Below are positions 1-53,823 of a DNA stretch of 53,823 nucleotides, piece after piece. The DNA is from an uncultured Roseiflexus sp. Lineage in GTDB: Bacteria > Chloroflexota > Chloroflexia > Chloroflexales > Roseiflexaceae. How positions within the stretch are numbered: the stretch's first letter is position 1; the number at the start of each line of letters is the position of its first letter. The notes under the pieces were generated by a model. The model did no database searches. It saw only the letters and a list, made by a program, of their open reading frames with translations, and was not told the DNA's origin. Location: NCBI GenBank assembly GCA_937935075.1, contig CALGYB010000115.1, positions 1-53,823 of the forward strand, in the 5' to 3' direction. Made by a program: the position numbers and the translations under genes.

Positions 1-657
1 AGCCTGTTATGCACTTCGGAGATAAACGTGGTATGCTTTCAGCACGACACGCACACCCTATCCAAGCGATGTGAGCGACGAGGAGCGGGCCTTCGTCGCT
101 TCGACAGGCTCAGCCGCCGCGCTCCCTCCCTGACCTTCATGACCGAAGACGTCCCGCAGCGCAACCACGCGCTGCGCGAGGTCTTGAACGGATTGCGCTG
201 GATCGTCCACTCTTCGGCAGGCTCAGCGCGACGCACGGGGGTACCCTGGCGCATGATGCCCAACGATCCGCCGCCGTGGGGTGCCGTCTCTCAGCAAACC
301 CGGCGCTGGCTGAAGGCCAGGGTCGTTGCACCGCGCTCGTCCATGATCTGCGCGCGCTGTTGCGTGAAATCAAAGGGCGCGCGCCTGCGCGCTTCGACCG
401 ACTCAGCGCACCGCCGCGCGCGGCGATCGTTGCCGCGCGCGGCGGTGCCATCACCCCCCTGCCCCCCGCAGGGGGGGGGCGCAGCGCGTGGTCGCGCTGC
501 GGGGCGTCTTCGGTCATGAAGGTCAGGGAGGGAACGCGGCGCCTGAGCCTGTCGAAGCGACGAAGGCCCGCTCCTCGTCGCTCACATCGCTTGGATAGGG
601 TTGACGTGTCATGCTGAAATCATACCACGTGTATCTCTGAAGTGCATAACAGGCTCT
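1..657. mobile_element. Palindromic IS5-type remnant (two inverted transposase 5' ends)
   Basis: Bases 1-177 and 483-655 are near-identical inverted copies, each running from a terminal AGCCTGTTATGCACTTC into the start of an IS5-type (DUF4096-like) transposase (MTRQPYPSDVSDEE..., then LTFMTEDAPQRDHALR). The left copy continues as degenerate transposase (LRWIVHS...PWRMMPND...QQTRRWLKA) to about 370, with frameshifts. No intact transposase remains, so the element could only move in trans. The right end reads AGGCTCT at 651-657; the left end probably starts two bases before the window. Three insertions of a TTCGACAGGCTCAG-like motif interrupt the transposase (99-114, 212-227, 392-407). The family call is from memory of typical IS5-group N-termini. 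Confidence 0.75.
99..114 (+). repeat. TTCGACAGGCTCAGC element inserted in transposase remnant
   Basis: CTTCGACAGGCTCAGC splits the transposase between its FVA and LTFMTED segments, which are adjacent in intact relatives as I remember them. Relatives of the motif lie at 212-227 (CTTCGGCAGGCTCAGC), 392-407 (degenerate) and 543-557 (inverted, in the right arm). The same core sits inside the larger hairpin elements at 3296-3426, 15498-15627, 26648-26740 and 35855-35945. Confidence 0.7.
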
Positions 658-1174
658 AGGCGGTGCGTGCGGGCGCGACGCCTGCGTTCCCAGGCGGTGC
701 GCCGGAGACGAGCAGCGGATACGATGAATGCATCCAGCGGCGAAAGTCGTCGGCGAACCCATGTTTGCGCGGGTTCAGGCGGATGTAGAGCATCGTGTTG
801 CGAAATTGCCCTCTGTCGGTCACGATGACGCGCCCAAAAGGATGCTGGAAGAGGCTTCCGACACGACCATATGCCTTGTTAATCGATTTGGCGCATGCGT
901 TGAGCAAATGGGCAAACCGGAGTGATGGCGTTGACCTCGTTTTATCGTGGGAAGCCGCCCGTGCATCGATTTCTTTTTGGGATTTGGTCTTAATGAGGAG
1001 GTGAAAATGGTTCTTCAACAGGCAATATGCGTATGTATAGGCCATTTGAGGAATATATTTCTCGTACAATGTCAGGAAGTAATCGTAGTTACGTTCCTCG
1101 ATGAAGATATTTGTTTTATTCGTCCCACGGGTATACATGTGGTACACGGTAGAATAGGAGAGAATAAACGTCAC
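656..1174 (-). CDS. RAYT-type (REP-associated tyrosine) transposase, C-terminus probably altered
   Basis: The protein of about 172 aa has the Y1/TnpA_REP layout: YHMYTRGTNKTNIF near the start, an HUH motif in LLKNHFHLLIKT, and a YIRLNP helix that in RAYTs holds the catalytic Tyr. RAYTs are single-strand transposases associated with REP hairpins. The GTG start at 1174 overlaps the TGA of the upstream regulator (GTGA), suggesting translational coupling; an ATG at 1138 is the alternative. The stop lies in the last bases of the IS5 remnant, and the final residues (GNAGVAPARTA) read through a REP-like sequence, so the native C-terminus was probably replaced by insertions. It may be inactive. Confidence 0.8.
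   Translation of the reverse strand: MTFILSYSTVYHMYTRGTNKTNIFIEERNYDYFLTLYEKYIPQMAYTYAYCLLKNHFHLLIKTKSQKEIDARAASHDKTRSTPSLRFAHLLNACAKSINKAYGRVGSLFQHPFGRVIVTDRGQFRNTMLYIRLNPRKHGFADDFRRWMHSSYPLLVSGAPPGNAGVAPARTA
660..700. repeat. REP-like sequence at RAYT 3' end
   Basis: Read on the minus strand this encodes GNAGVAPARTA. A related sequence in the nuoM-nuoL gap (9085-9117) encodes GSAGILPARTN in another frame. The shared core is a short imperfect palindrome of the form GCAGGCrnnnnGCCyGC. Lying next to a RAYT gene, it is a plausible REP substrate. Confidence 0.45.
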
Positions 1175-3105
1175 CTCTCGACCGCCACCCGATTCGCCGC
1201 CTCTTCCATCAACGCCAGCTGGCGCGCCACTTCTTCCACGGCGATCCGCTGCTTGCGGTACAGGTCGGACTCGCTCATCGCCAGGCGCTCGGCAGTCTCG
1301 CGGATGCGTCGCCCCTGCAGGAAACGCATCTCCAGGATATTGTAGAGCAGCCACTCCTGCGCCGACGGGTCGAGTTGCGCGTCAGGGCGCAGGTTCTCGA
1401 TTGCCTGGCGCAGCACCGCCTGCAACGCGCGCGTCGGGCTGCCACCCTGCTCCTCCAGCACCCGCCGCACCGTCCGCAACCCCAGGAGCGGACTTTCCGA
1501 CAGTTTCGGTCCTCCCCAGTAGTGCGCCAGCGCTTCTTTGACCAGTTGTGGGAACTCGGGTAACGACGCAACATCCGATTCGAGCGTCTGCAGTGATGCC
1601 GGCGTCGCCTGCTCAAGTTGCGTGCTCAAATGCTGAAGCGATTGCATATCCGGTCCCAACCCGCGCAACGTGTCGAACAGCCGCTGCTGCATCTGAACTG
1701 TCTCGAGCGCCAGTTCCATTCGGTGCGCCAGCGCTCCGATGAGTCGTCGCGCATCAGCGTTCAGCGCATCGTGCGGATAGACGACCCCCAGGCACCCAAG
1801 CAACGCCCCGTCAGGAGCGCGGAGCGGCAGCAGCCAGAACCCTTCGACGCGCAGGAACGCCTCGGCTGGCGGCGTGTCGCCTGCCGGTCGCGGCGGTAAT
1901 TGCGACAACCGCCCCATCAGATCGATCAATGGATGCTCATTCACAAAACGCCGCACCGCCTGGCGCGATCCGACCAGCGTTTTGACGGTGTAACCGCCAG
2001 CATCGTCTGGCGCGGCGACAAACCCGGTCTCTGATCGCAGCGCCCCGCACACGACGACAAGCGTGTTCTCCAGCAGGCTGCGCAGGTCGGCCTGGGTGAA
2101 GGTGTTACGCGGCAGGGCGCGCAGGTAATCGATCTCAGCGTGATCCTGCGCATACACCAGCGCGTCGAGGTACGGTTTCAGGCGGTTGACAAACAGCGGC
2201 ATGATCACGGTCATAATCACCACGCCTGCGGTCAGCAACGCCTGCTCCGGCAACCCGAACCAGCGCGCCAGCACCGGCGTTGCGCGCAGGAAGAGCGCGA
2301 TGCTGATGCCAACGAAGGGACCGTACAGCACCCAGCGGATGAAGTCCTGCTTGATCAGGCGGTCGGGCAGCGGCAGACCCTGGAATGCAATGCTGTAGAC
2401 CATCACAGTTGTCATCAGCATGACCGCGATATTGCCAACGGCCACCAGAAACAGAACCAGCGCAAATGGAACAAAATACTCCGGTCCTGGAATACTGAGG
2501 AACGGGTAGACGGCAATCGCCGGACCGACGAACGTCAGGCTCAGGTAAGTCATCCGCCGGCGCAGGGTCGGCGTCAGCGCCGCCTGGCGCACCGCCAGCG
2601 AGGCGGACAGCCCGATGAGACAGGCCAGCACGAAGTAGACGGTAAACAGCCAGAAGAGCGGACCGGCGTTGAACTGCGCGACCGGTTGGGTCTGTACACC
2701 ATTGTGCACGATCAGGTCGGTGCCCCACGCCAGCGCCAGAAATGCGGCGCTGAGCGCATATGCCCCAGGAACACTCCAGCGCCGCCGCAGTTGGTTTTGC
2801 CCGGTGAGGTCGAGCAACGCATCTGCCAGGTGAATATACCCGGCCGGTACGCTAACGATGCCGAGCCACTGCGCGCGCAGCAGAAATTGCAGCGTCTCCT
2901 CACGTTGCGCCTGCTGAGTCAGCACATCGCCGCCAAACACGACCACGATACCGCCGAGCAACACCGCCAGCGCGCGCGCGATGGGGGTGTAGCGATTTTG
3001 CAGAACCAGGTAGACCAGGAGCGAGAATGAAACGATCAGAACAGCCGATGCCAGGAGATCGTTGATGGCAAGCAGCAGATTCGTCAGGAATGGCAGGTCC
3101 GTCAT
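1171..3105 (-). CDS. Membrane GAF-domain regulator with C-terminal HTH-like region
   Basis: In this 644-aa protein, residues 1 to about 320 form roughly ten hydrophobic segments, a sensor-type membrane region. Residues about 340-480 resemble a GAF domain (LLENTLVVVCGALRSETGF... to ...GVVYPHDALNADARRL). The C-terminus (about 560-640) has a helix-turn-helix look, with LQGRRIRETAERLAMSES followed by SDLYRKQ, like sigma region 4 or simple activators. No kinase H-box or ATP-binding motif was seen, so it is more likely a one-component membrane sensor than a histidine kinase. No strong ribosome site precedes the ATG. Its stop overlaps the RAYT start. Ligand and targets are unknown. Confidence 0.6.
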   Translation of the reverse strand: MTDLPFLTNLLLAINDLLASAVLIVSFSLLVYLVLQNRYTPIARALAVLLGGIVVVFGGDVLTQQAQREETLQFLLRAQWLGIVSVPAGYIHLADALLDLTGQNQLRRRWSVPGAYALSAAFLALAWGTDLIVHNGVQTQPVAQFNAGPLFWLFTVYFVLACLIGLSASLAVRQAALTPTLRRRMTYLSLTFVGPAIAVYPFLSIPGPEYFVPFALVLFLVAVGNIAVMLMTTVMVYSIAFQGLPLPDRLIKQDFIRWVLYGPFVGISIALFLRATPVLARWFGLPEQALLTAGVVIMTVIMPLFVNRLKPYLDALVYAQDHAEIDYLRALPRNTFTQADLRSLLENTLVVVCGALRSETGFVAAPDDAGGYTVKTLVGSRQAVRRFVNEHPLIDLMGRLSQLPPRPAGDTPPAEAFLRVEGFWLLPLRAPDGALLGCLGVVYPHDALNADARRLIGALAHRMELALETVQMQQRLFDTLRGLGPDMQSLQHLSTQLEQATPASLQTLESDVASLPEFPQLVKEALAHYWGGPKLSESPLLGLRTVRRVLEEQGGSPTRALQAVLRQAIENLRPDAQLDPSAQEWLLYNILEMRFLQGRRIRETAERLAMSESDLYRKQRIAVEEVARQLALMEEAANRVAVER

Positions 3106-3463
3106 ACGTTTGCACGACTCGAATAGTGTCCTATAACGTAGTATTGTACACCATCAAAGTTACGGGCCTCCGCAAGAGTAGCGCGTCATCCCAGAGCCAG
3201 ACGGGGTACGGGCGGGTCTCACACCCGCCCGTACCCCACGCTGCTGTGTGACCCCGCGCCTGGGCGGGACCGGCGCGCTGCGTCCGCTGTCTCATAGAGT
3301 GATCAACCGGATGTTGCCCAATCATTGCCCGTGGTGACCGTCTTGCGGCTGACGTTGGCTTCGACAGGCTCAGCCAACGTCAGCCGCTCCACGTCCTTGA
3401 GCGTCCAGGCTGTGGTTGATCGCTCTATCACACCCGCCCGTACCCCACGCTGCTGTGTGATTT
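3106..3463. other. Gene-free gap with hairpins and direct repeats
   Basis: A 15-bp perfect inverted repeat (GGGGTACGGGCGGGT at 3203-3217, complement at 3223-3237) could act as a terminator for the upstream DUF1992 gene. A direct repeat of about 31 bp containing CACCCGCCCGTACCCCACG flanks a hairpin element at 3296-3426. No coding region is supported. Confidence 0.7.
3296..3426 (+). mobile_element. Hairpin MITE-like element, family 1, copy 1
   Basis: The 131-bp element is bounded by AGAGTGATCAACC (3296-3308) and its near inverse GGTTGATCGCTCT (3414-3426). At its centre is a 16-bp perfect stem (3345-3360 with 3372-3387) around an 11-base loop TCGACAGGCTC. Related copies are at 15498-15627, 26648-26740 and, inverted and truncated, 35855-35945. 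It has no coding capacity. An unrelated direct repeat lies on both sides, as if a pre-existing repeat had been split. Confidence 0.7.
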
Positions 3464-4018
3464 CTACTCCCCTAACTTACGCATCTCCTCATCGATGCGC
3501 AGACCTTCGATCTGCCCTGCGGCAGGAGGAGCAGTAAGATTGTATGAAGTGATCTGGCGTTGCAGATTCGTGAGCATCTCGCGGTACTCGGCGCGTAAAC
3601 GCGAGCGAAGAGCGGAGGGGAGGCGCGACCAGCGGCGATTGGCGTCGTGAAGCCATGCAGAAATGCGTGCGCGCTCGGCGTCAATATCGCGGCGCGCTTC
3701 GATCCAGAGCGGCGCGAAACCGGCATTCTTCAGCAAGCGGAATCCGGCGCGCATATCTTCGGGGGTAAGCGCATCATCATCGTAGCAGAGCGGCCTGCCG
3801 GCGCCGGAAAGATTGTCGAATGCGCCGTCTGCGCGCGCCTGCTCGATCAGACGATCTACCAGCGTCTCGAAATCGTTCTGGGGCGCGCCGCGCTGCATCT
3901 GATCGATGGCGCGCGCCTGTTCGACCAGGCGCTCAAACAGCGTTCCGCCGGGTGTGTGGCTCGCCGCTTCACGAGGTTGGAGAGAGGAACCGGAATCTTC
4001 TGACAGTTGATTGTTCAT
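3464..4018 (-). CDS. DUF1992 (DnaJC28-like) domain protein
   Basis: In this 184-aa protein, residues about 48-125 match the DUF1992/DnaJ-homologue-subfamily-C-28 conserved domain: LVDRLIEQARADGAFDNL, then GAGRPL, then FRLLKNAGFAPLWIEARRDI. A helical tail follows. There is no J domain; bacterial members commonly lack it and their function is unknown. It lies 19 bp after nuoN on the same strand and may be carried on the complex I transcript. No clear Shine-Dalgarno was seen before the ATG. Confidence 0.85.
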   Translation of the reverse strand: MNNQLSEDSGSSLQPREAASHTPGGTLFERLVEQARAIDQMQRGAPQNDFETLVDRLIEQARADGAFDNLSGAGRPLCYDDDALTPEDMRAGFRLLKNAGFAPLWIEARRDIDAERARISAWLHDANRRWSRLPSALRSRLRAEYREMLTNLQRQITSYNLTAPPAAGQIEGLRIDEEMRKLGE

Positions 4019-4037
4019 CGGTGACGGTCATATCACC

Positions 4038-5660
4038 CTACCGCGCCGCGACGCTTGCGGCGCTGCTGAGCGTTCCCCAGATCAGATTAGGCAGTAAACC
4101 GAGCAATACCACCAGCACGGTCGAAACAATGATTGCCGCGTTGGCGACCGGCGGCGTCCTGAACGGCGTAGTTTCGGGCGCCGGCAGAATCCACATTGCC
4201 TTGAGGAACCGCAGATAGTAGTACAGACTGACGACCGTCATAATGACAGCGATAGTCACCAGCGGCACAGCGCCCGCCTGATAGCCGGCCATGAAAACAA
4301 AGAACTTTGCCCAGAACCCGGCAAGCGGCGGAATGCCTGCCAGTGAGAGGATGAGGACCGTCATCATCAGCGTCAGCGGCATGTTGCGTCGCCACAATCC
4401 CTGCATCGCACTCAGATCGTCGCTGCCCAGCGCATTGGTCAGCACCGCCAGCACGCCGAAGCTGCCCAGGTTCGTGAGCGAGTAGACGATCAGGTAGTAG
4501 ATCAGGGCAGCCGTGCCAAAGGTGCGGTCCACAGGCGACGTTGATGACCAGAGCAGCACAGCCAGCAGCAAAAACCCGGCGTGCCCGATCGACGAGTACG
4601 CCAGCAGGCGGCGCGCATTCGTCTGCGGCAGCGCCGCCAGGTTCCCGACAATCACGGTCACCAGCGCCAGAATCGCCAGGATGCTGCTCCAACCGTTGAA
4701 CTCTTCCAGGCGCGGCGCGCCAACCGCTCCCGGGAACGCCGTCGTTAGCAACCGGTAGAGGAGCAGGAAACCGGCTGCCTTCGACGCCGTCGAGAGGAAG
4801 GCGGTCACCGGCGGCGGCGCGCCCTGATAGACATCCGGCGCCCAGGTATGGAATGGCACGACCGAAATCTTGTACCCCAGACCGGCAATGATGAAGAGCA
4901 TACCGAGGATCAGCAGCGGGCTGCTGGCGGCATCGCCAGTTGCAAAGCGCCCGACCTCCGCAAAGAGCGTGGCGACGATTGGCGTACCGCCCGCTTTCTG
5001 GTTCTCACTGGCGACAAATCCATAGACCAGGCTGATGCCGTAGAGCAAGATTGCCGATGACAGCGACCCGAACAGGAAATATTTCAGCCCGGCTTCTGGT
5101 GAACGTTCGCTCTCGCGGAAGTACCCGGCGAGCACGTAGAGCGAAATCGACGACAACTCGAGCGCCAGGTACGCCAGAATGAATTCCGTCGCCGCCGCCA
5201 TGATCGACATCCCCAGCGCCGAGAAGATCAGCAGCGAATAGAATTCACCGGGGTTGGCGGTCAACCGATACCCCATCGCCAGCAGAGTCGTCAGGAACGC
5301 AGCGCCGATAAAGGTCAGGCGCGCCACCATCGTGAATTCATCGGTTGCAAACGCACCCAGGATCGGCGACCCGCCCGGTCCACCCGCCTGCAAATTGCGT
5401 CCCAGCGTCAACAGCACATCCAGCGGCCCGCCAGTTGGGTCGGGCACGGTAAAGAGAAAGCGGCTCTGCACCAGCCCAACAATAAAGACCAGCCCCAGTC
5501 CAGTGGCAGTCAGTTGACCGGCTTCTCTGGCACGTTCGAATTGCGCCTGCGGTCCGCGTCCCCAGCGTGTCAGCACATCGGAGCCGAGCACCAGCAACCC
5601 CAGGAGCAGAAGCATCAACTCCGGCAGAATGCGTGGAATATCGGTGATTTGGAACGACAT
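4038..5660 (-). CDS. nuoN: NADH-quinone oxidoreductase subunit N
   Basis: This antiporter-like membrane subunit of complex I (about 540 aa) has roughly 14 hydrophobic segments. It carries the family signatures [20 protein letters not shown] (with the loop HTWAPD) and [13 protein letters not shown]. The ATG at 5660 ([18 protein letters not shown]) is chosen because it begins at the first conserved segment; an upstream in-frame extension lies in repeat DNA. It is the last nuo gene and is separated from the second nuoM by a 147-bp gap holding two copies of a GC-rich hairpin. Confidence 0.93.
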
Positions 5661-5807
5661 ATGATCTTCGCCTTCCCACCTGCAACGATCAACCCTGCAC
5701 CCTGTCAGGCGAGCCGGGGAGGGCACGGCAGCGCCGCGCCCCTACCTTCCCTATGCACCGCGCGCCGTCCGTGCGGGCGCGGCAGCGCCGCGCCCCTACC
5801 TCAACCG
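5661..5807. repeat. Two GC-rich hairpin repeats inside nuo operon
   Basis: Two direct copies (about 5722-5748 and 5778-5804) of GGCrCGGCAGCGCCGCGCCC followed by CTACCT. Each can fold through GGGCGCGGC/GCCGCGCCC (9-bp stem on the transcript strand). They may tune mRNA stability or attenuate nuoN; that role is inference. Confidence 0.6.
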
Positions 5808-7325
5808 TCACCGCATCCCCAGCGTTCCGGCGCGCGCCAGCGCCTCAGCGATCGGCTGCATGCTGGCTTCGATCGGCTCGGTCAGGTACGCCGGGTAGAG
5901 ACCGCTGACGATCAGCACAACCACCAGAATAATACCGGCAGCGTACTCCTGCACCGTCAGCTTGGGCAGATGGCGGAACTCGGGATTTTTGATTTCGCCG
6001 AAGAACACCCGGTACACCGCGATCAGGATGTAGCCCGCCGTGATCGGGATCGAAATGCCCGCCAGCACTGCGATGAGCGGGAAACGTTGCCACATGCCCA
6101 TGAAAATGTTGAACTCCGCCCAGAACCCTGCCAGCCCCGGCATACCCATCGACGACAAGCCGGCGATGATAAAGACAATCGCCGCAAACGGCATCACCGT
6201 GAACAGGCCCCCAAGCTCAGGAAACTGCCGAGTATGCGTCCGGTCGTACACCATCCGCCCGACAACCGCAAAGAAGAGCGCCGTCATCACGCCGTGTGCG
6301 AACATCTGAAGCACCGCGCCGGTCATGCCGATCGTGTTCGCCGCCGCCAGACCCATGAGAGTCAATCCCATGTGGCTGACCGACGAATACCCGATCATGA
6401 ACTTGAAGTCGCGTTGCGTCATAGCGATGCTGGCGCCGTACACCGCGTTGATCAACGTGGCGATGGCAATCGGCAGCAGCCAGTAATTAGCGCCTTCGGG
6501 AAAAATCCACATCGCCACGCGCAGGCAACCATACGCCCCCAGTTTCATCAGCACGCCCGCGTGCAGCATCGACACCGCAGTCGGCGCAGCGACGTGACCG
6601 GTCGGCGACCAGGTGTGGAACGGGAACATGCCCGCCAGTACCGCAAACCCCAGGAAGAGCGGCACGAAGAAGACGATCTGCACATCACGCGAGAACAGCG
6701 CCGATTGCGCCAGCAGGCGCATATCGAAGGTGCGCAGCGTGCCGCTGAAATACACAGCGACCATGCCCAGAATGATGAATGCCGATCCGCCCATCAGGTA
6801 GAGCGTCAGTTTCATCGCGCCGTACTCTTTGCGCGTGCTCCCCCAGATGCCGATCAGCAGGTACATCGGCAACACTGCCAGTTCATAGAAAATAAAGAGC
6901 AGGAAGAGGTCGAGCGACACGAAGACGCCGTACACCCCCGCCGCCAGCAACAGCAGCAATGCCCAGTACTCGCGGGTCCGATCCTCAATGTTCCAGCTGA
7001 TCAGCGCGCCGGTGAAAATGACCAGGCCGTTGAGCAGCAGCATCGGCAGGCTGATGCCATCGACGCCAAGGATGTAGTTGATGCCGAGTTCCGGCAACCA
7101 GGGAATTTCTTCGAGAAACTGAAACGTCTCCGGGCTGCGGTAGTCATACGCCAGATACACCAGCAGCGTCAACACCAGCGAAATGAACGAGAAGATCGCG
7201 CCAACCATCCGGATTTCCTGCTTCTGCTCCGGTTTCAGCAGCGCAATAATGAATGTCGGTATCGCCAGGCTGAGCCATATCAGACTGAGCCACGGCACAT
7301 TTGCCGGCAGATCGATCAGGTTCAT
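5808..7325 (-). CDS. nuoM: NADH-quinone oxidoreductase subunit M (second copy)
   Basis: This 505-aa NuoM-type proton-pumping subunit begins MNLIDLPANVPWLSL and has the conserved blocks LGVDGISLPMLLLNGL, FPFHTWSPTGHVAAPTAVSM, GYSSVSHMGLTLMGLA and GLSSMGMPGLAGFWAEFNIF. The length is typical for NuoM. It starts 8 bp after another full nuoM gene (7334-9034). Since both copies look intact, it is predicted to be the extra pump module of a complex with two NuoM subunits rather than a decayed duplicate. Confidence 0.92.
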   Translation of the reverse strand: MNLIDLPANVPWLSLIWLSLAIPTFIIALLKPEQKQEIRMVGAIFSFISLVLTLLVYLAYDYRSPETFQFLEEIPWLPELGINYILGVDGISLPMLLLNGLVIFTGALISWNIEDRTREYWALLLLLAAGVYGVFVSLDLFLLFIFYELAVLPMYLLIGIWGSTRKEYGAMKLTLYLMGGSAFIILGMVAVYFSGTLRTFDMRLLAQSALFSRDVQIVFFVPLFLGFAVLAGMFPFHTWSPTGHVAAPTAVSMLHAGVLMKLGAYGCLRVAMWIFPEGANYWLLPIAIATLINAVYGASIAMTQRDFKFMIGYSSVSHMGLTLMGLAAANTIGMTGAVLQMFAHGVMTALFFAVVGRMVYDRTHTRQFPELGGLFTVMPFAAIVFIIAGLSSMGMPGLAGFWAEFNIFMGMWQRFPLIAVLAGISIPITAGYILIAVYRVFFGEIKNPEFRHLPKLTVQEYAAGIILVVVLIVSGLYPAYLTEPIEASMQPIAEALARAGTLGMR

Positions 7326-7333
7326 AGAACGAC

Positions 7334-9034
7334 TTATGCTCCTCCCGCCACCCGGATGAACACTTCCACCAGCGCGGTCGCCGTCCGGTTCGACAGGTCC
7401 ATAATCGGCGCGGGATACACTCCCAGGATCAGGAGCGCAATCAGCAGCGGCGCAACCGCCAGAAACTCACGTCCGGCGAGGCGCATGTCGGGCATCGCGC
7501 TGCGCTCGTTGGCTTTACCGTGGAAGATCTGCCCATACATCCGCAGCAACGCCAGCGCCGTCACCACCAGCCCAATTGTCGCCAGCAGCGCGAAGAGCGG
7601 CAGCGACGCCCACACACCGCGGAAGATGAAGAATTCGCCGACGAACCCGGCAAGCCCAGGCAACCCCAGATTGCCGAAGGTCGCCACGCCCATCGCCCCG
7701 GCAAAAACCGGCATAGTCGTGCGCAACCCGGCGAGCGATCCCATTTCATCGGAACCGGTGCGCTCGGCAAGCATACCCGCCATCAGGAAGAGCGCACCGG
7801 TCGAAAGACCATGCGCCACCATCTGGAACAGTGCACCGTTGATCGCTGTTGCGCGGGTGGCGGCATCCGCTGCGCCAACGGTCGCTGCGGCAGCAATCGC
7901 CAGCCCGACGTACCCCATGTGATTGACCGAGGTATAGGCGATCAGGCGCTTGAGGTCGCCGCCGACCTGACCGAGCGCGCCAAAGGCGCCCGCCACCACG
8001 CCGATCAGCGCCAGCGCGCCAATCGCCGGACCAAAATACTGCGCTGCATCGGGAACAAATGGCAACAGCAGGCGCAGCATCCCATAGGCGCCCATCTTCG
8101 ACATCACGGCTGCCAGCAGAATAGACGCCGCCGGCGGCGCTTCGCTATAGGCATCGGGCAGCCAGGTATGGAAGGGCCAGATGCCGAGTTTGATTGCGAA
8201 CGCGACAAAGATCGCCCAGAACGCGATTGATGTGTAGAGCAGCGGGTAGCGCCCAAGCACAGCGGCAATCCCCAGTTGCTCGACATAGTTGAAGATGATC
8301 TCACCCAATGTCAGGTTCACCGGATCGAGCGCCGCGCGTTCGACGGTCAGCCCCTGACCCAGACGCGCCAGCGTGATCAGATCGAATGTCGGGATGCCGG
8401 CCGCAGCCGTGGCGACGTAGAAGAACTGGAAGAGCAGCAGCATGCCGATTGACCCGGCCATGGTATAGACGAAGAACTTGAGCGCGGCATTACGGCGGCG
8501 TTGCTCCGGGTCGGCGGCGTCAGCATGGCGGCGTCCCCATCCCTGAATGAGGAAATACGCCGGCACCAGGCTGAATTCCCAGAAGATGAAGAAGAAAAAG
8601 AAATTGAGCGCCAGGAAGTACCCCAGCATCGCCGCTTCCAGCAGGAACATGAGCGCGATGTACAGCTTCACGCGCTCAGTGATGCCGAACGATGCCAGCA
8701 TCGCCACCGGCGCCATCACCGCCGTCAGAATGACCAGCGGCATACTGATGCCGTCCACACCAACGAAATAATCGACCCGGATCGCCTGCACCCACGGAAT
8801 CTTCTCGACAAACTGCACCACCCCCTGACCGTCGGCGGTCGCATTCGGGTTGAACCCGACCCAGACAATGATCGCCAGCGCCAGGGGAATGGTCGACCAC
8901 GCAGTGGCGCCAATCTTGACCGTCCGGTCATCAAGTCGCAGCGCGCCTGCCAGCCCTGCCAGCGCCAGCCCGACCAGCGGCGACAGGATGAGCAGCGTGA
9001 GCCAGGGTGTCGATGCGTATGCCAGGTAGGTCAT
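7334..9034 (-). CDS. nuoM: NADH-quinone oxidoreductase subunit M (first copy)
   Basis: A 566-aa NuoM-type subunit with blocks VDYFVGVDGISMPLVILTAV, IWPFHTWLPDAYSEAPPAAS, YTSVNHMGYVGLAIA and GNLGLPGLAGFVGEFFIF. It is about 60 residues longer than the second copy, partly from an extended loop near residues 150-230 (GRRHADAADPEQRRRNAAL, then VERAALDPVNLTLGE). The ATG at 9034 begins with a clear membrane segment. The 318-bp gap upstream toward nuoL is full of repeats, but gene order and strand support one operon. Confidence 0.92.
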   Translation of the reverse strand: MTYLAYASTPWLTLLILSPLVGLALAGLAGALRLDDRTVKIGATAWSTIPLALAIIVWVGFNPNATADGQGVVQFVEKIPWVQAIRVDYFVGVDGISMPLVILTAVMAPVAMLASFGITERVKLYIALMFLLEAAMLGYFLALNFFFFFIFWEFSLVPAYFLIQGWGRRHADAADPEQRRRNAALKFFVYTMAGSIGMLLLFQFFYVATAAAGIPTFDLITLARLGQGLTVERAALDPVNLTLGEIIFNYVEQLGIAAVLGRYPLLYTSIAFWAIFVAFAIKLGIWPFHTWLPDAYSEAPPAASILLAAVMSKMGAYGMLRLLLPFVPDAAQYFGPAIGALALIGVVAGAFGALGQVGGDLKRLIAYTSVNHMGYVGLAIAAAATVGAADAATRATAINGALFQMVAHGLSTGALFLMAGMLAERTGSDEMGSLAGLRTTMPVFAGAMGVATFGNLGLPGLAGFVGEFFIFRGVWASLPLFALLATIGLVVTALALLRMYGQIFHGKANERSAMPDMRLAGREFLAVAPLLIALLILGVYPAPIMDLSNRTATALVEVFIRVAGGA

Positions 9035-9352
9035 AAGTTCACCACGGGTGATTCTTCTGCGCGTAACCGCTTATGCTTTTCCCGGAAGCGCAGGCATCCT
9101 GCCTGCCCGCACGAACGATTCTCTTGGGTCGGCGGGACGCCATGCACCGGCGCCTGTCACAACCATTCCGCCGCCGATTTTTTATTTCGGGGGCAACCCC
9201 CGACCCCCCTGTAGTCGCCCGGTATCGCCCGATCCAGCCGCGCAGGCGGGCTTTGCAACCGGAACCCGCGGCTTCTTCAGTTGCCGGGCAGGCAGGGTTT
9301 GGCAGGTTCTCTGCGCCTCTGTGCCTTTGTGAATCTTCCCCGCATTCCACGC
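9035..9352. repeat. Repeat-filled gap between nuoL and nuoM
   Basis: It contains a REP-like block (9085-9117), an inverted GGGGGCAACCCCCGACCCCC tract (about 9190-9210), and at 9308-9333 a copy of a dispersed motif reading, on the minus strand, ACAAAGGCACAGAGGCGCAG. Related motifs are at 18350-18365 and 52315-52338. An open frame across it on the minus strand has no recognisable protein features and is read as repeat. Confidence 0.6.
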
Positions 9353-11533
9353 TCAACGCACCAGGTACAGGTACAGGACGCCGAGCACCACTGCCCCCGC
9401 GAACGCCAGCGCCACATAATCCTGCACCTTGCCGGTTGACGTGCGACGGGTGCGATCACCGGCGACCTGCGTACCGGTCGCCATCAGATCGGCGCCATCG
9501 TTCAACAGCGCATCGTCCACGATAAAATTGACCTGCCCCAGAAACCGGGTCAAGCGCCCCGTTTCAACCACCACCCGGTCGATCACCTGCTCGTCGAGCC
9601 AGGTCCAGACACGTGCCAGCACCGCAGCGGCGACGCCAACCGTCGCAGCATACAGTTCATCGAAGTAGAACTTGCGGTTGAGCACCGTGAAGACGCCGGG
9701 CATCATGCGCTCGAGCGGATCGGCTTCCTCGGCGGATGACGCGAAGGCATTGCGGTACACCAGCCATCCCAGCAGAATGCCGCCAATCGCAATGGCGCCG
9801 GAAATCCCCATGACCAGCAGGTTCAGTTTTCCGGCTTCCTGCCCGAAGAAATCCGCCAGATGGTGGAAACCGTCGAACGGCAGGTTGACGACGCCGGCAA
9901 ACACCGCGAACAGCGCCAGTATTACCAGCGGCGTCGTCATCGTCCAGGGGCTTTCGTGCGGGTCGTGCGCCTCGTAGTGATGGTCATCGTGCGACACGAA
10001 GGCATACGGCTGCTGTCGCGGATGATGCCCGCGGAACGAGCCGAAGAACACCACCATAATCTGGCGCGTCATATAAAACGCCGTCAGCAGCGACGCCAGA
10101 CTCAGCACCACCCACACGAGCGTGTTGGCGCGGAACGCATCCGCCAGGATCTCGTCCTTGCTCCAGAAGCCGGCGAAGCCGGGGAACCCGGCGAGCGCCA
10201 GGAAACCCGCCATGTACGCCAGAAACGTCACCGGCATAAAGCGGCGCAACCCGCCCATGTTACGAATGTCCTGAGCGGTATTCGAGTCATGCCCGACCGT
10301 CGCCTCCATGCCGTGGATGACCGAGCCGGAGCCGAGGAACAGCAGCGCCTTGAAGAAGGCGTGAGTGAGCAGATGGAACATCGCCGCCACCCACCCGCCA
10401 ATGCCGAGCGCCGCAACCATGAATCCCAGTTGCGAAAGGGTCGAATACGCTAGAATGCGCTTGATATCGAACTGCCCGACGGCGATCAGCGCGGCGAAGA
10501 GCGCCGTAAACGCGCCAATTGTCGCCACCACCGGCAGGGCATCACTGACCTGGAAGATCGGGAAGGTGCGCGCCGTCAGGAATACCCCCGCCGACACCAT
10601 GGTGGCGGCGTGGATGAGCGCGGAAACCGGCGTCGGACCTTCCATCGCGTCGGGGAGCCAGACGTGAAGCGGAAACTGCGCCGATTTGCCGATCGTGCCG
10701 CTGAAGATCAGCAGCGCAATACCGGTAGCGGCGCTGATCCCGATGCCGGTCGTCGTCGTCGCCAGGCGCTCGAGCAGTTCGGGATTGAACACCTGCCCCG
10801 GTCCTGCGCCGAGTTCAAGGGTTCCGGCTTCGGTCCATAGCCATGCCAGACCGATCATGAAGAGCACATCGCCGATGCGGGTGGTAATGAACGCCTTGAT
10901 TGCCGCCTGACGCGGAGTGATCTGATTCGGGTCGGCATAGTTCTTATCGTACCAGAAGCCAATCAACAGGTACGAGCAGAGACCCATAATCTCCCACGCC
11001 ATGAAGAACAGGAGCAGGTTGCTCGCCATCACCATCGCCAGCATCGCGGCGGTGAAGAGCGAAATGAACGAGAAGAAACGCGCCTGACGCGGGTCGTGCG
11101 CCATGTAACCGACCGAAAACAGGTGAATGCAGGTGGCGGTGACTGTCACCATCATCAGCATCGCCGCCACCGCCGGGTCGATGATATACCCCATCGTAAA
11201 GGGAACATCACCACCAGCCGGCGCCCAGCGGATTGTGCGGACGATATTCGGATCGCGCCACTCGAACCCATGCCCGGCGCCTTTTTCGGCGGCGGGTTCA
11301 GCGGCGTGCGACTCTTCCGCGTGCGCAGCAACCGTGCCGTCCATTGCAATCTTCACGCCGCCGGCGACTTCGACGGCTGTACCGACGGCGATGATCGTGG
11401 CGCCGACCATCAACAGCGTCGCCAGCCAGGCGCTCGCGTTCTTGTTGCGCTGAATTGGCGTCAGCGTAATGACTGCAAACCCGATCAACGGCAGCAGCGG
11501 GATCAGCCAGGCATTTTCGAGAAACCATCCCAT
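9353..11533 (-). CDS. nuoL: NADH-quinone oxidoreductase subunit L
   Basis: The distal pump subunit of complex I, about 726 aa from the ATG at 11533 (MGWFLENAWLIPLLPLIGF; AAGG about 8 bases upstream). Signatures are HLFSVGYMAHDPRQARFF, QFPLHVWLPDAMEGPTPVSA, AATMVSAGVFL, YSTLSQLGFMVAALG and FKALLFLGSGSVIHGM. It is longer than the roughly 610 residues usual for NuoL. There is a long hydrophilic loop after the second segment (about residues 60-105). The C-terminal lateral helix region also carries roughly 20-25 extra residues between VIDRVV and TGKVQDY (about residues 665-690). The latter feature is expected in complexes with an added NuoM. Confidence 0.93.
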   Translation of the reverse strand: MGWFLENAWLIPLLPLIGFAVITLTPIQRNKNASAWLATLLMVGATIIAVGTAVEVAGGVKIAMDGTVAAHAEESHAAEPAAEKGAGHGFEWRDPNIVRTIRWAPAGGDVPFTMGYIIDPAVAAMLMMVTVTATCIHLFSVGYMAHDPRQARFFSFISLFTAAMLAMVMASNLLLFFMAWEIMGLCSYLLIGFWYDKNYADPNQITPRQAAIKAFITTRIGDVLFMIGLAWLWTEAGTLELGAGPGQVFNPELLERLATTTTGIGISAATGIALLIFSGTIGKSAQFPLHVWLPDAMEGPTPVSALIHAATMVSAGVFLTARTFPIFQVSDALPVVATIGAFTALFAALIAVGQFDIKRILAYSTLSQLGFMVAALGIGGWVAAMFHLLTHAFFKALLFLGSGSVIHGMEATVGHDSNTAQDIRNMGGLRRFMPVTFLAYMAGFLALAGFPGFAGFWSKDEILADAFRANTLVWVVLSLASLLTAFYMTRQIMVVFFGSFRGHHPRQQPYAFVSHDDHHYEAHDPHESPWTMTTPLVILALFAVFAGVVNLPFDGFHHLADFFGQEAGKLNLLVMGISGAIAIGGILLGWLVYRNAFASSAEEADPLERMMPGVFTVLNRKFYFDELYAATVGVAAAVLARVWTWLDEQVIDRVVVETGRLTRFLGQVNFIVDDALLNDGADLMATGTQVAGDRTRRTSTGKVQDYVALAFAGAVVLGVLYLYLVR

Positions 11534-11630
11534 ACAGCGACCTTGCGTCAGCGAATAAGCGAATGCATCAACAAAGAAACGAACGCCCCAGCGCAACGTT
11601 CAACCGCCACGCAACGTTCGGCGGCAATCG

Positions 11631-11957
11631 TCAGCCGCGCAAACTATCGACCTCATCGGCGTTGACCGTCTGACGTGCGCGGTAGATCGCAATGATCATC
11701 GCCAGACCGATCGCGGCTTCTGCCGCTGCCACAGTAATAATGAACAGCGCGAACGTCTGCCCGGCGACAACGTTTGGCTCCAGGTAGCGCCAGAACGCCA
11801 CCAGATTGATATTGACGGCGTTGAGCATCAACTCGATGCCAAGCAGAATGCCGACGGTATTGCGCCGCGAGAGGGCGCCGAACAACCCAACGCAGAACAG
11901 CGCGCCAGCCAGGGTGAGCACCCACGGAAGCGGAACAGCCTCGGTCATTGACGGCAT
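11631..11957 (-). CDS. nuoK: NADH-quinone oxidoreductase subunit K
   Basis: A 108-aa protein with three membrane segments and the NuoK/MrpC signature [20 protein letters not shown], including the conserved membrane Glu residues in GIELM and [14 protein letters not shown] precedes the ATG at 11957 by about five bases; ATG at 11948 is the alternative. It forms the proton path between NuoJ and NuoN. Confidence 0.94.
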
Positions 11958-12012
11958 AACACGCCTCGATGCAGAACCATAGAGAAGAAGAACAACTCAG
12001 ATACTGCTGCAA

Positions 12013-12654
12013 TCATGACTCGCCGCCGGTCGCCTCCGACGCCTGGATGGCAGTTGCTGCCGGTTCGGGGAGCGGCGCCGGTTGCCGTTGTTGCCGGCGC
12101 AGGCGCACCTGTTCCGCCAGGGTCAGCACCCGGCGGCGGCGTTCGCGCTCCTCGAAAGCGATGACAATTGCGCCGATCATGGCGACCAGCAGCAGGATCG
12201 CCGCCACTTCGAACGGCAGAAGATACTCGCGCATGAATGCCGTACCGATCTGCTGGGCGCCGGAGATGGCCGGCGATTGTCCTGCCGGCGGCGGCGGCAG
12301 CTGCCAGGCGTAGGTCATGACCGTCGGCACAATCAGGAGACCGAACAGCGCCGCCGGCACGATCAACGCAATCCACCAGCGCGGCGTCAGTTGACGGTTC
12401 TGACTACCTTCCAGATCGCGTGTCAGCATAATGGCGAACAGGATCAGGATCGACACTGCGCCGACGTAGATCAGCACCTGCGCAACGCCGAGAAACTCCG
12501 CCTCCATCAACAGATAGAGCGCGCCGACGCCGAAGAACGACGAGATCAGCCAGAGCGCGGCATGCACGATATTCTTGACCGTGACGGTCATGATCGCAGA
12601 TGCCAGGATAAATGCGGCAAAGACCACGAACAGAATAGTGATCAACGTATTCAT
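12013..12654 (-). CDS. nuoJ: NADH-quinone oxidoreductase subunit J
   Basis: About 213 aa with five hydrophobic segments. It has NuoJ hallmarks: NIVHAALWLISSFFGVGALY, then YLLMEAEFLGVAQVLIYVGA and SILILFAIMLT. A charged C-terminal tail (EERERRRR to about the end) extends past the last segment. An upstream TTG is in frame, but the ATG at 12654 fits the family start better. 36 bp separate it from nuoH. Confidence 0.93.
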   Translation of the reverse strand: MNTLITILFVVFAAFILASAIMTVTVKNIVHAALWLISSFFGVGALYLLMEAEFLGVAQVLIYVGAVSILILFAIMLTRDLEGSQNRQLTPRWWIALIVPAALFGLLIVPTVMTYAWQLPPPPAGQSPAISGAQQIGTAFMREYLLPFEVAAILLLVAMIGAIVIAFEERERRRRVLTLAEQVRLRRQQRQPAPLPEPAATAIQASEATGGES

Positions 12655-12690
12655 AAGGCGCGCCAATACGATAAATAATGCGCTTGCATC

Positions 12691-14052
12691 TCAGGAAGCG
12701 ACGACCAATTCTTCCTCGATCCATTCTTCCTGCGTCGGGCGCTGATTGATCGAGAGAATCCAGTAGGCGGCGGCGATATTGATAATCGCCGTCACCAGAA
12801 TGGCGATCAATTGGCGCTGCCAGGGCGCAAACCCATCCAGGCTCAACAACCCGCCCCACTGTGCGCTCGTCCACTGCGTCAGCCCGACCATCAGCGATGC
12901 GGACACAATATTGACCAAAGCCAGCGGCAGCAACAGTTTCCAGGCAAAATCCATCAACTGATCGACGCGCAGCCGTGGAAACGCGCCGCGCAGCCAGATC
13001 ATCACAAAGAACAGAACCCAGATTTTGGCAAGCAGGTAGAATGCCGACAGCGCCGCCGCGACATGCACCCACGGACCGCCCATATTCGCCAGCGCCGCGA
13101 CTCCTGGTCCCTGCCATCCGCCGAGGAACGCGGTGGCAGCAAGCGCCGACAACGCAAAGTTGAGGATGTACTGCGCGATATAGAACGTCGCAAACTTCAT
13201 GCCGCTGTATTCGGTCATGTAGCCCGCAACAATCTCCGAGTCCGCCTCGGGTATGTCGAACGGGGTGCGCTCACCTTCAGCAAGCGCCGCAATGAAAAAG
13301 ACGATAAAGCCAAGCAATCCCACCGGCGTAAACACCCACCACCCCAGACCAAGGTCGAGCGCCTGCACCGGTTCACCCGGCGAGCCAGGGAACGACGTCA
13401 CCGTGGTGTACAGCGACGGCGAGCATCCTGCCGCATCGCCGCAGAGAATGGTTGCGCCCATGAGCGGCACGCCCGCCTGCATGTAGGGCAACTCCAGCAA
13501 CGACATGCCGCCGGCCAGAATGACGACCGTGAGCAGGGCTGTGACCGCCGGGATTTCGTAGGAGACCAGTTGCGCCACTGCGCGCATCGCACCGAGGAGC
13601 GCGAATTTGTTATTCGATCCCCAACCCGCCATCATCAATCCGACGCCCGACACGGCTGACACGGCGACGATGTAGAGCAGTGCGACATTCAGATCGATCG
13701 GCTCCCAGCCGCGCCCCCACGGAATGACGGCAAGCATCATCGCCACCGGCGCGAGCGAGACGATTGGCGCCAGCAAGTGCACCCATTGATCGGCGCTGCG
13801 TGGAACGATGTCTTCCTTGGTAAACATCTTGACCGCATCAGCGATCGGTTGGAGCAAACCAGCCGGTCCCACCCGATTTGGACCGAGGCGGTCCTGCATG
13901 CGCGCAACCACACGTCGTTCCGCCCACACCATCATAATGAAGTTTCCGACGGCATAGAACAGCACAATGGTGGTCACCAGCAGATAGGCGATCAGAACGA
14001 TCACCCAGTCCGGGAGGGCGCCGCCAATCCATGATCGCAGGATGTCGGTCAT
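12691..14052 (-). CDS. nuoH: NADH-quinone oxidoreductase subunit H
   Basis: This 453-aa quinone-site membrane subunit has conserved loops WAERRVVARMQDRLGPNRVG, QPIADAVKMFTKED and EGERTPFDIPEADSEIVAGY followed by TEYSGMKF. It is longer than the usual 320-350 residues, because of an inserted segment around residues 200-235 with two cysteines (ILCGDAAGCSPS) and a C-terminal extension of about 40 residues. AGGTGAG sits 7 bases before the ATG. The insertion lies before the segment that carries the quinone loop and looks like a periplasmic loop. Confidence 0.94.
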   Translation of the reverse strand: MTDILRSWIGGALPDWVIVLIAYLLVTTIVLFYAVGNFIMMVWAERRVVARMQDRLGPNRVGPAGLLQPIADAVKMFTKEDIVPRSADQWVHLLAPIVSLAPVAMMLAVIPWGRGWEPIDLNVALLYIVAVSAVSGVGLMMAGWGSNNKFALLGAMRAVAQLVSYEIPAVTALLTVVILAGGMSLLELPYMQAGVPLMGATILCGDAAGCSPSLYTTVTSFPGSPGEPVQALDLGLGWWVFTPVGLLGFIVFFIAALAEGERTPFDIPEADSEIVAGYMTEYSGMKFATFYIAQYILNFALSALAATAFLGGWQGPGVAALANMGGPWVHVAAALSAFYLLAKIWVLFFVMIWLRGAFPRLRVDQLMDFAWKLLLPLALVNIVSASLMVGLTQWTSAQWGGLLSLDGFAPWQRQLIAILVTAIINIAAAYWILSINQRPTQEEWIEEELVVAS

Positions 14053-14066
14053 AGCGTGCTCACCTG

Positions 14067-15221
14067 TTATTCTTCGCTTCCGTCATTTTGGGCAGCGGCT
14101 TTTTTCGCAGCATTCGCGGCGCGAATCGCCGCCAGGCGCGCGGCTTTGTCGGTCGGCGCGTCCCCCGTCGTCGGCGCAGGGGCTTCCGCTGCGGGTGGCG
14201 CGGAGGCGGCATCGGCGCCCTCAGCAGATTTCTTTGCCGCATTTGCGGCGCGAATCGCCGCCAGGCGCGCGGCTTTGTCGGTCGGCGCGCCCCCGGTCGG
14301 CGCAGGGGCTTCGGTAGCGCCTTCGTCTGTCTTTTTCGCCGCATTCGCGGCGCGGATCGCCGCCAGGCGCGCGGCTTTGTCGGCAGGCGTGCTCTCGCTT
14401 ACAGGTTCAGCCGATGCTTCGGCAGCCGTCTTTTCAGCAGCCCGGGCACGTGCAGCCGCCAGGCGCGCGGCTTTGTCGGCGGGTGCAGCATCAGGAGTTG
14501 CAGAAGCAGGGGCAGGCGCCTGCGCAGCAGCGGACTCGGCGCGTTTCGCCCTGATCTTCTCGACCATCTGCGGCGCAACGCCGATCAGGTCAGGACGGCG
14601 CTTCATGTTGCCCTGCAACTTCTTCATTGCGCTGTCCTTCACCTCCGCCCAGAACGACGGCGCGATCTTCTCGTAGTAGGAGATCGGGCGGTTCAACGCT
14701 TCCTTGTTAATCGTCAACCCGCCGTGCACATCGGTCGAATACTCGAACTCGTGATCCATTTTAATCGCGTCGAACGGGCAGACTTCCGCACACAGACCGC
14801 AACTCATGCAGGCGTCGTACTCGATCAGAAACTCAGCGACTGCCGGAACCGGCTTGCCGGTAGACGGATCGCGGGCCTGCGTCATATGGATGACCTGTGG
14901 CGGGCAGATACGCTGGCACTGGAAACACGAGGTGCACAATTCGTGCCCGGTCTCATCATCGTAGAGAAGGATCGGGAAATTGCGGAACGCCTCGGGCAGT
15001 TTCAGGCGTTCTTCCGGATACTGAACGGTAAACACGCCCGTCTGCTGACTTGGTTTTTCCAGTTTGCGCGTCAGCGCATCGCGAAAATGGCGAAAGACGA
15101 CATCGAGGCCCGTCAGCAACCCCTGACCGGCGCGCAGTCTGGGGCGGCTGCGGTCAATAACATAGACCCCGCCTCGCGTCGTTTGGACTTCGGTTGGTTC
15201 AGTCTGTATTTCAGTCGTCAT
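14067..15221 (-). CDS. nuoI: NADH-quinone oxidoreductase subunit I with repeat tail
   Basis: Residues 1 to about 190 form the NuoI ferredoxin-like subunit with both [4Fe-4S] motifs intact (CTSCFQCQRICP and CMSCGLCAEVCP). These pass electrons toward cluster N2 in NuoB. The following ~190 residues are an Ala/Lys/Arg-rich tail built from four repeats of about 18 conserved residues (consensus ADKAARLAAIRAANAAKK) separated by Pro/Ala/Glu linkers. Usual NuoI length is about 160-200 aa; this is about 384. The ATG at 15221 has AAGGTG 8 bases upstream. The tail is predicted to be helical, basic and cytoplasmic. Confidence 0.92.
   Translation of the reverse strand: MTTEIQTEPTEVQTTRGGVYVIDRSRPRLRAGQGLLTGLDVVFRHFRDALTRKLEKPSQQTGVFTVQYPEERLKLPEAFRNFPILLYDDETGHELCTSCFQCQRICPPQVIHMTQARDPSTGKPVPAVAEFLIEYDACMSCGLCAEVCPFDAIKMDHEFEYSTDVHGGLTINKEALNRPISYYEKIAPSFWAEVKDSAMKKLQGNMKRRPDLIGVAPQMVEKIRAKRAESAAAQAPAPASATPDAAPADKAARLAAARARAAEKTAAEASAEPVSESTPADKAARLAAIRAANAAKKTDEGATEAPAPTGGAPTDKAARLAAIRAANAAKKSAEGADAASAPPAAEAPAPTTGDAPTDKAARLAAIRAANAAKKAAAQNDGSEE
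14090..14490 (-). repeat. Four in-frame tandem repeats in nuoI tail
   Basis: Near-identical DNA segments of about 60 bp at 14098-14162, 14231-14291, 14333-14393 and 14427-14487 encode the DKAARLAAIRAANAAKK units. The last three protein units are almost identical and the first is more diverged (ARLAAARARAAEK), suggesting stepwise duplication toward the C-terminus. Confidence 0.85.
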
Positions 15222-15774
15222 CAAGGCTGCACCTTTACTCTGCATTCAATCATGCGCTCGAAAGGTCGCATTTTGCACATACGTGGTGCATCTCGATCGA
15301 TTCTTGTGCTTATCCATGAGGATTGTTTTCTATTATCCCAGATTGAGTTTCAAATCTAAGAGGAAGATCAACCGGGTATGAGACAATCTCGTGATTGATG
15401 TTGGCTTCGACAGGCTCAGCCAACGCCAACCGCTTCACAGGTGCAAGCGTGTTTGTCCGGGTTTAGACCGATCTTCCTAATAGATTATCGTACTTATAGA
15501 GCGAACAACCAGATGTTGCACACTACTTGCCCATGGTGACCATCTTGCGGCGGAGGTTGGCTTCGACAGGCTCAGCCAACGTCCGCTGCTCCACGTCCTT
15601 GAGCGTCCAGGTTTGGGTGATCGCTCTCGTAGGGCAAAGACGGTGTAATGGACTGTTTCCACAATACGACATGCTTACCTTCGACCTTCGCACAGTCAAC
15701 CCTCACTCTGCCACCTGAGCGCCAGTCACGTTGCCGATGGGAACATGGCCGACGACATTCAACCGCACAACACG
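15222..15774. other. 553-bp gene-free gap in the nuo operon (nuoD to nuoI)
   Basis: No gene is supported. The gap holds a TTCGACAGGCTCAGC hairpin with stem GTTGGCT/AGCCAAC (about 15402-15426), a full family-1 hairpin element (15498-15627), and an AT-rich stretch near 15300-15360. This is the only large break in an otherwise compact operon and could contain a processing site or a secondary promoter. Confidence 0.6.
15498..15627 (+). mobile_element. Hairpin MITE-like element, family 1, copy 2
   Basis: It aligns with 3296-3426: left end AGAGCGAACAACC, central TTGGCT-TCGACAGGCTC-AGCCAA hairpin, the segment TCCACGTCCTTGAGCGTCCA, and right end GGTGATCGCTCT. It is 130 bp long with no coding capacity. 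Confidence 0.7.
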
Positions 15775-16899
15775 TTAACGATCCACCTCACCCATCACGA
15801 TATCGATGCTCCCAAGGATAACCACCACATCGGCGACCTTATGGCCCCGACACATATCGCCGAGCGGCGTCAGGTTGATGAACGACGGAGCGCGCACCTT
15901 GTAGCGATATGGTCGCTCGCTGCCATCGCTCACCAGGTAGAAGCCCAGCTCCCCTTTCGGCGACTCGATGCGCGCATACGCATCACCCGGCGGCGGGCGC
16001 AGCGCCTTCTGCTTGCCGATGTTCGCCATCGACGGATTGATATGCCCGCCAGTCGTATCAGGCAGGCGCTCGATCACCTGCTGCAGAATCCGATAACTCT
16101 GCCGCATCTCCTCGATACGGATCAGGAAGCGGTCATACACATCCCCCACCGACCCGATTGGAATATCAAAGTCGAGTTCGTCGTACACGCTGTACGGTTC
16201 AGCCCGGCGCACATCATACGGAATGCCCGACGCGCGCAGCACCGGACCGGTGACGCTATACGAGACGGCGACTTCTTTCGGCAGAATGCCGACATTCACG
16301 GTGCGCGACAACAAGATCTCATTTTCTTTCAACAAACGCTCGAACTCATCGAAGAACGCCGGCAACCCCTGCATCAACTCCTTGAGTTGCGGAATGAATT
16401 CGGGCGGGAGGTCGCGCCACACGCCGCCGAAGCGGAAATAGTTGCACATCATCCGGGCGCCGCTCGCCATCTCGAACAGATCGAGGATCTTCTCCCGCTC
16501 CCGCATGCCGAACATCAGCGGCGTCTGCCAGGCGCCCATATCGTTGAGCAAGAAGCCCACTGCCGAGGCATGGTTCAGAATACGGGTCAGTTCGACCATC
16601 AGCACCCGAATGTACTCAGCGCGCTGCGGCACACTGATGCCGGCCAATTTCTCGACCGCCAGCGCCAGCGCGTGGTTGTTCGCCATCGAATTGAAATAAT
16701 CGAGACGGTCGGTGTACGGCATCGACTGAATGTAGGTCGAAACCTCCGCCAGTTGCTCGTGATTGCGGTGCAGATAGCCGAAGACCGGCTTCAGATCGAT
16801 GATCGTCTCACCATCGACGGTGACGATCATGCGAAAGACGCCGTGGGTTGACGGATGTTGCGGACCGATATTGATCTGGAGTTCCTGCGTTTGAAGCAT
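15775..16899 (-). CDS. nuoD: NADH-quinone oxidoreductase subunit D
   Basis: A 374-aa, 49-kDa-type subunit that lines the quinone-reduction site with NuoB. Conserved blocks are [54 protein letters not shown] and [16 protein letters not shown]. It is not fused to NuoC. The start is 8 bp after the nuoC stop. Confidence 0.95.
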
Positions 16900-16907
16900 C
16901 GCTCACA

Positions 16908-17477
16908 TCACTCTTCACTATCGCCAAAATACTTATCACCCTGTTTGGGAAAATCTTTCCGCATCGGCCACCCCTCGAACTCATCCCACATATAAATGCG
17001 GGTCAGATTCGGATGACCGGGGAAGACCACGCCGAACAGGTCAAACGCCTCGCGCTCCTGAAGGTTTGCTCCGGGCCACTCATTGGTAAGCGATGGCACG
17101 ACTGGCTGATCGCGCGGTACACGGGTTTTGACCACCAGTTCGGGACCGCCGTCGAGATGATAGAAATGGTAGACGATCTCGATCACACCATCAGCAAGGT
17201 AATCGACCGCAGTGATATTCGAGAGCAACTCATAGCCAAGGACGTCGCGCACGTAGCGCGCCACGTCGGGAAGGCGCTCAGGATACACCACGGCATCGTC
17301 GGTCGCCAGCAGATCGACCGGCGCGTGCTCCCCTCGCTTATGGCGCGCCGCTTTACCATCGCCAGCCGATGCTTCGCTCCCATTGCTCGTCTGCGTGCGG
17401 GGGCGTGTCGGCATCAGGGCGCCGGGCAGATCGTGAGCCAATCGCTCTTTGAGTTCAGCGCTGCTGATCTTTGGCAT
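16908..17477 (-). CDS. nuoC: NADH-quinone oxidoreductase subunit C
   Basis: About 189 aa, the 30-kDa-type peripheral-arm subunit. The C-terminal half has the family signature [27 protein letters not shown] and [13 protein letters not shown]. The N-terminal 60 residues include a low-complexity Gly/Ser/Lys stretch not typical of the core domain. The ATG at 17477 is preceded by GAGGTGG and lies inside the end of nuoB (23-bp overlap), implying coupled translation. Confidence 0.94.
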
Positions 17478-18261
17478 GGTCCACCTCAACAGCAGGGCGT
17501 TTCAGGTCATTATGCGCAATCTCCGGTGCAACGCCTTTCGCCTTCTGGGGCGATTCCAGTTCGACGGTTTCGTCCATGATCGGGAAATGGCGCACCAGTT
17601 CAGGATGTTCGATCAGCCCCGAGCGCATCTCTCCATGGGTTGGCGACGTATACGGACTAATGAGCGGCAACCCGCCGACCGGATCGACCAGTTTGCCATC
17701 GATCTCCAGCCCATGCTTCCCGAAGGTCGGCACCGGATATTCCTTCGCTTCACGTTTCCCATACCAGCGCACCCGGTTCAGGCGTTGCGCATCGATCTGC
17801 TTCTGCAACGTCATCAAGGCGTGGAGCAAGGCTTCGGGGCGCGGCGGGCAACCCGGAATATAGACATCAACCGGGATCAGGAGATCGATCCCGCGCAACA
17901 CATTGTACCCATCGCGGAACGGCCCGCCAGAGGTGGCGCAGGCGCCCATCGAAATAACATAGCGTGGTTCGGGCATCTGATTGTAGAGGCGCACCACCTG
18001 CGGCGCCATTTTCTTCGTCACCGTCCCCGCGACGATCATCAGGTCCGCCTGGCGCGGCGATGCGCGAAACATCTCGGCGCCGAAGCGCGCCAGGTCGAAG
18101 CGCGCCAGACCGGTTGCCATCATCTCGATGGCACAGCACGCAAGGCCAAACGACAGGGGCCAGACTGACGAACGCCGCCCCCAGTTATAAAATCGCTGCA
18201 TGGTCGTCAAAAAGACGCCCTGCTTTTCCGCTTCGAGCTGGATATCACGATCATCAGACAT
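17455..18261 (-). CDS. nuoB: NADH-quinone oxidoreductase subunit B
   Basis: This 268-aa subunit holds terminal cluster N2. It has the adjacent-cysteine motif [10 protein letters not shown] plus MGACATSGG and [15 protein letters not shown], giving all four ligands. It is longer than typical NuoB (about 160-220) through a C-terminal extension from about residue 175 ([20 protein letters not shown] onward), as in some other Chloroflexi and Deinococcus-type proteins (from memory). GAGGGAG precedes the ATG. The upstream gap to nuoA is a 7-bp tandem repeat. Confidence 0.95.
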
Positions 18262-18271
18262 TGCTCATCTC

Positions 18272-18345
18272 CCTCTCACCTCTCACCTCTCACCTCTCAC
18301 CTCTCACCTCTCGCCTCTCACCTCTCACCTCTCACCTCTCGCCTC
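18272..18345 (-). repeat. Heptamer tandem repeat between nuoA and nuoB
   Basis: About ten units of GAGGTGA/GAGGCGA on the transcript strand, ending directly before the nuoB ribosome site GAGGGAG. Each unit is itself purine-rich and Shine-Dalgarno-like. The same heptamer occurs at 43399-43536. Confidence 0.85.
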
Positions 18346-18393
18346 ACTCCCACAAAGGCGCAGAGTTCGCCTTCATTCCCTGCCTCGCCTCAT

Positions 18394-18750
18394 CTACACC
18401 CACTCGAGTGCGCCCTTCTTCCATTCGTACACCAGACCGCCAACCAGGATAACCAAAAAGACCGCCATGGCAATCAGCGCAAACAGCCCAAGCTGCCCAT
18501 ATGCGACGGCCCAGGGATAAAGGAAGACCACCTCGATATCGAAAATCACAAACGCCAGTGCGTACAGATAATACTGAATCTTGAACTGCACCCGAATATC
18601 GCCAATCGCTTCCAGACCGCACTCATACGTGTCGAGCTTGATCGGCGTGGGGCGTTTGGGACCAAGGAAATACGCGGCCACCAGCGGGACGAGCGGGAAG
18701 ATGACCGCACCGATAAAAAACACGCCAATAAACGCATAGTTCGCCAACAT
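18394..18750 (-). CDS. nuoA: NADH-quinone oxidoreductase subunit A
   Basis: 118 aa, three membrane segments, with the NuoA signature [20 protein letters not shown] and [20 protein letters not shown]. It is the first gene of the operon; AAGGAG lies about ten bases before the ATG. Confidence 0.95.
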
Positions 18751-18802
18751 CGGACTGCGCTCCTTGCGGGGACTATCTCTCTCAGGCGCAATGACATTGC
18801 TG

Positions 18803-18832
18803 AGTATATCACAACCCTTCGTGAAATCGCAA
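18803..18832 (-). promoter_or_regulatory. Predicted promoter of the nuo operon
   Basis: On the minus strand: TTGCGA (18827-18832), an 18-base spacer, and TATACT (18803-18808) preceded by TGA, an extended -10. It lies about 53 bp upstream of the nuoA ATG in the most AT-rich part of this gap. Confidence 0.6.
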
Positions 18833-18970
18833 ACAAACTGGTAAAAAGATTACAACCAGGGGTTACAGATGAGGCGATGAAGAGCGCAGGCGGTGCGACG
18901 GGCAGGGGATGGTCCGTATCTCCCCGCCTTTGGGCCGTTGTGTGAGGCTGCACATCCTGAAGCGACGCCG

Positions 18971-19534
18971 TTACTCCAGATACATGATCTGGGTCGTTTC
19001 ACCATGGGACGTATGGCTCTCAACCGGGAAGCCGCATTTCTGGATCAGGCGATGCACGCCTTCGTTATCCGCCAGGGAAATCCCGCGCAGGCGCTTGATG
19101 CCGCGCACCAGCGCCAGTTGGATGAGCAGGTCGAGCATGATCGTCCCCAACCCCTCGCGCTGATAGTCGTCGCGCAACACGATGGCGAACTCGGCGGTAT
19201 CGGGGTCGTTCTTGTCAAGCACGAGGCGCACGACGCCAATCGCATGCTCCTGCCCGTTCTCACGCGCCAGGGCGATGAACGCAGCCTGTTTCCGTTCGTT
19301 GAAATCCGCGTAACGCCGCGCTTCGCGCCACAGGATGTCGTCCGGCAGATCGGGCAGGGCGGTGAAAAAGCGGAAACGCCGCGTCTCCGGCGAGAGGTGA
19401 TGAAACAGATCGACCAGCAAGGAGGCATCGGTCGGGCGAATATGCCTGATCCGCACTTTGCGCCCTTTGCGGGTCGTGACATGCACAGAGCCATGACCTC
19501 GTACAAAGCGGTCGGATTCGGTTTGTGTCTTCAT
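18971..19534 (-). CDS. GNAT-family N-acetyltransferase
   Basis: About 187 aa. A single GNAT domain occupies residues about 20-170: VRIRHIRPTDASLL (first strand), GVVRLVLDKNDPDTAEFAIV, and the acetyl-CoA loop RDDYQREGLGTIMLDLLIQ. It resembles the acetyltransferase domain fused to acyl-CoA synthetases (Pat-like) but stands alone. The ATG at 19534 has AGGAG about 5 bases upstream; an upstream GTG is less likely. Substrate unknown; protein lysine acetylation is possible. It is divergent from the homoserine dehydrogenase gene. Confidence 0.85.
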   Translation of the reverse strand: MKTQTESDRFVRGHGSVHVTTRKGRKVRIRHIRPTDASLLVDLFHHLSPETRRFRFFTALPDLPDDILWREARRYADFNERKQAAFIALARENGQEHAIGVVRLVLDKNDPDTAEFAIVLRDDYQREGLGTIMLDLLIQLALVRGIKRLRGISLADNEGVHRLIQKCGFPVESHTSHGETTQIMYLE

Positions 19535-19603
19535 CGTTGCTCCTGACTTTATTTCCTCTGTGTTATGATACACCCAATCAGGGGCGAATGGGGTTGAATT
19601 TCC

Positions 19604-19631
19604 TTGACTGTATAACGCAATGCGTTACACA
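19604..19631 (+). promoter_or_regulatory. Predicted promoter with palindromic operator upstream of hom
   Basis: TTGACT (19604-19609), a 16-base spacer, and TACACA (19626-19631). The spacer holds a perfect palindrome TAACGCAATGCGTTA (19613-19627), well placed for a repressor. The -10 is weak. Confidence 0.45.
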
Positions 19632-19697
19632 AAGGATGTTCGCTCCTATCCGAAAACCGGGGTCTTGCCAAGTGTGCAGCGCTGAAGGAAGGCATCG

Positions 19698-20783
19698 ATG
19701 GTCAGGAACAAACCGATGACATCTGGAATTTCGATGTACCGCCTGGCTCTGGTAGGATTTGGGAGCGTCGGTCGCGGATTCGCCGAGATACTGTCGTTGC
19801 ATCGTCAGCGTTTTGTTGATCGTTACGGCGTCGATGTACAGATCGTCGCCGCCTGCACCCGGCGCTGGTGTGTGTACGACCCGAACGGGATCGACGCTGC
19901 AACGCTGCTACGCGCTGCGGCATCGGACGCAATCGGTGAATTGCCGGGTGCGCGCGCCTGGAATACCGATCAGATGATCGCTCAGGTAGACGCCGATGTG
20001 CTGGTGGAAGCGTCGCCGACCGATATGATGACAGGCGAACCGGCGACGACGTACATCCGGGCAGCCATCGCGCGCGGAATGCACGTCATTACTGCCAACA
20101 AAGGACCGATCGCGCTTTACTTCGCTGAACTTCGTCGCCTCGCGGAAGAACGCGGCGTCACGCTCGGCTTCGAGGCCACCGTGATGTCGGGCACGCCGGC
20201 GTTGCGCCTGGGATGGAGCGATCTTGCCGGGTGCGACATCCAGGAAGTGCGCGGGATCGTGAATGGCACCACCAATTTCATTCTGACCAGAATGGAACGC
20301 GGGATGGATTACGCCAGCGCACTGGCGGAGGCGCAACGCCTGGGGTATGCCGAAACCGACCCAACCGGCGATGTGGAGGGACACGATGCCGCTGGCAAAG
20401 CCGCCATCCTGGCGAATGTCCTGATGGATGCGCGCCTGACCCCGGCGGATGTCGAGTGCGAAGGGATCACCGGCATCACCCGCGAGATGGTCGCGGCGGC
20501 GGCGGCGGCGGGTGAACGCTGGAAACTGATTGCGCGCGTCTGGCGCGATGGTCCGACAGTGCGGGCAGCGGTGCGTCCGCTGCGGTTAATGATCGCGCAT
20601 CCGCTGTCCAGTGTCGATGGCGCAACCAATGCGCTGGCAATCACCACCGACCTGCTCGGCGATGTGACGATCATCGGTCCTGGCGCCGGCGGGGTCGCCA
20701 CCGGCTTTGCGATTCTGTCCGACTTGCTGGCGTTGCATCGGGTTCGGAGAACTGAGAACCAAGAACCGAGAACTGAGAACTGA
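19698..20783 (+). CDS. hom: Homoserine dehydrogenase
   Basis: This 361-aa protein reduces aspartate semialdehyde to homoserine in Thr/Met/Ile biosynthesis. The N-terminal Rossmann fold has GFGSVGRG and VLVEASPTDMMTGEPATTYI. The catalytic domain has TANKGPIALYF, GIVNGTTNFILTRM and PTGDVEGHDAAGKAAILANV. There is no C-terminal ACT domain, so feedback inhibition by threonine through ACT is not expected. GAAGGAAGG precedes the ATG at 19698; ATGs at 19716 and 19737 are alternatives. The last 12 codons lie in a heptamer repeat that supplies the stop. Confidence 0.92.
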   Translation: MVRNKPMTSGISMYRLALVGFGSVGRGFAEILSLHRQRFVDRYGVDVQIVAACTRRWCVYDPNGIDAATLLRAAASDAIGELPGARAWNTDQMIAQVDADVLVEASPTDMMTGEPATTYIRAAIARGMHVITANKGPIALYFAELRRLAEERGVTLGFEATVMSGTPALRLGWSDLAGCDIQEVRGIVNGTTNFILTRMERGMDYASALAEAQRLGYAETDPTGDVEGHDAAGKAAILANVLMDARLTPADVECEGITGITREMVAAAAAAGERWKLIARVWRDGPTVRAAVRPLRLMIAHPLSSVDGATNALAITTDLLGDVTIIGPGAGGVATGFAILSDLLALHRVRRTENQEPRTEN

Positions 20784-20823
20784 GAACCAAGAACCGAGAA
20801 TCGAGAACTGAGAACTGAGAACC
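20748..20823 (+). repeat. GAGAACT/GAGAACC heptamer repeat
   Basis: About eleven 7- to 8-base units (GAGAACT, GAGAACC, AAGAACC). It begins inside the end of hom and provides its TGA. The same repeat lies at 48622-48678, where it ends another gene. Confidence 0.85.
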
Positions 20824-20835
20824 AAGCGCATCGCA

Positions 20836-21065
20836 TGTCTCGGACGCTTGACTGTGCATCAGCATCAGCAGCCCCGACGGGGCTTGCACTTGCTCAGCGA
20901 GGGCTTCAGCCCGCAGCGCCCCGGCGTCTCGCCACGCACACCGGCAGGCGTGTCCTGGACGCTTGATTGCGCCTCGGCATCAGCAGCCCCAGCGGGGCTT
21001 GCACTTGCTCAGCGAGGGCTTCAGCCCGCAGCGCCCCGGCATCCCGCCGCGCGCATCGGCGGTAT
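20836..21065. repeat. Tandem 115-bp repeat (two copies)
   Basis: Copy 1 is 20836-20950 and copy 2 is 20951-21065, highly similar. Each contains the palindrome GCCCCGACGGGGC (or GCCCCAGCGGGGC) and GAGGGCTTCAGCCCGCAGC, giving two hairpins per unit. No gene is supported here. Confidence 0.8.
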
Positions 21066-21088
21066 TGTACGAATGACCGCGCATTGGT

Positions 21089-22561
21089 ATGAGAACTGTA
21101 AACCAGATGAACACGCTGTTCGGTCTCCGACATGGCAGGCGGCATATGATATGCGTGGCGCTTGTCTGCGCGTTTCTCGGTCTGACCGGCGGCGCAACGA
21201 TTGCAGGGCGGCCGGTTGCGTCGCAGAGCGCATCGTTCTCTGTCTATCTGCCGCTGGTGACGATTCCAGCAACGCCACAGACGAATCTTCCCGCGCTTAC
21301 TGCAACATACCTCGGCGACGCCGGCGCCGATGAGCTGAACGGCGCCGGCATTGCTCCTGATGGAAGCCTGATCGTCGCCGGCGCGTTGCCGGGCTATGCG
21401 CCGCCAGCCGCACCGGTAATCACGCTGCCGGGCGCCACCGACGGCGCCGTGGTTCGCCTGAGCGCCACCGGCAGCGGCGTGCTGTCGGTCCTGCGATTTG
21501 GCAGCGTCGTGCGCGACATGGACATCAATGATTCCGGTCATCTGATCGTCTGTGGCGATGCAGGCATGGTGCGCCTGAGCGCCGATGCCGCAACCGTGCT
21601 CTGGAGCGCGTCTCCCGGTAATGTCGCACGCTGCGCTGTCGGTGCGGATGGAACCGCAGCTGCGTTGACCGGCGCGACGGTTTCCGTATACGACGTACAT
21701 GGCGCACCGGTCGCCTCGTGGTCGGTGGAAGGCGCAGTCGCCGATCTGGTCGTCGATTCGGCGCGCGAACAGGTGATCGTCGGCGGCTACACACAGGTCA
21801 GCAGCACCCTGCAACTGCCATGGGTGCGGGCATACGGCTACAATGGGATGCTGCGCTGGCGCAGCTACGATTTCACGGCAGCGCCTGGTTTTGGCGCTGA
21901 CAGTCGCGTGGAGCGCCTGGCGCTCGGCGCGGATGGCAACCTGTACGTCGCCGGGTCGATCAATGGCGGCGTTGGCGCATCGGTCTTCTCGCGCGACCCG
22001 AAAGACCTGTCGATCCCTTTGGGGACGCGCCTGGTCAAATATGATCTCTACAGCGACTCAACCAATACCGGTAGCGTGAAGATCGCCTGGTTTGGACGTT
22101 TCAACCCGGCGGATGGTTCACTGAGCCTGGCGCAGGCATTGCTGACGCGACGCACAAGCGACAACAAGGGAAATTCGATCAGCATTCGCGCAATCGCTGC
22201 CAACGAGGGCGGACAGGTGTTCCTGGCGGGTGATGCAGCCTGCTGCATCAAGAACCGCGACCAGCAGCGAATTGCCGGGATCGCCGTGGGTCCATACGAG
22301 GGCGGCGAGGGGTATGTGGCGCTGATCAGCGCCAATTTCCAGCAGCGCCTGATCTGGACGCCCTACGCCGGTCCGATGCTGTCGGGCGGGAACAGCGCCG
22401 CGCGCGCACTTGCCGTGCGCAACGGGAAGGCGCTGGCTGTGGCGACCCTGAGCCTGGATCCGGCGAGGCCGCGCAGCCTGATCACGTTCAACGCACTGCA
22501 ACCCGCTCCCGGCGGATCAACCGGATCGGAGGGGTATCTGCTCCTCTGGCGTGCGCCATAA
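21089..22561 (+). CDS. Secreted beta-propeller-like protein of unknown function
   Basis: 490 aa. The N-terminus has a basic stretch, then a hydrophobic segment (MICVALVCAFLGLTGGATIA) consistent with a Sec signal. The rest is beta-rich with repeated motifs such as GIAPDGSLIVAGAL, DINDSGHLIVCGDA, LGADGNLYVAGSIN and AANEGGQVFLAGDA, typical of SBBP/NHL-type propeller blades spaced about 50-60 residues. One internal pair of adjacent cysteines (ACCIK). Start unclear: 21089, 21107 or 21146. Probably an extracellular or surface protein; no enzymatic motif seen. Confidence 0.6.
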   Translation: MRTVNQMNTLFGLRHGRRHMICVALVCAFLGLTGGATIAGRPVASQSASFSVYLPLVTIPATPQTNLPALTATYLGDAGADELNGAGIAPDGSLIVAGALPGYAPPAAPVITLPGATDGAVVRLSATGSGVLSVLRFGSVVRDMDINDSGHLIVCGDAGMVRLSADAATVLWSASPGNVARCAVGADGTAAALTGATVSVYDVHGAPVASWSVEGAVADLVVDSAREQVIVGGYTQVSSTLQLPWVRAYGYNGMLRWRSYDFTAAPGFGADSRVERLALGADGNLYVAGSINGGVGASVFSRDPKDLSIPLGTRLVKYDLYSDSTNTGSVKIAWFGRFNPADGSLSLAQALLTRRTSDNKGNSISIRAIAANEGGQVFLAGDAACCIKNRDQQRIAGIAVGPYEGGEGYVALISANFQQRLIWTPYAGPMLSGGNSAARALAVRNGKALAVATLSLDPARPRSLITFNALQPAPGGSTGSEGYLLLWRAP

Positions 22562-22582
22562 GCAAGCACAACGGCAACCCTG

Positions 22583-23485
22583 CTAGACGACCATCCCAAG
22601 CGCCAGCAGGAGACCAAATGCCAGGTGCAGCCGGGCAGTACCTTTGAGCGCCGGGTTGAGCGTCCGCCCCTCACCGGTGAGCATGGTGCGCATCGGTGCA
22701 ATCGCCAGCGGCGCAGAGAGCCACGCCAGCATCACCCAAGGCCCGGTCAGCCCGCTGAGCCAGAGGAGCAGCGGCGCCAGAAATGCGCCGATGACGAGCA
22801 GTGCATACTCGGCGCGCGCCGCCCGCGCACCGATGATCACCGCCAGGGTACGTTTGCCGGCTGCACGGTCGGTGGCGATATCGCGCAGGTTGTTGACCAC
22901 GATAATCGCGGTGACCAGCATCGCCACCGGTATCGACGCCGCCCATGCCAGCAGCGGCACTGCGCCGACGTGCAGATACGCCGTCGCCGTTACGGCTACG
23001 ATCCCGAAGAAGATAAAAGTGAAGAGATCGCCCAGCCCGTGGTAGCCGAGGGGCCACGGTCCGCCGGTGTAAAGCACGCCGGCGGCAATCGACAGGACGC
23101 CAATCACCAGGATGGGCCAGCCGCCGACGGCGATCAGATAGACGCCGATAAGCGCCGCTGCGCCAAACGTGACGATCATGCCGGTGCGCACAGTCTCTGG
23201 CGTCAGTAATCCCGCCTGGGTGACACGCACCGGACCCAGGCGTTCGGCGGTGTCGGCGCCTTTCCGAAAGTCGAAGTAATCGTTCGCCAGGTTTGTTCCG
23301 ATCTGGATCAATAGCGCCCCGACGAGCGCGGCAAGAAATGGCAGCCAGCGAAAACCCCCGGCGGCAAACGCCGCTGCCGAACCGACGACCACCGGCGCGA
23401 CAGCGGCAGGGAGCGTCTGCGGGCGCGCGGCGAGCAGCCACGCGCGCAAACGACCAGGATGGGATGGGGAGAGCGGGAGGTTCAT
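22583..23485 (-). CDS. menA: 1,4-dihydroxy-2-naphthoate polyprenyltransferase
   Basis: About 300 aa, UbiA superfamily. It prenylates dihydroxynaphthoate, the membrane step of menaquinone synthesis. It has the first Asp-rich motif in [14 protein letters not shown], the second in [20 protein letters not shown], and about eight membrane segments. The spacing and the NNLRD...GKRTLA block fit MenA better than UbiA or chlorophyll synthase. ATG at 23485 is preceded by GAGGAT; an upstream GTG is in frame. Menaquinone is a likely electron acceptor for the complex I encoded nearby. Confidence 0.9.
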
Positions 23486-23533
23486 TGGTATCCTCACGTA
23501 TTCCTCTCTTATTATGATATCATGTTCAACGTA

Positions 23534-23612
23534 TGGGTTAGGGGTTAGAGGTTAGGGGTTAGAGGTTAGAGGTTAGAGGTTAGGGGTTAGGGGTTAGAGG
23601 TTAGAGGTTAGA
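23534..23612. repeat. GGTTAGA/GGTTAGG heptamer repeat
   Basis: About eleven 7-base units of GGTTAGA and GGTTAGG between divergent menA and nurA, followed to about 23735 by a pyrimidine-rich tract of repeated CCCACTCCC/CCTGCC pieces. The nurA promoter begins after it. Confidence 0.85.
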
Positions 23613-23741
23613 AACACCTGCCCACTCCCCCCTCCCCGCCTGCCTGCTGCCCACTTCCCACCTGCCACTCCCCCCTCCCCGCCTGCCCACCTGCCTTCCT
23701 GCAATCCTCTCGCCTCTTGCCTCTTCCCTCTTGCCTGGATA

Positions 23742-23771
23742 TTCGACATTTTCGCTCATCTGTCCTATACT
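23742..23771 (+). promoter_or_regulatory. Predicted promoter upstream of nurA
   Basis: TTCGAC (23742-23747), 18-base spacer, TATACT (23766-23771), 32 bp before the chosen ATG. The -35 is weak and the -10 good. Confidence 0.45.
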
Positions 23772-23802
23772 TGCGGTATATCTCTGGAAAAGGGGAGCGT
23801 CA

Positions 23803-25038
23803 ATGCCGCTCGATCTGACCGAACTGAGCCGCCAGGCACGCGAAATGAGCAGCGCCCTGAACCGCGAAGCGCCGGATTATGTGCAGCGCTGTGCGCAGGC
23901 GCTCGAACATTATCTGCGAAGCGGTGAGCCTGCCGAACCGCGCGAGTCGTCCGCCCACGCGATGTGGGCGCAGGCGGTAGACCTGAGCCGCGACGGGTGC
24001 TTCTGGCTGCTGGCACGCCCGGTCGAGCCGCTCAATACGGTGCGCGACGCTCCGCCGCGACCGCCGGATTATGCGGTGATTGCGACGGATGGGTCGCACA
24101 TCGACATCGACCGACACGGCGCGGCGCTCTGTTATGTGCTCAACATTGGGCGCGTCTACCTGCGGTATGGCGCGAGTCCGGCGGCGAAACTGGCGGCGCG
24201 CCCGACGCTCTGCTTCCGTGAAGAGGACCTCTATCTGACCGACGGCATGCGGCGTATTCCCATCGAGGGCAACTATCTCAGCGCGCGGCGCGACGTCGCC
24301 GAAGGAACTGAACTGGTCTCCCTGGCAGAGGAGTTTCTCACCGCCAATGACATCCCGGCGCTGGCGCTCCAGGACGGCACGCTCGTGCGCTGGACGCTTG
24401 CAGGCGCAGAGAAAGCGGTGCTGGAGCATTTTCTGCGCCCCTACCTGACCTGCCTCGACGAGATGCGCGCACGCAAGATTCCGGTCGCCTCCTACATCAG
24501 CCGTCCGCGGTCGCCTGAAGTGGCCGGGATGATCCGCCTGATGCTCTGCCCTGATGTGAACCTGGAACAGCAGCGCGGCGCAAAGTGCAACGCCTGTAGC
24601 GATGCCGCTGCCGGGCGCACGCCATCGTGCTTTGTCTGCCACGGGTTGAGCGATGCCAACATTCTGGCGGATATGCTGGACGAAGGGCAACGTGGACCAC
24701 TGTTCGCCTCGATGTCGCGGGTCAATGTCGAATCCTACGGCACGCACCTGATTCACTTCTTCTACATGCGCGTCGGGCGAGAAATCGCGCGGGTCGAAAT
24801 GCCGTGCTGGGTCGCCGAAGATGCTGAACTCCTCGACCGGGTGCATGCGCTGGTGTACGATCAGTGCCTCAAGGGGCAGGGATACCCGGTGGCGCTGGCG
24901 CGCGCTCACGAGCAGGCGGTCATTCGCGCCGCCGACCGCCGCGCCTTCGAGCGGATCGTCGAACGAAGCCTGATCCGGGCAGACCTTCCTGCAACCTCGT
25001 CGCGCAAGGCGGCGTCGAAAGAGCAGCAGGCTGTGTGA
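23803..25038 (+). CDS. NurA-domain nuclease
   Basis: 411 aa. NurA is a 5'-3' nuclease first known from archaeal end resection with HerA and Mre11/Rad50. The metal-binding start VIATDGSHIDIDRH (Asp in the first strand), the later ALQDGTLVRW with its Asp, and the C-terminal GTHLIHFFYMRVGREIARVE block fit the family. There is a cysteine cluster CNACSD...CFVCHG in the middle. GGGGAG precedes the ATG at 23803. No herA is in the window. It is followed 31 bp later by lnt on the same strand. Confidence 0.82.
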   Translation: MPLDLTELSRQAREMSSALNREAPDYVQRCAQALEHYLRSGEPAEPRESSAHAMWAQAVDLSRDGCFWLLARPVEPLNTVRDAPPRPPDYAVIATDGSHIDIDRHGAALCYVLNIGRVYLRYGASPAAKLAARPTLCFREEDLYLTDGMRRIPIEGNYLSARRDVAEGTELVSLAEEFLTANDIPALALQDGTLVRWTLAGAEKAVLEHFLRPYLTCLDEMRARKIPVASYISRPRSPEVAGMIRLMLCPDVNLEQQRGAKCNACSDAAAGRTPSCFVCHGLSDANILADMLDEGQRGPLFASMSRVNVESYGTHLIHFFYMRVGREIARVEMPCWVAEDAELLDRVHALVYDQCLKGQGYPVALARAHEQAVIRAADRRAFERIVERSLIRADLPATSSRKAASKEQQAV

Positions 25039-25069
25039 TGCCGGCACTATTCCTCGAAGAGGTGCTCTA

Positions 25070-26614
25070 ATGACACACAGGGTCTCTGCTCCCACGGCAG
25101 TTGCTCCGGTTGCCAATGTCAACCCCCTGTTCCCGCTTGCGCTGTCGCTCCTGTCTGGCGCACTGATCGGCGCCTCGATGCCGACGATCCTGGATTGGGG
25201 ACTGCTCGGCTGGATAGGCGTAGCGCCGCTCCTGGTCGCGCTCCATACCCAACCGCTCCCGCGCCACTTTGTGATAGCGCTTCCCTTTGGCATCATCTGG
25301 TCCGCCATAGCGCACCTCTGGTACCCGGCGATATTCGGTCCGGTGTTGGGCATCGTCCTGATCATCGCGGTCGGATGCTTCTATGCCGGACTGATTCAGG
25401 CAGGAACGGCGCTCCAGGAACAATTGCCGGAGTCGCTCAAGGCGCTGGGGGCGCCGGTGGTCTGGACGGCGCTGGAGTTCCTGCGATTCATTGCGCCCGT
25501 AACCGGTGACTGGTGGATTGAACTGCTGGCGAAGAGCCAGTGGCGCTTTCTGCCAGCCCTGCAAGTTCTCACCGTCACCGGCTTTCCCGGTCTCAGTTTC
25601 CTGGTCATGCTGGTGAACAGCGCCATCGCGTTGCTGATTGTCGCCGCCTGGAAACGGCGCCAGGCGCATATGCCCGCAGTTGCGGCGCTTGCAGCAGTGG
25701 CGGCGATCATCATCTGGGGAGCGCTGATTATCCCGCCTGCGCCGGATAACCGCACTTCGGCAAGCTCAGCGCACCACTTTCGGATCGCAGCGACGGTCGA
25801 TCTGGCGAACCAGGACCGTGCGATTCAGGCGCTCAGCCGTCTGCCCGTCGAGCAGGAAGGGTACTACGCCGATACGCCGGAGATGTCGCAGGCGATCTTC
25901 GATGTGAATGCCGCACTGACGCGCAGCGTCGCCGGGTTGCGCCCCGCCTTCGTCGTCTGGCCCGAAAATGAGTTCGCCGATGCCGACGATCCCGCCTTCG
26001 CCGCGCAGGTCGGCAATCTGGCACGCGAAATGAACGCCTACCTGGTCGTCGATATGGTCTGGCGCACCGCAGACGGCATGTACGACGCCGCGGTGATGTT
26101 CGGACCGGACGGCGCGGAGGCAGGACGGCGCGCCAAGATCAATGTGACGGGTGAGGAGCAGGAGTTCGGATTTGTGCCGGGGCCACGCGACTTTCCGGTA
26201 TTCGAGACGCCCTACGGCAGAGTCGGATTGGGCGTCTGCTGGGACCGCCATCTCCCCTGGATTACACGCGAACTGGCGCGCGCCGGAGCGCAGATCGTGC
26301 TCATGCCGGTGGACGACGACTTCTCCGGTAACCGCTGGTTTCCGCCGTTGCACGCTTCCGATACGGTCTTCCGGGCGGTGGAGAACCGCGTCGCCTTTGG
26401 TCTGGGCGCCACCAGCGGCGTTGCGATGGTGATCGATCCGTATGGACGGATCACCGCCGAGAGCGGCATCAACCGGCGCGGCGTGGTAACGGGTGAGACG
26501 TTCGTGGTTTCCGAACGAACGCTCTCCACCCGCTTTGGCGACTGGTTCGGCTGGCTTACCGTACTGGCGCTGGGGGGCGGGTTTATGGCGCATCGCTGGT
26601 ATGGCAGGCGCTGA
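25070..26614 (+). CDS. lnt: Apolipoprotein N-acyltransferase (Lnt-like)
   Basis: 514 aa: about six to seven N-terminal membrane segments (to about residue 225), a C-terminal nitrilase-fold domain, and a final membrane helix. The catalytic triad is present as E299 (VVWPENEF), K356 (AKINVTGEEQE) and C390 (GVCWDRHLP). It would transfer a third acyl chain to lipoproteins. GAGGTG precedes the ATG. At 25757-25772 (CTTCGGCAAGCTCAGC) the linker between the two domains contains a variant of the dispersed TTCGACAGGCTCAG motif, translated in frame, a likely tolerated insertion. Confidence 0.85.
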   Translation: MTHRVSAPTAVAPVANVNPLFPLALSLLSGALIGASMPTILDWGLLGWIGVAPLLVALHTQPLPRHFVIALPFGIIWSAIAHLWYPAIFGPVLGIVLIIAVGCFYAGLIQAGTALQEQLPESLKALGAPVVWTALEFLRFIAPVTGDWWIELLAKSQWRFLPALQVLTVTGFPGLSFLVMLVNSAIALLIVAAWKRRQAHMPAVAALAAVAAIIIWGALIIPPAPDNRTSASSAHHFRIAATVDLANQDRAIQALSRLPVEQEGYYADTPEMSQAIFDVNAALTRSVAGLRPAFVVWPENEFADADDPAFAAQVGNLAREMNAYLVVDMVWRTADGMYDAAVMFGPDGAEAGRRAKINVTGEEQEFGFVPGPRDFPVFETPYGRVGLGVCWDRHLPWITRELARAGAQIVLMPVDDDFSGNRWFPPLHASDTVFRAVENRVAFGLGATSGVAMVIDPYGRITAESGINRRGVVTGETFVVSERTLSTRFGDWFGWLTVLALGGGFMAHRWYGRR

Positions 26615-26647
26615 AACAAGCGACTGTCGTTCTGCGGGTTTTTTATG

Positions 26648-26740
26648 GGGCGATCAACCAAAACCTGGACAATCAAGGATGTGGCGTGGCAGACGGTGGC
26701 TTCGACAGGATCAGCCACCGTCCGCTCCCTGCCGTCTGGA
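26648..26740 (+). mobile_element. Hairpin MITE-like element, family 1, copy 4 (diverged)
   Basis: It starts GGCGATCAACC and has the central hairpin GACGGTGGCT-TCGACAGGATC-AGCCACCGTC, which keeps pairing despite sequence change relative to copy 1. The right end is lost or diverged. It directly adjoins a family-2 element. Confidence 0.55.
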
Positions 26741-26742
26741 TG

Positions 26743-26838
26743 AGAGCCTGTTCAGAAAAAATCATCGGATGGGTGGGCGAAGGCAATGCCTTCGCCCACC
26801 CATCCGCACATCGCGTGGCGATGTTTCGGACAGGCTCT
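26743..26838. mobile_element. Hairpin MITE-like element, family 2, copy A
   Basis: 96 bp. The ends AGAGCCTGTTCAGAAA and TTTCGGACAGGCTCT are inverted repeats. The centre is an 18-bp perfect stem (26767-26784 with 26788-26805, GGATGGGTGGGCGAAGGC) with loop AAT. It reaches the stop codon of the neighbouring minus-strand gene, so it may act as its terminator. Confidence 0.75.
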
Positions 26839-27521
26839 TACCTGTTTCGGAAGATCGTCCAGATGCCGCCCAAAATGATCACAATCCCTATTCCGCCAGC
26901 GATAAGCCCCACAACCGGCGCGATCGACATTGTCGCTCGCTGGTAAGCGATATACTGGTTGCGCGTGCCGCCAAAGATGAATTCCGCTTCGATCGCGCGC
27001 CCTTCGCCGCTATCGACGACCCGACCGACTGCCGTGACCGAATTGCCTGCCTCGAAACCACGATACCGCTTCGTTCCTTCGCGGCTGAACCCATTCCACT
27101 CCAGACGACTCGACTCCTGCCATTGCACCGGCGGTTCCTCAAGCCGGTACGCATCATTCGCTATCTGCACAACGCCATCGGCGACCCGAATGAGCAAAGG
27201 CGGCGTCCAGCGCTCATCTTCTTTCCACACCTCCCGATTATCGGTGGTGTCGATGCCGCGATACTCTTCGCGGATATACGCAACGAAATTGCGCACATTC
27301 ACCGGATTGCGCGAATCGATCACACCTTCGATGAGCACTTCCGCGCCACCGGCGCTGCGTTCGACATCGTGCGCTGTTGCAACCGGAAGGCGCGTAGCGC
27401 GTTCCACCGCTGCTTGTGCGGCGCGCGCACTGAAGATGCCAATGCTGACGCCGCCGATGAGGAAAACGATCCCGACCAGGACGAGGATGAAAGAGCTCAT
27501 ATGTCGTGAACAACCCTGCAT
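26838..27521 (-). CDS. GIDE-like membrane protein (bacterial 'E3 ligase-like' family)
   Basis: About 227 aa. An N-terminal membrane helix (FILVLVGIVFLIGGVSIGIF), a soluble middle (FVAYIREEYRGID, WKEDERWTPPLLIRVADG, GFEAGNSVTAVGRVV) and a C-terminal helix (VVGLIAGGIGIVIILGGIW). The layout and the FVAYIREEYR block match the GIDE domain of mitochondrial MUL1-like ligases and their bacterial homologues, without any RING finger, so no ubiquitin activity is implied. Start 27521 follows GGGAAG; ATG at 27500 is possible. The stop abuts a family-2 hairpin. Confidence 0.65.
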   Translation of the reverse strand: MQGCSRHMSSFILVLVGIVFLIGGVSIGIFSARAAQAAVERATRLPVATAHDVERSAGGAEVLIEGVIDSRNPVNVRNFVAYIREEYRGIDTTDNREVWKEDERWTPPLLIRVADGVVQIANDAYRLEEPPVQWQESSRLEWNGFSREGTKRYRGFEAGNSVTAVGRVVDSGEGRAIEAEFIFGGTRNQYIAYQRATMSIAPVVGLIAGGIGIVIILGGIWTIFRNR

Positions 27522-27667
27522 ACCAGAACTTCCCACACGCAATTATTGACATCTTGCACCGAATTGAACAGGAATGCACGCCGACGGCAACACATCGCCG
27601 GTGAAACCTTCCATCAGCAAGAACGATGTCAAAGGGCAAGATTCGCAGTCCGGTAAGAAGGCGACGG
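27522..27667. other. Short gene-free stretch
   Basis: Holds an ACGCCGACGGC/GCCGG inverted stretch near 27579-27602 and no recognisable coding region. Confidence 0.4.
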
Positions 27668-27943
27668 TCACTTGGAACAAATCGCGGTGACCGGAATATG
27701 CCCACCGAAGACCGGCTCGAGATACGCTGCCGTATCGACCGGCTCATCGCCGGGAACCTCTGGTTCCTGATCGAGGAGCGCCAGCAGCGCCACTCGCGCG
27801 CCGCGTCGCTCCAGTTCTGTGGCGGTCGCATACGCCAGAATGACCCGCAACGACCAGCCGCCGATCAGGAACGGACCGTCGGAATGGACGCTGAGCATAG
27901 CAGCGGCGTAATAGGCCGCCATTGCTTCGACGCTCGTGTGCAG
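27668..27943 (-). pseudogene. Thioesterase-domain remnant
   Basis: About 90 residues (HTSVEAMAAYYAAAMLSVH, DGPFLIGGWSLRVILAY, ELERRGARVALLALLDQ) match the core of type I thioesterase domains of NRPS/PKS systems. The nucleophile elbow should read GWSLG but is GWSLR, and both the start and the catalytic His region are missing. It is truncated at about 27945 where homology to an opposite-strand ATPase begins. Most likely a dead fragment. Confidence 0.65.
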
Positions 27944-27949
27944 CCGTAG

Positions 27950-28771
27950 AAAGGTGCACGCCTCATCAGTCATCCGATCACGGCGCCGAACCGCTTCTAC
28001 GGGCGGTCGCGTATCCTCGAGCGACTGTTCGATCTCTGGCGTGATGGGATTCAGCATGCGATCGTGCTTGGGCCACGCTACTCCGGGAAAACATCGCTGC
28101 TCTACTACCTGCAACGCCTGCCAACCGCTGCACCCGACAGGTTGCGTTCCGACCAGATCACCGGCTGGAACAGTCGAGCGCGCCTGATTCGATGGGTATA
28201 CGTCGATTTCCGCAATCCAAACATGGGGAACACTGCATATCTGCTGCGCTACCTGTTACAGCGCATGGGAATACCCGGACCCCAAAATGTTACTCTCGAC
28301 GCATTCATTGGGCTGGTTAGCAATCAATTGCGCTCACGCGTGGTTATTCTGTTCGATGAGGCTGGTATTGCAAGAGAGCGGTATCACGAACTGGGGCGTT
28401 CGTTCTGGGATGGCCTGATCTCGCTGGCGCAAACGGGAACGCATCAACGCCTGGGATACGTCTTGACCGCCGAGGCATCTGATGAGTCACCAGTATTCGA
28501 CATCCGGTTCTTTGGCATCAACGGTCATCTGACATACCTGGGTCCGTTCGAGGTCGATGAGGCGCGCCAGTTGATTGCATCATCCCCAATACCATTCCCT
28601 GAAGAGGATGTCGAGTGGATCCTGGAAACCAGCAACTTGTGGCCGCTGCCCCTCCAGATTCTCTGCCACGAACGGCTCAGTTCATTGCAATCGGGTGAGC
28701 GGGGAACGGAGTGGCGCAGGCGCGCCTGCCAGCATGTGGCGCTGTATCACGCCTGTTTCTCAACGGTATGA
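27950..28771 (+). pseudogene. 5'-truncated AAA/NTPase-domain protein
   Basis: Frame open from 27950: PITAPNRFYGRSRILERLFD, then Walker A GPRYSGKTSLL (about 28067), a Walker B-like VVILFDEAGIARE (about 28340), and a DEARQLI segment near 28555, as in STAND/AAA ATPases of the 'FYGR...GPRRSGKTSLL' type found in many Chloroflexi. The homology begins upstream of any good start: a stop at 27947 closes the frame and the first GTG (28064) lies inside the P-loop. The N-terminal effector or start has therefore been lost, or an unusual start is used. It abuts the thioesterase remnant. Confidence 0.6.
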
Positions 28772-28777
28772 GAGCCA

Positions 28778-29545
28778 TTACCCCGCCAGCGTCGCACCGC
28801 AGTGCGGGCAGTGGCGCGCGCGCGGTGAAATGTCGCGCTGACAGCGTCCGCAGACATAGCGCACCGGCTCACGCGGCGCCACGACAACCCCCGGCATCGA
28901 GACGACCGGTGCGCTTTTTGATCGTTCGTCCCACACCGGTCGATCCGGCAGAGACGGCGAGGATCGCACCGGCAAGCCTAAAGCCGCTGTGATCTGAAGG
29001 GCAAGCGCATCGATCGATGGCAACTCATCGCGGGTCAGGCGCAGCACCGGTACGCCGGCGCCGATCAGCGCGGCATCGATGAATGCGGTGCGCCGAACTG
29101 CGCCGGGTTGCGCCAGGAGCACCGCCAGGCGTGGCGCGGCTGTCTGTGTATCACAGAGAACGAAATCGAGCACACTGTCGCGGATGCGCTCCTGATAGCG
29201 CTCCGGCTGTGCAGTGTGCGGTTCGACGCACAGAATGTCGGTCAGACGCACGTGAGGCAGCACGGCAAGATCATCAGGCGCGGCAGCATTGAGCGCTGCA
29301 AAGAGCACTCGATGGTCGCCCTCCAGAAGATGCGCAGTGCGGGCATACGGCAGGCGCGACAGAAACTCCGGTTCGCGCGGCGCATTGCGTGTCGCGGATG
29401 GTGCGCGAGGGAACAGCGATCCGCCTGCAACCGCCGTGCGCCTGCGCGGACGCATTACCGCCAGCGCTATAATGAACCCGGCAACCACCAACAGCGCCAT
29501 AATCATAGTCATCATCGCAATGAGCGACTCCATAGCATCATTCAT
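28778..29545 (-). CDS. DUF2726-domain membrane protein with zinc ribbon
   Basis: 255 aa. An N-terminal membrane helix (LIAMMTMIMALLVVAGFIIALAV; about residues 7-30) is followed by a DUF2726 domain, a restriction-endonuclease-like fold (LLEGDHRVLFAALNAAA, VRLTDILCVE, DFVLCDTQTAAPRLAVLL, RRTAFIDAALIGAGVPVLRL). The end is a zinc ribbon CGRCQRDISPRARHCPHCG. Whether it cuts nucleic acid is unknown. GGGGAAAG precedes the ATG at 29545. Confidence 0.75.
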   Translation of the reverse strand: MNDAMESLIAMMTMIMALLVVAGFIIALAVMRPRRRTAVAGGSLFPRAPSATRNAPREPEFLSRLPYARTAHLLEGDHRVLFAALNAAAPDDLAVLPHVRLTDILCVEPHTAQPERYQERIRDSVLDFVLCDTQTAAPRLAVLLAQPGAVRRTAFIDAALIGAGVPVLRLTRDELPSIDALALQITAALGLPVRSSPSLPDRPVWDERSKSAPVVSMPGVVVAPREPVRYVCGRCQRDISPRARHCPHCGATLAG

Positions 29546-29874
29546 ACTTTCCCCAATAGACCACGAGTCCTCAAATCTAACCCCTAACCCCAATAACGTT
29601 CACAGCCCGGCGCGTCTGCATGTCGCTCCCCGCCTGTCAGCGAACTGTCATCCGCGTGGTATACTACAGAGCGCATTTCTCTGAAGCGTGTGACAACCAG
29701 AACCGATGGCGCAGCCTGCCGCATTGCTCATAACGCTCGACCATGGCAGTGGAGACGCGGCTGATCCTGTCGAAGCCAAAGCCAAAAGCACAACGGTTGA
29801 TGGATGGTTTCGGCAGGGTGAGCACAATTCTAAAGTGCAGGTATGCGCCCTATGCAATCTGACTGGAGCAGAAC
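29546..29874. other. Divergent intergenic region before the GH13 gene
   Basis: Contains an inverted copy of the dispersed core (GCTGATCCTGTCGAAGCC, 29760-29777) and short CCCCTAACCCC heptamer-like units (29578-29591). No gene or clear promoter is seen. Confidence 0.5.
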
Positions 29875-32800
29875 GTGGATATGAGCCGCATAACCGGCGC
29901 GCCGGTGATGGAGTTTCACATCGCCCGCAGTGCGCGCGACCGCTACCACTTCGATGAGTCGTTGTTCCAGTTCAGCGGCAACGTGATCTTTGCCAATTTT
30001 CACGCCGCGCGCGTCTTCGCCCAGAAGATGAACCAGAAGCGCGATCTGGCGCGTTTCCCGGAGCAGGCCGTGCGCGCCGGGCAGATCAGCGCCATGGGGC
30101 TGCTCGACGAAATCCTGCACTATGTCGCCGCTACATACCGCCAGCGCACCCGCGAACGCATGCTCGCCGATGCCCTCGCCTGGCTTAACGAGCGCCTGGG
30201 AGCGGAACAGGTCGAGACGGCGCTGCGCGCCTTCTGCGACGCTTTCCCGCCGCTTGCCGTCTATCGCCATGAACAGACCATCGACGCCTATCTGGCGGGC
30301 GAAACAGGCGGCATGCCCCATCGCGAAACGGCGCTCGAAGAGATGCTGATGCTCTGGCTCGAGAATGCCAATCCGGCCTTCAATCCGTTTCTCGAATTGT
30401 TTGACGATGCGCACCTCGAGCACGACACCGCCTATCTCAAGATGATCGAGGAACTCGACCGCTTCTTCGCCACCCAACCGCCGCCGGCCGCCGTTCTGCC
30501 AGGCGTCACTAATCGCACCCTGATTGAACTGCTGCGTGCGCCGGCGCTGGCGTCGCCGCACTCCCTCGAAGGGCAACTCAACTACATCCTTGAACACTGG
30601 GCCGGGTTCCTCGACCGCTCCTTCCTCTATCGTCTGCTCAGCAGCCTGGACGTGATCAAGGAGGAGGAGCGGGCACGCTTCGGCGTCGGCGGCGGCGATC
30701 TGACCGGCGCCCATGTGCCGGTCGCCGATTATCGCTACCTGGAGGCGGAACCGGAACGCTACACGCCAGACCGCGAATGGATGCCGCGTCTGGTGCTCCT
30801 CGCCAAGAACACCTTTGTCTGGCTCGATCAACTCAGCAAATGGTACGGTCGCCCGATCAAGACGCTCGATCAGGTGCCGGACGAGGAACTCGACACCATG
30901 GCGCGCCGCGGGTTCACCGGACTGTGGCTGATCGGTCTGTGGGAACGCAGCCAGGCCTCGAAACGCATCAAGCAGATCATGGGCAACCCCGATGCGGTTG
31001 CATCGGCGTACTCGCTCTACGACTATCAGATCGCCGCAGCGCTCGGCGGTCAACCGGCGCTCGACAACCTGCGCGCCCGCGCATGGCAGCGCGGCATCCG
31101 CCTCTCCGCCGATATGGTGCCAAATCACGTCGGTATCGATGGACGCTGGGTGATTGAACATCCCGACTGGTTTATTCAACTCCCGTATCCGCCCTTTCCA
31201 ACCTATACCTTCAACGGTCCCGACCTCTCAAACGATGAACGGGTGGGCATTTTCATCGAAGACCATTACTACGACCGCACCGATGCAGCGGTCGTCTTCA
31301 AGCGTCTTGACCGCTGGACCGGCGAGGCGCGTTACATTTACCACGGCAATGATGGCACCAGCATGCCGTGGAACGACACTGCCCAACTTAACTATCTCAA
31401 GCCCGAGGTGCGTGAGGCGGTGATCCAGACGATCCTGCACGTGGCGCGGCACTTCCCGATTATTCGTTTCGATGCAGCCATGACCCTGGCAAAACGCCAC
31501 TACCATCGCCTCTGGTTCCCCGAACCAGGGACAGGCGGCGATATTCCGTCACGCGCTGGCTTCGGCATGACGCGCGCGCAGTTCGATGCCGCTATGCCGG
31601 AAGAGTTCTGGCGCGAGGTTGTCGATCGCTGCGCCGTCGAAGCGCCCGATACGCTCCTCCTGGCGGAAGCGTTCTGGCTGATGGAAGGGTACTTCGTGCG
31701 CACCCTGGGCATGCACCGCGTCTACAACAGCGCCTTCATGGTCTGCCTGCGCGATGAGGAAAACGCCAAGTATCGTCAGATTATGAAAAATGTGCTCGAG
31801 TTCGACCCGGAGGTGCTGCGGCGCTTCGTCAACTTTATGAACAACCCCGACGAGCGCACAGCGGTCGATCAGTTCGGCAAAGACGATAAGTACTTCGGTG
31901 TCTGCACGATGCTGGTCACGATGCCAGGGTTGCCGATGTTCGGCCATGGGCAGATCGAGGGGTTCGCCGAGAAGTATGGCATGGAGTATTACCGCGCCTA
32001 CTGGGACGAAACACCCGACGAGTGGCTGATTGCCCGACATGAGCGCGAGATCTTTCCGTTGCTCCACCGGCGATACTTGTTTGCGGGCACCGATAGCTTC
32101 CTGCTCTACGATTTCTATATGCCCGATGGTCACGTGAATGAAGACGTGTTCGCCTACTCGAACCGCCACGGCGATGAGCGGTCGCTGGTGATCTACCACA
32201 ACCGCTACAGTCGCACGAGTGGCTGGGTGCGCCTCTCGGCGGCATTCATGGCGCGCACCGGCAAAGGCGATGAGCGCGCCCTCGTGCAGCGCACCCTCGC
32301 CGAAGGTCTGGCGCTCCGCGCCGGCGATAACAACTACACGATCTTCCGCGACCATCGCAGCGGCCTGGAGTACATCCGCCACAGTCGCGATCTGGCGGAA
32401 CGCGGATTGTACGTGGAACTCGGTCCCTACGATTGCCACGTGTTCATCGACTTCCGCGAGGTCACCGAGCGTCCCGATGGACGCTACGGACAGATCACCG
32501 CCTACCTTGGCGGGCGCGGGGTGCCGAGCATCGACATTGCGCTGCGCGAGATGTTCCTCCAGCCGGTGCTGACCCCCTTCCGCGATCTGGTCAGCGCCGC
32601 TATGCTGCGTGAACTGGCGGCATGGGCGGATCAACGCGCTGCACAGAGCGGCGCTCTGCCAGGACCCGATGGCAAAGAGGAAACGATCGACACGATGCTC
32701 GAAGGACCCGATGCAGCAGACGAGCCGACGCCGGAGGAACTGGAGGCGCTTGCTCGACGACACGCGAATGTCGAGCATGTGACTCCATCTACCGCTGCGC

Positions 32801-33558
32801 ACCCTGTTGCCGCAGCGGATGAACTCCCGGCAATTGAACAGTTCGAGCAACGGCTGCGCATCTTTCTGACCGAGTTTGCCACGTTCAGCGGCGGAACCGC
32901 CAATACCGACCGCATCGTCGCCGATGTTCGCCGTCGTCTCGAAGCCGTCATCGACCTGCTGGTGTGCGCCGATGCCCGCTACGCGCAACAGATCGGCGCG
33001 CCACTGGCGGAAGATGCCTCCCGCTGGGGAACCGCCGTCGCCTGGGCAATCCTCCATCGCCTGGGGCTGCTGTTCGCCGATGACGATGTGGCCGGTCAAA
33101 GCCGCAGCCTGATCGACGAATACCTGCTCGGACGCGCGCTGCAAACGGCGCTGGCAGAGTTCGGTTACAGCGACGACGTAGCCGCCGATGCAGTGCTGTT
33201 GGTCAAAGCGTTGACCGCCTATCAAGACTGGTATAAGGAAGCTGCCGAAGACGGACGCGCGCTGGCAGCAGTGTTGATGGCGGACGGCGACGTGCAGTCG
33301 TTCACGCGAGTCAATCGCTTCCAGGGGGTCTTGTGGTTCAACAAAGAGCGTTTCGAGCGCCTGCTGCGCTGGCTGGAACTGATCGCCGCCGTTACCCTTA
33401 AGGCGGAAACGCTCCCCGATGCCGACGCGATCCGCGCCTCCTGCGCCCGCCTGGTCGAATCGCTGACCGAAGCCGCCGAACAGAGCGGCTATCGCGTCGA
33501 ACAGTTGCTGGCAGCGCCGCAGAGTGAAGAGACCCTGACAGATACAGGAGCAGTGTAA
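29875..33558 (+). CDS. Large GH13 (alpha-amylase family) protein
   Basis: 1227 aa, about twice a usual amylase. The GH13 barrel lies in the middle: region [10 protein letters not shown] (D413), region [12 protein letters not shown] (nucleophile D533), region [11 protein letters not shown] (acid/base E598), region IV FMNNPDE (D659, where NHD is usual). There is a helical N-terminal domain of about 250 residues and a long C-terminal part (about 860-1227) with an acidic linker ([20 protein letters not shown]). No signal peptide, so it is predicted cytoplasmic. Substrate unknown; glycogen or maltodextrin turnover is plausible. Start: GTG at 29875 after GGAG; ATG at 29881 is an alternative. Its stop overlaps the next ATG. 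Confidence 0.85.
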
Positions 33559-34526
33559 TGTATGCAATCCGTGTTCACGAATACGGCGGACCAGAGGTGA
33601 TGCGCCTGGACGACATCCCTGTGCCGGAACCCGGACCGGGTGAGGCGAGGGTGAAGATCGCAGCGGCAGGAGTGAACTTTATCGACATCTATCAGCGCAG
33701 CGGGCAATACAAAGGCGCCTTGCCGATGACCCTCGGCATGGAAGCCGCCGGGATCGTGGATGCCGTCGGTCCCGATGTCAGCGATGTGCGCGTTGGCGAC
33801 CGTGTCGTGTATGCAATGAGACAGGGCGCGTATGCTGAGCATGCTATCGTTCCGGCGGCGATGCTGGCGCCGGTTCCCGAAGGGATCGACCTGCAATACG
33901 CGGCTGCGGTGATGCTCCAGGGGATGACGGCGCATTACCTGGCATACAGCACCTACCCGCTGCGTCAGGGCGATGTGGCGCTGATCCACGCCGCAGCCGG
34001 CGGCGTTGGCCTGCTGCTGGTGCAGATCGCAAAGCGCTGCGGCGCGCGAGTGATCGGCACTGTGTCAACAGAAGAGAAGGCGGCGCTGGCGCGTGCCGCC
34101 GGCGCCGATGAGATCATTCTCTATACTCAGGAAGACTTCAGCACGGCAGTGCGTCGCCTGACCGACGGCGCCGGCGTTCACGTCGTGTACGACTCGGTTG
34201 GCAAAACAACCTTCGAGGGCAGTCTGAACTGTCTGCGGCCACGCGGCTATATGGTGCTGTTCGGTCAATCGAGCGGCGCCGTGCCGCCGTTCGATCCGCA
34301 GGTGCTGAATGCGAAAGGGTCGCTCTTCCTGACACGCCCATCGCTTGGGCATTATCTGTTGACGCGCGACGAATTGCTCTGGCGCGCCAGCGATCTCTTC
34401 ACCTGGATGGCAGCAGGCGAACTGAAGGTGCGTATCGACGCGACCTACCCGCTGGAGCGGGCAGCGGAGGCGCATCGCGCCCTGGCGAGCCGCGCCACGA
34501 GCGGAAAGTTGCTGCTGCTGCCCTGA
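33558..34526 (+). CDS. NADPH:quinone oxidoreductase family protein
   Basis: 322 aa, MDR superfamily, zinc-free QOR type. It has the N-terminal GroES-like fold ([19 protein letters not shown]), [27 protein letters not shown], the nucleotide loop [19 protein letters not shown], and [15 protein letters not shown]. No catalytic-zinc Cys/His set. The ATG shares its A with the GH13 stop (TAATG), with GGAG upstream, so the two are translationally coupled although no metabolic link is obvious. Confidence 0.9.
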
Positions 34527-34745
34527 TAAGGTGACGGTCACGTGAGATGCAAGGGCCCGCACGCGCCGCCAACGCCCGCCCCCCTGCCACCCCCCGCGAT
34601 ACCGTCCGCAGGCGTGACCGTCACCTGCGCCAGGCGACCTGCACGCCGCCAACGCCCGCACCCCTGCCACCCCCCGCGACCGCATGCGTCGCGCTCACGC
34701 AGACGCCCTTCGTTTCCCCCAAACCGCGACGTCAGGCGGCTCGTT
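34527..34745. repeat. GC-rich direct and inverted repeats after the oxidoreductase gene
   Basis: Two direct copies of GCCGCCAACGCCCGC followed by CCCCTGCCACCCCCCGCGA (34564-34602, 34643-34681). They alternate with GGTGACGGTCAC (34531-34542) and its inverse GTGACCGTCACC (34614-34625). It lies between convergent genes and may terminate both. Confidence 0.6.
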
Positions 34746-35678
34746 TCACCTGTGCGGCTCCTCCCTGCCTTCTTCCGCCCGATCCAGCGTCGTATCCTGA
34801 AACGACGCAGGGTCCTCGAGCGGTTCGAGGTGGGTAAACACCGTTGTATTCGGCAGCGCCCTGCGCACATCGCGCTCGACACGCTCGAGCAGCGTATGCC
34901 CACGGCGGACGCTCCACGTTCCTGGCACCAGCACATGGAATGACACAAAACGCCGCGCCCCCGACTGCCGCGTGCGCAGGGCGTGAAACACGATTCCCTC
35001 ATCACGGAATGGCGCCAGCGTCGCATCGAGCACGTTGCGTTCCGCCGTCGGCAGCGCCGTATCCATCAACCCCGCCACAGAACGGCGCAACAACTGCACT
35101 CCCGACCAGACAATATGCCCGGCGACTATCAGCGCGATCAGCGGGTCAAGGACATACCACCCCGTCAGACTGACCAGCGCCACACCCGCGATCACGCCAG
35201 CAGACGTGTAGACGTCGGTCATCAGGTGATGCGCATCGGCTTCGAGCGTGATCGACTCGTAGCGTCGACCGGCGCGCAACAGAATCTGAGCCACCACCAG
35301 GTTCACCAGCGACGCGATGATCGCAATCGTCAGACCCAGACCCGCTTGCTCAATCGGTTGCGGGTGCAGAATGCGCTGCACCGCCGCAAACGCAATACTC
35401 ACGGCGGCAATGAGAATCAGCGCCCCTTCGACGCCGCTGGAAAAGTATTCCGCTTTCTCATGACCGTAGGTATGATCCTCATCGGGCGGTTGTACCGCAA
35501 TCGTCAACGCAACCAGTGCAATGACCGCTGCTACCAGGTTGACCAGCGACTCCAGCGCATCCGATAACAAACCGACCGAGCCAGTCACCAGATAGGCGCC
35601 CGCTTTCAGCGCAATCGTGATAATTGCTGCCGCAATCGAGAGCCAGGCGAAACGAGTCAGTGAAGAACGTCCATTCAT
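34746..35678 (-). CDS. Cation diffusion facilitator (CDF) metal exporter
   Basis: 310 aa, six membrane segments then a cytoplasmic domain. Metal-site segments are [12 protein letters not shown] (segment 2; the usual His/Asp is Glu here) and [16 protein letters not shown] (segment 5, H...D pair), plus the loop [20 protein letters not shown]. The C-terminal domain (about 205-300) is the metallochaperone-like fold. Likely Zn or Fe/Mn export by proton exchange; the Glu change may shift selectivity. ATG at 35678 has GGAAGG upstream. Confidence 0.9.
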
Positions 35679-35757
35679 TGCGTCCGCCTTCCATTGCCAG
35701 AAACACCACCTGCCCTGCGCGGGCGCAAGACACAAAGCGTGTCGGAAAACTCGCCTT

Positions 35758-35849
<92 letters not shown>

Positions 35850-35854
35850 TATGT

Positions 35855-35945
35855 GGAGCGGCTGGCGTTGGCTTCGACAGGCTCAGCCAACGTCCGCCGC
35901 AAGACGGTCAACACGGGCAATGGGCAACACCTGGTTGATCGCTCT
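35855..35945 (-). mobile_element. Hairpin MITE-like element, family 1, copy 3 (inverted, truncated)
   Basis: Reverse-complement relative of 3296-3426: right part GGTTGATCGCTCT (35933-35945), GGGCAACACC, and the hairpin GTTGGCT-TCGACAGGCTC-AGCCAAC. It starts about six bases after a family-2 element, the same pairing of families seen at 26648-26838. Confidence 0.65.
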
Positions 35946-36015
35946 ACAAACGCACTGGTGCATACCAGACACACTGCTCCTGCGCAACCCTTGCGAGTCG
36001 TGGTACACTGAAATT

Positions 36016-37152
36016 ATGATTACAATGCCATCAGAAACGATTGCGGCAATCCACGATACACCGCATCGGCTGGTATTCGAGTTCGCCGGCGCCGGCAGCC
36101 TGGCACTTTACTGGTTGCACTCCGTTCCCGGATCATCGCGCACCGTGCTCGAAGCGACCGACCGGTATGCAGGCGCATCACTCGCCGACCTGATCGGCAG
36201 AATGCCGGAAAAGTTCGTATCTGCCGATACAGCGCGCATGATGGCCGAGTTTGCCTACCGACGCGCCATGCGCCTGACCGATGGCAGCACACCTTGCCTC
36301 GGCGTCGCCTGTACCGCTACGATCGCCACCGACCGCGCCAAACGTGGATCGCACGCTTGTTCCATTGCTGTATACGATGGCGCGACACTGCGCTCCTTCG
36401 ACCTTACGCTCACCAAAGGCGCACGCGACCGCGCCGGCGAGGAACGCCTCATCAGCCTGCTGATTATACGCGCAATCGCCGACGCTTGTAGCGTCACAGC
36501 GCCCGATCTTGCGCTGGAACCCTCCGAAACGCTGAACGCGCATGAGGAGCCACACCCCGATCCGCTGACGCTCCTCTTGCGGGGAGATATTGAGCGCGTT
36601 TTTGTCAGCATGGACGGGCGCGTTCATCTCGAAAGCGCGCCACCGGTTGCACTGTTATCCGGCTCATTCAACCCGCTCCACGCCGGACACGAACAACTGG
36701 CGCAGGCGGCGGCAACCCTGCTTGGCGCGCCGGTTGCATTTGAGCTTCCTGTCCTGAACGCCGATAAGCCGCCTCTGGGATATGCTGAACTGGAACGTCG
36801 TCTCGATCAGTTTCGTCGGCGCTACCCTGTAGTGCTGAGCCGCGCGCCGCTCTTCGTGCAAAAAGCGCGCCTGTTTCCAGGTTGCACCTTTGTAATCGGC
36901 TACGATACCGCCATTCGGATTATCGACCCACGCTACTACGATGGTGAAGCCGGACGCGACGCCGCCTTCGCCTTAATCGCCGCACAGGGATGCTCATTCC
37001 TGGTTGCCGGGCGCGTGAAAAACGGCGTCTTCCGCACCCTGGCGGACATCGATCTCCCCTCTCTGCTGCGTCCGCTCTTCCGTGAACTGCCAGAGCGCCT
37101 GTTCCGTGTCGATCTCTCCTCAACCGCCATTCGCAACGCCTACAGTGCGTAA
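36016..37152 (+). CDS. Fusion: CinA/PncC-like domain + nucleotidyltransferase (NadD-like)
   Basis: 378 aa. Residues about 15-170 resemble the CinA C-terminal/PncC (NMN deamidase) fold: FAGAGSLALYWLHSVPGSSR, SADTARMMAEFAYRRA, LGVACTATIATDRAKRGSHA. Residues about 207-378 are a cytidylyltransferase-like domain with LLSGSFNPLHAGHEQL (H222 and H225 of HxGH) and the C-terminal SSTAIRN. PncC makes nicotinate mononucleotide from NMN and NadD adenylates it, so a two-step NAD salvage enzyme is inferred. The extended -10-like TGGTACACT ends six bases before the ATG, suggesting a leaderless transcript; ATG at 36025 is possible. Confidence 0.75.
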   Translation: MITMPSETIAAIHDTPHRLVFEFAGAGSLALYWLHSVPGSSRTVLEATDRYAGASLADLIGRMPEKFVSADTARMMAEFAYRRAMRLTDGSTPCLGVACTATIATDRAKRGSHACSIAVYDGATLRSFDLTLTKGARDRAGEERLISLLIIRAIADACSVTAPDLALEPSETLNAHEEPHPDPLTLLLRGDIERVFVSMDGRVHLESAPPVALLSGSFNPLHAGHEQLAQAAATLLGAPVAFELPVLNADKPPLGYAELERRLDQFRRRYPVVLSRAPLFVQKARLFPGCTFVIGYDTAIRIIDPRYYDGEAGRDAAFALIAAQGCSFLVAGRVKNGVFRTLADIDLPSLLRPLFRELPERLFRVDLSSTAIRNAYSA

Positions 37153-37156
37153 GCGG

Positions 37157-37876
37157 CTACATATCCACCTGCCGCGGCATAATCGGCAGTTCATCGACGC
37201 GCACCGTCGGCGGAAGCGTGCAGGTCCACAGAATAACCTCCGCCACGTCCGTCGCCGTCATCAGTCGGCGGCGGAGTTCTTCAGGCGGGTTGAGCGGCTC
37301 GAGTTCAGTGTTGATCAGACCGGGGAAAATGGTCGTCACAAACACATTGTACGGGCGCAATTCTGCGCCAAGCGCCTGGCTGAGACCGTCGAGCGCAAAC
37401 TTGGCGGCACAGAACGGCGCAATATTAGCGATACCGATTTTGCCCACACGCGACGCAATGTTGATGATTGTGCCGGAACGTTGCCGCTTCATATGGGGAA
37501 TAACCGCGCGCGCTGCATAGAAGGCGCCATGCAGGTTGGTTTCGATGACCAGGCGAAAATCATCGTTGCTGAACTGCTCGAGCGGCGCAATCTTGTGCGT
37601 GACCCCCGCCGAGTTCACCAGAACATCGATCCGTCCAAACAGGTTCAATGTACTCTCGACCAACCGATCAACGTGTTCTGAGTCGGTCACATCGGTCGGA
37701 ATGGCGACCGCTCTGCCTCCTTCTCCGGCAATTTCCGACACGAGCGTTTCAAGCCGCTCCCGACGCCGCGCTGCAGCAACGACCGTCGCCCCCTCACGCG
37801 CCAATCGCCGGGATGTTTCATAGCCCACGCCGCTCGACGCCCCGATCACAATGGCTACTCGCCCTTGAAGCCGCAT
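37157..37876 (-). CDS. Short-chain dehydrogenase/reductase family protein lacking catalytic Tyr
   Basis: 239 aa with the classical SDR fold: IGASSGVGYETSRRLA (cofactor loop), TDVTDSEHVDRLVE, NSAGVTHKIAPLEQ, TIINIASRVGKIG (Ser present). The YxxxK active site reads FCAAK, with TTC at 37412-37414, so the catalytic Tyr is Phe (residue about 155) while Lys is kept. It may therefore be a non-reducing binding protein or use a different residue. ATG at 37876 has GGGAG six bases upstream. Convergent with the fusion gene (4-bp gap). Confidence 0.88.
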   Translation of the reverse strand: MRLQGRVAIVIGASSGVGYETSRRLAREGATVVAAARRRERLETLVSEIAGEGGRAVAIPTDVTDSEHVDRLVESTLNLFGRIDVLVNSAGVTHKIAPLEQFSNDDFRLVIETNLHGAFYAARAVIPHMKRQRSGTIINIASRVGKIGIANIAPFCAAKFALDGLSQALGAELRPYNVFVTTIFPGLINTELEPLNPPEELRRRLMTATDVAEVILWTCTLPPTVRVDELPIMPRQVDM

Positions 37877-37967
37877 ACATCTCTCCCGCATTGGTGCACA
37901 ATTTCACTGAAAGGATTATACCTGTCGCCGCGAAAAGCGGCAAATCCGTTTGAGAACAGTCCAACTG

Positions 37968-37976
37968 TGCTACAAT
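37968..37976 (+). promoter_or_regulatory. Predicted extended -10 promoter for pgk
   Basis: TGCTACAAT (extended -10, TGnTACAAT) with a TTGAGA at 37950-37955, spacer 15. It lies 45 bp upstream of the pgk ATG. Confidence 0.5.
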
Positions 37977-38021
37977 AGCGCTGCACCCTGAAGCGTCTGG
38001 TGGACGAGAAGGAGAACAGCC

Positions 38022-39209
38022 ATGGCGAAAAAGACGATCCGCGACATCGACTGGAGCGGCAAACGCGCCCTTGTTCGAGTTGATTTCAACGTGCCGCTAG
38101 AGAATGGACAGATCACCGATGATACCCGCATTCGCGCAGCTCTTCCAACAATCCGCTATCTGCTGGAACATGGCGCGGCAGTCATTCTGATGTCGCACCT
38201 GGGGCGACCAAAGAACAAGGTCGTTGAAAGCATGCGTCTGGCGCCGGTCGTGGCGCGTCTGGCAGAGCTGCTCCCTGAAGCGAAGGCGGTCAAAGGCGCC
38301 CAGGTTACCACCGGTCCGGCGGCTGAGGCAGCGGCGCAGGACCTCAAGCCGGGCGAAGTGCTGGTGCTCGAAAACACCCGCTTCGATGCACGTGAAGAAG
38401 CCAACGACGAGAGCATGGCGCGCGAACTGGCAAAACTCGGCGATGTCTACGTCAATGATGCATTCGGGTCGGCGCACCGCGCGCATGCTTCGACGGAAGG
38501 CGTGGCGCGCTTCCTCCCTGCTGTTGCCGGCTTTCTGATGGAAGCCGAACTGGCCGCCCTTCAGGGTGCGCTGGAAAATCCGGCGCGTCCGTTCGTCACG
38601 ATCATCGGCGGCGCCAAGATCAGCGACAAGATCGGCGTGATCGAAAACCTGCTCGGCAAAGTCGATGCGCTGCTCATCGGCGGCGGCATGGCCAATACCT
38701 TCCTGCTTGCCCAGGGATACGACATGGGCGACTCACTGGTCGAACCGGATTCCGTTCCGACGGCAAAAGATTTGCTGGAGAAAGCGGCGAGCCGTGGTGT
38801 GCGCTTCATGCTGCCGACCGACGTCGTGATCGCCGATGCCTTCAGCGCCGATGCCAACCGTCGAGTTGTACCGGTTGGCGAAATCCCACCCGGCTGGCGC
38901 GCGCTGGACATCGGACCCGAAACGATCCGCGCATACAGTGAGGTGATCAGCGGTGCGCAAACTGTGATCTGGAATGGACCGATGGGGGTATTCGAACTGG
39001 CGCCATTTGCCGAAGGAACCCGCGCCATTGCGCAGGCGATGGCGAACTGTTCGGGAATGACGATCATCGGCGGCGGCGATTCGGTTGCGGCAGTGGAGCA
39101 GATGGGGCTTGCCGACAAGATCCGCCATATCTCGACCGGCGGCGGCGCCTCGCTCGAACTGCTGGAAGGGCGCGTACTTCCTGGCGTCGCAGCACTGAAC
39201 GACGCATAA
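38022..39209 (+). CDS. pgk: Phosphoglycerate kinase
   Basis: 395 aa. Interconverts 1,3-bisphosphoglycerate and 3-phosphoglycerate with ADP/ATP. Signatures are [80 protein letters not shown] and [13 protein letters not shown]. Usual length. AAGGAGA precedes the ATG by about 7 bases. Monocistronic by context, ending at a hairpin. Confidence 0.97.
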
Positions 39210-39222
39210 CGTTCAGAGAGCA

Positions 39223-39254
39223 CAGCGGAGAAAGGGCGCAGCCCCTCTCCGCTG
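39223..39254. terminator. Hairpin between pgk and convergent small gene
   Basis: Stem CAGCGGAGA (39223-39231) pairs with TCTCCGCTG (39246-39254), with additional inner AGGG/CCCC pairing. Only a weak T-run follows on either side. Confidence 0.5.
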
Positions 39255-39262
39255 CAACCGTT

Positions 39263-39517
39263 TCACGCCAGCCCTTCATTTTCGAGCCAGGCGTTCACAG
39301 CCGCATCATCGGCGGCAGGATTCCCGCCTGGAATATAGCGAAATCGGTCGCCGTAGCTTTCCATGATAAGCGCGCTGAGTTCCTGGTTCGCCTGGCTTTG
39401 ATCGCCTTCGGTGATGGATACAACATTCCCGGTCTGCAGATCGAGAAATGAACTGATTGCCGGGTCTGTAAGCGCCAAAGCGATACGAATTTGCTCTCGA
39501 TTATATGTCGCTGCCAC
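39263..39517 (-). CDS. Small UPF0158-like protein
   Basis: 84 aa, acidic, no membrane segment. FLDLQTGNVVSITEGDQ followed after a short helix by DRFRYIPGG resembles the start of UPF0158 proteins (YYLDLETGEV...RYLRIP), which are longer (about 130-150 aa). This one ends after a helix (VNAWLENEGLA). Function unknown. Could be a truncated member. Confidence 0.55.
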   Translation of the reverse strand: MAATYNREQIRIALALTDPAISSFLDLQTGNVVSITEGDQSQANQELSALIMESYGDRFRYIPGGNPAADDAAVNAWLENEGLA

Positions 39518-39699
39518 GCTCTATCCTCCCTTGCAGCGCCGCCTCGTCTGCGGCATTTCTCGTATTATCCGTCAGCACGCAGTGTGCAATGACCGACGAA
39601 CGATGCTGCTCATGGTATACGATAGAGGTTCGTAATGCAAACGCAGACACCACTCACGAGGTGCAGGCATGATGTGACCGGCGCTATCGCGCCCCTCCC

Positions 39700-40200
39700 G
39701 AAGCGGGGCTGGCGCCTGGCATCCAACCCGCCGGGGCGAGGGCGCTTCAGCGCCCTTCGTTCGCTCAGCCCGGCGCTTCAGCGCCGGGCGACACAGCGGG
39801 CGGGCGCCCGGCATCCAACCCGCCGGAGCGAGGGCGCTTCAGCGCCGGGCGGCGCAGCGGGCGGGCGCGCCTGGCATCCAACCCGCCGGAGCGAGGACGC
39901 TTCAGCGCCCTTCGTTCGCTCAGCCCGGCGCTTCAGCGCCGGGCGACACAGCGGACGGGCGCCCGGCATCCAACCCGCCGGAGCGAGGGCGCTTCAGCGC
40001 CCTTCGTTCGCTCAGCCCGGCGCTTCAGCGTCGGGCGACACAGCGGACGGGCGCCCGGCATCCAACCCGCCGGGGCGAGGACGCTTCAGCGCCGGGCGGC
40101 GCAGCGGGCGGGCGCCTGGCATCCAAGCGGGCGGGCGCTCGGCATCCAACCCACCGGAGCGAGGGCGCTTCAGCGCCGGGCGACACAGCGGGACCGCCCG
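39700..40200. repeat. Seven-copy complex repeat array
   Basis: Seven copies of a GGCATCCAACCC core at about 39719, 39809, 39873, 39966, 40057, 40120 and 40141. Each is usually followed by GCCGGnGCGAGGnCGCTTC and the hairpin GGCGCTTCAGCGCC. Unit length alternates between about 64 and 91 bp, depending on whether a 28-bp CCTTCGTTCGCTCAGCCCGG module is present. It fills the 768-bp gap between two genes; open frames through it are not genes. Confidence 0.85.
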
Positions 40201-40235
40201 GATTTCGAGTTGGGTGCAGGCATGATGTGTGAGAC

Positions 40236-40262
40236 GAAACCTTGCACGGTGCATGTGCGTAC
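40236..40262 (+). promoter_or_regulatory. Possible ECF-type autoregulated promoter
   Basis: GAAACCTT (40236-40243) and CGTAC (40258-40262) separated as in ECF promoters (GAAAC-N17-CGT). It lies 24 bp before the sigma factor ATG. Proposed by resemblance only. Confidence 0.3.
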
Positions 40263-40285
40263 TTCTTGCGGGATGGTAAAAGCGC

Positions 40286-40858
40286 ATGGCGGAGCATGCT
40301 GACGAAGATACACTGATCAAACGCTCTATCGACGGGGATCACGCCGCCTTCGCGCAACTGATGGAACGCTATGCAGGCGCAGTGTTCAATCTGGCGTACC
40401 GTATGCTGGGGAATGCGCACGAGGCGGAAGACGCCAGTCAGGAGATATTTCTGAGAGTCTATACGAATCTGGCGCGCTTCGATCAAGAGCGAAGGTTCTC
40501 GACATGGTTGTTGTCGATCGGTTCAAACTATTGTATTGATCGGCTGCGGCGGCGACGCTTCGCGTGGTTGACGTTGGACGACACAGTACTGACCATTCCC
40601 AATCCAGGGAAAGGACCAGAACACAGCGCCATCGAGCGTGAGGAACGCGATGCCGTCCAAAAAGCGCTCCTGCGCCTGCCGCCCGCCTACCGCGAAATCG
40701 CTGTGTTGCGCTACTGGAACGACCTGTCGTATGAAGAGATCTGTGACGTGACCGGCTTGCCGGAGAGCACGATCAAGACACGATTGCACCGCGCGCGCCG
40801 TATGCTTGCCGATGCGCTCCGCGCCGAGAGCGTGGTTCAGGAAGAACTGCCATTGTAG
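40286..40858 (+). CDS. ECF-type RNA polymerase sigma factor
   Basis: 190 aa. Region 2: FAQLMERYAGAVFNLAYRML, GNAHEAEDASQEIFLRVYTN, FSTWLLSIGSNYCIDRLRRR. Region 4: LRLPPAYREIAVLRYWNDLS, YEEICDVTGLPESTIKTRLH, RARRML. No region 1 or 3, so group 4 (RpoE-like). The next gene, 17 bp downstream, encodes a membrane protein likely to be its partner. Confidence 0.93.
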   Translation: MAEHADEDTLIKRSIDGDHAAFAQLMERYAGAVFNLAYRMLGNAHEAEDASQEIFLRVYTNLARFDQERRFSTWLLSIGSNYCIDRLRRRRFAWLTLDDTVLTIPNPGKGPEHSAIEREERDAVQKALLRLPPAYREIAVLRYWNDLSYEEICDVTGLPESTIKTRLHRARRMLADALRAESVVQEELPL

Positions 40859-40875
40859 AACCTGGCGAGGACTGT

Positions 40876-41730
40876 ATGGCTTCGATTGATCACGACGATA
40901 CATTCCGTGATGTGCTGGCACGTAGCGGAGCACTCGAGCATCACGAACCAACTGTTGACCTAGTGGCGTCTACGATGCGGCGCCTGCCCAAGGCGCCGCC
41001 CCGTGTCGTCGCTCGACGCGCCGCAGCTCGCCAGATCCTCCGCCGGGCAATCACCCTCCTGGCAGTAGTGCTGCTGCTTACTCCGACAACAATCGGTGCG
41101 TTCAATGTGATGCGTGGTATTGAGAGTCCAATGGGAACGATTGCCAGTGCCACCAGTCAGGTGAACGTGCGCGCCGCACTCCTTGCAGCAACCAGTCAGC
41201 GTTTTGACGTTTCGGTGATCCGCGGGCTGGTTGTCGCGTTGTCCTGGCTCGTGCAGATGGCGGCAGTCGTGCTGACCATCGGGTTCTGGCCGCGCCGTAG
41301 CGCTGCTGCCGGAATGACGTTGTTGACGGCGCCATTGCAAGCGCTGGGAATCGGTTTTCTGGCAACCGCTGCGTTGGGTGTGGTCGCTGCATTGTTGCTG
41401 TTTCTGCTCACCGCCACCGTTATTGGGCTGCCGGTCGCTGCTTTGGTGGTATTGCTGGCGCACATCCCCATCGCACTCGGCATTGCAGTCGGCGCACGCG
41501 CTTTGGGGCTGCGCCTTTCCGGTCATTATCCGACTCACGATTTCGACCGCAACCTGATCGCAGCCGCCGCAGCGTTGGCCTTGCCAGCCGCCCTCGCAAT
41601 GCTCTTCTCCGCATCCGCAGCGTTTCTGACGCTCTACCTACTGGCGATGCCCGGCATCGGCGCCCTGATCCTCAGTCAGGGAGGCATGCGTCCGCTCCTG
41701 GCTGCTCACACCTCCCACAACCGACGCTGA
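40876..41730 (+). CDS. Membrane protein, probable anti-sigma partner
   Basis: 284 aa. A short cytoplasmic N-terminus (about residues 1-52, with VDLVASTMRRLPKAPP) and then about six membrane segments from residue 55. There is no HxxxCxxC zinc anti-sigma motif. The position, immediately after the ECF gene with a GCGAGGA ribosome site, argues for a regulator that holds or releases the sigma factor. The multi-helix sensor part is unusual for anti-sigma factors, which mostly have one helix. Its last 25 bases overlap the convergent peptidase gene. Confidence 0.55.
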   Translation: MASIDHDDTFRDVLARSGALEHHEPTVDLVASTMRRLPKAPPRVVARRAAARQILRRAITLLAVVLLLTPTTIGAFNVMRGIESPMGTIASATSQVNVRAALLAATSQRFDVSVIRGLVVALSWLVQMAAVVLTIGFWPRRSAAAGMTLLTAPLQALGIGFLATAALGVVAALLLFLLTATVIGLPVAALVVLLAHIPIALGIAVGARALGLRLSGHYPTHDFDRNLIAAAAALALPAALAMLFSASAAFLTLYLLAMPGIGALILSQGGMRPLLAAHTSHNRR

Positions 41731-42893
41731 AACGTCGAGAGAAACTCCACACCCTCGTCGGTCACGAGCACATCTTCTTCGATGCCGATATATCCGGCAG
41801 AAGTGACGACGCCGAGTTCGAGGGTGTAGACATTCCCTGCCTCGACCTGCATCTCCGGCGTGCGACCATAGCGTGGCCAGCGCGGACCGAGCAACGGACC
41901 GCCGTCGTGACAGGCGCGCCCCAGCCCGTGCCCCAGTGCATGCCGGTACTCTTCATACCCGGCATCGACAATGACCCGGCGCGCCGCTGCGTCCACTTCG
42001 TAGCCGCGCACGCCAGGGCGCAGCGCCGCCGCGCCTGCCTCGATCGCCCGCACCACGGTGTCGAAAGCGCGCTGAACGTCAGGCGGCGGCGCTGCTTCGC
42101 CAGGACGTCGCACATGCCACATGCGCTGAATGTCCGAACAATACCCTTCAAGCTGCACACCAAGATCGATATGCACCAGATGCCCCGGCTGAACCACAAT
42201 GTCGTCGCGTGGAGCGCCGTGACCGGCTTCCGATTCAGGACCGCTGTTCACGATCGGGCAGGCGTCCCATGCCCAGGCGCTCGCCAGGCCGCGGCGGCGG
42301 AACTCCTCGTGAACGAAGGCGGCGATCTGCGCCTCGCTAACGCCAGGACGGATCTGTTGCCCGACCAGATTGACGATCTCTTCAGTGACGGCGACAGCAG
42401 CGCGAATACGCTCGACCTCGGCAGGCGTCTTGCGTGAACGCAACTTCGCCAGCAACGGCGCGGCGCTCACGAAACGCGCCGGAAATGGCGTATCTGCCAG
42501 GAGGTCGCAGAGATGCAGGAACATGCCGTGGGTCAGACCATCAGCCGTCGGATCGTCGAGACTATAGTTCAACCCGATCGTCAGCGGATCGAGGCGGCGC
42601 AGGGCATCGACCAGATGATCACGGATGCTTTCGTCATAGCCGATGATCGTCTGAAACAGACCCGACGCACGCACACCAGCAACGTCGTAACGCCCGACGA
42701 TCGCAACGCGCTGCCCATCGCACCCAAAGATAAACGCCGAGTCCCACGTCACATCAACGCCAACCACGAGTTCGATGCCGGGATCAGGGCGAATCACGCT
42801 CTCGCGAACAAAGATAAGCCAGGCATCGAGACCGGTTTCGGCAAGCAACGCCTCCGCTTGAGCGGCTTTCTGATGGTAAAGCATAGTCATCAT
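41706..42893 (-). CDS. M24-family metallopeptidase (Xaa-Pro aminopeptidase type)
   Basis: About 395 aa. An N-terminal creatinase-like domain (about 1-160) precedes the pita-bread fold. All five metal ligands are visible: D in VHIDLGVQ, D in YCSDIQRMW, H in GHGLGRACHD, E in YTLELGVV and E in IGIEEDVLV. It probably releases N-terminal residues before proline; peptide specificity is unknown. Several ATGs (42893, 42890, 42884) compete and none has a strong ribosome site. Confidence 0.88.
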   Translation of the reverse strand: MMTMLYHQKAAQAEALLAETGLDAWLIFVRESVIRPDPGIELVVGVDVTWDSAFIFGCDGQRVAIVGRYDVAGVRASGLFQTIIGYDESIRDHLVDALRRLDPLTIGLNYSLDDPTADGLTHGMFLHLCDLLADTPFPARFVSAAPLLAKLRSRKTPAEVERIRAAVAVTEEIVNLVGQQIRPGVSEAQIAAFVHEEFRRRGLASAWAWDACPIVNSGPESEAGHGAPRDDIVVQPGHLVHIDLGVQLEGYCSDIQRMWHVRRPGEAAPPPDVQRAFDTVVRAIEAGAAALRPGVRGYEVDAAARRVIVDAGYEEYRHALGHGLGRACHDGGPLLGPRWPRYGRTPEMQVEAGNVYTLELGVVTSAGYIGIEEDVLVTDEGVEFLSTFQRRLWEV

Positions 42894-42941
42894 TTCTATC
42901 GCACACGGGTGGAAGGAGCCAATGCGATGCACGCATTGAAG

Positions 42942-43223
42942 TCACGCGCTGCTAGCCCGATGTCTCCGTTCCCTATGGAATGGCAGGTCCACTCGCCAGG
43001 AATACCCCGCCAGCAACGCCGCCACAAAGACTCCTGTCGCAAACAGCACGTTGGGAAGCGATTGCTGCCGAAACGATATCATGAGCGCCACTGCAACAAC
43101 CACCACTGCCAGCAACCATACCACAAAAGCGGCTTGCCGCACGAATTGCCCAAGGATAAGAATAAGCAGCATGACAGTGATACTCAACAACAAGGCAGAC
43201 AGTCGCGGAGTCATTGTTTCCAT
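42942..43223 (-). CDS. Small three-helix membrane protein
   Basis: 93 aa. Hydrophobic segments at about residues 8-27, 30-50 and 58-76 and a basic tail (RVDLPFHRERRHRASSA). GAGAGTATCG upstream is a weak ribosome site. It lies 48 bp before the M24 gene on the same strand. No family recognised. Confidence 0.55.
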   Translation of the reverse strand: METMTPRLSALLLSITVMLLILILGQFVRQAAFVVWLLAVVVVAVALMISFRQQSLPNVLFATGVFVAALLAGYSWRVDLPFHRERRHRASSA

Positions 43224-43283
43224 CGATACTCTCCTTGTTCAAGCGACAAACGTCATTCTGTCACATGATATTTGTCATCGTGC

Positions 43284-43341
43284 CAACCTTCAACCTTCAC
43301 ACCTTCAACCTTCACACCTTCACACCTTCATACCCTCAACC
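43284..43341. repeat. ACCTTCA/ACACCTTC short tandem repeat
   Basis: Seven or eight units of AACCTTC and ACACCTTC in mixed 7/8-bp register. Confidence 0.7.
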
Positions 43342-43342
43342 T

Positions 43343-43390
43343 GTAGAGACGTGGCGGTGCAACGGAGACGTGGCGGTGCAACGTCTCTAC
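43343..43390. repeat. GTAGAGACGT inverted-repeat element
   Basis: GTAGAGACGT (43343-43352) and its exact inverse ACGTCTCTAC (43381-43390) enclose two direct copies of GAGACGTGGCGGTGCAACG. Elements of the GTAGAGACGTTGC type are common in several phyla (from memory). Confidence 0.65.
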
Positions 43391-43398
43391 CGCGCGCC

Positions 43399-43536
43399 CC
43401 TCTCGCCTCTCGCCTCTCACCTCTCGCCTCTCACCTCTCGCCTCTCGCCTCTCGCCTCTCGCCTCTCGCCTCTCACCTCTCACCTCTCGCCTCTCACCTC
43501 TCGCCTCCTGCCTCTCCCCTCTCCCCTCTCCCCTCT
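43399..43536 (-). repeat. Long GAGGCGA/GAGGTGA heptamer repeat
   Basis: About twenty 7-base units (minus strand GAGGCGA or GAGGTGA), the same unit as at 18272-18345. It ends 10 bp from the stop of the alpha/beta hydrolase-cNMP gene. Confidence 0.85.
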
Positions 43537-43546
43537 TGCCCCGCAA

Positions 43547-44935
43547 TCATTCCAACAGCCGCGTCACGCTGCCTCCCTGCAACGTGCGCTGTTCGAGACG
43601 CTGCGCCAGCCAGTTCTGGTGGCGCAGGCGACGCCCTAATGATACCGCAAGGTTCTGCATCAGGCGCATCCCCAGCGCCGGGTCATCTTCGGCGAGCGTG
43701 TTCAACGCCTCGCGCGTCAGCGCCAGCACCGTCGTCGGTTGATCACCAGCGCGCAGATCGGCGCTGCGCTCCACATCTTCGAGCAATCCCAGTTCCCCGG
43801 CGACCTGCCCATTCTGCATGAAGGCGATCCGCACCGGCGGCTGCCGCACCCCGCCGATCGGGACAGGATCGAGCCAGACTTCGAGCAACCCGTCCTGAAC
43901 AATGTACATCTCATCACTGCGCGCACCAGCGGCAGCCAGACGTTCGCGCGGCGCCAGCACACGCCGCTGCAACAGCGTCGCCAGGCGCAGGCGTTGCGCC
44001 TCGTTCAGATGCCCGCCGATCTCAGAATTGTTGAGAAACTGTGCGATGGCACGCAGTTCACCAATATCGCGCGAATCGGCAGGCAACGCAACCCCCGCCG
44101 GCGGCAGACCGAGAAAGAGGGCAATGTGACGCAACGTCGCATCCGGCTGCTCGAATTGGGGCCAGTGACCGGCATTCGGAATGATCCGCAGGTCGGCGGC
44201 GGGCCACTCGGCAGCGACTACTCCGGCATCGCGCAGTGGAACAATGTTGTCCTCCGCGCCCCAGATGACGAGCGTCGGCGGTTCGACCGCCGAAAGCCTC
44301 CCGCGCAGATCGCCCTGACGCATCGCCTGAAAACAGACGCCGCGCATACGCCCCTGTCCGGGACGGCGCGCATCGGCGCGGATGCGCTGATAGTCCTCTT
44401 CCGACACCTGCGCGCGCTCGGCAAAGTTCGATGGCTTGAGCAGGAAATCGGTGTAATCAAGCGGCGTTTTGGCGAGCAGGTGCAACAGCCATTCGAGCGG
44501 CGGGAACCGCTCTGCCAGGACATGCGGACCGATCAGCATGTTCACCCGTGTCGAGAGTCGTCCGCTCAACGCCGGATTGAGCAGCACCATGCGCTCGACG
44601 AACAGCGGGTAACACAGCGCCAGCGTTGCGCTGATCTGCCCGCCCATCGAATGACCCAGGAGCAACACCGGTTGGTTTGGGCTGAAATACTCGATCAGGT
44701 GCGCGACGAGATCGGCATACCACCTGATCGTCGGCGGGTGCAATGGCGCCGGCGAACGTCCGAAGCCGGGCAAGTCGATGGCAACACAGCGATACCGGCG
44801 GCTCAGCGCGGGCAGGATGGGTTTCCACGTATACGACGAACTCGCCCAGCCGTGGATGAGAAATGCATACGGAGCGTTCTCAGGACCGGTTTCTTCGAGA
44901 TAGATCGTTTGGTCGTCGATGGTATACAGCGCCAT
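43547..44935 (-). CDS. Alpha/beta hydrolase fused to cyclic-nucleotide-binding domain
   Basis: 462 aa. Residues 1 to about 278 form an alpha/beta hydrolase with oxyanion segment HGWASSSYTW, nucleophile S96 (GHSMGG), D229 (GAEDNIVPL) and H257 (NAGHWPQF). Residues about 300-450 resemble a Crp/cNMP-binding barrel (LLQRRVLAPRERLAAAGARS, MYIVQDGLLEVWL, GQVAGELGLLEDVERSADLR) with the GELGLL part of the phosphate-binding cassette. There is no HTH. It could be a hydrolase switched by cAMP or cGMP; substrate unknown. The ATG at 44935 starts the hydrolase fold directly. Confidence 0.82.
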   Translation of the reverse strand: MALYTIDDQTIYLEETGPENAPYAFLIHGWASSSYTWKPILPALSRRYRCVAIDLPGFGRSPAPLHPPTIRWYADLVAHLIEYFSPNQPVLLLGHSMGGQISATLALCYPLFVERMVLLNPALSGRLSTRVNMLIGPHVLAERFPPLEWLLHLLAKTPLDYTDFLLKPSNFAERAQVSEEDYQRIRADARRPGQGRMRGVCFQAMRQGDLRGRLSAVEPPTLVIWGAEDNIVPLRDAGVVAAEWPAADLRIIPNAGHWPQFEQPDATLRHIALFLGLPPAGVALPADSRDIGELRAIAQFLNNSEIGGHLNEAQRLRLATLLQRRVLAPRERLAAAGARSDEMYIVQDGLLEVWLDPVPIGGVRQPPVRIAFMQNGQVAGELGLLEDVERSADLRAGDQPTTVLALTREALNTLAEDDPALGMRLMQNLAVSLGRRLRHQNWLAQRLEQRTLQGGSVTRLLE

Positions 44936-45106
44936 AGGGTCGTCCCGTTCTCTCTCGATCCGGCAAAGCGCCGACCCTCCTCTCTATCACTGATTGTAGG
45001 AAATTGCAGACGCCGGGTACAGGGCATCGGCTTACAAAACAATAACATAATCGCCGGAAAAAGGGGCATGTTGTGGTTCAGCAACGAAGAGGGAAGCGAT
45101 TGCGAC

Positions 45107-45135
45107 TTGAAGATAACCCTGCGATGCGGCATACT
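45107..45135 (+). promoter_or_regulatory. Predicted promoter of the DHOD-like gene
   Basis: TTGAAG (45107-45112), 17-base spacer, CATACT (45130-45135), 42 bp before the ATG. Confidence 0.45.
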
Positions 45136-45177
45136 GAAGAGGCCGATCCGCGCATGGCTTAGATCGAGGTGTTGACC

Positions 45178-46170
45178 ATGATTGATTTTCAGACAACCTA
45201 TCTTGGTTTGTCATTGAAGAACCCGATTGTCGCTTCGTCATCGCCGCTCTCAAAGCGCATCGACAATGTTCGTCGCCTGGAAGAAGCCGGCGCCGCAGCC
45301 ATTGTTCTTTTCTCGCTGTTTGAAGAGCAGATCACGCACGAGGCGCGCGAACTCGACTACTACCTCGACCGGGGCGCCTACAGTTTCGCCGAATCGCTGA
45401 CGTATTTCCCCGATCTGGAACAGTACAACCTGGGGGTTGAGCCGTACCTCGAGCACATCCACACGCTGAAGCAGCGGGTCAGCATTCCGATCATCGCCAG
45501 CCTCAACGGGCCATCGGACGGCGATTGGGTGGAATATGCGAACAAGGTGGAACAGGCGGGCGCCGATGCCCTGGAACTGAACCTGTATTTCCTGGCGACC
45601 GACCCGGATATTACCGGCGCCGCCATCGAAGAGCAGTACCTGCGCCTCGTCCGCGACGTGTGCAGCCGGGTGACGATACCGGTAGCGGTCAAGATGAGTC
45701 CGTTCTTCAGCAGCATTGCGAATATTGCGAAGCAGTTCAGTGAAGCAGGCGCCCGAGGACTCGTGCTCTTCAACCGCTTCTATCAGCCGGACTTCGACCT
45801 GGAGGCGTTGGAAGTCGTGCCAAATCTGAAGTTGAGCACCTCTGACGAACTACGCCTGCCGCTGCGCTGGATCGCCATCCTCTATGGGCGCGTCAAGGCG
45901 GATCTGGCGTTGACCAGCGGCGTCCATACGGCGGAAGACGTGTTGAAAGCCATGATGGCCGGCGCTCGCGTGGCGATGATGACATCCGAGTTGCTGGCGC
46001 ACGGCATTGATCGTATTCCCGCCATTCTGAACGATATGCGCGCGTGGATGGAAGAGCACGAATATGAGTCGATTGAGCAGATGCAGGGAAGCATGAGCCA
46101 GCAAGCCGTCGAGAACCCATCAGCCTTCGAGCGGGCGAATTACATCAGAGCGCTGAGTTCCTTCGGGTAG
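45178..46170 (+). CDS. Dihydroorotate dehydrogenase-like protein
   Basis: 330 aa, FMN-binding TIM barrel. [20 protein letters not shown] with [62 protein letters not shown], and the C-terminal [20 protein letters not shown] for FMN phosphate. It matches the DHOD-like group often found near pyruvate:ferredoxin oxidoreductase genes rather than classical PyrD, so pyrimidine synthesis is not assured. ATG at 45178 follows GAGGTG. Ends at a strong terminator. Confidence 0.85.
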
Positions 46171-46223
46171 GACCTTGAGGCTTCTCACACCCCATACGAT
46201 CAGGATGTGGTTCCGCTCATCCT

Positions 46224-46258
46224 GGACTGCGGAGGCAAGGCTTCCGCAGTCCTTTTTT
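46224..46258 (+). terminator. Intrinsic terminator after DHOD-like gene
   Basis: A 10-bp stem (GGACTGCGGA, 46224-46233, with TCCGCAGTCC, 46243-46252) followed by six T (46253-46258). Confidence 0.9.
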
Positions 46259-46323
46259 GCGTGATTGACATCTTCCGGTATCATATGCGGTGTCTGATAT
46301 CTATCCCAGAAAGGACTCCACCA

Positions 46324-47658
46324 GTGCCTTCGATTGCGGTCATTGGAGCGGGAAGCATCGTCTTCACCCGCAATCTGATGAACGACGCGCTGCTGACGCC
46401 AGCGTTGCAGGAGAGCGACATTCGCCTGATGGACATCGACGAACGACGTCTGCGTCAGGCGCGCGACCTGGTTCAGACCATGATCGACCGGCGCGGTCTC
46501 AAGGCGACGCTACTCGCCACGACCGATCGGCGCGATGCGTTGCGGAATGTCGATTACGTCATCACAACGTTCCAGCAGGGAGGATTGGAGGCGTATGCGC
46601 TCGATATCGAAATCCCGCAGAAGTACGGCATCGAGCAGTGTGTCGGCGATACGCTCGGTCCGGGGGGCGTCTTCCGCGGTCTGCGCACTATTCCGGTACT
46701 GCTCGAATTGTGCAACGACCTCGATGATGTCGCTCCGGATGCGCTAATTCTGAACTATGTCAACCCGATGGCGATCAATTGTTGGGCTATCGAACAGGGC
46801 ACAGGTCGCCCCTGCGTCGGGTTGTGCCACAGTGTTCAGGGCACGAGTGCAATGCTGGCAGACTGGATCGGCGTGCCGTATGAAGAGGTGGTCTTCCGCT
46901 GTGCGGGGATCAACCATCAGGCATTCTTTCTCGAATTTCGCCACGGTGACGAAGACCTCTACCCACGCATTTTTGCCGCCGCTGAACGCCCCGACATTTA
47001 TGGCGCAGAACCGGTACGCATCGATCTGATGCGGCATTTCGGCTACTTCGTGACCGAGTCGAGCGGCCACACAAGCGAATATACGCCGTTCTTCCGCAAA
47101 CACGCGCAGATGGTCAACGAAGAACTCGTCCCGCGCTTCACCAATCCGCACGACCGCTGGTTCGACTTCGGGCGCACGGGCGGGTACCTGCGGCACTGCC
47201 GCGAACGCCTGGATCGGGCAGAAGAAGACATCGGGTCGTTCATCACCGGTCAAACGCCGCTGCCCACTCAACGGAGCCAGGAGTACGGCGCGTTGATTCT
47301 CGAAGCAATCGAGACGAACCATCCTATCCGAATCAATGGCAATGTGCCCAACGACGGTTTGATTCCCAACCTTCCCCACGGTTGCTGCGTCGAAGTGCCG
47401 TGTATGGTTGATGGCAATGGCATTCAGCCCACCCGGATCGCTGATTATCCTCCCCAACTGGCGGCGCTGAATCGCACCAATATCAACGTTCAGGAGTTGA
47501 CCGTCGAAGCGGCGCTGAGCGGAAGCATCGAAGCAGTGTACCATGCAGTCTCGCTCGATCCGTTGACCGGCGCCGTCTGCACGTTGCCCCAGATTCGCGC
47601 TATGGTCGATGAGATGCTGGCAGCGCAAGCGGCATGGCTGCCGCAGTTTGTTCGATGA
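46324..47658 (+). CDS. Glycoside hydrolase family 4 (alpha-galactosidase-type)
   Basis: 444 aa. GH4 enzymes use NAD+ and a divalent metal for redox-assisted elimination. The NAD loop is IGAGSIVFTRNLM. Metal ligands are C168 in GLCHSVQGT and H198 in GINHQAFF. Also NYVNPMAINCWA and GDTLGPGGVFRGLR. The CHSV sequence points to MelA-type alpha-galactosidase rather than 6-phospho-glycosidases. Start is GTG at 46324 after AAAGGA; upstream in-frame sequence overlaps the terminator. It is followed 18 bp later by a hydrolase gene. Confidence 0.88.
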   Translation: MPSIAVIGAGSIVFTRNLMNDALLTPALQESDIRLMDIDERRLRQARDLVQTMIDRRGLKATLLATTDRRDALRNVDYVITTFQQGGLEAYALDIEIPQKYGIEQCVGDTLGPGGVFRGLRTIPVLLELCNDLDDVAPDALILNYVNPMAINCWAIEQGTGRPCVGLCHSVQGTSAMLADWIGVPYEEVVFRCAGINHQAFFLEFRHGDEDLYPRIFAAAERPDIYGAEPVRIDLMRHFGYFVTESSGHTSEYTPFFRKHAQMVNEELVPRFTNPHDRWFDFGRTGGYLRHCRERLDRAEEDIGSFITGQTPLPTQRSQEYGALILEAIETNHPIRINGNVPNDGLIPNLPHGCCVEVPCMVDGNGIQPTRIADYPPQLAALNRTNINVQELTVEAALSGSIEAVYHAVSLDPLTGAVCTLPQIRAMVDEMLAAQAAWLPQFVR

Positions 47659-47676
47659 TGAAGGAGGCAACCTCAT

Positions 47677-48630
47677 ATGGAAACGATGGCGCCTGCACCT
47701 GTCGCCCGCCGCGCCGGACGCCTGCGGCGAATAGCAGTCTCTGCAACTGCGATCCTGGTTGCGCTCGTACTCACGCTCTACCTCGGCATCTCGACCTATG
47801 CCGCCAGCATTCTGACCATGCCACAGCGCGATGCAACGGTCAACACGCCCGCAACCTTTGGCGCACGCTTCGAGGAGGTGCGTTTCCCGGCGCGCGGCGG
47901 AGATGTGGACATTGCTGCGTGGTACCTGCCGCAGCCAGACGCCTCGCGCGCCGTAATCCTCGTCCACGGCAAAGACAGCAGCCGCTCGACAGAGTTTCAG
48001 GGGCGCTTCAGTGAATTTGCTGCTCGCCTCCACGAACGCGGGTTTGTCGTCCTGATGATCGACCTGCGCGGGCACGGCGCAAGCGGCGACGCGCGCTTCA
48101 GTTTTGGGCTGGCTGAACGGCGCGACATTCTTGGCGCCGTCGATTGGTTGATGGCGCAGGGGTTCCGCGCCGGAAGCATCGGCGTACTTGGCGTATCAAT
48201 GGGGGCCGCCTCTGCGATCGGCGCTGCGGCCGAAGACCCGGCGATCGGTGCGCTTGTGGCGGATTGCAGCTACGCCGAGATCGCACCGCTTATGCAGCGC
48301 CACTGGAGCACTGCCAGTGGCTTGCCGGATATTTTCCTTCCCTCGACCCTTTTCATGGGACGATTCGTTCTGGGGATGGACCTGACGACCGCGCAGCCGG
48401 TCACCGAGATTGACGATATTGCGCCGCGACCGGTGCTGATCATCCACGGCAGCGCCGACGCATTTACTCCGGTGGAGCATGGTCGCGCCCTGGCTGCCGC
48501 AGCACCCGACGCCGAATACTGGGAAGTGCCCGGCGCCGGACATGCCCGATCCTACGAGACTGATCCACAACAGTATGTTGATCGGGTTGCGTCTTTCTTC
48601 AGGCGGCATTTGAGGGGCGTCGAGAACTGA
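47677..48630 (+). CDS. Membrane-anchored alpha/beta hydrolase
   Basis: 317 aa. A basic N-terminus and a membrane helix (about residues 18-45, ISTYAASILTMP at its end), then an alpha/beta-hydrolase fold of the YqkD/BAAT-like type: ILVHGKDSSRS, DLRGHGASG, nucleophile S174 (GVSMGAAS), D261 (HGSADAFTPV), H289 (GAGHARSY). Predicted to act on the outer face. AAGGAGG precedes the ATG by about ten bases. The stop codon is supplied by a GAGAACT repeat, so the C-terminus (RGVEN) may not be ancestral. Confidence 0.82.
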   Translation: METMAPAPVARRAGRLRRIAVSATAILVALVLTLYLGISTYAASILTMPQRDATVNTPATFGARFEEVRFPARGGDVDIAAWYLPQPDASRAVILVHGKDSSRSTEFQGRFSEFAARLHERGFVVLMIDLRGHGASGDARFSFGLAERRDILGAVDWLMAQGFRAGSIGVLGVSMGAASAIGAAAEDPAIGALVADCSYAEIAPLMQRHWSTASGLPDIFLPSTLFMGRFVLGMDLTTAQPVTEIDDIAPRPVLIIHGSADAFTPVEHGRALAAAAPDAEYWEVPGAGHARSYETDPQQYVDRVASFFRRHLRGVEN

Positions 48631-48678
48631 GAACTGAGAATTGAGAACTGAGAACTGAGAACTGAGAATTGAGAACCG
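48622..48678 (+). repeat. GAGAACT/GAGAATT heptamer repeat
   Basis: Eight 7-base units of GAGAACT and GAGAATT, overlapping the 3' end of the hydrolase gene and giving its TGA. Same family as 20748-20823. Confidence 0.85.
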
Positions 48679-48699
48679 GATCGTAGCACTCCGGGGCGG

Positions 48700-48728
48700 T
48701 TGCCGCGAACGCGCAACTCCTGTACAAT
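48700..48728 (+). promoter_or_regulatory. Predicted sigma-70 promoter of the FHA gene pair
   Basis: TTGCCG (48700-48705), exactly 17 bases, TACAAT (48723-48728), about 40 bp before the ATG. Confidence 0.7.
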
Positions 48729-48768
48729 ATGCGCGTGGTATCGGCGTTCTTGTGCAATGTGGCTCTCT

Positions 48769-49497
48769 ATGTCAGCCCTCAGTCGCTTTGAAGCGTTCAT
48801 GGAGAATATCGTCGAGGGATCGGTCGCGCGGCTGTTCCGTAGCCCGGTGCAGCCTGCCGAGATCGCCAAACGCCTCGAACGAGCAATGGAAGCCAATCAG
48901 ACAGTGAGCATCCGGCGCATTCTGGTACCAAACTACTATCGCGCCTTCCTGCACCCGCAGGACTTCGAGGCATTCAAGCCGATCCGCATCGAGGTCGAGC
49001 GCGAGATGGCGACCTATCTGGCGGAACTGGCGCAGGAACGCGGGTTCAGCATGGTCGAACACCCGCGCGTCGAACTGGTCGCCGATGCTGGCGTGCCGCG
49101 ACGGACGATCCAGGTGGTGGCGGAAACACAGGCAGCGCCGGCCACGCCAGATCAGAGCGGCGACACCCAGGTCATTCCGGCGCAGGTCGCGGCGGCGCCG
49201 GCGGCGCGCGCTCGCCTGCTGCTGGCGACGCCCACCGGCACGCATGTCATTCCGCTCGATAGCACATCCATGACGATTGGACGCGGGCTGAACAACGATA
49301 TTATTCTGGAAGATGCGCGTGTATCACGCAACCACGCCCAATTGCGCTATAAATCGCGCCGTTTCTGGCTGACCGACCTTGGCTCTACGAACGGCACCTT
49401 CGTCAACGGCGAGTCGGTAACGGAACGCGCCTTGCGGGACGGCGACATCATCTCGCTTGGCGGGCTGGAACTGACGTTTCGCCACGCGGAGCGTTAA
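48769..49497 (+). CDS. FhaA-like protein (DUF3662 + FHA)
   Basis: 242 aa. Residues 1 to about 115 form the DUF3662 domain (FEAFMENIVEGSVARLFRSP, VQPAEIAKRLERAME, VPNYYRAFLHPQDFE). A Pro/Ala linker leads to a C-terminal FHA domain with the phospho-Thr residues in TIGRGLNND, VSRNHAQL and GSTNGTFVNG. Actinobacterial FhaA binds phosphorylated MviN in peptidoglycan control; here no kinase or mviN is adjacent. ATG at 48769 starts the domain; 48757 is possible. Confidence 0.88.
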   Translation: MSALSRFEAFMENIVEGSVARLFRSPVQPAEIAKRLERAMEANQTVSIRRILVPNYYRAFLHPQDFEAFKPIRIEVEREMATYLAELAQERGFSMVEHPRVELVADAGVPRRTIQVVAETQAAPATPDQSGDTQVIPAQVAAAPAARARLLLATPTGTHVIPLDSTSMTIGRGLNNDIILEDARVSRNHAQLRYKSRRFWLTDLGSTNGTFVNGESVTERALRDGDIISLGGLELTFRHAER

Positions 49498-49532
49498 GCG
49501 CCGGTCAACCGCTGCGAACTGCTGGCATACCT

Positions 49533-49997
49533 ATGTTCGATTTTGCCAACGCCTCGATTGACGCTGTGCTGCTCGTGCTGCGCGTGGCCGTCGTGCTGCT
49601 CCTCTACTTCTTTCTCTGGCAGGCGCTGCGCATCATGATCCGCGAACTCGCAGTGATCGGGCAGACCGGTCAGGTTCCAGCAGCGCATAGCCCGTATGGT
49701 CATCTGGTCGTGCTGCGCAGCGGCCAGAGCGGAGTGGCTGTCGGCAAAATGTTCCCGCTCAGCCCGAGCACGATCATCGGGCGCAGCATGGAGCACTGCG
49801 AGATCGCCCTGAACGACTCGTTCCTGTCGCAGCAGCACGCTCGCCTCGAATTGCGCGGCAACCAGTGGGTGCTCGAAGACCTCAACAGCACCAATGGCAC
49901 CTTCGTCAACGATATCGAAGTCCGTGGCGCCACCGTCGTCGAAGAAGGCGACATCATCCGCGTCGGGCGCATCGAGTTGCGCCTGGTGAACGGTTAG
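49533..49997 (+). CDS. FhaB-like membrane FHA protein
   Basis: 154 aa. One N-terminal membrane helix (AVLLVLRVAVVLLLYFFLW) and a cytoplasmic FHA domain (STIIGRSMEHCEIALND, LSQQHARLEL, DLNSTNGTFVND). It follows the FhaA-like gene by 35 bp, the fhaA-fhaB order seen in actinobacterial cell-division loci, but without pknB, ftsW or pbpA. A reader of Thr phosphorylation at the membrane. Confidence 0.88.
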   Translation: MFDFANASIDAVLLVLRVAVVLLLYFFLWQALRIMIRELAVIGQTGQVPAAHSPYGHLVVLRSGQSGVAVGKMFPLSPSTIIGRSMEHCEIALNDSFLSQQHARLELRGNQWVLEDLNSTNGTFVNDIEVRGATVVEEGDIIRVGRIELRLVNG

Positions 49998-50006
49998 GGC
50001 GATTGC

Positions 50007-50474
50007 TCACACCCGGAAGAGCGGACGCGGATCGGCGCCGCTGAAGGGCCACGGGATCGCCAGGAGCACCGCCAGCATCGCCAGAACGGCAAAGATCGCG
50101 TAGCGCCGGTAGCGCTTCTCTTCCGCCATGCGCTTTGCCGTGACATGCCCGACATGCGCCAGTACGACCGCGACCATCATCACCAGAATGTGCTCGACAG
50201 CCCAGAAGCGTAAGCGGGCATCACCCATCGCGCTGCCGAAATTATCGAATGCCCGTTGCATCGTGGGACTGAATACCCCATAGAGCAGCAGACCGAGCAG
50301 CAACTGAATGTCCATGGCAATTGTGAAGAACGATCCAAGTTGTCCAACCGACGCATCCCACGGACGCCTGCCCAGCCAACCTGCGAGAGCGCGCACAATA
50401 AGCAGCGCCCCGAGAATAACGACTGCCCACCGCACGTAAGAGTGTGCATAGAGTGTGATGCTGTACGGATTCAT
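50007..50474 (-). CDS. Four-helix membrane protein, putative b-type cytochrome
   Basis: 155 aa with four membrane segments. Conserved-looking histidines are in YAHSYVRWAVV (segment 1), FWAVEHILVMM and VVLAHVGHVTAKR (segment 3), with DIQLLLGLLLYG in segment 2. This pattern resembles small proteins annotated as cytochrome b-like. Haem binding is inferred from the paired His only. Convergent with the FHA pair. Confidence 0.55.
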   Translation of the reverse strand: MNPYSITLYAHSYVRWAVVILGALLIVRALAGWLGRRPWDASVGQLGSFFTIAMDIQLLLGLLLYGVFSPTMQRAFDNFGSAMGDARLRFWAVEHILVMMVAVVLAHVGHVTAKRMAEEKRYRRYAIFAVLAMLAVLLAIPWPFSGADPRPLFRV

Positions 50475-50711
50475 GATGTCTCCCCATATCTCGTTTACAC
50501 AGTCGCCTCACGAACGAGCCATATGACGGACCTTTTTGCCTTTGGCAGAGCGGTGCTTGTCTTCTTTTGCAGTGCGGCGGCTTAGCCCTGCACCGTCTTC
50601 ATCGGGAGGAGCGCATTGCCGCAAGTTTTGGCAGAACCAGAGAAGCGCACCGTGGGTGGGCGAAGGCAATGCCTTCGCCCACCCAGCGATCTTTTCTGGA
50701 TAGGCTCTCAG
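50475..50711. other. Gene-free gap with truncated hairpin element
   Basis: Apart from a family-2 hairpin remnant at 50653-50708 nothing recognisable is seen. Confidence 0.5.
50653..50708. mobile_element. Hairpin MITE-like element, family 2, copy C (left end lost)
   Basis: Stem GGGTGGGCGAAGGC (50654-50667) with 50671-50684, loop AAT, and right end TTTTCTGGATAGGCTCT. It ends 4 bp from the stop of the MFS gene, as copy A abuts the GIDE-like gene. Confidence 0.7.
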
Positions 50712-52127
50712 TTACGCTGCCGAGGCGCTGCGTTGCAGGCGCTGCTGCGTCGCAAGTTCTTCGGCGCGGCTCTTCAAACCAAACGATGCGATGAACAACA
50801 GGAGCATCAGGATACCGACAATCAGGAACGCCGCCGCATACCCGCCAACGTCGCCGCCGCGCGCGGCTGCCACTGCACCCAGCAGCACAGCGCCGATCAA
50901 CTGCCCAATGCTGATGAATACTGTCAGCACCCCCTGCGTCGCGCCGCGCTCTTCGGCAGGCGCTTCGTTCAACAGGATATACCGGAGCGACGCGCCGAGC
51001 AAGACGCCGATGCCAATGCCGAAGAGCGCAGAGAAGCCGTAAAATGCCGGCATGGCATTCGCCAGCATGCCTTCCAGCACCAAACCAACGGCTATTAAAG
51101 CCGTTCCGGTCAACACCACAATCTTCGACCCAACCCGATCAAGCGCGCGCCCCGACAGCGGCGAACCGATCGCCATCGCCAGCACCATCGGAACCAGCAT
51201 AAAACTTGCCGTCGATGGCGTGACGCCAAACGCCGCCACCAGCAACGACGGCACGAACAGCGTCACCGCTTCGCTCAACCCCGCGCCAAACGAAAGCGCG
51301 CCGACCAGCACAATTTGCCGGTTGCAGAACAGGTTCAGGTCCAGCACCGGGTCCTCAGCGCGACGTTCAATCCACCAGAAGACCGGTATGAGCGCCAGCG
51401 CCAACAGCAGCAGCGGCGCCGCCGGCGACGTGCGCAACGCATTGACCAGACCGGTCACGCTCGCGTCGTCCAGCAGATAGGCAAGATCGCTGAGCGCCAC
51501 TGCCAGCGCCGCCAGCAACACCCCCAGCACAACCATCCCGCCCCAGTCAAAGGGACGCGGCGTGGCTGCGCGTATGGCGGGCAGCAGCTTCACGCCGAAC
51601 CCGATCAGCGCTGCCGCGATCGGCAGATTGATCAGGAAGAGCCACTGCCAGCCAAGCAGCAGCAGCAATCCGCCGATAATGGGACCAATCAAGAATGCAA
51701 TGCCGAACACAGCGCCGATCAGACCAAGCGCACTCCCCCGCTTCTCTGGCGGAAAAGTATCGCCGATCACTGCACTGGCGACCGGGAAAATGCCGCCGGC
51801 GCCAAGCCCCTGAATGGCGCGACCGGCGAGCACCACTGCATAGACCGGCGCCGCCACGACGATCAGTGATCCCAGACCGAAGAGCGCGATGCTCGCAGTA
51901 TACAGCATGCGCCGGCCGAATCGATCCGATAACTTGGCAATAAACGGCGTTCCAACGAGATTGAAGAGCACATAGATCACGAACATCCACGACGCCGCGC
52001 GTGCGTCGATCTGAAAATGCTCGCGCAGCGCCGGCAGCGCGGGTCCCACAATGGCAATATCGAGCGCTGCCATCAGGACGCCAAAGAACAGGACCATCAG
52101 AGTCTGGTTGCGTTTACCTTCTTCCAT
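50712..52127 (-). CDS. MFS drug-exporter-type transporter
   Basis: 471 aa, about 14 membrane segments, DHA2-like. It has motif A in KLSDRFGRRMLYTASIALFG, motif C-like LGLIGAVFGIAFLIGPIIGG and motif D1 MAALDIAIVGPALPAL at the start. Predicted proton-driven export of drugs or other small molecules. GAGGTG precedes the ATG. Its promoter carries a palindromic operator, so it is probably repressed until an inducer is present. No regulator gene is next to it. Confidence 0.87.
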   Translation of the reverse strand: MEEGKRNQTLMVLFFGVLMAALDIAIVGPALPALREHFQIDARAASWMFVIYVLFNLVGTPFIAKLSDRFGRRMLYTASIALFGLGSLIVVAAPVYAVVLAGRAIQGLGAGGIFPVASAVIGDTFPPEKRGSALGLIGAVFGIAFLIGPIIGGLLLLLGWQWLFLINLPIAAALIGFGVKLLPAIRAATPRPFDWGGMVVLGVLLAALAVALSDLAYLLDDASVTGLVNALRTSPAAPLLLLALALIPVFWWIERRAEDPVLDLNLFCNRQIVLVGALSFGAGLSEAVTLFVPSLLVAAFGVTPSTASFMLVPMVLAMAIGSPLSGRALDRVGSKIVVLTGTALIAVGLVLEGMLANAMPAFYGFSALFGIGIGVLLGASLRYILLNEAPAEERGATQGVLTVFISIGQLIGAVLLGAVAAARGGDVGGYAAAFLIVGILMLLLFIASFGLKSRAEELATQQRLQRSASAA

Positions 52128-52145
52128 ATGTCACCTCAGAAGTTT

Positions 52146-52163
52146 CCTTACCGGTCGGTAAGG
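52146..52163 (-). promoter_or_regulatory. Palindromic (TetR-type) operator
   Basis: CCTTACCGACCGGTAAGG on the minus strand: 8-bp perfect arms and a 2-base centre, one of the commonest TetR-family operator forms (TTACCGnnCGGTAA). It starts directly after the -10 box and so covers the transcription start. Confidence 0.8.
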
Positions 52164-52192
52164 ATTGTACTGTACGCAACGCATTGTGTCAA
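52164..52192 (-). promoter_or_regulatory. Sigma-70 promoter of the MFS gene
   Basis: On the minus strand a consensus TTGACA (52187-52192), 17-base spacer and TACAAT (52164-52169), about 37 bp before the ATG. Confidence 0.85.
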
Positions 52193-52232
52193 GATACCGT
52201 TCAGAAGTGTGCATCGGTTATGAAGGGCGGTA

Positions 52233-52241
52233 TGATATAAT
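52233..52241 (+). promoter_or_regulatory. Extended -10 promoter of rpe
   Basis: TGATATAAT (TGn plus consensus TATAAT, 52236-52241) with no good -35. It implies a 5' leader of about 118 bases containing a 6-bp hairpin CCAGGA-GAT-TCCTGG and a TTTGCGCCTTTGCGTG dispersed motif. Confidence 0.6.
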
Positions 52242-52365
52242 GACCGTATCCAATGGAGCATATCGTTCACCGAAGGGGAAGAAAGCGCCATAGCCAGGAG
52301 ATTCCTGGGGTCCGGTCTTTGCGCCTTTGCGTGATCCGCAAGACACTGGTTTTCGAGGAGCGTTT

Positions 52366-53064
52366 GTGCCTGTTATCACCGCCAATCAATGTGCAATCCG
52401 CCTGACGCCGTCCATTCTCGCCGCCGACTTTATGCGGCTGGGGGAGCAGGTGCGCGAGGTTGCCGAAGCCGGCGCCGATGGTCTGCACATCGACGTGATG
52501 GATGGCGTATTCGTGCCCAACATCAGCATCGGCATGCCGGTCGTCGCGGCACTGCGCCGCAGCGTCGATTTACCGCTCGACTGTCATCTCATGATCGTCG
52601 AACCTGAACGCTACCTCGAAGCATTCGTCGCCGCCGGCGCAACCCATATCACCGTCCACGTCGAAGCCTGTCGTCACCTCCACCGCACCATTCAACAGAT
52701 CCACGATCTGGGGGTTACGGCAGGCGTTGCGCTCAACCCGGCCACCCCGCTGACCGCCATTGAAGAGATTTTGCCCGACCTCGACCTGGTACTGATCATG
52801 AGCGTCAATCCGGGTTTCAGCGGGCAGACCTACATTCCAGGCAGTACAGCCAGGATTGTTCGATTACGACGCCTGCTTGATGAACGCGGGTTGCACCATA
52901 TCGACCTGCAAGTCGATGGCGGCGTCAGCGCCGCCAATGTCGCCGATGTCATCGGCGCCGGCGCCACCAATATCGTCGCCGGCTCAGGGGTGTTCAACTC
53001 GCTTCCGATAGCAGAAACCATGCAGGTGCTGCGTCAGGCGATTCAACATCGTTGCTCAGGGTGA
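52366..53064 (+). CDS. rpe: Ribulose-phosphate 3-epimerase
   Basis: 232 aa TIM barrel interconverting ribulose-5-P and xylulose-5-P in the pentose phosphate and Calvin-type pathways. RLTPSILAADFMRLGEQV, DGLHIDVMDGVFVPNISIG (metal Asp/His), DCHLMIVEPERYL, IMSVNPGFSGQTYIP and VDGGVSAANV. GTG start at 52366 after GGAG. The next gene begins one base after its stop. Confidence 0.95.
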   Translation: MPVITANQCAIRLTPSILAADFMRLGEQVREVAEAGADGLHIDVMDGVFVPNISIGMPVVAALRRSVDLPLDCHLMIVEPERYLEAFVAAGATHITVHVEACRHLHRTIQQIHDLGVTAGVALNPATPLTAIEEILPDLDLVLIMSVNPGFSGQTYIPGSTARIVRLRRLLDERGLHHIDLQVDGGVSAANVADVIGAGATNIVAGSGVFNSLPIAETMQVLRQAIQHRCSG

Positions 53065-53065
53065 T

Positions 53066-53823
53066 ATGACCATACCTATCACGCTTGCCTGCACCCATCA
53101 CGACCCGGAAGGTCGGTTGCGCAACCAGATGGAACGGGTTGCACCTGCGCTTCAGCGCATCTTTCCCGGGATCGTCGTGCGTGCAACCGACGCCACCCCC
53201 GATGATGCGCTGACGCCGCTGGTGCAGGTGGGCGCAACTATTCATCGCGCGCCATCGTGCGGTCATCTCCGCCTTGGGAAAGCGCGCCGCGAAGCGTTGC
53301 GTCTGGGAATCGAGGCGGGTGCGCATCATGTGCTCTTCTGCGATCTTGATCGCGCGCTCCACTGGGCGGAATACCACCCCGCTGAACTCATGTCCGTCGC
53401 CGGACTGATTCCCGCCTACGATTTCTTGATCCTGGGACGCACACAGCGCGCTTTCGACAGCCATCCACGCGCGCAGTGCGACACCGAAGCCATCGTCAAC
53501 CGGGTCTTCGCGCAGGTCAGCGGTCAGGGATGGGACGTGACCGCCGCCGCGCGCGGCGTATCCTACCGCGCTGCAACCGCCATCCTCGACGGGTGCCCCG
53601 ACGAAACCATCGGCACCGATGTCTCCTGGCCCCTCTTCCTTCAGCGCATCGGTCGGTATGCCATCAGCGCCGTCGAGACCGAAGGACTCGAGTACGAGAC
53701 GGCTGATCGTTTTCCCGAAGAAGTCGCCGCTGCCGGCGGCATCGACGCCTGGAAAGCGCGCATCGACGCCAATCCGCGCGAGTGGGCGCTGCGCCTGGAG
53801 ATAGCACGGATCGAGGTCGAGGC
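53066..53823 (+). CDS. Possible GT-A-type glycosyltransferase-like protein (3' end outside window)
   Basis: 252 codons are open from ATG 53066 to the window edge without a stop. TLACTHHDPEGRL opens as a nucleotide-sugar fold would. GKARREALRLGIEAGAHHVL precedes FCDLDRAL, a candidate DxD metal motif (about residues 91-93), followed by FLILGRTQRAFDSHP and a later GTDVSWPLFLQR. This resembles GT-A glycosyltransferases only loosely; no family is recognised. It is coupled to rpe (TGATATG). Confidence 0.55.
   Translation, partial: MTIPITLACTHHDPEGRLRNQMERVAPALQRIFPGIVVRATDATPDDALTPLVQVGATIHRAPSCGHLRLGKARREALRLGIEAGAHHVLFCDLDRALHWAEYHPAELMSVAGLIPAYDFLILGRTQRAFDSHPRAQCDTEAIVNRVFAQVSGQGWDVTAAARGVSYRAATAILDGCPDETIGTDVSWPLFLQRIGRYAISAVETEGLEYETADRFPEEVAAAGGIDAWKARIDANPREWALRLEIARIEVE

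Follow-up and report, generated by a model that had tools for sequence, protein, structure and literature searches.

A 2M-type complex I in a relative of Roseiflexus with a second NuoM that lacks the TM7 lysine

The nuo gene cluster of a relative of Roseiflexus was analyzed in a stretch of 53,823 nucleotides (the window), which is contig C115 of a 4.85-Mb genome. The cluster encodes two NuoM subunits, and the one adjoining NuoN carries leucine (Leu230) at the canonical NuoM TM7 lysine position, that of E. coli K234, which is half of the Glu-Lys pair. By its gene order and an insertion in NuoL, the cluster encodes a complex I of the 2M type, which has been described before and which the first-pass annotation of this DNA had proposed. 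The NuoM adjoining NuoL (7334-9034) is called Ma below, and the NuoM adjoining NuoN (5808-7325) is called Mb.

The window holds the gene set nuoA-B-C-D-I-H-J-K-L-M-M-N, with all genes on the minus strand. The genes for Ma and Mb lie between nuoL (9353-11533) and nuoN (4038-5726). Both are uninterrupted open reading frames, and both products passed the NCBIfam model TIGR01972 (NDH_I_M) with 454.8 bits for Ma and 464.9 bits for Mb at a cut-off of 263.8, which bore out the earlier reading of the operon as L-M-M-N with two intact nuoM genes. The other genes are nuoK (11631-11957), nuoJ (12013-12666), nuoH (12691-14052), nuoI (14067-15245), nuoD (15775-16899), nuoC (16908-17489), nuoB (17455-18261), and nuoA (18394-18750, with an inferred start Met; the open reading frame spans 18397-18849). 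NuoI has a C-terminal tail with three exact copies of DKAARLAAIRAANAA and one degenerate copy, and this tail was absent from the canonical NuoI of relatives. A similarity of its repeats to the tail repeats of E. coli RsxC was unconvincing; 14 of 300 shuffled tails reached the same score. No nuoE, nuoF, or nuoG was found in the nuo cluster of the window, and electrons probably do not come from NADH through a dedicated NuoEFG; reverse transport to ferredoxin has been discussed for related 2M complexes (PMC6606698, PMC12342949). A canonical complex I set was also present in the same genome, with L-M-N on contig C185 and A, B, C, D, and E on contig C54. The closest named Mb records were those of the Roseiflexus MAGs SKYG45, SKYB12, and 629F.7 (93-95% identity). 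The 2M operons recovered whole from relatives, including Chloroflexus islandicus (L094), had the same gene set, again with EFG absent, and canonical operons were present as well in the relatives sampled for them.

The 2M complex I was described by Chadwick et al. (2018, ISME J 12:2668), whose account is taken here from citing papers (PMC8004040, PMC7117926, PMC6606698, PMC9040806), and the first-pass annotation was right in its attribution. It has been reported for Chloroflexus, Anaerolinea, and Nitrospira, and operons of the same type are those of Chloroflexus aggregans (PMC8004040) and Anaerolinea (PMC7117926). The window shares with published 2M complexes the order nuoL-M-M-N, a NuoL lateral helix (HL) with about 26 inserted residues, and the missing NADH module, which is lacking in part of them. 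The 12-gene nuo cluster of C. aggregans has the same arrangement, its extra nuoM lying between the other nuoM and nuoN. No structural difference from published 2M complexes was seen; the addition made here is the NuoN-side NuoM without TM7 Lys. Retention of the key residues in every pump unit, a proposed feature that is not known to define 2M complexes, was found in N, Ma, and L, while Mb has Leu230. The canonical complex I of the same genome has homologous L, M, N, and peripheral subunits but differs in having one NuoM, with TM7 Lys, and an HL of 54 residues. Complexes with a single NuoM of the Mb type belong to the same NuoM clade and have Leu or Ile in place of the TM7 Lys, but the second NuoM is absent and HL is 52-54 residues. 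Complex_I_3 of Candidatus Manganitrophaceae also has a 26-residue HL insertion, but in it NuoL is replaced by two MrpD-like subunits; HL insertions had already been noted in two other complex I types of this family (PMC9040806).

In Mb, the equivalents of E. coli E144, K173, K265, H322, H348, and E407 were retained, including E148 on TM5, K261 on TM8, H318, H344, and E404 on TM12 in the numbering of the window Mb. All charged residues tested were kept in NuoL, in Ma (E144, K234, K265, H322, H348, and E407), and in NuoN (E133, K217, K247, and K395; E. coli numbering). The TM7 Lys was present in all Ma, NuoN, NuoL, and canonical NuoM sequences checked, and Leu was found in every intact Chloroflexales Mb except the chimera L056. 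Among all NuoMs collected, the TM7 residue was Lys in 151 and Leu or Ile in 109, and no other residue occurred. The first-pass annotation had named the loss of an essential Lys or Glu from one NuoM as an outcome that would count against its reading, and this loss was found in Mb. A misaligned TM7 was rejected as the cause: Mb has no Lys or Arg anywhere in TM7 (FFVPLFLGFAVLAGMFPFHTW), L230 was invariant in 16 aligned Mb sequences, and the structural model places L230 at the TM7 break. The AlphaFold model of Mb (pLDDT 87.8) had a complete NuoM fold and matched the mycobacterial NuoM chain 8e9g_M with a Z score of 51.8 over 486 aligned residues at 1.8 Å; in it, helix 213-230 stops at Leu230, which is the end of the first half of the broken TM7. 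The TM7 Lys of the extra NuoM was not mentioned in the literature searched, which left out the founding paper of Chadwick et al. (2018); that paper may already report the loss, and we do not claim priority for it.

L-Ma-Mb-N operons were also found in Verrucomicrobia and Acidobacteria (Granulicella), with Lys in Ma, Leu in Mb, and an HL of 77-79 residues. These operons were recovered by scanning the genomes of bacteria and archaea with an alignment of Mb sequences, and the Mb-specific DNA pattern of the scan, W[SA]PTGHVA, adjoins TM7. The operons were therefore resampled through NuoL in Chloroflexota, Acidobacteriota, Desulfobacterota, and Planctomycetota. Where both TM7 residues were readable in the NuoL-sampled loci and the relatives of the window, 27 two-M operons had Lys then Leu, and one (L056) had Lys in both. 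The TM7 residue of NuoL-sampled one-M operons was Lys in 42, Leu in three, and Ile in one. The result was thus unchanged, and sampling bias from the TM7-adjacent pattern was rejected as the source of the Leu. In L056, the N-terminal half of an Mb is fused to a canonical C-terminal half and is followed by a canonical NuoN; the MAG that it comes from is split into 3840 contigs and is 8% contaminated, and the exception is probably a misassembly, though this is not proven.

The HL of the window NuoL (residues 622-699) exceeded that of the genome's canonical NuoL by about 26 residues, with the inserted block at about 665-690. Between the motifs VIDRVV and TGKVQDY, direct counting gave 44 residues in the window and 18 in the canonical NuoL (C185). 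The first-pass annotation had given about 47 against a remembered canonical length of 24-28; the lengthening held, the exact count did not, and since the remembered length was too long, the insertion had been underestimated, not overestimated. A MAFFT alignment gave the window an HL of 78 residues from FYFDELY to TGKVQDY; the E. coli HL had 49, and those of 15 canonical NuoLs from this genome and its relatives had 53-54. This alignment, which includes the comparison with E. coli suggested earlier, showed a net insertion: HL was 77-78 residues in all 21 NuoLs of L-M-M-N operons (the window and relatives) and 49 (E. coli) or 53-54 in 16 NuoLs of one-NuoM operons, which had a 26-column gap at a single site. 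The block had been described as a rough duplicate of the segment before it. This was fair, and the homologues L223 and L192 have a plain 26-residue tandem duplication in HL (p ~0.002), seen in L223 as FDKWAVDGIVNAAGYVTLATSYISVG followed by FDTYVVDGLVNTAGYIVRGFSWTFKK; in the window alone, self-similarity at offset 26 gave p=0.028 but was not significant across all offsets (p=0.45). Offset 26 had the top mean self-score among offsets 14-39 in the long-HL sets of 2M and 1M operons alike. An origin of the insert by tandem duplication is thus supported by the relatives and only weakly by the window itself, with a copy that would have decayed in the window. The AlphaFold model of NuoL alone was good except for the distal HL with the insertion (residues 669-711 below pLDDT 50). 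Work on Paracoccus denitrificans assigns HL a purely structural role.

HL length was then compared with the number of NuoMs. An HL of 77-82 residues was found in 83 of 86 2M NuoLs, and the remaining three, including L098, are interrupted or truncated open reading frames, so that all intact 2M NuoLs (83/83) have the long form. Among 68 NuoLs of one-NuoM operons, HL was 49-54 residues in 46 and 78-83 in 22; because a 2M NuoL served as the sampling query, 22/68 is not a natural frequency. The one-NuoM long-HL forms were dispersed across the NuoL tree, and two single-contig genomes (G074 and G103) had a long HL with one NuoM gene found genome-wide. HL length as proof of 2M was ruled out by these operons: 2M requires a long HL, but such an HL is not enough to establish 2M and is not diagnostic.

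The origin of the two NuoMs was examined in trees. With TM7 cut from the alignment, the Leu/Ile sequences formed one clade (52/52 tips, support 0.999), and the Ma sequences formed a separate clade (51 tips, support 0.996). Ma and Mb of the window were 36% identical to each other and 39% and 36% identical, respectively, to the canonical paralogue. The low identity and the separate clades rule out a recent duplication of nuoM within the operon and indicate that the 2M operon joins two old NuoM lineages, which predate the phyla. In the NuoL and Ma/Mb trees, which were built from the sequences collected here, the window grouped with 2M operons of Chloroflexus, Oscillochloris, Herpetosiphon, Verrucomicrobia, and Acidobacteria. 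An Mb-type protein was the sole NuoM in operons with a normal HL (52-54 residues) of Phycisphaerales (L148, L149), Myxococcales (L154), and Desulfobacterales (L138), and also in L209, L252, and L264; a NuoM without the Lys is therefore presumably part of working enzymes.

To our knowledge, there is no structure of a 2M complex. From the gene order, the membrane arm most likely has four antiporter-like units arranged N-Mb-Ma-L. The NuoL HL, longer by one 26-residue unit, would strap these together; as a helix, the addition would span 26 residues x 1.5 Å, or about 39 Å, which is close to the width of one subunit. N, Ma, and L would each work with the charged switch that they keep, while Mb, with Leu in place of the TM7 Lys, could not make the Glu-Lys pair by which canonical units are gated. 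Since its other key residues are kept, we favour a role for Mb in coupling without a Glu-Lys switch of its own. It would be a relay or follower, with the neighbouring units driving it electrostatically, and any proton transfer in it would run from the TM8 Lys to the TM12 Glu. We consider this account, a 2M-type complex I without an NADH module in which Mb follows the other three units, rather likely. Either four or five ions per two electrons would then fit as its stoichiometry. The first-pass annotation had inferred an extra pump and more ions moved per electron; this is unsupported as it stands, because the TM7 Lys of Mb is lost in every relative with an intact gene and loss of the Lys charge abolishes catalysis in a one-NuoM enzyme. 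Mutations of E. coli K234 caused loss of function (PMC3046159), and the purified P. denitrificans K232Q enzyme was unable to catalyse NADH:quinone reduction (PMC9802314). As removal of the Lys charge stops the whole P. denitrificans enzyme, a follower Mb must differ in further ways. Against the relay view, the fact that Mb and its other charged residues are deeply conserved points to a proton-related role and not to an inert spacer.

Mb might instead be a full fourth pump, with the TM7 Lys replaced functionally by water, by His255 on TM8, or by residues of neighbouring subunits, giving five ions per two electrons, the ratio that has been proposed for 2M complexes. All its other charged residues are conserved, 71 of the 109 Mb sequences but no Lys-type NuoM have gained a TM8 His like His255, much as MrpA has a TM8 His plus Lys (PMC7419157), and turnover is presumably compatible with a Lys-less unit in the Desulfobacterales, Phycisphaerales, and Myxococcales operons where it is the sole NuoM. 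However, this His is missing from 38 of the 109, no conserved titratable residue was gained by Mb in TM7 or, at >85%, elsewhere in the membrane core, and the canonical enzyme loses catalysis without the Lys charge, so we regard a full pump as rather unlikely, and a fifth pumped proton cannot be taken for granted.

At the other extreme, Mb would be essentially a structural spacer or remnant in a complex that pumps as a three-unit enzyme. Not only the switch Lys but also neighbouring conserved acids near TM7b were lost (E. coli D246 to T and E250 to A), which agrees with such a role. It is nevertheless improbable, as the TM5 Glu, TM8 Lys, two His, and TM12 Glu are near-invariant across phyla, which is unexpected of a spacer, and the same NuoM type serves the sole-NuoM operons. 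It is very improbable that Ma and Mb are alternatives, so that one operon would supply two different three-unit complexes and the long HL would be due to something else. Their descent from different NuoM lineages and the many operons, including those of single-contig genomes, that combine a long HL with a single NuoM fit this idea, but every intact 2M NuoL has the long HL, and Ma and Mb were kept together across three phyla.

There is debate over how quinone chemistry in complex I is coupled to pumping at remote sites, and current models centre on the Glu-Lys pair found in each antiporter unit. A natural loss of the Lys that is fixed across a whole NuoM clade, in added units and in sole NuoMs, makes these models testable by comparison. 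It also calls for caution: gene count alone is no ground for assuming five protons per two electrons in 2M complexes, and HL length is unfit as a 2M marker. Tentatively, the fourth antiporter unit in this large group of 2M complexes may be not a copy of the canonical pump but a member of an ancient NuoM subfamily able to work without the supposedly indispensable TM7 lysine; natural three-unit complexes in which the same subfamily supplies the sole NuoM would then provide ready-made tests of the Glu-Lys switch model.

The number of nuoM genes and the length of the NuoL lateral helix (HL) were compared among the sampled operons. A NuoL HL of 78-83 residues, which would suffice for a 2M complex (one with two nuoM genes between nuoL and nuoN), was present in many operons that carry a single nuoM gene (L192, L200-L206, L222, L223, L225, L226, L230, L236, L239, L248, L250, L253, L256, and L261-L263). 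A second NuoM gene was sought in two single-contig genomes of this kind, G074 and G103, and none was found. These long-HL complexes perhaps contain the same NuoM twice, or a partner encoded elsewhere. Natural one-NuoM operons in which the sole NuoM has Leu or Ile in place of the TM7 Lys were also present (L138, L148, L149, L154, L209, L252, and L264), and in L138 the TM5 Glu was additionally replaced by Asp.

In locus L056 (genome G016, contig C347), a 2M NuoL and Ma, the NuoL-adjoining NuoM, were followed by a chimeric NuoM and then a canonical NuoN. The N-terminal half of this single gene was of the type of Mb, the NuoN-adjoining NuoM, and its C-terminal half was canonical NuoM; this within-gene chimera is likely a MAG misassembly.

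Downstream of nuoN in the window, on the far side of a DnaJ-C28-like gene (3464-4018), lies a minus-strand gene (1171-3105) for a protein with an N-terminal histidine-kinase-type 7TM sensor region (PF16927).

In the product of the window nuoI (14067-15245, minus strand), the C-terminal tail contains DKAARLAAIRAANAA three times in exact form and once in degenerate form, the copies being set in Pro/Ala-rich linkers. The NuoI proteins of the remaining Chloroflexales 2M operons that were read have comparable tails, in which the number of repeat copies varies. Canonical NuoI, with 57 residues past the last Cys motif, has no such repeat tail, and a search across the rest of the window's genome gave no other match of significant score. 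The tail is possibly a docking site for an electron donor. Two verrucomicrobial 2M NuoI proteins (L131:67-1227 and L126:104-1450) carry an additional C-terminal Fe-S domain resembling PF04060 FeS, which scored 25.9 bits in L131 and 22.5 bits in L126, the latter slightly under the cut-off of 23 bits. This extra domain hints at a differing electron input in the verrucomicrobial complexes.
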